From NCBI GenBank assembly GCA_017464225.1, contig JAFUDW010000107.1, positions 1-43,015 on the forward strand: a DNA stretch of 43,015 nt, in the 5' to 3' direction. A program made the translations under genes and the position numbers. The DNA is from Clostridia bacterium. Its GTDB lineage: Bacteria > Bacillota_A > Clostridia > Christensenellales > Aristaeellaceae. Of the stretch, positions 1 through 43,015 are shown piece by piece. The number at the start of each line of letters is the position of its first letter. Positions within the stretch are counted from its first letter, which is position 1. Under the pieces are notes generated by a model, which saw only the letters and a program-made list of their open reading frames with translations, did not search any database and had not been told where the DNA came from.

Positions 1-290
1 GATTGGAGCAAGCTCCATCTGTCGTCCCTTGCCTTTTTCGGGATTGCTGCGCAATCCTCAGCCCGCTTCTCGTGACGACCTCAGACTGCTGCTTGTAATC
101 AATGTTCAAATACTGCGTAACCCGCACCGGAAATGACGGCGTATTTCCGGTGCGCTCTTTGCGACAAGCCAAAACCATTCTGGCGGAAACAACAAATATA
201 GTTGTCTTCAACTTCCATCGCCAGCTAAAGTTCTTTGCGCAGCTTTCTTTCAAGAAAGCGCGTATCCCTCCCCAACTCTCTAACACAAGC
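1..290 (+). repeat. Intergenic hairpin repeat, copy 1 (5' part outside window)
   Basis: This gene-free stretch is the right part of a repeat also present at 26889-27470 and 36494-37124. Visible parts are the GGAG-CAAG-CTCC hairpin (5-16), the arm GCCTTTTTC (31-39), the hairpin GGATTGC-tgc-GCAATCC (41-57), the closing arm CCTCAGAC (79-86), a perfect 12-bp hairpin (123-134 with 143-154, loop gacggcgt) and the hairpin GCTTTCTT-tc-AAGAAAGC (242-259). In this copy the 12-bp hairpin is short; in the other two copies a block of about 100 bases with further hairpins sits in its loop. The stop codon of the minus-strand gene at 294 follows directly. No protein is credible here. Confidence 0.85.
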
Positions 291-293
291 AAA

Positions 294-2273
294 TCACTTG
301 AGTGTACAAGGCAGGCTGCCCACGCGGCTGAGCACCGTACCGTCAGAAGCGATCTGCGCCACCGACACCGCGCCCTCTTTTTCGCTGATCTTATCCAGCA
401 GTCCCGGCAGCGCCACCAGCGTGCCGCTGTCCACATAAACGGTATCCAGCGCGTCGTCGTCAAGGCAGACAATGCTGGCGGGCGTAAAACCTTCGCAGCG
501 GACGATCAGCGCCTTGCCGGTGTAATCAGCGCTGTCAGCCCTGATCTCGGTGACGCCCATCCGCATATCGGTAGGCGCATAGGGCGGCTGCCCTTCGTAG
601 AGGTATTGATCGCCATAGAGCATATCATACTCCAGGTTGTGCAGGTCTTCCAGATAGTTTTCATCCTGCCAGCGCTGCTGATGGAAGCGCATCAGCACAC
701 CGTTGCCGATGCCAAAGCGACCCAGCGTATAGGCGGCCAGCTGATAGCTGGTCAGATCAGCGTCGGATTTTTCCAGGCTTCCGTCGTTCGTCCAGATCAC
801 ATACTCCGTGGCCAGCAGGCTGCCCGATCTCAGGTTTTCCTCCGGGATTTCATAGGCGGGCAGATGGTCGCCGTATACCACCAGTACCACGGGCTCGGGA
901 TAGGCTTTTAGCTCGGTCATCAAATCTGAAAGAAAATCATCGGTCTCTTTGAGCTGGCTCACATAGTATTCAAAGGCGTTCTTGAGCCCGGGATCATCCT
1001 CCAGTCCCGTGCTGGTAATGGCGTAGGGCGTCTCCGGCGCGTCGGCGGAGTACATGCCGTGCCCCTGCACCGATACCGTGAATACCAGGTTGGGCTCGCT
1101 ATCCAGCGCCAGCGCCTGCAGGATGGGTGTGATCAGGCATTCGTCCCGGCACCAGCCCAGGCTGTTGACGGTATAATCCCGCATGTATTCCAGCGATGTA
1201 AAGGTATCAAAGCCCAGCCGCGGGAACACCAGATGCCGCTGGTAAAAGGTGGCGGTGTTGCTGTGGATGGCATGGGCGCGATAGCCCAGCTCACGCAGAT
1301 TGAAGGCCATCGATTCGCATACCGCCTCCTGCATGATCGTGCTGTAGGGATATTCGCCGGTGCCGAAATCGCTGAGCTTCATGCCGGTCACCACTTCAAA
1401 CTCCACATTGGCCGTGCCGCCGCCGATCATGGGCACGTACAGATAGCCGGAGGAACAGTTTTCCCGGAGCGCGGTAAAGGTGGGAACCGGATTTTCACTG
1501 AGCTGGACCGATGTGATATTATCGGGCGCCAGGAAGGATTCCAGCTGCAGAAAAATGAAGTTGGGCCGCTTTTGCGCCGAAGGCGCGGGCGAGACCGACG
1601 GCTCGGGCAGGATGCCGCTGATGGTGGCCCGGTCGTAGTTCTGAGGCTTTGATATACCGCGGTCCACCGCGCTGCGCAGCAGGCTGTAGGGAAAACCATA
1701 GCTGCGGTAGGCCTTGGCGGGATCGGCGTAATCCCGGCAGTATTCTGCATAAGGCACGGTGCAGCCCAGCGTAAGCGCCCACAGGCAGAGCACAAACAAA
1801 AGGCCCCGCCTGCGCATGGGCCGCCAGGTAGGCGCCCGCCGGTATACCACCACCATGGCGACGGTCAGCAGCACCACGCCCACGCCGATCAGGATAAACT
1901 GGCCGATGGTGACATAGGCGTTGCTGATGCTGGTATTGCGCGCCCAGATGACAAAATCGTAAAAGCCCAGGGGCGTGATGCGGACGATGTGCATGATGCA
2001 GTTGATCAGCCCCAGGATCAGCCAAACGGTGCTCGTGAGCACCACGGCAAAGGTCTTGCGCCGGAAAAGCAGGGCGACGCCCAGCGTGCAGGCGATGATC
2101 AGGCTGTTGTACAGGAATGCGTGGGGCCGCGTGACCGCGAATAAAAACGCGCTCACAAACTTGTGGCGCGAAAGCCATTCAATGGCAAAATTCAGCGTCA
2201 GCGCCAGAGCCATCAGCCGCAGCACGGTCTGGCGAAACGCGCTGCGGGCCGAGGCGGCTTTTTTGTCGTTCAT
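294..2273 (-). CDS. LTA-synthase-family phosphoglycerol transferase (membrane sulfatase-fold)
   Basis: The 659-residue protein has about five N-terminal membrane helices (roughly residues 15-180), a linker, and an extracellular alkaline-phosphatase/sulfatase-fold domain from about residue 235. The nucleophile motif GGGTANVEFE places the expected catalytic Thr at about residue 287, and a metal-binding GDH lies at 468-470. Family members transfer glycerol phosphate from phosphatidylglycerol to lipoteichoic acid or another glycan and release diacylglycerol. It starts 15 bases after the lipid kinase gene with GAGG ahead of ATG, so the two are very likely cotranscribed. A C-terminal stretch of about 100 residues after the catalytic domain is not recognised. 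The exact polymer made is unknown. Confidence 0.88.
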   Translation of the reverse strand: MNDKKAASARSAFRQTVLRLMALALTLNFAIEWLSRHKFVSAFLFAVTRPHAFLYNSLIIACTLGVALLFRRKTFAVVLTSTVWLILGLINCIMHIVRITPLGFYDFVIWARNTSISNAYVTIGQFILIGVGVVLLTVAMVVVYRRAPTWRPMRRRGLLFVLCLWALTLGCTVPYAEYCRDYADPAKAYRSYGFPYSLLRSAVDRGISKPQNYDRATISGILPEPSVSPAPSAQKRPNFIFLQLESFLAPDNITSVQLSENPVPTFTALRENCSSGYLYVPMIGGGTANVEFEVVTGMKLSDFGTGEYPYSTIMQEAVCESMAFNLRELGYRAHAIHSNTATFYQRHLVFPRLGFDTFTSLEYMRDYTVNSLGWCRDECLITPILQALALDSEPNLVFTVSVQGHGMYSADAPETPYAITSTGLEDDPGLKNAFEYYVSQLKETDDFLSDLMTELKAYPEPVVLVVYGDHLPAYEIPEENLRSGSLLATEYVIWTNDGSLEKSDADLTSYQLAAYTLGRFGIGNGVLMRFHQQRWQDENYLEDLHNLEYDMLYGDQYLYEGQPPYAPTDMRMGVTEIRADSADYTGKALIVRCEGFTPASIVCLDDDALDTVYVDSGTLVALPGLLDKISEKEGAVSVAQIASDGTVLSRVGSLPCTLK

Positions 2274-2288
2274 ATCTGCCTCAAATTT

Positions 2289-3185
2289 TTATTTTTCTCC
2301 CGGCAGCATGAGCCGGTAAGCGTTATGCAGGTTTTTGACCTCCACGCGCTGGCCCGCGTCGCCGCGCTCGCCGTCCAGCGACCAGGGGATGCTGTTCGGC
2401 ATATAGAAAACGGCTTTTTCCACGTGCCTGTATACCAGCAGCGGATGGTCATAGCTGCCCGCCATCAGCGTGGGCAGCAGCCCGTTTAAATCGGCCACGG
2501 ACTGGGGCTTGCGTACCATCAGCAATTCATGACGCCCGTCCCACAAATCGTCCTTGGACAGCGGCAGCTTGACCACGCCGCCCAGCGAGCGGGTATTGCA
2601 GAACGAGCCGAAGAAAAACTCGCCGACGATCGTTTCACCGTCGGCCTCCACCGTGACGTTGTAGCTTTGCAGATGGGTCAATTCCTGCATGCCGGTCAGG
2701 ATATAGGCCAGGTGACCGATCCTGTTCTTCAGCGCGCGGTCGGTTTCATAGGAGGTTCGGGTAAAGGCGCCGAAGCTGGCCACATAGGAGAACAGGCGGC
2801 CGTTGAACATGCCGGCGTCAATGGGGCGCGATATGCCGCCCAGGCCCACCGCCGCGGCCGACATGGGATCGCGGGGCAGCCCGGCCGAAAGCGCCAGGTC
2901 GTTGGTGGTGCCCATGGGCACGTAGCACAGCGGCGGCGCGTCCTCCACCTGGGTCAGGCCGCCCAGCGTTTCGGACAGCGTGCCATCCCCGCCCACGCAC
3001 ATCACCATATCGTGGCCAGGAGCGTCATTCAGCGCAAAGCGGGCGGCGTCCCCCGCGCCTTCCGTGCAGCGCAGCGTGGTCTGCCAATGATACCGCTCAT
3101 ACATGCGGGCGATCTCATCCTTGATCGTATTGCCCCGCCCCATGCCGGCGGCGGGATTGACGATCAGCAGCAGCTTGCTTTCCAT
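2289..3185 (-). CDS. Diacylglycerol kinase family lipid kinase (DagK/YegS type)
   Basis: The 298-residue cytosolic protein starts IVNPAAGMGRG and carries the nucleotide-binding signature GGDGTLSE, the hallmark of the DAGK catalytic domain; the C-terminal half fits the beta-sandwich domain of DgkB/YegS. The chosen ATG at 3185 has AGGAGG just upstream; an in-frame extension to 3248 would run through the promoter and is rejected. It likely phosphorylates diacylglycerol to phosphatidic acid. Because the next gene encodes an LTA-synthase-type enzyme, whose by-product is diacylglycerol, recycling of that lipid is the natural role. The substrate could also be another lipid alcohol, since sequence alone does not separate DgkB from YegS-like kinases. 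Confidence 0.88.
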   Translation of the reverse strand: MESKLLLIVNPAAGMGRGNTIKDEIARMYERYHWQTTLRCTEGAGDAARFALNDAPGHDMVMCVGGDGTLSETLGGLTQVEDAPPLCYVPMGTTNDLALSAGLPRDPMSAAAVGLGGISRPIDAGMFNGRLFSYVASFGAFTRTSYETDRALKNRIGHLAYILTGMQELTHLQSYNVTVEADGETIVGEFFFGSFCNTRSLGGVVKLPLSKDDLWDGRHELLMVRKPQSVADLNGLLPTLMAGSYDHPLLVYRHVEKAVFYMPNSIPWSLDGERGDAGQRVEVKNLHNAYRLMLPGEK

Positions 3186-3218
3186 GCTGTCCTCCTGGTA
3201 TTTTTTCTGTTCCTTTTT

Positions 3219-3247
3219 ATTATACCAGCATTGCGAAAAAAAGTCCA
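3219..3247 (-). promoter_or_regulatory. Promoter of the lipid kinase-LTA synthase operon
   Basis: On the minus strand, TGGACT (3247-3242) and TATAAT (3224-3219) are separated by 17 bases, placing a start site shortly before the AGGAGG of the kinase gene. It is back to back with the M18 aminopeptidase promoter. Confidence 0.65.
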
Positions 3248-3264
3248 TATACAGTCAATTGCGC

Positions 3265-3293
3265 TTGTACGAGCCGCTGTTTGGTGCTACAAT
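3265..3293 (+). promoter_or_regulatory. Promoter of the M18 aminopeptidase gene
   Basis: TTGTAC (3265-3270) and TACAAT (3288-3293) have a 17-base spacer and precede the GGAGG at 3311-3315. Confidence 0.7.
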
Positions 3294-3321
3294 AGGCCCA
3301 TGAAACGAACGGAGGTTGATT

Positions 3322-4710
3322 ATGGAACGCAAGAACGCCTGGAAAAACTATGACGAAAAAGCATTGGCGGCGCTGGAAGCGCTGAGCCTGCGCTACCGCG
3401 CCTTTTTGGACGGCGGAAAAACCGAACGCGAATGCGTAAAGGAAGCCGTCGCCCTGGCCGAAAAGAACGGGTATTCCGATCTGAACGCCGCTATCCGCGA
3501 GGGCCGGCGGCTGAATCCCGGCGACAAGGTATACTCGGTGTGCATGGATAAATCCATCATGCTGTTCCACCTGGGCAAAAAGCCGCTGGAGGCGGGCATC
3601 AATATCGTGGGCGCGCATATCGATTCCCCACGCATCGATATCAAGCAGAATCCCTTCTATGAGGATACCGACCTGGCCTATGCCGATACGCATTACTACG
3701 GCGGCATCAAAAAATACCAGTGGGTGGCCCGCGCGCTGGCGCTGCACGGCGTTGTGGCCCGAAAGGACGGCACGCTGACAGAGATCGTCATCGGCGAGGA
3801 TGAGAACGATCCCGTGCTGTGCGTCAGCGATCTTTTGATCCACCTGGCGCAGGAGCAGATGGCCAAGAAGGCCGGCGAGGTGATCACCGGCGAGGGTTTG
3901 GATATCATCCTGGGCGGCAAGCCCCTGGCGGGCGAGGAAAAGGAGCCCGTCAAAGCGCTGATGCTCAGCATCCTCAAAGAGCGCTATGGTATTGAGGAGG
4001 AGGACATGCTCTCCGCCGAGCTGGAAGCCGTGCCGGCGGGCAAGAGCCGCGACCTGGGCCTGGATCGCAGCATGATATTGGGCTATGGCCACGACGACCG
4101 CGTCTGCGCCTACGCCGAATTGGAGGCCATGCTGCTTTTGCCCCAGGTGCCCGAATACACCTGCTGCTGCCTGCTGGCCGATAAGGAGGAGATCGGCAGC
4201 GTGGGCGCCACCGGCATGCGCGCGCATTATTTTGAAAACGCCATGGCCGAGCTGGTCAACCTGACCTGCGATCAGTACAGCGAACTGGTGCTGCGCCGCG
4301 CGCTGAAGAACAGCCGCATGCTCAGCTGCGACGTCAGCGCGGGATACGATCCCCTGTATGCCAGCGCTTTTGAAAAGAAGAACGCCGCCATCCTGGGCCG
4401 CGGTGTGTGCTATAACAAGTTTACCGGCTCCCGGGGCAAATCGGGCTCCAACGACGCCAACGCCGAGTTTATCGGCCGTCTGCGCAAAATCATGGACGAT
4501 AACGATATCGCCTGGCAGACCGCCGAGCTGGGCAAGGTGGACGTGGGCGGCGGCGGCACCATCGCCTATATCTGCGCGCTCTACGGTATGGAAGTGATCG
4601 ACAGCGGCGTGCCGGTGCTGAGCATGCACGCGCCTCAGGAGATCATCAGTAAGGCCGACCTGTACGAGGCCGTCAAGGCCTATGCCGCGTTCATGAAGGA
4701 AGCTGAATAA
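3322..4710 (+). CDS. M18 family zinc aminopeptidase
   Basis: The 462-residue protein matches the dinuclear-zinc M18 family throughout: GAHIDSPR near residue 99 supplies a metal His and Asp, YGGIKKYQW follows, DKEEIGSVG carries the catalytic and metal Glu residues, and the C-terminal SMHAPQEI supplies a further metal His. These cytosolic enzymes remove N-terminal residues, often acidic or hydrophobic, from peptides. The ATG at 3322 is six bases after GGAGG; an upstream in-frame TTG at 3316 overlaps the spacing region and is rejected. It is monocistronic, with its own promoter and a strong terminator at 4734-4770. Family assignment is firm; substrate preference cannot be read. Confidence 0.93.
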   Translation: MERKNAWKNYDEKALAALEALSLRYRAFLDGGKTERECVKEAVALAEKNGYSDLNAAIREGRRLNPGDKVYSVCMDKSIMLFHLGKKPLEAGINIVGAHIDSPRIDIKQNPFYEDTDLAYADTHYYGGIKKYQWVARALALHGVVARKDGTLTEIVIGEDENDPVLCVSDLLIHLAQEQMAKKAGEVITGEGLDIILGGKPLAGEEKEPVKALMLSILKERYGIEEEDMLSAELEAVPAGKSRDLGLDRSMILGYGHDDRVCAYAELEAMLLLPQVPEYTCCCLLADKEEIGSVGATGMRAHYFENAMAELVNLTCDQYSELVLRRALKNSRMLSCDVSAGYDPLYASAFEKKNAAILGRGVCYNKFTGSRGKSGSNDANAEFIGRLRKIMDDNDIAWQTAELGKVDVGGGGTIAYICALYGMEVIDSGVPVLSMHAPQEIISKADLYEAVKAYAAFMKEAE

Positions 4711-4733
4711 GCGTTCAGCCGGAAGCTGCAAGA

Positions 4734-4770
4734 AAAAACGGAGCCGCTCAATATGGGCCGCTCCGTTTTT
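4734..4770. terminator. Bidirectional intrinsic terminator between convergent genes
   Basis: AAAAACGGAGC (4734-4744) pairs perfectly with GCTCCGTTTTT (4760-4770). A-tract and T-tract on opposite sides make it functional for the M18 gene and for the sigma/anti-sigma/Ham1 operon arriving from the other side. Confidence 0.88.
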
Positions 4771-4822
4771 GCGTTGCGCTTTGTGATGAAGGAATGCGCT
4801 TTTAATCAGAAAAGCCCGGCGG

Positions 4823-5455
4823 TCAGCCGAGCTTCAGCGCCGAGAGCAGAAAAGCGCGGAGCTTCTGCCAGTAGGCGTCAAATATCACGTTATCCTCCTG
4901 CGGCGCGTCCTCCCGCGTCTCCTCCACAAAGTACCGGCCTGTGCGCGGGCTGATCGAAAGGCTGTCCAGCGGCCAGCCGGGATGCCGGATCGGATGAGGC
5001 GCGCAGAGCATGTAAAACGCGCTGTTCCGGGCTTCCTCCTCATCCATATAGGTCGATATGACGCCCTGGCAGCATACGGCTACGCCATCCAGATAGCAGG
5101 CCGTCATCCGCCCGCCCAGGCTTTGGGCCAGCGCGGCGTAATAGGCGATCATGCCATCGTCATCCAGCCGCTCGCCACCGGGAGAGCGCACATGCATGCC
5201 GGGCTGCCGGGGATCGCTCAGCGGCAGATCGGAGATGTACAGGCCGGAATCGTTGCAGAGCACCCGGTCGCAGTACCGGCTGTAAAAGGCTGCCTTGACG
5301 GCGGCGTTTTCAGCCGGAGTGGTCCCATTTTCTTCAGGCACAGCCGTGATGTTCAGATCGGACGGCGTCAGGATGCGCGCGTCCGTGTCGCGCAGCAGCC
5401 CCGAAAATCGGAGGATCTTGCTGGGGTTGGTGGTCCCGATCAAAACGTCCGTCAT
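4823..5455 (-). CDS. Ham1/RdgB-like non-canonical NTP pyrophosphatase
   Basis: The 210-residue protein begins IGTTNPSKI, has PEENGTTPAENAAVKA and LCNDSGLYI, matching the substrate loop, conserved Glu/Asn and metal-binding Asp of the Ham1 family, which hydrolyses ITP, XTP or dITP to monophosphates and pyrophosphate. The second half is divergent: the usual Ham1 C-terminal SHRxxA motif is not apparent, and the middle contains TACYLDGVAVC where a typical member has the TRTA(x)F strand. It may therefore have a shifted substrate range. The start codon overlaps the stop of the anti-sigma-like gene by 4 bases, so translation is coupled. House-cleaning role inferred. Confidence 0.72.
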   Translation of the reverse strand: MTDVLIGTTNPSKILRFSGLLRDTDARILTPSDLNITAVPEENGTTPAENAAVKAAFYSRYCDRVLCNDSGLYISDLPLSDPRQPGMHVRSPGGERLDDDGMIAYYAALAQSLGGRMTACYLDGVAVCCQGVISTYMDEEEARNSAFYMLCAPHPIRHPGWPLDSLSISPRTGRYFVEETREDAPQEDNVIFDAYWQKLRAFLLSALKLG

Positions 5456-6426
5456 TGAATGGCCGCCTCAAACGCTTCAAAGAATTCCGGGCAGCTCCAT
5501 GTGCCGCAGGCCATCAGGCTTTCATCCCGCACGCTCATTTGCAGCACCAGTCCGTTTTGCAGTCCGATCAGCAGCGATTCCGCCGTTTCACCGCTTCCGG
5601 CGCGCACCAGCTGGGCGCTTGAAGTCAGGATACCGTAGAGCTCCTGGGCCTTGGCGGCATCGGTAACGGTGCCCACGCCCGTGAGCTCCAGCGCGGCCAC
5701 AGACGAGGACCCCAGGGTACTGGCCAGCGTTTCGCCGCCTTTCAGCGCCGAAGCGCCAAAGGATACGCGCTGGAATACGCGCATTTCGCCGTTGACCGGG
5801 GCGGCCACGGCGGCATTGGCCATGCCGCGCACAGCGTATACCGTTTCGCCCTGGGCCACCACGTTGCTGACGATGCCCCCCTGTACCAGCGCGGGTTCGC
5901 TGGTATAGGTATCCACAGCGCCCAGCGCCTCACCCTGCAGGCTGGAGCCCAGAGCGGTGGGATTGCTCATCAGGCGGTAATAGCGCCCATCCACGCATAC
6001 CAGCGGGAAGTTGCCGCCCTGGGCCGCTTCCCAAATGCCGCGGTAGCTGGGCTGGCTGCGCTGGGAGATCACCACGCTGCCCCGGGGCATATCCAGCGCC
6101 ACGCTCTGGCCGCCGGAGAGCGGCTTCACATCGCCTGCCGCCTGGGTATCGATCAGGCTGGTCTGCCCGTCGGGCCGGGACAGGAGATTTGGCGCGGCCA
6201 TGACGGCCCCGGTGATCACCAGCGCGGCGCAGGCCAGAGCGGCAACCGCGCGGATGACGCGCGCCTTCGCTGCGGGCCGCTTTTGCCAGGGCGTGCTGCG
6301 GCGCACGGTCTGCCCCTGGGATGCCAGGGCGGCATCCCGCAGGATATCGTTTTTCAGTTCCTGGGACGCGTGAAGCCCACCCAGCATCTGATCGGTGATT
6401 TCCGGCAGGTTATCCAATCGCTTCAC
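5452..6426 (-). CDS. Membrane-anchored anti-sigma-like protein
   Basis: The 324-residue protein has a roughly 56-residue cytosolic N-terminus, a single hydrophobic segment at about 57-78, and an extracytoplasmic domain of about 240 residues. Its gene overlaps the 3' end of the ECF sigma gene by 4 bases, the standard arrangement for a sigma factor and its membrane-bound inhibitor. No HxxxCxxC zinc anti-sigma motif is present, so binding to sigma would use another type of helical domain. The outside part resembles no enzyme I can name. Role as regulator is inferred from position and topology; the sequence itself is not diagnostic. Confidence 0.68.
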   Translation of the reverse strand: MKRLDNLPEITDQMLGGLHASQELKNDILRDAALASQGQTVRRSTPWQKRPAAKARVIRAVAALACAALVITGAVMAAPNLLSRPDGQTSLIDTQAAGDVKPLSGGQSVALDMPRGSVVISQRSQPSYRGIWEAAQGGNFPLVCVDGRYYRLMSNPTALGSSLQGEALGAVDTYTSEPALVQGGIVSNVVAQGETVYAVRGMANAAVAAPVNGEMRVFQRVSFGASALKGGETLASTLGSSSVAALELTGVGTVTDAAKAQELYGILTSSAQLVRAGSGETAESLLIGLQNGLVLQMSVRDESLMACGTWSCPEFFEAFEAAIQ

Positions 6427-6929
6427 GCTTCGTCACTTCCTTTTCCCAATATTTTTTCCAGCCGTTTTCTGCCCCGGGACAGGCGGCTGGATACCGTTCC
6501 CTCCGGGACCTCCAGGATCAGGGCGATTTCGCTGATGCCATAGCCCTGGTAATAATGCAGGATGAAGATCTCGCGGAAATCCGGCGGCAGGCTGTTGACC
6601 GCGGCCAGGATCTCCTGCTTTTCTATGTGCTGGCCGATGGTGTCCGGCCCCGGAATGGTTTCAAACACTGGGCTGCCGGAGATCACCCGGCGCATCCAGG
6701 CCGATCGCCAGATATCCCGGCAGCGGTTCATGGCCACCTTGAGCAGCCATGCCTTTTCACTGCCGGGCGGCAGCTCGGGCCGGGATACGAACAGGCTGAC
6801 AAAGGCGTCGTGGCATACGTCCTCGGCCTTGCCTCTGTCGCCCAGATAAAAGTAGCTGACGCGGATCACATCGGTGGCATAACGTGTGTAAAGCGCATCG
6901 AACCACTGCGAAAAGGCTTCTTCGCTCAT
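6423..6929 (-). CDS. ECF-type RNA polymerase sigma factor
   Basis: The 168-residue protein has sigma region 2 (DVCHDAFVSLF, about residues 35-45) and region 4 with the helix-turn-helix (YYQGYGISEIALILEVPEGTVSSRLSRGRKRL), joined by a short linker, as in group IV sigma factors. I place the start at 6929, where AGAAGGA lies five bases upstream; an in-frame ATG at 6962 is possible but its GGAAGG is about 12 bases away. The promoter at 7020-7048 looks like a housekeeping promoter, so basal expression does not require its own product. The inducing signal is presumably sensed by the coupled membrane protein. Confidence 0.9.
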   Translation of the reverse strand: MSEEAFSQWFDALYTRYATDVIRVSYFYLGDRGKAEDVCHDAFVSLFVSRPELPPGSEKAWLLKVAMNRCRDIWRSAWMRRVISGSPVFETIPGPDTIGQHIEKQEILAAVNSLPPDFREIFILHYYQGYGISEIALILEVPEGTVSSRLSRGRKRLEKILGKGSDEA

Positions 6930-7019
6930 CGCAGTCCTTCTTTCCTGACGCTCTTCACTCATATAACGTAATACCCTTCCGTTTTATTGCACGCAAAACA
7001 AAATTATTTTTCGGGATTT

Positions 7020-7048
7020 ATTATACCGCGGGCAGGCCGGAGCGTCAA
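7020..7048 (-). promoter_or_regulatory. Promoter of the ECF sigma operon
   Basis: On the minus strand TTGACG (7048-7043) and TATAAT (7025-7020) are 17 bases apart. This is a sigma-A-like promoter; no ECF-type AAC-N16-CGT pair was obvious next to it. Confidence 0.75.
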
Positions 7049-7083
7049 GCAAGGCCGCGTCGGCAATAAAAACCAGCCCTTGG

Positions 7084-7112
7084 TTGCCATTTTGAAAGTT
7101 TTCGCATATAAT
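7084..7112 (+). promoter_or_regulatory. Promoter of the Fe-S aldo/keto reductase gene
   Basis: TTGCCA (7084-7089) and TATAAT (7107-7112) with a 17-base spacer precede GGAGG at 7130-7134 and the ATG at 7143. Confidence 0.8.
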
Positions 7113-7142
7113 ATGCATATCTATTCTGTGGAGGATTGACGG

Positions 7143-8324
7143 ATGCAGTACAGAACCGATCTTCAAAGCGGCAACCGGCTTTCGGCGTTGGGCTTTGGCT
7201 GCATGCGCTTTACCAAGCGCGGCGCGGCCATCGATCAGGAAAAGGCCAACCGGGAAATGAAGCTGGCGCTTGATGCTGGCGTCAACTATTTTGATACCGC
7301 CTATATCTATCCGGGCAGCGAGGTCTGCCTGGGCAATTTCATCAAAACCTATAACTGCCGGGATCAACTGTTCATCGCCACCAAGCTGCCCCAGTACAGG
7401 GTGCAGAAGATCGCCGACGCCGATCGCTTTTTCGACGAGGAGCTGCAGCGTTTGGGCACCGATCATGTGGACTACTATCTGATGCATATGCTCAACGACG
7501 TAAACAGCTGGAACCGGCTGTGCGATCTGGGCATCCGGGAATGGATCGCCCATAAAAAGGAAAGCGGCGCCATCCGGAACATCGGCTTTTCCTTCCATGG
7601 CGGCACGCTGCAGTTTAAGCAGCTCGTAGACGCCTATGACTGGGGATTCTGCCAGATCCAGTTCAACTATATGGACGAGCACAGCCAGGCTGGGCTGGAG
7701 GGCCTGCGCTACGCCCATGAAAAGGGGCTGCCGGTGATCATTATGGAGCCGCTGCGGGGCGGCAAGCTGGTCAACGGATTGTCCCGCGAGACCCAGCGTA
7801 TTTTTGAGGAGACCCAGCCCCGCCGCTCGCCGGCGGACTGGGCGCTGCGCTGGATATGGAACCATCCCGAGGTCACGGTGGTGCTGTCGGGCATGAACGA
7901 TACCGCCCAGGTGGAGGAGAATTGCCGCATCGCGTCGGAAAGCCTGCCCGGGCACTTGTCCGGGGAGGAGCTGAAGCTCTATGACCGGGTGTTGGATGCT
8001 ATGAAAAAAGGCATGAAGGTGGGCTGCACCGGCTGCGGCTATTGCCAGCCCTGTCCCAAGGGCGTCAATATCCCTACCTGCTTTTCCACCTATAACGCCA
8101 GCTATGTGGACGGGCTGTTCACCGGCATGAAGGAGTACATGATGTGCACAACCCTGCGCAAGGTGCGCAGCAACGCCGGACTTTGCGTGCGCTGCGGCAA
8201 ATGCGAGCAGCACTGCCCGCAGCATATCGCCATTCGGGATGTGCTGGACAATGTAAAGAAACGCCTGGAGAACCCGGTATACAAGATCGCCGCCAAGGTG
8301 CTTCCGGCCGTGATGAAGTACTGA
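7143..8324 (+). CDS. Aldo/keto reductase with C-terminal [4Fe-4S] ferredoxin domain
   Basis: The 393-residue protein has an N-terminal TIM-barrel aldo/keto reductase domain (LGFGCMRF, DAGVNYFDTAYIY with the catalytic Asp and Tyr, then HVDYYLMHML) covering about residues 1-280. A cysteine-rich tail follows, with CTGCGYCQPCPKG at about 298-310 and CVRCGKCEQHCP at about 351-362, able to hold one or two [4Fe-4S] clusters. Such fusions are common in anaerobic Clostridia and are annotated as ferredoxin-linked oxidoreductases; their physiological substrates are mostly unknown. GGAGG lies eight bases before the ATG. It is preceded by a clear promoter and followed by a terminator-like repeat at 8450-8496. 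Confidence 0.92.
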   Translation: MQYRTDLQSGNRLSALGFGCMRFTKRGAAIDQEKANREMKLALDAGVNYFDTAYIYPGSEVCLGNFIKTYNCRDQLFIATKLPQYRVQKIADADRFFDEELQRLGTDHVDYYLMHMLNDVNSWNRLCDLGIREWIAHKKESGAIRNIGFSFHGGTLQFKQLVDAYDWGFCQIQFNYMDEHSQAGLEGLRYAHEKGLPVIIMEPLRGGKLVNGLSRETQRIFEETQPRRSPADWALRWIWNHPEVTVVLSGMNDTAQVEENCRIASESLPGHLSGEELKLYDRVLDAMKKGMKVGCTGCGYCQPCPKGVNIPTCFSTYNASYVDGLFTGMKEYMMCTTLRKVRSNAGLCVRCGKCEQHCPQHIAIRDVLDNVKKRLENPVYKIAAKVLPAVMKY

Positions 8325-8375
8325 TACCAGATCCAACGAAGAACTTTATGGATAGGAAGCGGCAGGGAGGATGCT

Positions 8376-8483
8376 ATGGTGCGCCGTTCCTTATCAACCT
8401 TGATGAAAGACGTGCGGTTATCCGCGAATGCAGAAAGATCAATAGTCAAAAAATATGCCAGCCATAAGGAGCGTTCACTTTGA
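8376..8483 (+). CDS. Possible 35-residue basic small protein
   Basis: AGGGAGG (8364-8370) stands five bases before an ATG opening a 35-codon frame (MVRRSLSTLMKDVRL...), rich in Arg and Lys, which ends at TGA 8481-8483 inside the terminator stem. The good ribosome binding site and position behind the reductase gene argue for translation; the short length and lack of any recognised family argue against. It could equally be a chance frame in the 3' leader of the convergent pair. Confidence 0.3.
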   Translation: MVRRSLSTLMKDVRLSANAERSIVKKYASHKERSL

Positions 8484-8496
8484 CTGGCATTATTTT
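8450..8496. terminator. Bidirectional terminator-like inverted repeat
   Basis: ATGCCAG (8455-8461) pairs with CTGGCAT (8484-8490), flanked by A-rich sequence on the left and TATTTTT on the right, so it has a U-tract for transcripts from either side. It separates the reductase gene from the convergent redoxin gene. Confidence 0.6.
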
Positions 8497-8560
8497 TATA
8501 TTAATTTTATATTCTAATTAGTTTTTCGACATATCGTTTCATCCGGTCGTCTGACTTCGC

Positions 8561-10036
8561 TTACTCCGCGTAATGCCAGGATACGGCATCCGGAAAATCC
8601 ACGTCCACCAGCTGGGGCACCTGCTCCTGACAAAAGCTGTCGGCGCTTTCCTCGCTGTCAAAATAGATGTAGATCCGGGTATACAGGCCGTAGGCGTCGG
8701 TAATGGAAGGAATGATCATCAGCGTATTCCAGCCCAGCGTATCCTCGGGAGCCGGAATGTTGAAATAAAACCCGCTGCTATCGCATACGCAGTGGCTCAG
8801 CGTCCGCGCGTTGCCCCGCAGGTCGCGGATATAGGCGGCGTCCGGGTCGCATTCATCGCCCAGCTCCACGCGCGCCAGGGGCTGCGCTTCATTGAGGATA
8901 AAACAGTCGTCCAGGCGGAAAAAGCTGGAGATCAGGTTTTGGGGATCCTCAAACTCGATCCGGCGCGCGCTGCCTTCAGAAAACGTCAAACTGGTATCCA
9001 TGCCCATGAGCGTGAGCGGATAGACGGGATTGACATCCAGTGCCCGCGCCGCGTCGCTGCCGCTGAGCAGCGCCACGCTGTCCAGCCCCACGGTATCCTC
9101 GCCTCCTGCGTCGGTCTCGTTCTTGATGTACTCAAAGGCTACGCTGTGATAACCATCGGCGCTGATGGGCAGAGCATAGTCCGTCCAGTCGTTCTCACCG
9201 CTGAATACCTTGGCGATTTCGCCGTCCAGCAATATGGCAAACAGATCAAGGCCCTCCTCTGTGGAGGAGCGGAAACGGAAGGCGAGCGCGTCGCCCGCGC
9301 CGGCATAGAATGTCGTTTCCACCAACGCAACAGAGCTGTTGGAGCCGCTGTTGGCGGCTATAAGATAGCTGCCGTCCTCGCTGAGCGTCCAGGGCCAGGC
9401 GTTTTCATCGCAGGAGAAGGCAAGCGCGCCGCCCGGCACGTTCAGCGCCGCGTTCAGCGCCTCCCCGTCCGGCGTTTCGGGAAGCTCCAAGGTGGGGATG
9501 GTGCTCAGCAGCAGCGGCTCGGTATAATCCTCCAGCACATATAGCGTCATCAGCCGTACAAAGTCGTCCGAGCTGGTCTGCGCGCCGCACTCCAGATAGC
9601 ATACTACGCCGTTGCGGTCGATCAGCACGCTGGTGGGAAAGCCGTAATCCACAAATCGATCGGTGAGGCCGGCGCTGTCGTAAGCCATGGGAAAGGAGAT
9701 GTCCAGCGCGTCCCGGAACAGAAGGATGGTTTCTTCGTCGTCGTAGGGGGTGACGGCGATCACCTCCACGCTGCCATTGAGCAGCTCATAGGCCTTTTCC
9801 AGAAAGAGAAATTCATAGCGGCTGGGGCCGCAGTTGGAAAACCAGAAATTCAGCAGAATGGCGTCATGCTCCTGCAACAGCCCGCTCAGCGTGATCTCCT
9901 CGCCGTCCACTGTGGTCAGGCTGAAATCCTCCACCGTATCGCCCAGCCGGTAATAGACCGTACGATCCTGCGCCATGGCGGAGGAGAAGGGCCACAGCAG
10001 CAGAAGAATCATCCATACGCATAAAATGCGTTTCAT
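8561..10036 (-). CDS. Secreted thioredoxin-fold (AhpC/TlpA-like) protein with large C-terminal domain
   Basis: The 491-residue protein has a signal peptide (about 1-22) and a TlpA/redoxin domain at about 30-170: LGDTVEDFSL, then LLNFWFSNCGPS, and the cis-proline loop GFPTSVLIDRNG. The usual CxxC is CGPS (Cys69, Ser72), so the resolving cysteine is missing and disulfide reduction by the classic dithiol route is unlikely. About 300 further residues, possibly beta-rich, belong to no family I recognise; they may bind a ligand or protein. Start ATG has GGAGG upstream and its own promoter. It lies downstream of the MATE gene in the same direction with a 111-base gap. Confidence 0.75.
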   Translation of the reverse strand: MKRILCVWMILLLLWPFSSAMAQDRTVYYRLGDTVEDFSLTTVDGEEITLSGLLQEHDAILLNFWFSNCGPSRYEFLFLEKAYELLNGSVEVIAVTPYDDEETILLFRDALDISFPMAYDSAGLTDRFVDYGFPTSVLIDRNGVVCYLECGAQTSSDDFVRLMTLYVLEDYTEPLLLSTIPTLELPETPDGEALNAALNVPGGALAFSCDENAWPWTLSEDGSYLIAANSGSNSSVALVETTFYAGAGDALAFRFRSSTEEGLDLFAILLDGEIAKVFSGENDWTDYALPISADGYHSVAFEYIKNETDAGGEDTVGLDSVALLSGSDAARALDVNPVYPLTLMGMDTSLTFSEGSARRIEFEDPQNLISSFFRLDDCFILNEAQPLARVELGDECDPDAAYIRDLRGNARTLSHCVCDSSGFYFNIPAPEDTLGWNTLMIIPSITDAYGLYTRIYIYFDSEESADSFCQEQVPQLVDVDFPDAVSWHYAE

Positions 10037-10068
10037 GGTTGTAACCTCCGCAATTGGGAACTGGCACT

Positions 10069-10097
10069 ATGATATCATTCCGCGCTAAACCAGACAA
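10069..10097 (-). promoter_or_regulatory. Promoter of the redoxin-like gene
   Basis: On the minus strand TTGTCT (10097-10092) and TATCAT (10074-10069) are 17 bases apart, upstream of a GGAGG and the start at 10036. Confidence 0.6.
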
Positions 10098-10147
10098 TGC
10101 AAATCCCGGGAGATTCGGTAAACTTTTCATGAACGAACTGAAAAGAT

Positions 10148-11518
10148 TTATTGATCCAGTGGGTTCCACCGCCCGCGCCTGTAATGAATGGAGAGCAGCA
10201 GGAACAAAAGCAGATTATGGGCGATCATGCAGCCCCAGGCGGCCACCAGGCCCAGCTTGAGCAGGCGGGTGCAGAGGAAGGTGCCCAGGATGCGCACGCC
10301 CCACATGCCGATGATGTTGAAGATGAAGGGCGTGACCGTATCGCCGACGCCCTGCAGCATGCCCTCCAGGATGATGGCCACCCCGTAAAAGGGTTCGGAC
10401 ACCGCCACCATGCGCAGCACGATCGCGCCCAGAGCGATCACCGCCGCGTCCCGGGTAAACAGGCCCATCATGCCGGGAGCAAAGGCGAACAGCAGCGCGC
10501 CGGACAGCGTCATCATGGCCGTTTCCAGCAGCAGGAGCATGCGCGCAAGATCGCCCATGCGGCGCTTGTCCCTTGCGCCCAAAGCGTTCCCGGTCAGCGT
10601 GGCAGCGGCCGTCTGCATGCCGTAGCCGGGGATGTAGAATGCCGATTCCACCGTGTTGGCGATGCTGTGGGCGGCCAGGGGCACGGTGCCCAAAGCGTTG
10701 ATCATGGCGGCGAAGGCCACGTAGCCGAAGCTGGTGCCAAAGCGCTGCAGGGTGGAGGGCAGGGCCACGCGGAGACAGGGCCGCAGGATATCCCAATCGG
10801 GACGCAGCCTTTGGCCCTTGGGGCTGATCACAGGATGCCGCCACAGCGCCAGCGTGATGCCGATGCCGCCCACGGCGTAGGATACGGCGCTGGCAATGGC
10901 CGCGCCGGTGACGCCCAGGCCCGCCCCGGGCACGGTAAGGCCGCCCACCCGGTGGGTGGGGTAGATCAACAGATAGTTGAGCGCCACGTTGACCGCGTTC
11001 ATCAGGATCCCAACGCGCATGGGCGTGCGGGTATCGCCCGAGGCGCGCAGCGCCGTGCCGAAGATGATGCTGGCCGCTCGCAGCAGCATGGGCGTATACA
11101 GGATGAAAAAGTACAGTCCCGCCGTTTCCCGGATGCTCTCGTCGGCCTGCATCCATATGGGCACCTGCCGGTGCAGCGCCAGCGGAAGCACGGTAAACAG
11201 GATGCCGCTGGCCAGCACGGCCAGCACGGCCTGGCTGGAGGCGCGAGCCGCGCGCTGCCTGTCGCCCGCGCCGTAGGCCTGAGCGATAAAGGAAAGGAAG
11301 CCGATGCCCAGCGCCGATACCGTGCTGCCGATCATCCAGTTGATGGTGGTGGTGACGCCCACGGCCGCCGTGGCTTCGGCACCCAGGCGTCCCACCATGG
11401 CGGCGTCCACATACTGTACCGCCGTGCTCATGGCCTGCTCCAGCATGGTGGGCCAGGCCAGGGCGAAAATCACCGGCAGCATGGCCCATTTGCCGGCGGC
11501 GAATCGCTTTGTCCGCAT
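10148..11518 (-). CDS. MATE family multidrug/toxin efflux transporter
   Basis: The 456-residue membrane protein has the two-bundle, about twelve-helix pattern of MATE exporters, beginning LPVIFALAWPTMLEQ and VQYVDAAMVGRLGAEATAAVG, the typical first and second helices. These proteins use Na+ or H+ gradients to export cationic drugs or metabolites. The ATG at 11518 follows GGAGAGAGGA; a TTG at 11533 would overlap that site and is rejected. The next gene downstream has its own promoter. The substrate cannot be inferred. Confidence 0.93.
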   Translation of the reverse strand: MRTKRFAAGKWAMLPVIFALAWPTMLEQAMSTAVQYVDAAMVGRLGAEATAAVGVTTTINWMIGSTVSALGIGFLSFIAQAYGAGDRQRAARASSQAVLAVLASGILFTVLPLALHRQVPIWMQADESIRETAGLYFFILYTPMLLRAASIIFGTALRASGDTRTPMRVGILMNAVNVALNYLLIYPTHRVGGLTVPGAGLGVTGAAIASAVSYAVGGIGITLALWRHPVISPKGQRLRPDWDILRPCLRVALPSTLQRFGTSFGYVAFAAMINALGTVPLAAHSIANTVESAFYIPGYGMQTAAATLTGNALGARDKRRMGDLARMLLLLETAMMTLSGALLFAFAPGMMGLFTRDAAVIALGAIVLRMVAVSEPFYGVAIILEGMLQGVGDTVTPFIFNIIGMWGVRILGTFLCTRLLKLGLVAAWGCMIAHNLLLFLLLSIHYRRGRWNPLDQ

Positions 11519-11562
11519 AGTTCCTCTCTCCAACAGTTTTCCTCCTATTTTCGCATATTCGC

Positions 11563-11591
11563 TGGAAATAAGTCAAGGCCTGTGCTATACT
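11563..11591 (+). promoter_or_regulatory. Promoter of the zinc-ribbon/TauE/miaA/lacZ group
   Basis: TGGAAA (11563-11568) and TATACT (11586-11591) have a 17-base spacer. The predicted start near 11598 lies too close to an ATG at 11604 and favours translation from the TTG at 11625. Confidence 0.55.
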
Positions 11592-11624
11592 ATCGGCGAT
11601 GAGATGAGAAAGAGGGGATCTGCT

Positions 11625-11852
11625 TTGCGCTGCGGTTGCATAGCGTGCGGTGCGTTTATGATTCACGCGGAGGGCCGCGAGGTCTGCGTATGCCCGGAGT
11701 GCGGGCATCGGTGCAGCGCCTGCCTTGGCACCAATACGGTGGTGAGCCGGGACAAGCTGAAGGATCTGAGCTTTGTGCCCTGGATCAGCCAGGATATTGC
11801 CGATGCCGGGGATTCGCTGACGGGTGAAGCGGAGGATGACGCATGGCGGTAA
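11625..11852 (+). CDS. Mini zinc-ribbon protein, TauE/SafE partner
   Basis: The 75-residue cysteine-rich protein has CGCIACG at its N-terminus and CVCPECGHRCSAC at about residues 21-33, enough for one or two zinc-ribbon sites; the tail is acidic. I prefer the TTG start at 11625, preceded by GAGGGG at proper distance, because the in-frame ATG at 11604 is only a few bases from the predicted transcription start and has no ribosome binding site. Its 3' end overlaps the permease gene by 10 bases, so the two are coupled. No family is recognised; it may be a metal-binding or nucleic-acid-binding accessory factor. Confidence 0.6.
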   Translation: MRCGCIACGAFMIHAEGREVCVCPECGHRCSACLGTNTVVSRDKLKDLSFVPWISQDIADAGDSLTGEAEDDAWR

Positions 11853-12598
11853 ACCTCCATATGCTGCTGGTGGTACTTCCGCTGGTGTTTGCCGCCTCCA
11901 TGGTGGACGCCATCGGCGGGGGCGGCGGGCTGATTTCGCTTCCCGCCTATCTGGTGGCCGGTCTGCCCAGCGATCTGGCTTCGGGCAGCAACAAGCTTTC
12001 GGCCAGCTTTGGCACGCTGGTGGCCACGTTCCGGTTTTTCCGCAGCGGCAAGATCATGATGAAGCCCGCCCTGACCGCCGCGGCCATGGCGGTGATCGGC
12101 GCGTTCTTTGGCGCTCAGATCAACGAGCGATTGTCGGACGCCGCGTTCCGTGTGGTGCTGCTGGTGCTCATCCCGCTGATCGCCGTGCTCATGGCCCTGC
12201 GGCATACCGCGCCTGACCGCGCCCTGCCCATGACAAAAAAGCGGCTGGCGCTCTGCGGGCTGATCGGCCTGGCGGTAGGCGCGTATGACGGCTTTTTTGG
12301 CCCCGGCACCGGCGTGTTATTGATCCTGGGCTTTACCTGGGCTGCGGGCATGGATACCGTTACGGCCTCGGGCAGCAGTAAAGTGGTCAACCTGGCTTCC
12401 AATATCAGCGCGCTGGCGGCGCATTTCATGAACGGCAACATCCTGTTTGCCCTGGCCGTGCCCGCCATGGCCTGTTCGGCCCTGGGCGGCTGGCTGGGCA
12501 GCTGGCTGGCCATCCGCAGGGGCGCAAAATTCATCCGCGCGGTGATGATGGGCGTGATGGCGCTGCTGCTTGTGCGGCTGGCGGTGGATTATCTGTAA
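11843..12598 (+). CDS. TauE/SafE (TSUP) family permease
   Basis: The 251-residue protein is hydrophobic throughout, with about eight helices and the duplicated TSUP motifs: DAIGGGGGLISLPAYL near residues 22-37 and GFFGPGTGVLLILGF in the second half. The family exports sulfite, sulfoacetate or related anions, though many members are uncharacterised. GGAGG lies inside the end of the upstream zinc-ribbon frame, nine bases before this ATG. It is followed after 10 bases by miaA. A sulfur-anion role would fit the sulfatase at 35044, but the two loci are 23 kb apart and no direct link is visible. Confidence 0.9.
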   Translation: MAVNLHMLLVVLPLVFAASMVDAIGGGGGLISLPAYLVAGLPSDLASGSNKLSASFGTLVATFRFFRSGKIMMKPALTAAAMAVIGAFFGAQINERLSDAAFRVVLLVLIPLIAVLMALRHTAPDRALPMTKKRLALCGLIGLAVGAYDGFFGPGTGVLLILGFTWAAGMDTVTASGSSKVVNLASNISALAAHFMNGNILFALAVPAMACSALGGWLGSWLAIRRGAKFIRAVMMGVMALLLVRLAVDYL

Positions 12599-12608
12599 GG
12601 AGGGGGAC

Positions 12609-13520
12609 ATGCGGAAGCTGATCGCCGTGGTGGGCACCAACGCTTCGGGCAAAAGCGGGCTTGGCATCGCCCTGGCCCGGAAATACGGGGGCGAAGTGAT
12701 CTCCGCCGATTCCCGGCAGGTCTACCGGGGGCTGGATCTTGGCAGCGGCAAGGTGACGGCGGAGGAAACGCAGGGCGTGCCCCATCATCTGCTGGACGTG
12801 TGCAAGCCCGGCAGCTTTTTTACCATGGCTGATTTTCAACGCATGGCCTATGCGGCCATCGACGATATCCACGCCCGGGGCAGGCTGCCCTTTCTGGTGG
12901 GCGGCACCGGGCTGTATATCGACGCGGTATGCGACGGCTATGTGCTCAGCAATATCGAGCCCGATCTGAGCTACCGCCGGCAGCTGGAGGGGCTCAGCAC
13001 CCGTCGGCTGGCCGAAATGCTGGAGGAAGCCCTGCCCGGGAACGGCGTTGATCCCCGGAACCGAAACCGGGTGATGCGCCAGCTGGAAAAGCTGCACGAC
13101 GGGGATACTCAGGGCGCAGCCAGACAGCCGCGCTACGAGGTGCTCAAGCTTGGCGTCACCTGGGACCGGAAGACGCTTTGCGACCGCATTGACGAGCGTT
13201 TGGAGCGCCGCATGGCGGCGGGCATGCTGGACGAGGTACAGCGGCTGTTGGACGCGGGCGTCAGCGAGGATTTCCTCTATCGCCTGGGCCTGGAATACCG
13301 CTATATCAGCCAGTATCTGCTGGGCAAGAGCGGAAGCGAAGAATATATGCTAGAGGAGCTTTCAAAGGCTATCAAGCGCTTCGCCAAGCGGCAGATGACG
13401 TGGTTCCGCCGGGATAAGGATATCCGTTGGCTGGACATGACGGGCGACGCCATGGCCGAGGCCGGGGCGCTGATCGACGAATTTATAAGCGAATCAATGG
13501 ATTCACGCAGAAAGGAATAG
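12609..13520 (+). CDS. miaA: tRNA dimethylallyltransferase
   Basis: The 303-residue protein begins with the P-loop GTNASGKS, followed by ISADSRQVYRGLDLGSGKVT, PHHLLDV and GGTGLYIDAV, the diagnostic MiaA sequence blocks. MiaA transfers a dimethylallyl group to A37 of tRNAs that read UNN codons. The C-terminal RFAKRQMTWFR matches the conserved tRNA-binding end. The ATG at 12609 is preceded by AGGAGGGGG. It sits between the TauE-like gene (10-base gap) and lacZ (3-base gap), so a housekeeping tRNA-modification gene shares a transcript with a sugar hydrolase. Full length, nothing missing. Confidence 0.97.
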   Translation: MRKLIAVVGTNASGKSGLGIALARKYGGEVISADSRQVYRGLDLGSGKVTAEETQGVPHHLLDVCKPGSFFTMADFQRMAYAAIDDIHARGRLPFLVGGTGLYIDAVCDGYVLSNIEPDLSYRRQLEGLSTRRLAEMLEEALPGNGVDPRNRNRVMRQLEKLHDGDTQGAARQPRYEVLKLGVTWDRKTLCDRIDERLERRMAAGMLDEVQRLLDAGVSEDFLYRLGLEYRYISQYLLGKSGSEEYMLEELSKAIKRFAKRQMTWFRRDKDIRWLDMTGDAMAEAGALIDEFISESMDSRRKE

Positions 13521-16520
<3,000 letters not shown>

Positions 16521-16559
16521 CGCGCCGATCAATCGCGGAAGAAACCTTGGCGCCAGCCG

Positions 16560-16886
16560 TCAGAAGATGAACTGCACCAGCAGCATATAGCATGCCGTAC
16601 CGCCCGCGATGGAAAGCAAAATCTGCTTTTTCCACAGATGTAGGCCCACGGTCACGGCGATGGCGATCAGCTCGGGCAGTCCGTGGCTGCCCGAGAGAAG
16701 GGTCACGTTTTTCAGACAGTACACCACCAGCATGGCGAAGATCGCGCCGGGCAAAGCGCGCCCAAGGTAGCGGATATAGCCCGGCGTGGGCTTTTTGGAG
16801 GAGAATACCAGGAAGGGCAAAAAACGCGTCAGCATGGTGGCTGCGGCGCATAATGCGATGGTGATCAGCCGCTGAGCAAGCGTCAT
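16560..16886 (-). CDS. azlD: AzlD family branched-chain amino acid exporter small subunit
   Basis: The 108-residue protein has about four membrane helices and the AzlD pattern [23 protein letters not shown] near its N-terminus, with a short loop [10 protein letters not shown]. AzlD works with AzlC to export branched-chain amino acids or analogues. The start overlaps the azlC stop by 4 bases. Its end faces the lacZ end, 40 bases apart, without a strong terminator. Confidence 0.93.
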
Positions 16887-17578
16887 GCGTTCTCACCTGC
16901 CTTTTCAATGGGTTTGCGGAGCAGGGAGAGCAGCAGCAGGATCGCGCCCATGGCGGGCAGCAGAAAGCTGTCCGGCCCCAGCAGCGCCAGGCAGGCGACG
17001 GAGCATCCCAGGCCGATGAGCTCGGTATAGGGCCGCTTCTCCTTTTTCAGCTGATCCACCAGGATCACCGTGAACATGGCGGTCATCACAAAATCCAGTC
17101 CCTGGGTGTTGAAGGTGAGCAGACTGCCCAGCATGCCGCCCAGGGTAGCGCCTGTGATCCAGTAGCACTGATCCAGCAGCGTGATGAAAAACAGGAACCA
17201 TCCGCGGTCTATGCCCTGGGGCACCGGGGCGGTATAGGCCAATGAAAAGGTTTCGTCGCTCATGCCGAAGATCAGATAAAGCCGCTTGATCCCCAGCCCC
17301 TTGTAGCGATCCAGCATGGCGATCCCGTAAAACAGATGCCGCGCCTGGATCAGCAGCGCCATTAGAAAGGTTTGCAGCGGCGCGAAGGGGGTCAGCAGCA
17401 TGGAAGCCACCAGAAATTCCAGCGAGCCGCCGTAAATCGCCATGGCGGTCAGCAGGGGGTACCAGAAGGGAAAGCCCGAAACGTTCATGTAAATGCCATA
17501 GGCCAGGCCCAGAAACAAATACCCAGTCATGACCGGGATCGTCTGCGGGAAGGCGGCCTTTAACGCTTTTCGCTTCAT
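16883..17578 (-). CDS. azlC: AzlC family branched-chain amino acid export permease
   Basis: The 231-residue membrane protein matches Azl[31 protein letters not shown] and a helix pair with [12 protein letters not shown] at about residues 105-116, a family hallmark. It forms the large subunit of the AzlCD exporter. TAAGGA precedes the ATG. It lies downstream of the nucleosidase gene beyond a hairpin at 17626-17654, and no strong promoter of its own was found, so partial read-through is possible. Confidence 0.93.
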
Positions 17579-17625
17579 ATATCTGCATCCTTACGTATAA
17601 AAATAAACCAAATTGCGCAAATACA

Positions 17626-17654
17626 CAGGCAGCGCGCTTTGACGCGGCTGCCTG
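17626..17654. terminator. Hairpin between mtnN and azlC
   Basis: CAGGCAGC (17626-17633) pairs with GCTGCCTG (17647-17654), with GCG/CGC able to extend inside. The U-tract is better for plus-strand transcripts (CGTTTTAT) than for the minus-strand operon, so it may only partly terminate mtnN transcripts. Confidence 0.5.
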
Positions 17655-17673
17655 CGTTTTATTATGCGCCGGA

Positions 17674-18369
17674 TCAGTCCCTGTTTTCGGCAGCCAGGGC
17701 CCGGAGCACGGCATTAGCGGCTGAGGCGGCTGCGTCCGCCGCGCTGACCTCATTCTCCTCAAAGCCCGCAGCGCCGGTTTCTGCGGTATCGCTGATGGCG
17801 CGGATGGCCAGGAAGGGGATATCGTTGGCCAGACAGGCATGGGCGGCGGCGGCGCTTTCCATATCCACGCACAGCGGATGCCAGGCGTCGATGATCTGCT
17901 GCCGTCCCTCTTCGGCGATGAACTGCTCGCCCGATACCATGGTGCCAAAGAAGGCGGGGTACAGGAATTTACCCTGATCGTTCAGCCGCCTGCATACCTG
18001 CAGCAGGTAGGGATCGCCGGGGAAATAGCCGTTCTCCGGCATGGGCCGATGGCGAAGCCACTGCCAGTTCAGATCGTGCTGGGCCAGCCGTTCGGAAAAG
18101 GCCAGGGCGTGCACGCCCAGCCGCGGATCCATGCCGCCGGCCACGCCCACCATGATGATGTGGGTCACGTCAAATTTATCGATGAGCATCTGGGCCGTGA
18201 TGCCGGCGTTCACCTTGCAGATGCCGGTGGCGGCCAGCGCCACGGGCAGGCCGTCGATATCGCCCTCGCGCACGGTGGTGCGGGCGATGTCGGTCTCCCG
18301 GGTGATGTTGAGGTAGGGGGTCAGCTGATCCAGCTCGGATTTCATGGCGCAGAGCAGGCCGATCTTCAT
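17674..18369 (-). CDS. mtnN: 5'-methylthioadenosine/S-adenosylhomocysteine nucleosidase
   Basis: The 231-residue protein starts MKIGLLCAMKSEL (the Glu of the family's AM-x-E motif), has ATGICKVNAG and GVAGGMDP, and the C-terminal VDMESAAAAHACL and AIRAISDTA, the latter with the catalytic Asp. It cleaves adenine from MTA and SAH in methionine salvage and in the path to autoinducer-2. GGAGG lies about nine bases before the ATG. It is the last gene of a minus-strand run with the GNAT, GuaA-like and CHAP genes. Confidence 0.95.
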   Translation of the reverse strand: MKIGLLCAMKSELDQLTPYLNITRETDIARTTVREGDIDGLPVALAATGICKVNAGITAQMLIDKFDVTHIIMVGVAGGMDPRLGVHALAFSERLAQHDLNWQWLRHRPMPENGYFPGDPYLLQVCRRLNDQGKFLYPAFFGTMVSGEQFIAEEGRQQIIDAWHPLCVDMESAAAAHACLANDIPFLAIRAISDTAETGAAGFEENEVSAADAAASAANAVLRALAAENRD

Positions 18370-18388
18370 GAAAAAATCCTCCGTATCG

Positions 18389-19192
18389 TCAAATGTATAA
18401 GCCCGGCAGCAGCGAAAGCGTGCGAACGCGGGTGGCGCCCGCGGCGCGCATCAGCCCCACCTGGGGAGCGCAGCGGCTGAAAACGCGGGCGGAAACCTGG
18501 GTCACGCCCCGGGGACGCAGAATGTCCGCGGCGGCGCCCAGGATGGATTTGGCAAAACCTTGACGGCGGTAATCGCCGCGCACGTACAGGGCCACCAGCG
18601 TGACGGCGGCTCCCTGGCCGGTGAGCAGCGCTTCGGCCACGGGATTGGCTCCCCGGTAATAACCAATGGCGGTAAAATGCTCCATCTGCATGCACTGGCC
18701 CAGAAAATCAGCGTCAAGGGGCGCGATGCGATAGGCGTTCATGCGGTTCAGAAAGCCTTGCACCTCCTCGGGCGTGCGCAGAGCCGCCGAGGCAAAATTG
18801 CAGGTGACCGGGGGATGGGCGGGCCATGCGGGCAGCGGAAAATGATACAGATCCTCGCTGTCGTCGGCTTTAAAGCCCGCCTTGGTGAAAAAATTGGCCA
18901 TCTCCCAATTTTCGGGCGCGATCTGGGTATACAGCCGCGCTTTTGCCTGGCCGGGCTGCATGGCTTTGAGCTGTTCGGCCCTGGCCAGCAGCGCGCCCAG
19001 CAGCAGGTTCCGTCCCGCGGGCTGGGATTCCAGCTGCATATAGATGTGCATGGGCGCTTCCGGATACATTTCAGGCTGCCAGAATTGGGTCAGCGCCCCC
19101 ATGCCGATCTCGATCATCTGATCGTTGGTAACAAAAATGCAGTCCTCCGGCGCGATGCCCTGGTAAGGCGCGATGGGGTGAGTCAGATGCAT
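18389..19192 (-). CDS. GNAT family N-acetyltransferase, probably tandem
   Basis: The 267-residue protein ends with a clear GNAT domain: VTLVALYVRGDYRRQGFAKSIL at about 193-214 contains the acetyl-CoA pyrophosphate-binding RxxGxA-type loop, followed by VSARVFSRCAPQVGLMRAAGA. The first half (residues 1-130, with LLLGALLARAEQL and ANFFTKAGFKADDS) looks like a second, degenerate GNAT fold without a clear CoA loop. The acceptor substrate is unknown. GAGGG precedes the start. Gaps to the neighbours are 33 bases upstream and 19 downstream, so it belongs to the operon. Confidence 0.8.
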   Translation of the reverse strand: MHLTHPIAPYQGIAPEDCIFVTNDQMIEIGMGALTQFWQPEMYPEAPMHIYMQLESQPAGRNLLLGALLARAEQLKAMQPGQAKARLYTQIAPENWEMANFFTKAGFKADDSEDLYHFPLPAWPAHPPVTCNFASAALRTPEEVQGFLNRMNAYRIAPLDADFLGQCMQMEHFTAIGYYRGANPVAEALLTGQGAAVTLVALYVRGDYRRQGFAKSILGAAADILRPRGVTQVSARVFSRCAPQVGLMRAAGATRVRTLSLLPGLYI

Positions 19193-19225
19193 GCGTATCC
19201 CTCTTATTCGATGTATTCCGGGGCG

Positions 19226-20677
19226 TTATTGCCATTCCGCGCCGGTGGCGTGGGTGGAAGGCGTCAGATCATAAACCACGCGGGCGGTTTCGGGAAGCTC
19301 CCGGAGGATCCGCTCGGTGACGCGCTCCAATAGGTCGTAGGGCATGCGGGCGGCATACGCTCCGGCGTCGCCGGACTGGACGGCCCGGAGCACGATCACC
19401 GTTCGGCTTTCGTCCTCGGGCATGGGCGAGAGCACCACAAAGTGCTGGCGCATACGCTTGTCCAGGCCCGCGTCCCGCACCTCGTCGTGGAAGATCTGTC
19501 CGGCGGCGCGCAGCGTTTGAAGCCGTTCCGGCGTAACATGGCCCAGGATGCGCAGCGCAAGCCCGCTCCCGGGGAAGGACGGGCGGTGCAGCATCTCCTC
19601 GGGCATATCCAGCCGTTCGGCCACCTGTCGGATCTCATCCTGGAAAAGCTCCCGCAGAGGCTCCACGGTCAGCGCGCTGCCGCGCAGCCCGGGCCGGTGA
19701 GCGATATCGTCGCCCCGCATCAGGTCGTTGGCCGTTGTGCCGCGCAGGATCACCTTGAAATCGCCCAGCTGGGTCATCGTCTCATCCAGGATGGTCTGCA
19801 GCGTCTGGTGGATGGCCAGCCGCTTTTCAGCCGGATCGGCAATGCCCTGCAGCGCCCGGAGAAAACGCCCCGCGGCGGGCACGTGGTATACGTTCAGGCC
19901 CAGGCGGTCCTTATAATAGGATAATACCTGTTCGCCCTCGTTTTCGCGCATGAGGCCGGTATCGATGAACACGCACAGCAATCTACTGCCCAGGGCGCGG
20001 TGAGCCAGTATGGCCGATACGCCGCTGTTGAGGCCGCCCGTGATGGTGCATACCGCCTGGCCGTCGCCTACGATGCGCTGCAGCTCGGCTACCGTGCGGT
20101 CAATGTAGATGTCAAAGTTCCACCAGCGGGTGCAGCCGCAGACCTGCAGGGCAAAGTTGAGCAGCAGCCGCATGCCGTCGGTGTCGTTGGGCTCCAGTGA
20201 AAACTGAACGCCGTACAGCGGCAGCGACGTATGGGCAAAGCCCACGGGCTCCTCCCGGCTTCGGGCCAACGCGGCGCAGCAATCGGGCAAACGGAGCCTG
20301 CGTACGCCGCGCAGCATGCGCTCGCAGCTGTCAAGCCCTTCGGTCAGCGGGCTCTGTTCAAAGCTGACCGCGCCGATGCCGTCCTCCCATACGTCCTCCA
20401 GGGCCGAACCGCCCAGGCTTTGGCACAGCATGGCCGCCGCGTCGCCCAGCGCCAGCACCGGCCAGGCGCCGTCCAGCAGGCGTTTATCCAGCCCGGCTGG
20501 CACGCCGCCGCTTACGTCTCCGGCCAGGATCAGCCCCATGGGCTGCTGGCTTTCAGCCTGCTCTCGGGTGAAATCCGGCGGTACGATCTTGCAGTAGATC
20601 ATTTCCGCCCGCAGCGCGCGCGCCACGGCGCGGCTGCCTGCGTTGTCAAAATTGAGGATCAGCACCATGTCCCGCAT
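19226..20677 (-). CDS. GuaA-like protein with altered glutaminase and PP-loop sites
   Basis: The 483-residue protein is collinear with GMP synthase: class I amidotransferase domain (1-182), ATP-pyrophosphatase domain (about 190-370) and dimerisation domain ending YDLTPSTHATGAEWQ. Landmarks FIDTGLMRENEGEQV, EPLRELFQDEIRQVAE and PSFPGSGLALRILG confirm homology. Key residues differ. The nucleophile motif GICYG is GDAAA (Ala80 in place of Cys); GVQFHPE is GVQFSLE (His to Ser160, Glu162 kept); the PP-loop SGGVDS is TGGLNS (213-218, Asp to Asn); the XMP-contacting ITSKPP region is LTPSTH. It probably neither hydrolyses glutamine nor makes GMP in the standard way. GGGGGA precedes the ATG, 14 bases after the CHAP gene. 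Function unknown. Confidence 0.82.
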   Translation of the reverse strand: MRDMVLILNFDNAGSRAVARALRAEMIYCKIVPPDFTREQAESQQPMGLILAGDVSGGVPAGLDKRLLDGAWPVLALGDAAAMLCQSLGGSALEDVWEDGIGAVSFEQSPLTEGLDSCERMLRGVRRLRLPDCCAALARSREEPVGFAHTSLPLYGVQFSLEPNDTDGMRLLLNFALQVCGCTRWWNFDIYIDRTVAELQRIVGDGQAVCTITGGLNSGVSAILAHRALGSRLLCVFIDTGLMRENEGEQVLSYYKDRLGLNVYHVPAAGRFLRALQGIADPAEKRLAIHQTLQTILDETMTQLGDFKVILRGTTANDLMRGDDIAHRPGLRGSALTVEPLRELFQDEIRQVAERLDMPEEMLHRPSFPGSGLALRILGHVTPERLQTLRAAGQIFHDEVRDAGLDKRMRQHFVVLSPMPEDESRTVIVLRAVQSGDAGAYAARMPYDLLERVTERILRELPETARVVYDLTPSTHATGAEWQ

Positions 20678-20691
20678 GTTATTTCCCCCAA

Positions 20692-21582
20692 TCAGTTTTC
20701 CCGTACGGTAAAATGGCTGTCGTCCAGCCAGTAATCCTGCCAGTAGAGCTGGCTCAGCGTATCCTGGGTATGGTGGTTGGCAATGCCGGTGGGCGTCTTT
20801 CCGGTATCGGACTGAAAATCCCGCACGGCCTGGGCCGTGGCGCTGCCGTAATTGCCGGTGATATAGCGTTCGTCCAGATATCCGAGGGAGAAAAGCATTT
20901 GCTGCAGCTTTTCCACCTTTTTGCCGCTGGCATGGCTGTTGAGCACCACGCCCGCCAGGTCGCGCACCGTGCCGTAGCCAAGCACGCGCCAATCATCCAA
21001 TCGATGGGCGTTGCGCTGCACCCTGTCCGGCAGGTTGCCCTCGATCACATGGGCGGTCACGCCGCCGCTTTCATCCAGCGTGCAGTATTCCACCATGGCC
21101 ACATGGGCGGTATTGCCCGAGGCGTCGAAGGTGTAAAACACCCAGTCCCCCGGCTGGGGGATATAGCTGGCTGACGCCATGCGGTCCTCCTCGCCGTAGA
21201 ACCACTGGCTGCCCCAGTCAGGCAAAACGCCGTTGCGGGCGATAAAGCGCCCCTGGGCGATGAACCAGTTCATGCCGGTGTTCATGCCCGAATACCTGGG
21301 GTAAACCTGGGTGAGCAGGCGGGTGCCGTGCTGCTGATCCACCTGATCCACGCACCAGCACAGAAATTCGGCGCACCATTCGGCGTAGGGGTCGCCCGCC
21401 CATTCGCCGTACTTGGTATACAGATCCCGTCCCTCGGTGTAGCCTATTTCACCCCGGGCTACATCCAGTAGCCATTCCACATACTGTGGCACCGGATAGG
21501 CGGGGGCGATGATCTCCTCCTCACCCAGGGCGGGGGAAAGGAAAAGCAGCAGCGCGGCAAGGCACAGGATCAGACGGCGCAC
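20692..21582 (-). CDS. Secreted CHAP-domain peptidoglycan hydrolase with PG-binding domain
   Basis: The 296-residue protein has a signal peptide (about 1-20), a CHAP/NlpC-like domain at about 30-195 with the catalytic pair Cys70 (AEWCAEFLCWC) and His160 (NTAHVAMVEY), and a C-terminal peptidoglycan-binding type 1 repeat (SGKKVEKLQQMLFSLGYL ... AVRDFQSDTGKTPTG) at about 217-275. It should cut peptide bonds in cell-wall peptidoglycan. The start is GTG at 21582 with AAAGGAGG six bases upstream, behind the promoter at 21613-21641. It heads the run with the GuaA-like gene. A phage origin is unlikely: it has a Sec signal and no holin or phage neighbours. Confidence 0.87.
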   Translation of the reverse strand: MRRLILCLAALLLFLSPALGEEEIIAPAYPVPQYVEWLLDVARGEIGYTEGRDLYTKYGEWAGDPYAEWCAEFLCWCVDQVDQQHGTRLLTQVYPRYSGMNTGMNWFIAQGRFIARNGVLPDWGSQWFYGEEDRMASASYIPQPGDWVFYTFDASGNTAHVAMVEYCTLDESGGVTAHVIEGNLPDRVQRNAHRLDDWRVLGYGTVRDLAGVVLNSHASGKKVEKLQQMLFSLGYLDERYITGNYGSATAQAVRDFQSDTGKTPTGIANHHTQDTLSQLYWQDYWLDDSHFTVREN

Positions 21583-21612
21583 GACGGGCCTCCTTTGGAC
21601 GGATGATCTATT

Positions 21613-21641
21613 ATTATACGCCCAAAGCCGCCCAAAGGCAA
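21613..21641 (-). promoter_or_regulatory. Promoter of the CHAP/GuaA-like/GNAT/mtnN operon
   Basis: On the minus strand TTGCCT (21641-21636) and TATAAT (21618-21613) are 17 bases apart, followed by AAAGGAGG and the GTG start at 21582. Confidence 0.72.
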
Positions 21642-21666
21642 CTAAAACGCGCCTGAACGCAGGATT

Positions 21667-22227
21667 TTACAGGATTTCCAGATGTTCCAACAGGATTTTG
21701 ACACCCAGCAGGATCAGGATGACGCCGCCGCAGATTTCGGCTTTGGCCTTGTACCGCAGGCCGAACAGGCTGCCAATTTTAACGCCTGCCGCCGACAGCG
21801 CGAAGGTCACCAGCCCGATGAACGCCGCGGCCGGCAGCGCGCGCACTTCCAAAAACGCGAAGGTGACGCCCACGGCCAGGGCGTCGATGCTGGTGGCGAT
21901 GGCCAGCAGCAGCATGGGCTTTACCGAAAGGGCGGCGTCGGCCTCTTCTTCCTCGCCGGAGAGCGCTTCGCGGATCATGTTGATACCGATGAAGCTCAGC
22001 AAGATCAGGATGATCCAATGATCGTACCGGGCGATCCGCTCGGCAAAGCGCTCGCCCACAAAGTAACCGATCAGGGGCATCAGCGCTTGAAATCCGCCAA
22101 ACCACGCGCCCACGATGATCATATGCCGGGGGCGTACCCGGCGCAGCGCCAGCCCCTTGCATACGGCCACCGAAAAGGCGTCCATGGACAGCCCTACGGC
22201 CAGCAGGATCAATTCAATCAGCGTCAT
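21667..22227 (-). CDS. mntP: MntP-type manganese efflux pump
   Basis: The 186-residue protein has six predicted helices and the duplicated MntP signature: [17 protein letters not shown] near the N-terminus and [14 protein letters not shown] in the second half, with the Asp residues that bind Mn2+. It exports excess manganese. The ATG at 22227 has GAGG upstream; an in-frame TTG two codons earlier is rejected. A promoter lies at 22264-22292. I looked for a yybP-ykoY manganese riboswitch in the short leader and found no room for one. Confidence 0.94.
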
Positions 22228-22263
22228 ACCCAAACCTCGCGCTCATCTTCGCTACAAAATATT

Positions 22264-22292
22264 ATTTTATCATACGAAGATATGCGCGTCAA
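22264..22292 (-). promoter_or_regulatory. Promoter of mntP
   Basis: On the minus strand TTGACG (22292-22287) and TAAAAT (22269-22264) are separated by 17 bases. Confidence 0.7.
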
Positions 22293-22316
22293 TCGCCGGT
22301 TTTCGCTTGGTAAGGC

Positions 22317-22523
22317 TCAGGCGAAAAGCCGTGCGATCCGCCGGAGCAATGGCCAATCAAAGGTCACGCTGTTCCCGCCGCCCTGGAAAAATCCCGGAAA
22401 CAGCAGGCTCCACCAGGCGGACTGCCGGGCTTTGGGCGGCAGGCTCCTCTCCGGCAGGCTGCCGGCGAACACACAGGAGCAGAACAGGATCAGCGAAAGC
22501 AGCACGCAAAGGAGATCGCGCAT
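22317..22523 (-). CDS. Small exported hypothetical protein, 68 residues
   Basis: The frame begins MRDLLCVLLSLILFCSCVFAGS, a signal-peptide-like hydrophobic segment with FCSC or VFA-GS cleavage options, and continues with a short Pro- and Trp-containing tail (SAWWSLLFPGFFQGG). GGAGGG lies eight bases before the ATG, which supports translation. No family is recognised. It stands between mntP and the divergent marR gene. If real, the product would be a secreted or membrane-attached peptide of about 48 residues. Confidence 0.5.
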   Translation of the reverse strand: MRDLLCVLLSLILFCSCVFAGSLPERSLPPKARQSAWWSLLFPGFFQGGGNSVTFDWPLLRRIARLFA

Positions 22524-22626
22524 ACAGAAATCCCTCCAAAATATAGATGCTGCATAGAGTTTGCGCCGTCCCTCCGCGCGTTATGCGCCGAAGAAAGAAA
22601 ATATGCGGAAATTTTGATTTTTCATA

Positions 22627-22655
22627 TTGACAGAAGCGTCCGGAACGCATATGAT
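22627..22655 (+). promoter_or_regulatory. Promoter of the marR-ABC exporter operon
   Basis: TTGACA (22627-22632) and TATGAT (22650-22655) have a 17-base spacer; this is a near-consensus promoter, so repression is expected to set its activity. Confidence 0.85.
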
Positions 22656-22661
22656 GTTGCA

Positions 22662-22683
22662 TGTCGTACAATCAACTTCGACA
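22662..22683. promoter_or_regulatory. Candidate MarR operator
   Basis: TGTCG (22662-22666) and CGACA (22679-22683) form an inverted repeat just after the -10 box of the marR promoter; TTG and CAA bases outside extend the symmetry imperfectly. Autorepression of marR-ABC operons from such sites is common; this one is inferred from position and symmetry only. Confidence 0.4.
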
Positions 22684-22708
22684 ACAATCCGCGTAAAGGA
22701 GGGATCGG

Positions 22709-23176
22709 ATGGAACGCGCCATTGGGATCGAGCTGCGCAAGCTTTCCAATCTGACCTGCCGCTATTTTGAGCAGAAAACCAATAAAAAACAGGTGGACGC
22801 CATCACCGGCACCAACGGCTGGATCATCGGCTATATCGCCGATCAGGAAAGCCGGGGCAATCCGGTGTTCCAGCGCGACCTGGAAAACCGTTTTGGCATC
22901 ACCCGCTCCACCGCCTCCAAGGTGGTGAGCCTGATGGTGCAAAAGGGGCTGGTGGAGCAGCGCCCGGTGCCTGACGATAAGCGCCTCCGCCGCCTGGTGC
23001 TGACAGAGCGCGCCCAGCAGGTCAAGCAGCTGATGGATGAGGATCATCTCAATTTTGAGCGGACGCTGCGCCGGGGCCTCAGCGACGCCGACGTGCGCAC
23101 GCTGTTTTCGCTGCTGGATAAGCTCAAGGATAATTTGAGGTTCATGGATGAACGAGAGGGGGAGCGCGCAGAATGA
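22709..23176 (+). CDS. MarR family transcriptional regulator
   Basis: The 155-residue protein has the winged-helix MarR fold: a dimerisation helix at the N-terminus, the recognition region FGITRSTASKVVSLMVQKGLVEQ at about 69-91, and the wing PVPDDKRLRRLVLTERA. Such regulators repress efflux genes until a small molecule binds. AAAGGAGGG precedes the ATG. Its stop overlaps the first ABC gene by 4 bases, so it most likely controls that exporter and itself. The ligand is unknown. Confidence 0.93.
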   Translation: MERAIGIELRKLSNLTCRYFEQKTNKKQVDAITGTNGWIIGYIADQESRGNPVFQRDLENRFGITRSTASKVVSLMVQKGLVEQRPVPDDKRLRRLVLTERAQQVKQLMDEDHLNFERTLRRGLSDADVRTLFSLLDKLKDNLRFMDEREGERAE

Positions 23177-24924
23177 TCAAAAAACTTGCGAGCCGCATCA
23201 GACAATATAAAAAGAACGCCGTCGCCACGCCTTTGTTCATGGTGGGCGAGGTGGCCATGGAGGCGTTGATCCCCATGGTGATGAGCTGGCTCATCGACCG
23301 GGGCATCGAGGAAGGCAATATGAACCATATATACCTATATGGCGGCATTTTGCTGGTCACGGCCTTCCTTTCGTTGTTTTCCGGCGTCATGAGCGGGCGC
23401 ATGGCAGCCGTCGCCTCGGCGGGCTTTGCCCGCAACCTGCGCCACGATATGTACTATACCATCCAGGATTACTCCTTTTCCAATATCGATAAGTTCAGCA
23501 CGTCCTCCATCATCACCCGCCTGACCACCGACGTGAGCAACGTGCAGAACGCCTTCCAGATGATCCTGCGCATGGCCGTGCGCGCGCCGCTGACGCTGAT
23601 CTTTTCCATGATCATGGCCATGACCATCAACGCCCGCATCAGCATGGTCTTCCTGTTTACGCTGCCTGTGCTGGGCCTGGGTATTTACACCATTATGACC
23701 CGCACCCATCCCATTTTCCGCCGGGTATTCAAGACCTATGATAAGCTCAATAACGTGGTGCAGGAAAACCTGCGGGGCGTGCGCGTGGTCAAAAGCTTTG
23801 TCCGCGAGGATTACGAGGTGCAGAAGTTCAACGGCATCTCCAAATCCATCTATGATGATTTTACTCATGCCGAGCGCAATCTGGCCTTCATGAGCCCGCT
23901 GATGATGACGTGCATTTACACCTGTACGCTGCTCATCTCCTGGCTGGGCGCCCGGGCCATCGTGGCTTCGGGCAATAATCCCGCCGTGGGCATGACCACC
24001 GGTCAGCTCATGAGCCTGATCACCTATGTGATCCAGGTGCTCAGCTCCCTCATGATGGTTTCTATGGTGTTCATGATGATCACCATGTCCCGGGCGTCGG
24101 CCCAGCGCATCGTGGAGGTGCTGGACGAAAAGACCGATATCACCTCCCCTTCGCTTCCGGTTACCGATATCGCCGACGGCTCCATCGATTTTGACCATGT
24201 GGATTTCAGCTATGCCAGCCGCAGCGAGCGCGCCACCCTCAGCGATATTGACCTGCATATCCCCTCGGGGGCCGTGGTGGGCATCCTGGGCGGCACCGGC
24301 AGCGGCAAATCCACGCTGGTGCAGCTGATTCCACGGCTTTACGACGCCACTGCCGGCATGGTCAAGGTAGGCGGCGTGGATGTCAAGGCCTATGATTTGA
24401 CCGCTTTGCGCGACAGCGTGGCCATGGTGCTGCAGAAGAACGAGCTGTTCAGCGGCACCATCCGCGATAACCTGCGCTGGGGCAATGAAAACGCCACTGA
24501 CGCCGAGATCGAGGAAGCCTGCCGTCTGGCCCAGGCCGACGGCTTTATCCAGGATTTCCCCGATAAATATGATACCTGGATCGAGCAGGGCGGCACCAAT
24601 GTGTCCGGCGGCCAGAAGCAGCGCCTCTGCATTGCCCGGGCCCTGCTCAAAAAGCCCCGGATCCTGATCCTGGATGACAGCACCAGCGCCGTGGATACCC
24701 GAACCGACGCGCTGATCCGGGCGGGCTTCCGCAGCTATATCCCCGATACCACCAAGCTGATCATCGCCCAGCGCGTTTCCTCTGTGATGGACGCCGATAT
24801 GACCGTGGTGCTGGACAACGGCCGGGTGGTGGACGTGGGCACACATGAAGAGCTGCTCGCCCGCTGCGATATCTACCGCGAGGTCCACGATTCCCAGACG
24901 AAGGGAGGCCATGACGATGAGTGA
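23173..24924 (+). CDS. ABC exporter half-transporter, non-canonical NBD
   Basis: The 583-residue protein has six membrane helices (about 15-310) and a nucleotide-binding domain: Walker A GGTGSGKS at about 374, signature VSGGQKQR at about 477, Walker B ILILDDSTSA at about 498. The residue after the Walker B Asp is Asp rather than the catalytic Glu, the mark of the degenerate ATP site in heterodimeric type IV exporters such as TM287/288 or YheHI. It therefore pairs with the next gene, overlapped by 8 bases. Substrate is probably a drug, peptide or lipid; the MarR gene suggests an inducible toxic compound. Confidence 0.93.
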   Translation: MIKKLASRIRQYKKNAVATPLFMVGEVAMEALIPMVMSWLIDRGIEEGNMNHIYLYGGILLVTAFLSLFSGVMSGRMAAVASAGFARNLRHDMYYTIQDYSFSNIDKFSTSSIITRLTTDVSNVQNAFQMILRMAVRAPLTLIFSMIMAMTINARISMVFLFTLPVLGLGIYTIMTRTHPIFRRVFKTYDKLNNVVQENLRGVRVVKSFVREDYEVQKFNGISKSIYDDFTHAERNLAFMSPLMMTCIYTCTLLISWLGARAIVASGNNPAVGMTTGQLMSLITYVIQVLSSLMMVSMVFMMITMSRASAQRIVEVLDEKTDITSPSLPVTDIADGSIDFDHVDFSYASRSERATLSDIDLHIPSGAVVGILGGTGSGKSTLVQLIPRLYDATAGMVKVGGVDVKAYDLTALRDSVAMVLQKNELFSGTIRDNLRWGNENATDAEIEEACRLAQADGFIQDFPDKYDTWIEQGGTNVSGGQKQRLCIARALLKKPRILILDDSTSAVDTRTDALIRAGFRSYIPDTTKLIIAQRVSSVMDADMTVVLDNGRVVDVGTHEELLARCDIYREVHDSQTKGGHDDE

Positions 24925-26881
24925 AAAGAAAAAGCAAGCCCCCGTTCAGCCTGTCATGACCGGGGGAGGCCCCCGCGGGCCCCGGGCCATGGGCCCGCGA
25001 CAGCCCATCAATAAGGAAAGCGCTCTGCGGCTGCTGGGGTATTTGAAGCCCTATTGGCCCCGGCTTTTGGTGGTGCTGGCCTGTATCCTGCTCAACGCCA
25101 TTGCCACCGCTTCCGCGGCTACCTTCCTGGGCCGCATCATTGACGATTACATCACGCCGCTGCTGTCGGCCGCCGTCAAGGATTACAGCGGTCTGCTCAG
25201 CGCCATCCTGCGCATGGCCGCGCTGTACGTCCTCGCCATTGTCGCCACCTTTACCCAGGCGCGCATCATGGCCGTGATCTCCCAAAGCGTGCTCCGCAAG
25301 GTGCGCGACGAGATGTTCGCGCATATGCAGACGCTCCCCATCCGGTATTTTGATACGCATACCCATGGCGAGGTCATGAGCCATTATACCAATGATACCG
25401 ATACCCTGCGCCAGATGGTGAGCCAGGTGCTGCCCCAGAGCGTTTCCTCGGCCATCACGCTGCTGGTGGTGTTCATTTCCATGCTGAACTGCAGCGTATG
25501 GCTTACGCTGATCATTATCGTCAGCACCTTCTTTATGATCAAGGTATCGGCCAAGCTGGGCGGCGGCAGCGCCAAATACTTTGTCAAGCAGCAGAGCTCC
25601 CTGGCCAGCCTTAACGGCTATATTGAGGAAATGATCAACGGCCAGAAGGTGGTCAAGGTGTTCAACCATGAGCCCGCCGCGAAGCTGGAGTTTGACCGCC
25701 GCAACGACGAGCTGTGCGAAAACGCCACCGAAGCCAACAAGCTGGCCAATATCCTGGGCCCGGTGAGCAACAATATGGGTCATATCCAGTACGTGGTGCT
25801 GGCCATCATCGGCGGCGCCCTGGCCATCGGCGGGGTCGCCAATCTGAGCCTTTCGGGCATGGGCACGCTGACGCTGGGCAATATCGCCGCCTTCCTGACC
25901 CTGTCCCGCAATTTCATGCAGCCCATCAGCCAGATGACCCAGCAGATCAACTTTATCGCCATGGCCCTGGCCGGCGCCGACCGCATATTCAAGCTGATGG
26001 ATGAGGAGAAGGAAGCAGATGCGGGCTATGTGCATCTGGTGCGCGCCCGGGAGGAGAACGGGCAACTGGTGGAGTGTGCCGAGCGCACCGGCACCTGGGC
26101 CTGGAAACATCCGCATTCAGCCGACGGCAGCGTTACCTATACGCGCATGCAGGGCGATGTGGTGATGGAGCATGTGGATTTTGCCTATGATCCCGAAAAG
26201 CCCGTGCTGCACGATATTTCGCTCTACGCCAAGCCCGGCCAGAAGGTGGCCTTTGTGGGCGCCACCGGCGCGGGCAAAACCACCATCACCAACCTGATCA
26301 ACCGCTTCTACGATATCGCCGACGGCAAAATACGCTATGACGGCATCAATATCAATAAGATCTGCAAGCCCGATCTTCGCCATTCCCTGGGCGTGGTGCT
26401 CCAGGATGTCAATCTGTTCACCGGCACGGTGATGGATAACATCCGCTACGGCAAGCTGGACGCCACCGACGAGGAATGCATCGCCGCCGCCAAGCTGGCT
26501 AACGCCCATGATTTTATTACCCGCCTGCCCGACGGCTACAATACCGAGCTCAAGGGCGACGGCAGCGGGCTCAGCCAGGGCCAGCGGCAGCTGATCTCCA
26601 TCGCTCGCGCCGCTGTGGCCGACCCGCCGGTCATGATCCTGGACGAGGCCACCTCCTCCATCGATACCCGTACCGAGGCGCTGGTGGCCCGGGGCATGGA
26701 TCAGCTGATGCGGGGGCGCACGGTGTTCGTTATCGCCCATCGACTGTCCACCGTGCAGAACAGCGACGTTATCATGGTGCTGGATCACGGCCGCATCATC
26801 GAGCGCGGCACCCACGACCAGCTGATCGCCCAGAAAGGACAGTATTATCAGCTGTACACCGGCGCTTTTGAACTGGAGTGA
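24917..26881 (+). CDS. ABC exporter half-transporter, canonical NBD
   Basis: The 654-residue partner subunit has a Gly/Pro/Arg-rich N-terminal tail of about 35 residues, six helices, and an NBD with Walker A GATGAGKT (about 448), signature LSQGQRQ (about 553) and Walker B VMILDEATSS with the catalytic Glu. Between the transmembrane part and the NBD there is an extra stretch of about 40 residues (around 370-412, with ERTGTWAWKH) typical of some heterodimer partners. GGGAGG is eight bases before ATG 24917; the ATG at 24911 is too close to it. The stop is followed within a few bases by repeat copy 2. Confidence 0.93.
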   Translation: MSEKKKQAPVQPVMTGGGPRGPRAMGPRQPINKESALRLLGYLKPYWPRLLVVLACILLNAIATASAATFLGRIIDDYITPLLSAAVKDYSGLLSAILRMAALYVLAIVATFTQARIMAVISQSVLRKVRDEMFAHMQTLPIRYFDTHTHGEVMSHYTNDTDTLRQMVSQVLPQSVSSAITLLVVFISMLNCSVWLTLIIIVSTFFMIKVSAKLGGGSAKYFVKQQSSLASLNGYIEEMINGQKVVKVFNHEPAAKLEFDRRNDELCENATEANKLANILGPVSNNMGHIQYVVLAIIGGALAIGGVANLSLSGMGTLTLGNIAAFLTLSRNFMQPISQMTQQINFIAMALAGADRIFKLMDEEKEADAGYVHLVRAREENGQLVECAERTGTWAWKHPHSADGSVTYTRMQGDVVMEHVDFAYDPEKPVLHDISLYAKPGQKVAFVGATGAGKTTITNLINRFYDIADGKIRYDGININKICKPDLRHSLGVVLQDVNLFTGTVMDNIRYGKLDATDEECIAAAKLANAHDFITRLPDGYNTELKGDGSGLSQGQRQLISIARAAVADPPVMILDEATSSIDTRTEALVARGMDQLMRGRTVFVIAHRLSTVQNSDVIMVLDHGRIIERGTHDQLIAQKGQYYQLYTGAFELE

Positions 26882-27034
26882 CGGGGGAGGGGGAACGTTG
26901 GAGGCCTCCGCGGCCTCCAAACCTCTGCGCCAAAGGCCCGCTTGGGCCTCTGGACTCCATCCCGGCGAACAAAGTTGAATTTACTAACAAACGATTTCCG
27001 CCAGTTTAGCTTTTGGGTTGGCGTAAAGAGGACC

Positions 27035-27152
27035 GTCTGAGGCAAAGAAAAAGGCCAGTGCCGTCAGATTGGAGCAAGCTCCATCTGGCGTCTCTCGCCT
27101 TTTTCGGGATTGCTGCGCAATCCTCGGCCCGCTTCGCGTGCCTACCTCAGAC
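27035..27152 (+). other. Multibranched RNA-like fold within repeat copy 2
   Basis: The outer helix GTCTGAGG (27035-27042) with CCTCAGAC (27145-27152) encloses GAAAAAGGC (27047-27055) paired with GCCTTTTTC (27097-27105), which itself holds CAGAT-GGAG-caag-CTCC-ATCTG (27065-27087), and then GGATTGC-tgc-GCAATCC (27107-27123). The same fold can be drawn in copy 3 (36637-36754) and partly in copy 1. Whether it is transcribed is not known. Confidence 0.6.
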
Positions 27153-27247
27153 TGGGTTTCGGATTAAAGTTTTCAACGTATTATTTCGCACCGGAAATGA
27201 CGGCGGCTTGCCGACGTCAATGACGCGACAGCGTCATAGCCGCATAA

Positions 27248-27291
27248 GCAAAACGGCTGGATCGAGCTTGCTCGAATCCAGTCGTTTTTGT
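27248..27291. terminator. Terminator-like hairpin in repeat copy 2
   Basis: The arms GCAAAACG, CTGGAT and GAGC pair with GCTC, ATCCAG and CGTTTTTGT around a TT centre. A-tract and T-tract are part of the stem, so it could stop transcripts from either of the convergent genes. The matching hairpin in copy 3 (36849-36894) has different bases in the same pairs. Confidence 0.65.
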
Positions 27292-27470
27292 GTTGCGGTG
27301 TATTTCCGGAGCGCTCTTTGCGCCAATCCAAAACTATTCTGGCGGAGACAAAAAACATTACCGCGCTAACTTTTATCGCCAGCTAAAGTTCTTTGCACAG
27401 CTTTCTTTCAAGAAAGCGCGTACTCTTTCCAACTCCACAGAAAATCCGCCGGCATTCACGCCGATCTTCA

Positions 27471-29027
27471 TTACTCCCGCACAATGCTGCCGTTCTTCAT
27501 GAATTCGCCCGGCAGGTACAGCCCGCCTGAAAGCGTTTCGGGCTGCGCGCCCGCGATAAACAGGCTCACGCTGCGTACGGCGGGCAGCTCGCACAAGGTA
27601 TTAACGATGGCGTATATCAGCAGGCGTTCAGCCTCAGCGTCCAGATTTGAGGCTGCCGCCGCGAAATGCTGGGAGAAATTGAGCAGCATCACATTGCCAT
27701 CCAGCCCAACGCCCAAAAGGTCTGCGTCGCCCAGGTCCTCGGGCAGAACGGCATGCGATTCGTACGCGCCGTCCACCGCCTGGGGCCCCTGCATCAGGCA
27801 GCCAAGCAGGTACCGGGCGGAGCGGGTCTCGTAGTAGGGGATGGGGCGCTGCACGGCGGTCAGGTGGCCGCTGCCGTCGCTGAAATACAGCGCGCAGTTG
27901 GCCAGCAGAAAACGCGAAAAATCGCTGCGGCGCATGATATCGCCTGAAAAGCGGATGGTTTCTCCCGCGCCGTCGTATACGCCGCCCGGCACCACGCTGG
28001 ATACCAGCTCTTCGCCGATATACACCGTAATGCCGTTGATGCCCGGCACAAAGCCTGTAATGGTATAGGTAATGGCCGCCAGCATCACGGAACGGGGAAT
28101 GCCCGCGCCGATCAGCGCGTCGTTAAAGCCCTGCTGGAAGCGCAGCACGGCCCGCTGGCCGCCGGTGACGGCGATCTCCTGCACGGCAGGCGCTTCGCTC
28201 AAATAGCCCGTCAGGTCGGGCATGGCGGGCACGTTGCTCAGCTGCTGAGGCGCCTGGCTCATGGCCTCCAGCAGCGTTTCGATCAGCTGCGGCTTGAGGC
28301 GGCTGCCAAAGCTGACGCTCTGGGTCTCGGCCAGGATGCCACGGCCCGAATAGGTGGGATAGTACAGCGTGGCCGCCAGGCTGAAGCGCCGATCGGCCGC
28401 GGCTGCGGTCTGCGTTTCGGCGGCTGCGGTCAGGGCGTCTATGCTGTCGTTCAGGTTCTGGGTAAAGCAGCCCATGGGCACGCTGGCGCCCACGTCCAGA
28501 CCGGGCTGGGTGGAGCTGACCAGCACGTTCACATACCGGATGTCGCCCCATTGGGTCAGCGTGTTCGCGATGGCCTGGCAGACAACGTAAAAATCGGCGT
28601 GGCTCAGCGTCAGCGCTGAAGCGCCCAGGTTCACGGTGGCCGTGCCGCCCGATATCTCCACGGGATTCACCGGGGACAATTGCAGATTCACATCCTGGCA
28701 GAGCCGCTGCGCGCTGTCCGAGCCCGGAAAGGCAAACAGCTGGCGCAGCGTGGCTTCGGCCGGATGCCGGGCGGCGGAGATCACGATGCGTTCGGTCTGT
28801 GCCGTAAGCCGCGTGCCCGCGGCGTTGGGTACGTACAGGAGCACGGTCTGGGCGATTTCCTGGTTGGTGTCGCCGGTGGGCGCGGCGTGCGCGGCCGCCG
28901 CCGGCGGCAGGGTCACAGCGTCCTTGTGGCTCAAAGCGTCAATGCCGCCCACGCAGCCCGTGAGCGTCAGGGCGGCCAGGACACACAGCGCCGCGCAGAA
29001 CAGGCGGCGCAATAAAAGCTTATTCAT
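27471..29027 (-). CDS. GerMN-domain lipoprotein, tandem domains
   Basis: The 518-residue protein has a lipoprotein signal with lipobox LTGC (Cys25), a first GerMN domain at about 55-180 (VLLYVPNAAGTRL ... VNVLVSSTQPGLDVG) and a second near the C-terminus at about 375-505 (CALYFSDGSGHLTAVQR ... SLFIAGAQPETL). GerMN domains occur in spore-germination protein GerM and in LpqB-like lipoproteins of the cell surface. Its start overlaps the preceding GerMN gene by 8 bases. The role may be in envelope or spore-cortex biology, but no sporulation gene is nearby to decide. The middle 200 residues are unassigned. Confidence 0.82.
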   Translation of the reverse strand: MNKLLLRRLFCAALCVLAALTLTGCVGGIDALSHKDAVTLPPAAAAHAAPTGDTNQEIAQTVLLYVPNAAGTRLTAQTERIVISAARHPAEATLRQLFAFPGSDSAQRLCQDVNLQLSPVNPVEISGGTATVNLGASALTLSHADFYVVCQAIANTLTQWGDIRYVNVLVSSTQPGLDVGASVPMGCFTQNLNDSIDALTAAAETQTAAAADRRFSLAATLYYPTYSGRGILAETQSVSFGSRLKPQLIETLLEAMSQAPQQLSNVPAMPDLTGYLSEAPAVQEIAVTGGQRAVLRFQQGFNDALIGAGIPRSVMLAAITYTITGFVPGINGITVYIGEELVSSVVPGGVYDGAGETIRFSGDIMRRSDFSRFLLANCALYFSDGSGHLTAVQRPIPYYETRSARYLLGCLMQGPQAVDGAYESHAVLPEDLGDADLLGVGLDGNVMLLNFSQHFAAAASNLDAEAERLLIYAIVNTLCELPAVRSVSLFIAGAQPETLSGGLYLPGEFMKNGSIVRE

Positions 29028-29952
29028 TCTTTTCTCCCATGATATTGAGCAGCTGCGAGCGCAGGATCTTCCATGCTCCGCCTTCGCTGACCAGCCGCAG
29101 AGGGCAGGCGTCCATCATCGTTTCGGCGCCGTCGCGGTCCCGGAGCACCAGATCGGCGCATACCACGGCGCTGCCGCCGTCAGGCGATACCGTGCCGTCG
29201 TAAACGGCAAAGGAGAGCAGCGCGTCTGCGGCGGCCAGATCGCCGCTGAGAGCGCTCTGCGTCCATTCCTCCCGGGATGAAACGAAGGCCGACAGCGCCT
29301 CCGGGTCCTGACGCTGCCAGGCCGTCAGCAGCGCGACGGCATAGGCCGAGGGCGTAGGCAGGCTGGCGCTCCGCCGGAGCAGGGGCGGCACGGCCTCCTC
29401 CTCTTCTTCGCGGAAAAAGCGCGTGGTCAGCCGCATGCTGCGGCCCACGTTTTCCTCGGCCCGCACCAGCACCTGCACGCTGCGGTATTCGCCGCTCTCG
29501 GTCAGCGTGGCGGTCAGCGCGTCCAGGGCCAGCTGCCTGCGCTGGAGCGTATCCCCATCGGCGTAACGGTCGTAGAGCGATTCATTGAAGGTGATGTAGA
29601 TCACGCTGTCCTGGGCCTGGGTGGATAGCACTTCGGTCTTTTCGGGAAAGAGCGGGCGGCTGCCCGCGTCCCGGGAGCCCTCCAGCAGGGCGCGCACCAG
29701 CGCTTTCTCCCGGGTCTCGTTGGGCAGGAGCGTGATCTGTCGGCTCTCCTGGCGGAGTAGGCCGGTATCGCCGTAGCCAAAGTACAGCGTGTCGGTGGCC
29801 TGCCGGGCGGCGCTGGATACCGGCACGGCGTCGATGATCACCGCGCTGTCGGCGCTGTCCTTGATCAGCCCTTCGGGCGGCTGCTGGCGGCATCCGCCCA
29901 GCAGCGGCATAAAGATCAGCAGCGCGGCCAGGATCATATATTTTCTTTTCAT
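29020..29952 (-). CDS. GerMN-domain lipoprotein
   Basis: The 310-residue protein starts MKRKYMILAALLIF with lipobox LGGC (Cys21) and one GerMN domain at about 55-175 (DTLYFGYGDTGLLRQESRQI ... YRSVQVLVRAEENVG). A C-terminal part of about 120 residues resembles the NTF2-like tail that follows GerMN in some lipoproteins (ALLTAWQRQDPEALSAFV). The ATG at 29952 overlaps the stop of the DUF6062 gene by 4 bases and is preferred over a start ten codons earlier inside that gene. It and the next gene form a coupled pair of related surface lipoproteins, likely arising by duplication. Confidence 0.8.
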   Translation of the reverse strand: MKRKYMILAALLIFMPLLGGCRQQPPEGLIKDSADSAVIIDAVPVSSAARQATDTLYFGYGDTGLLRQESRQITLLPNETREKALVRALLEGSRDAGSRPLFPEKTEVLSTQAQDSVIYITFNESLYDRYADGDTLQRRQLALDALTATLTESGEYRSVQVLVRAEENVGRSMRLTTRFFREEEEEAVPPLLRRSASLPTPSAYAVALLTAWQRQDPEALSAFVSSREEWTQSALSGDLAAADALLSFAVYDGTVSPDGGSAVVCADLVLRDRDGAETMMDACPLRLVSEGGAWKILRSQLLNIMGEKNE

Positions 29953-30719
29953 TTCTTTTCGTCGGGCTCGGCGCCCAGGCACCAGGAGCGCAGCTTCAAC
30001 ACCGCCCTGTCCAGGGCGTTGCGGCTGTTGTTCCAGGGCTTATCGGCGTTGCGGTAGTCAAATTTCAGCGTGAACCACTCCAGCTCGTCCTCCACCCGCT
30101 TCATGTTGCCAGCGGTGAGCTTTTGGAGAGCGGCGGCAAATTCCGACTGCTCCTTTCCCCGCAGGGCCTCCGCGCCCATGCGCAGCAGCAGAGCGGCGTC
30201 CTTCAGGCATACGCCCTTGCTGCTTTCAAAAGCCTGCCGGAAGGCGGCGTCGTGGGTGAACAGGTGCAGCAGCGTATAGGCATAGCGGTTCATATTGTCG
30301 GCAATGCTGTCGCACAGGATGCAGGTACCGGTCAGCGCGTCCAGCGCGTCGGCGGCGGCCGTAAGGGCATCCTGCCCGCCCCGCCCCATGGCGCGCTTCA
30401 TGAAGGAGGCCTCCTTGCCCTGGGCGCCCTGCGCCGCGGCCTCCAGGATCTTATCGGCGGCCTGCCGGGTTTCCCGCATGTGGGTGTGGGTCATCAGCGC
30501 GTGGCCCAGCCTGTTCTGCTGGGCGTATAAAAGGATATGATGGCGCTGGCAGAAGCCCTTGGCATTGACGCGCACGCGGGTATCGGGCTCCATCACCGAG
30601 CCGCCCAGAAACCGATCCACCTCGCCGCGCTCCACCTGGCGGCGCAGGGCGCAGAACGGGCACTCGCTTTCAAGCTTGACCGCGTCCCAGACCGGAATGG
30701 TATCGATGTGATAACGCAT
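29949..30719 (-). CDS. DUF6062 family cysteine-rich protein
   Basis: The 256-residue cytosolic protein begins MRYHIDTIPVWDAVK and has paired cysteines suited to metal binding: CPFC at 20-23, FCQRHH at about 56-61 and CILC at about 137-140, with helical segments between. These features match DUF6062, a Clostridia family of unknown function. GGAGG stands before the ATG. It leads a three-gene coupled operon with two GerMN lipoproteins, which hints at a shared envelope-related role. I cannot name a reaction. Confidence 0.75.
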   Translation of the reverse strand: MRYHIDTIPVWDAVKLESECPFCALRRQVERGEVDRFLGGSVMEPDTRVRVNAKGFCQRHHILLYAQQNRLGHALMTHTHMRETRQAADKILEAAAQGAQGKEASFMKRAMGRGGQDALTAAADALDALTGTCILCDSIADNMNRYAYTLLHLFTHDAAFRQAFESSKGVCLKDAALLLRMGAEALRGKEQSEFAAALQKLTAGNMKRVEDELEWFTLKFDYRNADKPWNNSRNALDRAVLKLRSWCLGAEPDEKK

Positions 30720-30745
30720 ACGCGCCTCCGAGAATCATTTTGTCA

Positions 30746-30774
30746 ATTGTACCATAAATGCGCGGGCCGCGCAA
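30746..30774 (-). promoter_or_regulatory. Promoter of the DUF6062-GerMN operon
   Basis: On the minus strand TTGCGC (30774-30769) and TACAAT (30751-30746) are 17 bases apart; the -35 box is weak. Confidence 0.5.
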
Positions 30775-30791
30775 TCGCGGGGCGCGGCGCT

Positions 30792-31871
30792 TTAAATCAT
30801 GCCCACCTGTCCGCAGAAGATGGGGGCCGTGCTCCTGAACACCGGGACCACCGAAAACTGATCGGCCATATCGTTCTGCCCGTTTCCGGCGATCTTGGCC
30901 ACCAGCATGTGCACCGCGATGTACGCGTGCTTGGTGGGGTATTGGTAAACCGAAGCCGTCAGCACGCCGCTGGAAAAAAACGGAAGCAGCTCGGGAAAAG
31001 CGTCGGTGCCGATCAGCGTGGGATATTTTTCAAGCCCGGCCTCGGATACCGCCTGGCAGGCTGTCAGCGTTTCGCGGGCCGATACGGCGTAGAGGCCCAC
31101 GATATCGTCAAACCTGCGCAGACAATCGATGATGAAGGCCTTGAGCCGAGGCAGGTCGTGGTAATAGTGCGTTTCCAGGATATTGACCTCCGGACATTGC
31201 CGGCTCACGCGCTGGGAAAAATCCGATGTACGCGCCATTTGCAGCTGGTTTTTGCGGTCGCCGCCCAGCAGCAGCATGCTGCCCCGGGAAGCGCTGTGCA
31301 CGGCGGAAAAGATATCCGCGCCCAGCTGCCCGATCTGGTGATTGGCCCGGATGGCGTACAGCATGGGATGGACGGAGGCGGGATCAAAAAGCGCGTTGAT
31401 GATGAAAACCGGGATGCCTTTGCCCAGAAAGCCGTTCAGCAGCGCGTTGATGCGCTCATCCTGCCGGGCGACGGTGATCAGCCCCTGGATGGGGGATTGC
31501 TCCCGGTTCAGCAGTTCTTCCAACGCCGATATCTGCTCCTGGGTGCCCGGCTCGGCGCAGCAGCGCACCAGATCGATCTGGTAAATGGACAGATCCCTGC
31601 ACGCGCGGTCGATCCCCTGCCAGATATAGGAGAAAAAATAGCTGTTTTTTCCCTCGGGCGCGGGCAGCACCACGCCCAGCGTGATGGGCGCGCGGCGCAG
31701 GGCGGAGGCGGCGGTATTGGCCGAATAGCCGATGCGCTGGGCCTCCTCCAACACCAGCTTTTGCGTTTCCGGGCTGTAGCCGCCCTTGCCGTGCAGCGCC
31801 CGCTGCACGGTGCCGATGGACAGGCCCAGGTTTTCGGCGATGGTTTTCAGCTTGGGAGCGGATGAAGCCAT
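30792..31871 (-). CDS. LacI family transcriptional regulator of the TRAP/sulfatase locus
   Basis: The 359-residue protein has an N-terminal LacI helix-turn-helix (LKTIAENLGLSIGTVQRALHGKGGYSPETQKLV, about 8-40), hinge SANTAASALRR, and a periplasmic-binding-protein-like effector domain beginning TLGVVLPAPEGKNSYF. The ATG at 31871 follows GGAG; an earlier TTG is rejected. It is divergent from dctP, and two identical perfect palindromes (31948-31961 and 32071-32084) lie between them. The first is close to its own promoter, so autoregulation is likely. The inducer is probably the TRAP substrate or a product of the sulfatase. Confidence 0.93.
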   Translation of the reverse strand: MASSAPKLKTIAENLGLSIGTVQRALHGKGGYSPETQKLVLEEAQRIGYSANTAASALRRAPITLGVVLPAPEGKNSYFFSYIWQGIDRACRDLSIYQIDLVRCCAEPGTQEQISALEELLNREQSPIQGLITVARQDERINALLNGFLGKGIPVFIINALFDPASVHPMLYAIRANHQIGQLGADIFSAVHSASRGSMLLLGGDRKNQLQMARTSDFSQRVSRQCPEVNILETHYYHDLPRLKAFIIDCLRRFDDIVGLYAVSARETLTACQAVSEAGLEKYPTLIGTDAFPELLPFFSSGVLTASVYQYPTKHAYIAVHMLVAKIAGNGQNDMADQFSVVPVFRSTAPIFCGQVGMI

Positions 31872-31899
31872 GGAGTCAACTCCGATCAAAGTTTTTTCT

Positions 31900-31929
31900 A
31901 TTATACAACAAAGAACGAAGGGCTGGCAA
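31900..31929 (-). promoter_or_regulatory. Promoter of the LacI-type regulator gene
   Basis: On the minus strand TTGCCA (31929-31924) and TATAAT (31905-31900) are 18 bases apart. Confidence 0.7.
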
Positions 31930-31947
31930 CAAGAAACGAATAGAAAA

Positions 31948-31961
31948 AAATAACGTTATTT
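31948..31961. promoter_or_regulatory. LacI-type operator O2
   Basis: AAATAACGTTATTT is a perfect 14-base palindrome with the central CG typical of LacI-family sites. It lies 18 bases upstream of the regulator's -35 box and 123 bases (centre to centre) from the identical operator O1. Confidence 0.85.
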
Positions 31962-32065
31962 CCATACAGCCCATTTTATGAAGCGAAATTTTGAGATGCC
32001 AGCGCTATAAGATGGGAAAATTTGCGCAATACGGTAAAATTTTAAAAATAAATTGAAATTCTCTA

Positions 32066-32094
32066 TTGACAAATAACGTTATTTCTTTTACAAT
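32066..32094 (+). promoter_or_regulatory. Promoter of the TRAP/sulfatase operon
   Basis: TTGACA (32066-32071) and TACAAT (32089-32094) are 17 bases apart. The spacer is almost filled by operator O1, so a bound repressor would block RNA polymerase directly. Confidence 0.9.
32071..32084. promoter_or_regulatory. LacI-type operator O1
   Basis: This second copy of the perfect palindrome AAATAACGTTATTT starts on the last base of the -35 box and fills most of the -35/-10 spacer of the dctP promoter. Confidence 0.88.
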
Positions 32095-32171
32095 GGTGGC
32101 AAATGAGGGGGACGGCCGCCCCTTCGCCCATGAAACGACGTAGGAACCGATGATTTGAAAGGAGCATTTCC

Positions 32172-33158
32172 ATGAAAAAATTTGCTGCCGCGCTGCTTGC
32201 CGCCATCCTGTGCCTGTCCCTGTGCGCCGGCGCTTTTGCCGAAGACAGCTATACCTTTAAGATCGCCCTGCAGAACGGCGAGACCCATCCGCTGTGCATG
32301 GGCGTAGCCAAGTTTGGCGAGATCCTTTCCGAAAAGACCAACGGCCGCCTGAGCCTGGATATCTATTACAGCGGCTCGCTGGGCGATAAGGCCACCACGG
32401 CCCAGGGCATGCAGACCGGCACCATCGACGGCGGCATGCTGATGAGCGGCGTTATTGCCGATTACGGCTGCGACGACCTGCGCGTATTCATCCTGCCTTA
32501 CCTGTTTGATAACGTGGCCCATGCCCGCGCCTTTGAAAACAGCGAGGCCGGCAAGGCGCTGTTTGATTCCGTGCAGGCCTCCGACACCGGTATCGTGTGC
32601 ATCGGCGCTTATCAGGAATCCGCCCGTAACTACTTCTTCACCAAGAAGGCCGTAAAGAGCCCCGCCGATATGAAGAACATGCAGATCCGCTGCCAGGAAG
32701 GCTCCGTGTACTATGACGCCGTGGAAGCCCTGGGCGCGTACGCGCAGGCTGTGGCCTTCTCCGAGCTCTATTCCGCCCTGCAGGCCGGCGTGGTGGACGG
32801 CGCTGAGCAGCCCCTGTCCGGCTTTGTGAACAACGCCTTCCCCGAAGTGGCCAAGTATTACGTACTGGACGGCCATGAGATCAGCCCCAACCTGATCCTG
32901 TTCTCCGAGATCACCTGGAACAAGCTGAGCGAGGCCGATCAGGCCATCATTCTGGAAGCCTTCAACGAGTCCGTGCCCTATTTTGAGGAGTTGTCCGACA
33001 GCAAGGACGCCGAGTATCTGCAGCAGATCAAGGACGCCGGCGTGGAAGTCATCGAAGTGAACGTGGCCGAGTGGCAGGAAGCCTGCTCCAGCGTATACGA
33101 TAAGTATGGCAAGGAGTTTGCCGATGTGATCGAGGCCATCAAAGCCACCCAGTACTGA
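32172..33158 (+). CDS. dctP: TRAP transporter substrate-binding protein (DctP type)
   Basis: The 328-residue protein has a signal peptide cleaved near AFA-ED (residue 24) and the DctP fold: FKIALQNGETHPLCMG, then MKNMQIRCQEG with the Arg that normally anchors a substrate carboxylate (about residue 176), then GVVDGAEQPLSGFVNN. It captures an organic acid outside the membrane for the DctQM permease. Lacking a second membrane, it is presumably held at the surface by its partner. Cysteines occur in the mature part but no lipobox. GAAAGGAG precedes the ATG. A terminator-like hairpin after the gene probably gives it extra mRNA relative to dctQM. Confidence 0.93.
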   Translation: MKKFAAALLAAILCLSLCAGAFAEDSYTFKIALQNGETHPLCMGVAKFGEILSEKTNGRLSLDIYYSGSLGDKATTAQGMQTGTIDGGMLMSGVIADYGCDDLRVFILPYLFDNVAHARAFENSEAGKALFDSVQASDTGIVCIGAYQESARNYFFTKKAVKSPADMKNMQIRCQEGSVYYDAVEALGAYAQAVAFSELYSALQAGVVDGAEQPLSGFVNNAFPEVAKYYVLDGHEISPNLILFSEITWNKLSEADQAIILEAFNESVPYFEELSDSKDAEYLQQIKDAGVEVIEVNVAEWQEACSSVYDKYGKEFADVIEAIKATQY

Positions 33159-33182
33159 TTGAAAAGGACGAACAATGCCCTC

Positions 33183-33218
33183 AGGGGGAAGGAGCGCATC
33201 CCTCCCCCTTTCTTTTTT
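33183..33218 (+). terminator. Partial terminator between dctP and dctQ
   Basis: AGGGGGA (33183-33189) pairs with TCCCCCT (33203-33209), with GG/CC inside, followed by TTCTTTTTT. It sits inside the operon and likely lowers dctQM-sulfatase transcription relative to the binding protein. Confidence 0.7.
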
Positions 33219-33235
33219 ACGCAGGAGTGAGAAGA

Positions 33236-33745
33236 ATGAGCCAGAATAAACCGGAGGAAGCGCCCCGGAAAAGCGTGCTGGACGCCGTGATCGACTGGAT
33301 TTCCCGGATCATGATTTTGATCTGCGTGTTGTTTTTCACCGTGATGGTGTTTTCGGTTTCCTACGGCGTGATCGGGCGCTACGTGCCCTTTATCCGCAAT
33401 CCCCGCTGGACGCAGGAGCTTGCCATCCTATGCATGGTCTGGCTGTGCTTCGTATCGGCCGGCTATGCCATTAAAAACGGGCTGCATGTGCGCATGACCA
33501 TCCTGACCGGCCTAATGCCGCAGAAGGTGCAGGCCGTGATCACCCGCCTGACCTATGTGCTGCTGCTGGCGGTGAACGTATTCTTTGTGGTGTACGGGCT
33601 CAAGCTCATGCACCTGACCCGCCGCGCGCGCATGAGCGCCACCGGCTGGCCCATGAAGATCACCTATCTTTCGGTGGTGGTGGGCGGCGTATACGGCGCC
33701 AGCATGGCGCTGTACCGCGTGATCAAAGGAGGCAACGGCAAATGA
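33236..33745 (+). CDS. dctQ: TRAP transporter small permease (DctQ type)
   Basis: The 169-residue protein has four helices and the DctQ landmarks VFSVSYGVIGRYVPF, then WTQELAILCMVWLCFVSAGYAIKNGLHVRM at about 60-90. It couples the binding protein to the large permease. AGGAG is eight bases before the ATG at 33236. The stop overlaps the dctM start by 4 bases. Confidence 0.92.
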   Translation: MSQNKPEEAPRKSVLDAVIDWISRIMILICVLFFTVMVFSVSYGVIGRYVPFIRNPRWTQELAILCMVWLCFVSAGYAIKNGLHVRMTILTGLMPQKVQAVITRLTYVLLLAVNVFFVVYGLKLMHLTRRARMSATGWPMKITYLSVVVGGVYGASMALYRVIKGGNGK

Positions 33746-35034
33746 ATATAACGGCTATTATCCTGCTGCTGGGGCTGTTTTTTCTGATCATCCTGCTCAG
33801 CGGCCATATTTCCTACGCCATGATCGCCTCCTCGGCGGTGACCATCCTGTACCTGGGCCTTTCGCCCACCCAAGTGATCAATACGCTGGTGGACGGCATT
33901 GACGGCTTCACCTTCCTGGCCATTCCCTTTTTCATCCTGGCGGGCGATCTGATGTCCCATGGCGGCATCAGCGACCGGCTGATCCTGCTGGCCAACGCCT
34001 GCGTGGGCTGGATGCGGGGCGGCCTGGCCATGGTGAACATTGTGGCGTCCATCTTCTTCGGCGGCATTTCGGGCTCGGCCACCGCCGATACCGCGTCCCT
34101 GGGCGCAATCCTGATCCCCATGATGCACAAGCAGGGCTATGACGACGAGTTTTCCGCCGCCGTCACCATGACCAGCTCGGTACAGGGCATGCTGATCCCG
34201 CCCAGCCATAACATGATCATCTACGCCATGGCGGCGGGCGGGCTTTCGGTAAGCGCGCTGTTCATGGCCGGCATCGTGCCCGGATTATTGCTGGGCCTGG
34301 CGCTGATGATTTTCAGCTATTACCTGTCGGTCAAACGGCATTATCCCAAGGGCGAGCCCTTCTCACTGCGCAATCTGTGGAGCGCCGTCAAAAAGTCCAT
34401 CTGGGGCCTTGGCACCGTGCTGATCGTCGTTGTGGGCGTGGTGTTCGGCGTGTTCACCGCCACCGAGTCCGCCGCCATCGCCTGCCTGTACGCTCTGATT
34501 GTCTCCATGCTGGTGTACAGGGAGCTGACGCCCCGGAACCTGTATCCCGTGCTGAAAAGCAGCATCAAAACGCTGTCTACCGTGCTGATCCTGATCGCGG
34601 CCTCCGGCCCCTTCGGCTTCTGCATTACCTATTTAAAGATCCCGGCCCTGGTGGTGGATCTGCTGCTGGGCCTGACCGAAAGCAAATTCCTGCTGCTCCT
34701 GCTGATCAATCTGATCATCCTGCTGTTGGGCATGATCCTGGGCATGGCTTCCATCATCGTGATCGTTACGCCCATCCTGCTGCCCATTCTGCTGAACATC
34801 GGCCTGAGCCCCATTCAGTTTGGCGTTATGCTGATCCTTAATTGCGGCATCGGCCTGATCACCCCGCCGGTGGGCGGCGTGCTGTTCATCGGCAGCGGCC
34901 TGACGGGCAAGTCCATAGAGCAGCTGACCCGGCATACATTCCCCTTCCTCATTGTCATGTTTGTTGTGCTGATGCTGATCACCTATGTTCCCGGCTTCTC
35001 GCTGGCGCTGCCCCGGGCGCTGGGGCTGTTGTAA
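33742..35034 (+). CDS. dctM: TRAP transporter large permease (DctM type)
   Basis: The 430-residue membrane protein has about twelve helices and the DctM motifs FLAIPFFILAGDLMSHGGIS, FFGGISGSATADTASLGAILIP, and LIPPSHNMIIYA, which line the Na+ and substrate sites. It imports the substrate delivered by DctP using the sodium gradient. It is coupled to dctQ by a 4-base overlap, and the sulfatase gene follows after 9 bases. The substrate class is inferred as a carboxylate. Confidence 0.94.
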   Translation: MNITAIILLLGLFFLIILLSGHISYAMIASSAVTILYLGLSPTQVINTLVDGIDGFTFLAIPFFILAGDLMSHGGISDRLILLANACVGWMRGGLAMVNIVASIFFGGISGSATADTASLGAILIPMMHKQGYDDEFSAAVTMTSSVQGMLIPPSHNMIIYAMAAGGLSVSALFMAGIVPGLLLGLALMIFSYYLSVKRHYPKGEPFSLRNLWSAVKKSIWGLGTVLIVVVGVVFGVFTATESAAIACLYALIVSMLVYRELTPRNLYPVLKSSIKTLSTVLILIAASGPFGFCITYLKIPALVVDLLLGLTESKFLLLLLINLIILLLGMILGMASIIVIVTPILLPILLNIGLSPIQFGVMLILNCGIGLITPPVGGVLFIGSGLTGKSIEQLTRHTFPFLIVMFVVLMLITYVPGFSLALPRALGLL

Positions 35035-35043
35035 GGAGCTTCC

Positions 35044-36492
35044 ATGAATAGAAAAAACGTGTTGATGATTTCCACCGATCATTGGTTCGCGCCGCTGATG
35101 GGCTGCGCGGGCCATCCGGTGGTGATGACCCCCACGCTGGATCAATTGGCTGCCGACGGCATCCGCTTTACCAACTGCTTCAGCACCTGCCCGGTGTGCA
35201 TTCCCGCCCGCCGCAGCCTGATGACCGGCATGAGCCCGGCCAGCCATGGCGACCGGGTGTATTCCGATCGGATGCCCATGCCGGACGTGACCACCCTGGC
35301 CCAGGCATTTCGGAACGCCGGATATCAGACTTATGCCGTGGGCAAGCTGCACGTCTATCCCCAGCGCAGCCGCATCGGCTTTGACGATGTGGTGCTCATG
35401 GAGGAGGGACGCTATGACTTTGGCGTGGTGGACGATTATCAGATCTGGCTGGGTGAAAACGGCTATACCGGTCAGGAATTCCTGCACGCCATGGGCAACA
35501 ACAGCTATTTGACCCGGCCCTGGCACTTGCCCGAGGAGGCGCACCCCACCAGCTGGGCCACCTATCAGATGATGCGGCAAATCAAGCGCAGGGATCCCAC
35601 CCGGCCCGCGTTCTTCTATATGTCCTATCAGTTCCCGCATCCGCCGCTGGTGCCCCTGCAGACCTTCCTGGACTTCTATGACGACGCCGAAATCGATATG
35701 CCCGAGGATATCGACGACTGGCAGGGCAATGAAACCATCCTGCAATTGCTGAAGGAACAGGCCATGCCTTACTCCGAAAAGGAGATACGCCGGGCCCGGA
35801 AAGCCTTCTACGCGCTGTGCACGCACATCGATTATGAGATCCGCAACCTGATCGGCACGCTGCGGGAGAGCAGCATGCTGAAGGACACCGTCATTGTGTT
35901 CCTCAGCGATCATGGCGATACGCTGTTCGATCACGGCATCTGCGGAAAGCGCACCTTCTACCAGGGCTCAACCAATATCCCGCTGCTCCTGTCCGGCGAG
36001 CCCGTGAAGCAGTGGCGCGGCCAGGTGACTGATCGGATCGCCTGCCTGGAGGATGTGATGCCCACGCTGCTCAGCCTGTGCGGCATCGATATCCCCGATA
36101 CCGTGGAGGGAATCGATCTGCTGCATGACAGCCGGGATATGCTCTACGGCGAGATCGGCGAAGGTCGCAAGGCCACAAGAATGGCCACCGACGGCCGGTA
36201 CAAGCTGATCTATTATCCTTGCGGAAACGTGCGTCAACTGTTCGATATCAAAAACGATCCCGGGGAGCATCATGATCTGAGCGGAAAAGCGGAGTACGCA
36301 GACGTGCAGCGGAAGCTGACCGATTACATGGTGGCGCACCTGCACGGCGCCGATCTGGAATGGCTCAAGGATGGGCAGCTCTGCGGCTTTGATGCGGGCA
36401 CCTTCTCCCGCGCCCCGGATTACGAGCTGTACAACCAGCGCGGGCTGCATTGGCCCACGCCCAGCGGTTACGCCAACTGCGGCAAGACCTGA
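35044..36492 (+). CDS. Cytoplasmic type I sulfatase (FGly-dependent)
   Basis: The 482-residue protein begins NVLMISTDHWFAP, the sulfatase metal-binding strand, and has the formylglycine signature C52-I-P-A-R56 within TCPVCIPARRSLMTGM. LSDHGDTLFDHG at about 288-299 gives further metal ligands, and ATDGRYKLIYY is typical of the C-terminal domain. It should hydrolyse a sulfate ester, or less likely a phosphonate monoester, after Cys52 is converted to formylglycine; no maturase (anSME) gene is in the window. There is no signal peptide, so the substrate must be imported, presumably by the TRAP system of the same operon. AAGGAGC precedes the ATG. Confidence 0.9.
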   Translation: MNRKNVLMISTDHWFAPLMGCAGHPVVMTPTLDQLAADGIRFTNCFSTCPVCIPARRSLMTGMSPASHGDRVYSDRMPMPDVTTLAQAFRNAGYQTYAVGKLHVYPQRSRIGFDDVVLMEEGRYDFGVVDDYQIWLGENGYTGQEFLHAMGNNSYLTRPWHLPEEAHPTSWATYQMMRQIKRRDPTRPAFFYMSYQFPHPPLVPLQTFLDFYDDAEIDMPEDIDDWQGNETILQLLKEQAMPYSEKEIRRARKAFYALCTHIDYEIRNLIGTLRESSMLKDTVIVFLSDHGDTLFDHGICGKRTFYQGSTNIPLLLSGEPVKQWRGQVTDRIACLEDVMPTLLSLCGIDIPDTVEGIDLLHDSRDMLYGEIGEGRKATRMATDGRYKLIYYPCGNVRQLFDIKNDPGEHHDLSGKAEYADVQRKLTDYMVAHLHGADLEWLKDGQLCGFDAGTFSRAPDYELYNQRGLHWPTPSGYANCGKT

Positions 36493-36636
36493 CGGGAACG
36501 TTGGAGGCCTCCGCGGCCTCCAAACCTCTGCGCCAAAGGCCCGCTTGGGCCTCTGGACTCCATCCTGGCGAACAGTCTTGATGACACTATCAAGCAATTT
36601 CCGCCAGTATAGCATATGGGTTGGCGTAAAGAGGCC

Positions 36637-36754
36637 GTCTGAGGCAAGGAAAAAGGCCAGTGCCGACAGATTGGAGCAAGCTCCATCTGCCGTCCCTTGC
36701 CTTTTTCGGGATTGCTACGCAATCCTCGGCCCGCTGCGCGTACCGACCTCAGAC
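36637..36754 (+). other. Multibranched RNA-like fold within repeat copy 3
   Basis: GTCTGAGG (36637-36644) pairs with CCTCAGAC (36747-36754) and encloses GAAAAAGGC/GCCTTTTTC, the CAGAT-GGAG-caag-CTCC-ATCTG hairpin and GGATTGC-tac-GCAATCC, in the same order as in copy 2; differences fall mainly in loops and joining bases. Confidence 0.6.
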
Positions 36755-36848
36755 TATGGTTTGCTATCAAAGTTTTACTTGCCTTACCTGCTCCAGAAAT
36801 GACGTCGGCTTGCCGACGTCAATGACGCGTTAGCAGCATAGCGATCAT

Positions 36849-36894
36849 ACAGAAACGCCCAGACCGAGCTTGCTCGAGTCTGGGTTGTTTCTGT
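36849..36894. terminator. Terminator-like hairpin in repeat copy 3
   Basis: ACAGAAAC, CCCAGAC and GAGC pair with GCTC, GTCTGGG and GTTTCTGT. The outer and middle helices differ from those of copy 2 while pairing is kept, so the structure rather than the sequence seems conserved. Confidence 0.65.
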
Positions 36895-37124
36895 TGATCG
36901 CGTATTTCAGGAGCGCTCTTTGCGCCAAGCCCTTCTCAATCAACTGCGGGAAATTGCTTGTTCACCGCGCTAAGCAGCATCCGCAACCGGCGGGTCCAGG
37001 GGCTTCGAGCGCCCGGAAAACCTTCCCTTGGGATGGTTTTCAGCGAGAAGCGGGCCGGAAGGCCCCGGACAGGCTCCCTCCCCAGCAGGGTTTTTAAGGG
37101 GCAGCGCCCCTTAACGTTCCCCCC

Positions 37125-37871
37125 TTACAGCTGCCTGCCCAGCACGCGCTTGAGGAATTCCTGTGTACGGGGCTGCTGCGGATTGCTGAACAGCTGGGCG
37201 GGCGGGCCCTGCTCCAGGATAAAGCCGTCGCACATGTATACCACCCGGGTGCTTACGTCCCGGGCAAAGCTCATTTCGTGGGTGACCACCAGCATGGTCA
37301 TGCCGCTTTCGGCCAGCCGCTGCATGACAGCCAGCACCTCGCCCACCATTTCGGGATCCAGGGCGCTGGTGGGCTCGTCAAAGAGCAGCACCTCCGGATC
37401 CATGGCCATGGCCCGGGCGATGGCAACGCGCTGTTTCTGGCCGCCGGAGATCTGCCGGGGCCGGGCGTTGATATAGGGCGCCATGCCCACTTTTTCCAGG
37501 TATTCCATGGCGTGGGCGCGCGCTTCCTCCCGCCCGCGCTTGAGCACCTTCATCTGCCCCACCATGCAGTTTTCCAGCACCGTCATGTTGTTGAACAGAT
37601 TGAAGGACTGAAATACCATGCCCACGCGGGCGCGGTAGCGGGCAGCCTTGGTGCCGGAGGACAGCACGTTCTTTCCATTATAAATGATCTCTCCGGCGTT
37701 GGGCGTTTCCAACAGGTTGATGCAGCGCAGCAGGGTGGATTTGCCCGAGCCCGACGCGCCGATGATGCTGATGACGTCGCCCTTGTCCACGGTAAAATCG
37801 ATATCCTTGAGCACGGCGTTGGAGCCGAAGGACTTGGAAAGGTGGTTGATCTGCAGAATATGCTCGGCCAT
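37125..37871 (-). CDS. Amino acid ABC transporter ATP-binding protein (lysine-regulated)
   Basis: The 248-residue protein has Walker [10 protein letters not shown] at about residue 38, signature [14 protein letters not shown] at about 135-148, and Walker [15 protein letters not shown], with the C-terminal [14 protein letters not shown] of the GlnQ/HisP group. It energises import of a polar amino acid. I use the ATG at 37871, one base after the permease stop, with AAGGGGG inside the permease gene; earlier in-frame starts lie within that gene. It is the last gene of the riboswitch-controlled operon and ends directly against repeat copy 3. Confidence 0.93.
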
Positions 37872-37872
37872 A

Positions 37873-38721
37873 TCAGGCGTCCCCCTTTCCATTTTCTTTA
37901 TACTCTTTGCTGCGCTCGTCAAAGGGCGTGCCGCGGTTGGGATGGGTGTAGGTGCCTGCCGTCATGACCAATTGATCCTCCTGTACCAGCTCATAGCTGC
38001 TGGAGCCGTCCAGCTTTCTTTCCAGCCAGCGCAGCAGGAAGGAGGCCAGCAGCGTCATGGTCAGATAGCCCGCCATTTCCACAGTGGCCGAGGGAAAATA
38101 CAGGTAGCTGGCGCCCACGGTGGCGCGGTGGGCCGAAAAGAACTCCGGGAAGCCGATGATGAACATCACCGAGGTATCCTTCACGTTGATGATGAAGTTG
38201 TTGCCGATCTGGGGCATGATGTTGCGCAGCGCTTGGGGCAGGATCACGCTGGTCATGGTCTGCACGTGGGTCATGCCGATGGCCTTGGCGCCTTCGGTCT
38301 GGCCCGGGTCCACCGATATAATGCCGCCGCGCACCGATTCCGCCATATACGCGCCGGTGTTGATGGATACCACCACGATGGCCGCCAGCCAGATGGAGGT
38401 GAACTTGACGCTGTTATTGGTGAAATAGGGCAGGCCGTAATAGAGGAACACCGCCTGCAGCACCATGGGCGTGCCGCGGAATACCTCCACGTAAACGCGG
38501 ATGACCACGCGGATCAGCTTCAGGAAAAACCGCTTGACGGGATGGGTGCCCGGTCCGCAGGGGATGGTGTTGAGCACGCCGCATATAAAGCCGATCAGGC
38601 AGCCCAGCAGCGTGCCCACCAGGGCCAGGATCAGCGTATTTTTGATACCGCTCAGGTATGCGCCGCTGTATTTTCCCCAGAGCTTGGCGATATCGGCGCC
38701 AAGCTGCGCAAACTTGCTCAT
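37873..38721 (-). CDS. Amino acid ABC transporter permease (HisM/GlnP type)
   Basis: The 282-residue membrane protein has the polar amino acid permease pattern: [21 protein letters not shown], then [16 protein letters not shown], then [23 protein letters not shown] (EAA loop, about 133-155) and a long charged C-terminal tail of about 45 residues beyond the last helix, more than is usual. One permease gene implies a homodimer. AAAAGGAG precedes the ATG. It is separated from the binding-protein gene by a strong hairpin. Confidence 0.92.
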
Positions 38722-38748
38722 CAGGATACTCCTTTTTACTCATGAGAT

Positions 38749-38782
38749 GTGCGCTGGAGGAAATACGATCCCTCCAGCGCAC
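38749..38782 (-). terminator. Intercistronic hairpin between binding protein and permease genes
   Basis: GTGCGCTGGAGG (38749-38760) pairs perfectly over 12 bases with CCTCCAGCGCAC (38771-38782). In the operon direction no U-tract follows, so it may protect the 3' end of the binding-protein mRNA or only partly terminate, which would give excess binding protein. Confidence 0.65.
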
Positions 38783-38805
38783 GTTTTTCAGCTTATGTCA
38801 GCCTC

Positions 38806-39657
38806 TTAGTCCATCAGGGGCTGGATCTCGATAGCCTGGGCCATCAGGGCGTTGAAGTCCTCCGCCGTCATGGTGGAAAGCACCTCGTCGATGGCTTCGC
38901 GCAGCACGGTGTTGCCCTTCATCATGGAAACGCCGATGTTCACGTTCTCGGCCCGCTCTTCCTCGGTGAACTGGAAATCGCCGTCGGTGCCCGAGAAGTC
39001 CAGGATCACCATATCGTTATAGGCGGCCACGGCGCCCTGGGCGGTGGGCATATCGGTGCACACAAAGTCCACCATGCCGGTCTCCAGCGCCATCAGCATG
39101 GCGGGAGCGGTTTCGGCGGCGGTCATCTGATTGGCGCCGGTGATCTGGGGCAGGCAGGTATCATACCAGATGGTGGCGATCTGCGCGGTGCAGCTGCCGC
39201 CGGCCAGATCGCTGAGGCTCTGGGCGTTGGAATAGGGGCTGTCAGCCTTGGTCAGGCAGACGATGGTGGCATAGAAGTAGGGGCCCGCAAAGTCCACCTG
39301 CTCGGCGCGCTCGGCGGTCATGGACTGGCCGGCGATCACGGCGTCGAAGGTGCCGGTCTGCACGCCGGGCACCAGGGAATCCCAGTCGGACTGGATAACC
39401 TCAAGCTCCCAGCCGTTGGCGGCGCAGATTTCCTTGGCGATCATCACGTCGTAGCCGTTGGCGTAAGAGCCGGGCACGTTGGCGATGGGCACGGCGCCGT
39501 TGCTGTCGTCGGACTGCGTCCAGTTGTAGGGGGCGTAGGCGCACTCCATGGCGATGGTCAGCACGCCGTCCTCCACGCCGCTGGGCACGTCGGCCAGGGC
39601 GGAGGTCAGGGACAGGGTCATCATCAGGGCGATCAGCGCGGCAAACATTCTCTTCAT
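38806..39657 (-). CDS. Amino acid ABC transporter substrate-binding protein (probable lysine)
   Basis: The 283-residue protein has a signal peptide cleaved near ALA-DV (residue 22) and a family 3 solute-binding fold: LTIAMECAYAPYNWTQ, GYDVMIAKEICAANGWELEV, and FDAVIAGQSMTAERAEQVDFAGPYF, typical of amino acid binders. AAGGAGG precedes the ATG. The transcript starts with a lysine riboswitch (39748-39915), so lysine or a close basic analogue is the best guess for its ligand. No lipobox is visible, which is unusual for a Gram-positive binding protein. Confidence 0.9.
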   Translation of the reverse strand: MKRMFAALIALMMTLSLTSALADVPSGVEDGVLTIAMECAYAPYNWTQSDDSNGAVPIANVPGSYANGYDVMIAKEICAANGWELEVIQSDWDSLVPGVQTGTFDAVIAGQSMTAERAEQVDFAGPYFYATIVCLTKADSPYSNAQSLSDLAGGSCTAQIATIWYDTCLPQITGANQMTAAETAPAMLMALETGMVDFVCTDMPTAQGAVAAYNDMVILDFSGTDGDFQFTEEERAENVNIGVSMMKGNTVLREAIDEVLSTMTAEDFNALMAQAIEIQPLMD

Positions 39658-39680
39658 TTTGATATCCTCCTTCTGTCGAT

Positions 39681-39716
39681 AAAGAAAAGCGGTGATTGGC
39701 CTGCGCCATTCACCGC
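39681..39716 (-). terminator. Riboswitch-controlled terminator
   Basis: Read on the minus strand, GCGGTGA (39716-39710) pairs with TCACCGC (39695-39689), with TGGC/GCCA inside, followed by TTTTCTTT. Its left arm overlaps the 9-base segment (39711-39703) that can instead pair with the 3' strand of riboswitch helix P1. Confidence 0.85.
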
Positions 39717-39747
39717 CGGATACCTATAAGAAAAGGCTGGCTGTATT

Positions 39748-39915
39748 GAATAGCGCTCCATGGCCTGAACCATGACAGTCAAGCGGATGTTCTCCCCTTG
39801 CCCAACGCGACAGCCCTGCCGGCGCTCCCGCATTTCGGCGGCTTCCCCTTTCGCCCGCGATCTCAGCCCCGGCAGGGGCTCCCGCGCGCTACTCTTGTCG
39901 GCCGCGCCTCTATTC
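39748..39915 (-). ncRNA. Lysine riboswitch (L-box)
   Basis: On the minus strand the leader shows the conserved L-box blocks in order: GAATAGAGGCGCG (from 39915), AAGAGTA (39896-39890), GAAAGGGGA, GCCGAA (39839-39834), AGGGCTGTC (near 39817-39809), and CATGGAGCGCTATTC (to 39748), whose CTATTC closes P1 with GAATAG. These match the Bacillus lysC leader blocks that I recall. Length of about 168 bases fits. The 3' strand GCGCTATTC (39756-39748) can also pair with GAATGGCGC (39711-39703) with one G-U, giving an anti-terminator. Lysine binding should therefore turn the transporter operon off. Confidence 0.92.
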
Positions 39916-39944
39916 CATCCGGGTCATGCCCGAATGTTGGTGTG

Positions 39945-39973
39945 ACTATACATTATTTTTTGCGCCTTGTCAA
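39945..39973 (-). promoter_or_regulatory. Promoter of the lysine riboswitch/ABC transporter operon
   Basis: On the minus strand TTGACA (39973-39968) and TATAGT (39950-39945) are 17 bases apart, placing the start site about 20 bases before helix P1. Confidence 0.88.
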
Positions 39974-40079
39974 CCGGTTTTTGCGAATAAATGATGTTTT
40001 TCGATTGTATTTATGCAGGATTTGAGGGTCTTGTGTGGATTCTGTTCAATTTCTTTCCGTATCTTCCATACCGCTGCTT

Positions 40080-40619
40080 TTATATTTTTTCGCAGAAGGA
40101 AATGATCTCGTCCCTTCGGGCCGCCGCAGCCTCCCTGTTTTCCACGGAGGGCAGGCCCAGCTGTCCGCTGCGCTCGATTTCCAGATGCCCGTAAAAGTGC
40201 TCGATGGTTTCTATGATCCGAAGGCATTCCCGCATGCTGGGGCCGGTGCGCAGGGCGATGACGTAGCCACGCTTGCCGCGGGGGATCTCGGCATGGGGCG
40301 CGTGGGTATTGCACCAGGGCGTGCATCGGTCGATAAACGCCTTGAACTGGCCGGGGACGTCCGCCCAGTAGGAGGGGGAAACGGCCAGGATGACGTCGGC
40401 CTTTTCAAATTCCGCCATGATCGCGGGCACGTCGTCGTGAAGAATGCACCGCGCCGTGGTATGGCAGCTCCGGCAGCCCCTGCAGAACGCGAAGCTGTAA
40501 TCGTCGATGCAGATGGTCTTGGTTTCATACCGCGTGGAGAGCTGATCCGCGGCAACGCGGGCAATTTCAGCCGTCGCGCCGTCGCGGACGGGACTGCAGT
40601 TGATGATCAGCGCTTTCAT
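40080..40619 (-). CDS. Flavodoxin-fold NAD(P)H-dependent FMN reductase, cysteine-rich
   Basis: The 179-residue protein starts ALIINCSPVRDGATAEI, the FMN phosphate-binding loop of the NADPH-dependent FMN reductase/iron-sulfur flavoprotein group, followed by CRGCRSCHTTARC at about residues 46-58 (cysteines in C-x2-C-x2-C-x6-C spacing), then SPSYWADVPGQFKAFIDRC, the flavin-contacting segment. The cysteines could bind an Fe-S cluster as in iron-sulfur flavoproteins. The ATG at 40619 has GGAGG eight bases upstream. It is monocistronic. Electron donor and acceptor are unknown. Confidence 0.87.
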   Translation of the reverse strand: MKALIINCSPVRDGATAEIARVAADQLSTRYETKTICIDDYSFAFCRGCRSCHTTARCILHDDVPAIMAEFEKADVILAVSPSYWADVPGQFKAFIDRCTPWCNTHAPHAEIPRGKRGYVIALRTGPSMRECLRIIETIEHFYGHLEIERSGQLGLPSVENREAAAARRDEIISFCEKI

Positions 40620-40665
40620 GAACGTATCCTCCGTTTTGATTGACGGAACTCCCGCCGACGCCTTC

Positions 40666-40694
40666 ATTATAAGCCATGAGCATCAAAATCACAA
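40666..40694 (-). promoter_or_regulatory. Promoter of the FMN reductase gene
   Basis: On the minus strand TTGTGA (40694-40689) and TATAAT (40671-40666) have a 17-base spacer. Confidence 0.65.
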
Positions 40695-40775
40695 TGAAAA
40701 ACGCCGAAAACGGCGCGCCGCGGCGATAAATTATGTAAAAAATGCGTTGTTTGCGGCGAAAAGAACGCGCTTTGC

Positions 40776-40804
40776 TTGACAGAAATGCGTGAATCAAGTA
40801 CAAT
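40776..40804 (+). promoter_or_regulatory. Promoter of the surface protein gene
   Basis: TTGACA (40776-40781) and TACAAT (40799-40804), spacer 17, precede AAGGGGGG and the ATG at 40865; a strong promoter with no operator-like symmetry seen. Confidence 0.85.
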
Positions 40805-40864
40805 GTAGTTTGAAATAATGCCGTTCCGCGCGCGTAAGGCGCGTATCAGGAAGGGGGGTCGGGC

Positions 40865-42787
40865 ATGACGTTTGCCCTAAAATCCAAAAAACGCGCTGCG
40901 CTGCTGCTGGCTCTGCTGGCGGCTGTGCTGTTATTTGCTTTGCCTGCGACGGCTGAGGAAGCGCTCAGCTTTTCCCTGTCGGTGGATCCGGCCAGCCTGA
41001 CTCAGCCCGGGCCTGTTACGGTTTCGCTGCGGGTGGGCAACAATACCGACGCCGATCTGACCGAGCCTGTGTCCATGCAGGATCCGGATGGGCAGATCGT
41101 TACGGCCTTCGGCGACGGCGGCCAGGCGCTGATCAAGCAGGGCGAGTTCATCACCGCCCAGCAGATCTATAACGTGACCCAAGCCCAGCTGAACGACGGA
41201 AAATTGACCTACACCCTGAGCTACAACGAAGTGGATGAAAACGGCGAGGTGGTCGTGCAGACGCTGGCCAAGTCCGCCGCCATCGCCTATACCGGCACCA
41301 ATGTGGATCTGACGGTCAATCGTACCATCGATCCCGAGGTGGTCCGCAGCGGCAAAACGGTGAACGTGCAGTATGAACTGTACAACGCCGGCAACGTGGA
41401 GATCAAAAACATCCGCGTGCGCGAGAATTCCTCGGTATCGGGCTCCGCCCAGACCGTGGCCGCCCTGGCGCCCGGCGAGCGCAAAACCATCCAGTTCACC
41501 GCCACCATGGGCAGCAGCGCCATGACCAGCGCGGGCCGGGTGACCTATACCGCGGGCGAGCAGACCAACACCATTTCGCTGCCGGAGGTGGAGATTCCCC
41601 GGGCCAATCCCGGCCTGGAGCTGGGCGATTTCCTGTCCGCGGACAAAACGGCGATCACCAACGGCGAAACGGTCACCCTGACCATGTCCATCAAGAACAA
41701 CGGCAACATCACCTATTCCAACATCAGCGTGAACGACGAGACCTACGGCGAGCTGTTCACCAACCTGACGCTGGGCCCCGGCGAAACGCTGACGCGTGAA
41801 AAGCAGTTCACCCTGGATACCACCACCGCTTTCAAGTATACCGTTACGCTGCCGGACAACACCGGCACCACCAACACCGTGACCTCCAACGAGGTCAAAG
41901 TAAGCGTGTACGATCCCTCCCAGGTGCTGGTGCTCACCCTGGTGGCTGATTCCGACACCCAGACCATCAGCAGCGCGCCCGCCGACGTGGCCTTTACGCT
42001 GACCGTGACCAATAATTCGGCCTTCGAGGCCCAGAATATCCGCCTGAGCCATGGCGCCACCGCCATCTACACGGTGGAAAAACTGGCGCCCACCGAAAGC
42101 GTGACCATCACTCGCAATTTCAGCGTGTCCCAGGCGGGCAAGTTCCGCTTCACCGCCACCGCCAAGGACGCTTTGGACAACACCGTGTCCTTTGACAGCA
42201 ACGAGATCGCGCTGACCTACGCCGCGCCGGTGGTGACCGCCACCATGGCGCCCATCCCCACCGTGGCCCCGCTGATCACCGTGACCCCGGCGCCCATCGA
42301 GGTGCTGGAGCCCGTCAAGCTGCAGACCAACCAGCTGCTGCGCACGGCGGCCTATGTGCTGGGCGGGCTGTTTGCCGCCTCTTTCCTGCTGTTCCTGATC
42401 AGCACCGTGGCGCGCGCCAAAAAGCGCAGCGACAGCAAGAACGCCTACGATCATATGGAGCTGGGAGAAAAGCGCGATTACACCGAGCCCTCCAAGTATC
42501 CTGTGGAGATGACGCCCGCCGAGGAAGAATTGGCCGCCATCAGCCGGCAGGAAAAGGCTGAAGCCGAGGAGCTGCCCTCCGATTCCATCCTGAAGGAGGA
42601 AGCGCCCGCCGCCGCGCAGGGCAGCGATGATGGCGCTGGCTATCGCCTGACCCGCGAGGACAGCACCGCCTTTGATACCCCCGCGCCTGCTGTGGAGCCC
42701 CGGGAGGAGGCGGAAGCCCAGCCCGCCCGCCATCGCCGCGCGGGCCGCAGGTCCGGCGAGGGCGACGCGCCCAGCGAGGACGAGTAA
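40865..42787 (+). CDS. Membrane-anchored surface protein with CARDB/DUF11-like repeats
   Basis: The 640-residue protein has a signal peptide (about 1-30), four beta-sandwich repeats of about 100 residues with the CARDB/DUF11-type pattern (VTVSLRVGNNTDADL; VNVQYELYNAGNVEIKNI; VTLTMSIKNNGNITYSNI; FTLTVTNNSAFEAQNI), a Pro/Thr-rich stalk around 455-485, one transmembrane helix at about 492-515, and a cytosolic acidic tail of about 125 residues rich in Glu, Ala and Pro ending in [10 protein letters not shown]. The repeats suggest adhesion or wall scaffolding; the long inner tail suggests contact with cytosolic partners. No sortase motif is present. A terminator at 42803-42840 ends the unit. Confidence 0.8.
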   Translation: MTFALKSKKRAALLLALLAAVLLFALPATAEEALSFSLSVDPASLTQPGPVTVSLRVGNNTDADLTEPVSMQDPDGQIVTAFGDGGQALIKQGEFITAQQIYNVTQAQLNDGKLTYTLSYNEVDENGEVVVQTLAKSAAIAYTGTNVDLTVNRTIDPEVVRSGKTVNVQYELYNAGNVEIKNIRVRENSSVSGSAQTVAALAPGERKTIQFTATMGSSAMTSAGRVTYTAGEQTNTISLPEVEIPRANPGLELGDFLSADKTAITNGETVTLTMSIKNNGNITYSNISVNDETYGELFTNLTLGPGETLTREKQFTLDTTTAFKYTVTLPDNTGTTNTVTSNEVKVSVYDPSQVLVLTLVADSDTQTISSAPADVAFTLTVTNNSAFEAQNIRLSHGATAIYTVEKLAPTESVTITRNFSVSQAGKFRFTATAKDALDNTVSFDSNEIALTYAAPVVTATMAPIPTVAPLITVTPAPIEVLEPVKLQTNQLLRTAAYVLGGLFAASFLLFLISTVARAKKRSDSKNAYDHMELGEKRDYTEPSKYPVEMTPAEEELAAISRQEKAEAEELPSDSILKEEAPAAAQGSDDGAGYRLTREDSTAFDTPAPAVEPREEAEAQPARHRRAGRRSGEGDAPSEDE

Positions 42788-42802
42788 ATCATCATGAATA
42801 CG

Positions 42803-42840
42803 CAGCGCCGGAGGGACGATCGTTCCTTCGGCGCTGTTTT
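42803..42840 (+). terminator. Intrinsic terminator after the surface protein gene
   Basis: CAGCGCCG (42803-42810) pairs with CGGCGCTG (42829-42836) and the stem extends inward through AGGGA/TTCCT with wobble pairs, followed by TTTTC. A second perfect hairpin, GTTTTCATG/CATGAAAAC (42836-42864), follows directly. Confidence 0.8.
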
Positions 42841-42882
42841 CATGCTGAAAACATACATGAAAACAGACATTTGACGAGGAGA

Positions 42883-43015
42883 GGAATGTTAAGGGGCGCT
42901 GCCCCTTAAAAACCCTGCTGGGGTGCAAGTTGCACCCCAGACCCCGCCGGTTGCGGATGCAGCTTGCGTACTCTTTCCAGCAATTTCTCGCAGTTGATTA
43001 GAATGGCTTGACATA
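42883..43015 (-). repeat. Intergenic hairpin repeat, copy 4 (inverted, runs out of window)
   Basis: Read on the minus strand, this segment repeats the right module of copy 3: AATCAACTGCGAGAAATTGCT, then GCATCCGCAACCGGCGGG, then CAGCAGGGTTTTT and the hairpin TTAAGGGGC/GCCCCTTAA (42889-42909), ending in AACATTCC. Between them a perfect 10-bp hairpin CTGGGGTGCA/TGCACCCCAG (42918-42940) replaces the longer hairpin block of copy 3. The plus-strand string GCGTACTCTTTCCA is shared with copy 2, so modules are mixed. Confidence 0.88.

What the first reader, a model, noticed from the sequence alone, without database searches (positions are those of the whole stretch)
26889..37124. Modular hairpin-rich intergenic repeat family placed only between convergent genes
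Four copies (1-290, 26889-27470, 36494-37124, 42883-43015) share blocks in the same order but with some blocks added, lost or swapped. Both fully visible copies lie between the 3' ends of converging genes; the other two adjoin a gene's 3' end at the window edge. None lies in a divergent promoter region. The best copy fills the gap stop codon to stop codon and has inverted ends GGGAACGTT/AACGTTCCC. No transposase or protein is encoded. It could be a non-autonomous mobile element, a family of intergenic insulators or terminators, or a transcribed structured RNA. I do not recognise it as a named repeat.
Basis: partly seen in the sequence, partly recalled or inferred. Interest (0 to 1): 0.75.

Follow-up and report, generated by a model that had tools for sequence, protein, structure and literature searches.

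The report
Nested palindromic repeats between converging genes
In some gut bacteria many of the gaps where two genes run toward each other are filled with large, hairpin-within-hairpin DNA repeats that come in interchangeable pieces and may act as two-way stop signals for gene reading; this looks like a new variety of the known bacterial palindromic repeats.

Summary
The repeats are real and reach beyond the window. Copies 2 and 3 fill gaps between converging genes; copies 1 and 4 are partial, and copy 4 is inverted and shares blocks with copy 3. One named assembly (Clostridiales RUG12722, here G001) has 53 matches; 5 of 11 genomes of its genus match copy 2. In stretches of three genomes, 65 classifiable clusters lie 47 between converging, 17 between co-directional and 1 between diverging genes. 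'Only convergent' is nearly, not strictly, right.

Whatever their sequence, long convergent gaps in G001 are rich in nested hairpins (24 of 28, against 3 of 34 divergent). The elements are mosaics with exchangeable ends and cores, and an independent, family-wide palindrome (R) sits inside some of their hairpins. Stems covary strongly, but in pairs predicted from both strands G-U and A-C are equally rare (22 vs 20; riboswitch control 48 vs 15). That argues against a one-strand RNA gene.

Best reading: non-autonomous nested-palindrome mosaics that gather at gene ends and supply two-way terminators. Mobility and termination are inferred, not shown. The RAYT transposase gene that marks REP/BIME repeats was not found in three of four repeat-rich genomes. 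No named family was found to fit.

The parts
26891..27470 (+). Copy 2 of the element, in the 26882-27470 gap between the ABC exporter gene (24845-26881 +) and the Germane-domain gene (27471-29027 -)
   Evidence: MFE z -11.8
26891..26970 (+). End module L of copy 2: GGGAACGTT, hairpin 1 (GGAGGCC-TCCGC-GGCCTCC) and hairpin 2 (AGGCCC-GCTT-GGGCCT)
   Evidence: 59 L copies listed; 57 examined
27026..27323 (+). Core of copy 2: domain A (CCGTCTGAGG...CCTCAGAC) and domain B (CACCGGAAATGACG...TATTTCCGGAG)
   Evidence: alignment A1
27047..27105 (.). Hairpin with AAAAA at one foot and TTTTT at the other: two-way terminator-like
27249..27290 (.). Second hairpin with A-rich and T-rich feet: two-way terminator-like
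27368..27425 (+). Right-end block of copy 2, shared with copy 1 and like the type-2 end seen at both ends of some G001 elements
   Evidence: D8; G001_C3, G001_C4
36494..37124 (+). Copy 3, filling the gap stop codon to stop codon
   Evidence: MFE z -12.1
36494..36573 (+). End module L of copy 3
36629..36925 (+). Core of copy 3 (domains A and B)
   Evidence: alignment A1
36649..36707 (.). Two-way terminator-like hairpin in domain A
36926..36994 (+). Block shared, inverted, with copy 4
36995..37083 (+). R element, an independent palindromic repeat found in other genomes of the bacterial family
37080..37121 (+). Terminal block of copy 3 ending AACGTTCCC, shared inverted with copy 4
1..293 (+). Copy 1, cut by the window edge: part of the core plus a type-2-like right end, next to the 3' end of gene 294-2273 (-)
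42883..43015 (-). Copy 4, cut by the window edge, inverted, sharing two blocks with copy 3; 95 nt past the 3' end of gene 40865-42787 (+)

Best explanation
The feature is a non-autonomous, palindromic, mosaic repeat family. Each element is a set of hairpins, often enclosed by inverted arms. It is assembled from exchangeable palindromic modules (end module L, core, R, a second end type), some lying inside the hairpins of others. The elements accumulate just past gene 3' ends, above all where two genes converge, and are nearly absent from divergent gaps. Because they usually lie where a terminator should be and carry hairpins with A-tract and T-tract feet, they most likely serve as the transcription stop of both neighbours, read from either side. 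Shown: dispersal, mosaic make-up, position, nested structure, covariation, strand symmetry of stems, turnover between two species. Inferred: transposition as the cause of dispersal, termination as the function, and template-switch repair or DNA-hairpin recognition as the reason stems stay near perfect.
For: Dispersal: 53 BLAST matches in G001; 5 of 11 genus genomes match copy 2, one of them with a single marginal match. Position: 47 convergent, 17 co-directional, 1 divergent of 65 classifiable clusters; 22 more could not be placed (21 at contig ends, 1 in a called ORF). By gap in 1.12 Mb of G001: 16 of 90 convergent, 8 of 766 co-directional, 0 of 94 divergent (Fisher convergent vs divergent 5e-6). 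Query-independent repeats within G001: 30 of 41 convergent gaps of at least 120 nt, 21 of 124 co-directional, 2 of 71 divergent. Structure: z below -4 in 24 of 28 convergent, 17 of 62 co-directional, 3 of 34 divergent gaps and 0 of 26 gene stretches. Mosaics; R inside hairpins of L and inside another hairpin elsewhere in the family. Turnover: four orthologous convergent gaps of G001 and G171 with the family on at least one side (flanking proteins 87-97% identical) differ in length and content. Termination: terminator-like sites on both strands in 19 of 20 repeat-bearing gaps, 9 of 20 after shuffling; first such site within 80 nt of the stop at 8 of 40 gene ends, against 78 of 112 in short convergent gaps. 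Covariation: 34 of 88 core pairs changed on both sides, reached in 0 of 500 shuffles.
Against: No transcript data. The scan tool, which allows only uninterrupted stems, found 1 terminator-like site in copy 2 and 1 in copy 3, against 1.1 expected in each; only my looser scan finds an excess, shuffled sequence passes it in 9 of 20, and 13 of 38 divergent gaps of at least 150 nt pass it too. No clean target-site duplication, clean empty site or mobilising enzyme was found. Large hairpins could be tolerated at gene ends without any function. The formal test of R flank complementarity is weak: 6 of 35 beyond the 5% null. Most of the G001, G171 and G106 stretches were chosen because they hold matches; in stretches taken by contig number alone the numbers are small (6, 4, 0).
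Confidence: 0.55

Rival explanations
1. Passive junk: selfish palindromic repeats that insert anywhere and survive only where they break neither a gene nor a promoter, so they pile up between converging genes without doing anything.
For: Another repeat shares the niche: motif hits of the CATCCTGAGC palindrome in G171 are 23 convergent, 22 co-directional, 0 divergent, 5 in called ORFs, 8 at contig ends; in G001 6, 6, 1, 12 and 0. R is mostly co-directional (15 of 29 loci, three of them from this genus). In 16 of 17 co-directional clusters at least 88 nt are left before the next start codon; the exception is a 64-nt fragment at 19 nt. About half of the convergent gaps of G001 are shorter than 100 nt (43 of 87).
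Against: L modules that follow a gene end begin a median 47 nt past it and usually no nearer terminator-like site is left, so the element would have had to remove or bury the native terminator. Convergent gaps exceed co-directional gaps per gap by far (16 of 90 vs 8 of 766), though many co-directional gaps are short and probably inside operons. Stems are kept near perfect.
Confidence: 0.28
2. DNA-topology element: the hairpins extrude as cruciforms or single-strand hairpins between converging genes and absorb supercoiling or bind a protein.
For: Strand-symmetric stems: G-U 22, A-C 20 of 1767 cells. One core triloop reads T-N-C in 20 of 21 copies with all four bases at N, that is G-N-A on the other strand, a loop recalled to be unusually stable in DNA. 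REPs are often between convergent genes, where supercoiling is proposed to build up (PMC1525189, passages seen).
Against: No binding or supercoiling data. Co-directional copies lack that topology. Transcription from both sides would give the same symmetry.
Confidence: 0.1
3. A transcribed structured non-coding RNA family of about 500-600 nt with a trans function.
For: Many helices with compensatory changes and conserved loops. Pairs predicted from the plus strand alone do show more G-U than A-C (56 vs 20).
Against: That excess reverses when pairs are predicted from the minus strand (28 vs 63) and vanishes in the shared pairs (22 vs 20), unlike the riboswitch control (125 vs 15, 52 vs 42, 48 vs 15). 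No promoter-like site in copies 2 and 3. No Rfam match in them or in the relatives' elements examined. Different cores occur between the same ends in relatives. Orientation in co-directional gaps is mixed.
Confidence: 0.05

Closest known systems
REP / BIME palindromic repeats (RAYT-linked)
   Same: High-copy palindromes, mosaic units, mostly between convergent or co-directional genes (PMC3733652 and PMC1525189, passages seen); palindromes preserved by complementary changes (PMC2817692, passages seen).
   Different: The larger elements are nests of roughly 400-630 nt rather than 20-40 nt units; no GTAG or CGTC tag seen; no Y1 transposase found in three of four repeat-rich genomes; no G-T pairing excess in shared pairs, whereas PMC3733652 cites G-T pairing as a sign of RNA function.
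MITEs (miniature inverted-repeat elements)
   Same: Inverted ends, no coding capacity, similar size (size range recalled), dispersed copies, one element inside another.
   Different: No target-site duplication, parent transposon or clean empty site found; ends come in several types and cores are exchanged.
Intrinsic terminators, including hairpins formed by uptake sequences
   Same: Position at gene ends; hairpins with A-rich and T-rich feet readable from both sides. In E. coli, inverted repeats past stop codons are mostly parts of intrinsic terminators (PMC6060812, passages seen).
   Different: About ten times longer, repeated across the genome, nested; some convergent gaps of the same genome are only 22-49 nt, and one 40-nt gap holds an ordinary small hairpin with A and T tracts. 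The uptake-sequence case is known here only from a passage in PMC2267715 and a listing.
BOX, ERIC and Correia elements (recalled, not tested)
   Same: Modular or palindromic intergenic repeats.
   Different: No sequence comparison was made here; named from memory only.

Membership tests
REP / BIME | Cognate RAYT (Y1 transposase, PF01797) in the genome | tested here: not met
   0 hits in G001, G106, G012 (repeat-rich) and G084; 1 in repeat-rich G171 with no repeat in its 2.0 kb locus; 1 partial in G159, which has no match to copy 2. Completeness of these assemblies is not told, so absence is not absolute.
REP / BIME | GTAG or CGTC tag beside the palindrome | tested here: not met
   Read by eye in the 59 L copies: the sequence before hairpin 1 is usually ACGTT (a near miss to CGTC); no formal scan, and R and the core were not looked at for tags.
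REP / BIME | Located between convergent or co-directional genes, rarely divergent | tested here: met
   47, 17 and 1 of 65 classifiable clusters.
REP / BIME | 20-40 nt palindromic units, in alternating or tandem array | tested here: not met
   Nested elements in the ten examples folded; single hairpins of L are about that size.
MITE | Terminal inverted repeats | tested here: met
   Type-1 and type-2 arms; not every copy has matching arms (copy 2 does not).
MITE | Target-site duplication and clean empty sites | tested here: inconclusive
   Five orthologous pairs aligned; no clean empty site.
MITE | Parent transposon with the same ends | tested here: inconclusive
   No pair of inverted L modules enclosing a gene was seen by eye in the listed matches; one search's list is cut.
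Intrinsic terminator | GC-rich hairpin followed by a T tract, in transcript orientation | tested here: inconclusive
   Own scan: both strands in 19 of 20 repeat-bearing convergent gaps, 9 of 20 after shuffling. The stricter tool shows no excess.
Intrinsic terminator | Transcripts end there | not testable with these tools
   Needs Term-seq.
Structured non-coding RNA | Covarying stems with strand-specific G-U pairs | tested here: not met
   Covariation yes; G-U vs A-C in shared pairs 22 vs 20, riboswitch control 48 vs 15.

The most novel reading that the evidence does not exclude
These bacteria build their two-way transcription stops by nesting: independent palindromic mobile elements insert preferentially into the tips of existing terminator hairpins, so each insertion keeps the whole a hairpin. 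Stems are then kept perfect at the DNA level (template switching or single-strand hairpin recognition). The result is fast-turning, interchangeable compound terminators that define many convergent gene ends across the genome.
Probability: 0.25. Interest if true: 0.8.

Novelty: new variant of a known kind. Interest (0 to 1): 0.56.

Why it matters
If the reading holds, a large share of convergent gene ends in a group of Clostridia is set by mobile DNA, and terminators evolve by capture and exchange of palindromic modules rather than by point change. It offers a natural system for testing how near-perfect long hairpins persist, since stems change on both sides with very few half-way pairs. It may also help explain why assemblies of these genomes break at repeats.

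Tried and rejected
Structured RNA gene: rejected as the main reading for lack of strand asymmetry in shared pairs (vs 68) and of any Rfam match in the copies. RAYT-driven REP: searched, not met. Phage or plasmid origin: copy 3 has no match in 50,697 phage and 72,556 plasmid records, and two exact patterns are not in the viral contigs. R as a strict hairpin-tip inserter: the formal flank test is weak, 6 of 35. Empty site at the copy 2 locus: the ABC exporter was not found beside the Germane gene in any of 11 genus loci (loci read), so that locus tells nothing about an empty site. E. coli stretches were fetched as a yardstick but not analysed, so the structure survey has no outside control.

A first gene calling of G001 was strand-swapped and made the repeats look divergent; a check against homologous window proteins gave 32 opposite, 9 without a call, 0 agreeing. 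The caller was reseeded from the window's genes; then 40 of 41 agreed and 1 had no call, and 11 of 11, 15 of 15 and 18 of 18 in the other genomes. One search is discarded. The reseeded caller puts a shadow ORF into the window (gap rows), so window gap counts are taken. One search gave 16 convergent clusters in G106; the recount on one database gives 15, and the recount is used.

Papers: the searches listed no title or abstract start that describes this family; the library lacks most subscription journals. PMC8794818 was seen as abstract, opening and outline; PMC1525189, PMC2817692, PMC3733652, PMC6060812, PMC2267715 and PMC13155455 as passages; no paper was read whole.
Full report
What is in the window. 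Copies 2 (26891-27470) and 3 (36494-37124) match over 443 nt at 85% and each fills a gap between converging genes; copy 1 shares blocks with both; copy 4 is inverted and shares two blocks with copy 3. Copies 2 and 3 fold with z of -11.8 and -12.1 against dinucleotide shuffles (100 and 20 shuffles). The window has four fully visible convergent gaps (112, 39, 589 and 632 nt); two hold a copy. No phage or plasmid record matches copy 3.

Where else it occurs. An exact 21-nt core palindrome is found in one assembly of the 84,980-species collection, Clostridiales RUG12722 (five loci; that RUG means rumen is recalled), here G001. Copy 3 has 53 BLAST matches there. With copy 2, 5 of 11 genomes of that genus match: G001 54, G171 57, G106 42, G012 35, G144 1 at E 1e-3. 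In a 300-genome sample of the family, 101 match copy 3; the printed matches mostly cover only the block near positions 504-580, called R here (two candidates scored per genome and the list is cut). The nearest held genus member by one window protein is G084 (86% identity). It has no match to copy 2, two weak ones to the right part of copy 3, and none to any copy in the 145 kb read. Yet 5 of its 6 convergent gaps of at least 150 nt have z below -4, against 1 of 6 co-directional and 1 of 6 divergent. So sequence may change quickly while the kind of filling persists, on a small sample.

Position. Genes were called with a hexamer model seeded from the window, with strands checked against homologous proteins. 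Clusters of matches to the four window copies, counted on one database, as convergent / co-directional / divergent / contig end or ORF: G001 contigs mostly known to hold matches, 719 kb, 14/6/0/3; G001 taken by contig number, 400 kb, 4/2/0/1; G171 stretches chosen around matches, 12/3/0/9; G171 by number, 399 kb, 2/2/0/0; G106 chosen around matches, 15/4/1/9. Sum: 47/17/1 of 65 classifiable, with 22 left out (21 at contig ends, 1 in a called ORF); by distinct gaps 45/16/1. By number only: 6/4/0. The ORF case reads through an end module at its own 3' end and faces a minus-strand gene, so it too is a gene end. By intergenic length in 1.12 Mb of G001 one would expect about 18% convergent, 61% co-directional and 22% divergent. 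In 16 of 17 co-directional clusters at least 88 nt are left before the next start codon.

Not tied to the query. Comparing gaps of at least 120 nt with each other, 30 of 41 convergent gaps of G001 share sequence with another G001 gap, against 21 of 124 co-directional and 2 of 71 divergent; G171 gives 28 of 32, 24 of 61 and 1 of 44. Convergent gap lengths in G001 are bimodal: of 87, 43 are under 100 nt, 6 are 100-149, none is 150-199 and 38 are 200 nt or more. Folding gaps of at least 150 nt (first 600 nt, 10 shuffles each; the first 719 kb of G001) gives z below -4 in 24 of 28 convergent, 17 of 62 co-directional and 3 of 34 divergent gaps, and in 0 of 26 gene stretches. G171 gives 16 of 17, 9 of 19, 0 of 12 and G106 14 of 15, 7 of 13, 3 of 12, both from stretches chosen around matches.

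Anatomy. End module L has 59 listed copies over G001, G171, G106 and the window. Outside the window it is usually preceded by its own conserved stretch (ACAGAAATTGGCAAGG or a variant, read by eye). It holds two hairpins whose stems come in many complementary versions over conserved loops, mixed freely. 46 of 59 copies start past a gene 3' end, a median 47 nt after it; 13 of 59 face a gene 5' end instead. Larger elements have inverted arms of type 1 (L) or type 2 (ACGCGCTTTCT...) around a core with two domains; G106 has L ends around a different core (ten examples). The R element lies at the place of hairpin 1 of L (L015, L022, L101, L107, L168, L174, L241), inside hairpin 2 (L008, L038, L190; L199), and in other genomes of the family inside a GGGGGAAACC...GGTTTCCCCC-type hairpin (L041, L043, L046, L048, L049) (read by eye in 49 rows). 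A general test of flank complementarity is weaker: 6 of 35 below the 5% null. So a place inside hairpins is clear in these cases but is not a rule for R.

How the stems evolve. For 21 core copies, 88 consensus pairs are 97.4% paired; 34 pairs change on both sides, and 0 of 500 shuffles reach that. G-U vs A-C cells: pairs predicted from the plus strand 56 vs 20, from the minus strand 28 vs 63, pairs common to both (85) 22 vs 20 of 1767. The plus-strand excess comes mainly from two pairs at stem feet. The lysine riboswitch of the same bacterial family (31 sequences) gives 125 vs 15, 52 vs 42, and 48 vs 15 of 798 in common pairs; Fisher p for the common pairs is 0.019, with cells not independent. 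L hairpin 1 gives 2 vs 4 of 353. A one-strand RNA should show a G-U excess in the common pairs. Stems kept by DNA template switching, recognised as DNA hairpins, or read from both strands would not. Template switching has been proposed to create and fix perfect stems (PMC8794818, abstract).

Turnover. Ten orthologous convergent gap pairs of G001 and G171 were found. Four hold the family on at least one side (flanking proteins 87-97% identical): 527 vs 174 nt, 519 vs 258, 450 vs 185, 367 vs 634. In the first, G171 keeps a reduced copy; in the other three the contents are largely different. Three pairs are short in both (22/25, 29/32, 48/49). The rest are 40 vs 180, 229 vs 310 (one flank only 50% identical) and 40 vs 647 with an extra gene. 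In the 40 vs 180 pair an A-tract/T-tract hairpin of G001 corresponds to a palindromic stretch in G171 between similar A and T tracts. No clean empty site with a target duplication was found.

Termination. My scan for stem-loops followed by T tracts finds them on both strands in 19 of 20 repeat-bearing convergent gaps (9 of 20 after shuffling), 21 of 24 other structured ones (9), 27 of 38 remaining long ones (10), 30 of 56 short ones (0) and 13 of 38 divergent gaps of at least 150 nt (8). In repeat-bearing gaps the first such site lies within 80 nt of the stop at 8 of 40 gene ends; in short gaps at 78 of 112. So most genes next to an element have no nearer terminator-like site than those inside it. 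The stricter scan tool, which needs unbroken stems, shows no excess. This supports, but does not prove, that the element is the terminator.

Place among known things. In location and in palindromic, mosaic make-up these resemble REP/BIME repeats, which also favour convergent and co-directional gaps (PMC3733652, PMC1525189, passages seen). They fail the RAYT and tag tests and differ in size and nesting. They resemble MITEs in ends and lack of genes, but duplication and parent element are unproven. I therefore call them a new variant of bacterial palindromic mosaic repeats, with a likely role as two-way terminators.

Noticed in passing
39743-39920 (-): Lysine riboswitch (Rfam RF00168, 105 bits), upstream of minus-strand transporter genes; its family served as the RNA control.
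   Followed up: partly
G171 loci, e.g. L257:7535-7715, L256:17154-17412: A different palindromic repeat (GATCCTTCG...CATCCTGAGC) shares the niche: motif hits in G171 are 23 convergent, 22 co-directional, 0 divergent, 5 in called ORFs, 8 at contig ends.
   Followed up: partly
G001 C4:8400-9419: An end module is read in frame as the C-terminal part of a called ORF; a gene end may have been rewritten by the element.
   Followed up: no
G106 L181:1878-1997: The single divergent placement among 65 classified clusters; genes on both sides score well, so it may be a true exception or an assembly join.
   Followed up: no
G001, G171, G106 contigs: 21 of 87 match clusters lie between a contig end and the nearest called gene: the repeats may break assemblies, so copy numbers are probably underestimated.
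   Followed up: no
alignment A1, columns 92-94: One triloop of the core is T-N-C in 20 of 21 copies with all four bases at N, which is G-N-A on the other strand, a loop recalled as very stable in DNA; a second triloop (columns 111-113) is T-N-C in 18 of 21.
   Followed up: no
42789-42848: An imperfect palindrome of about 60 nt right after the stop of 40865-42787, before copy 4; possibly that gene's own terminator.
   Followed up: no
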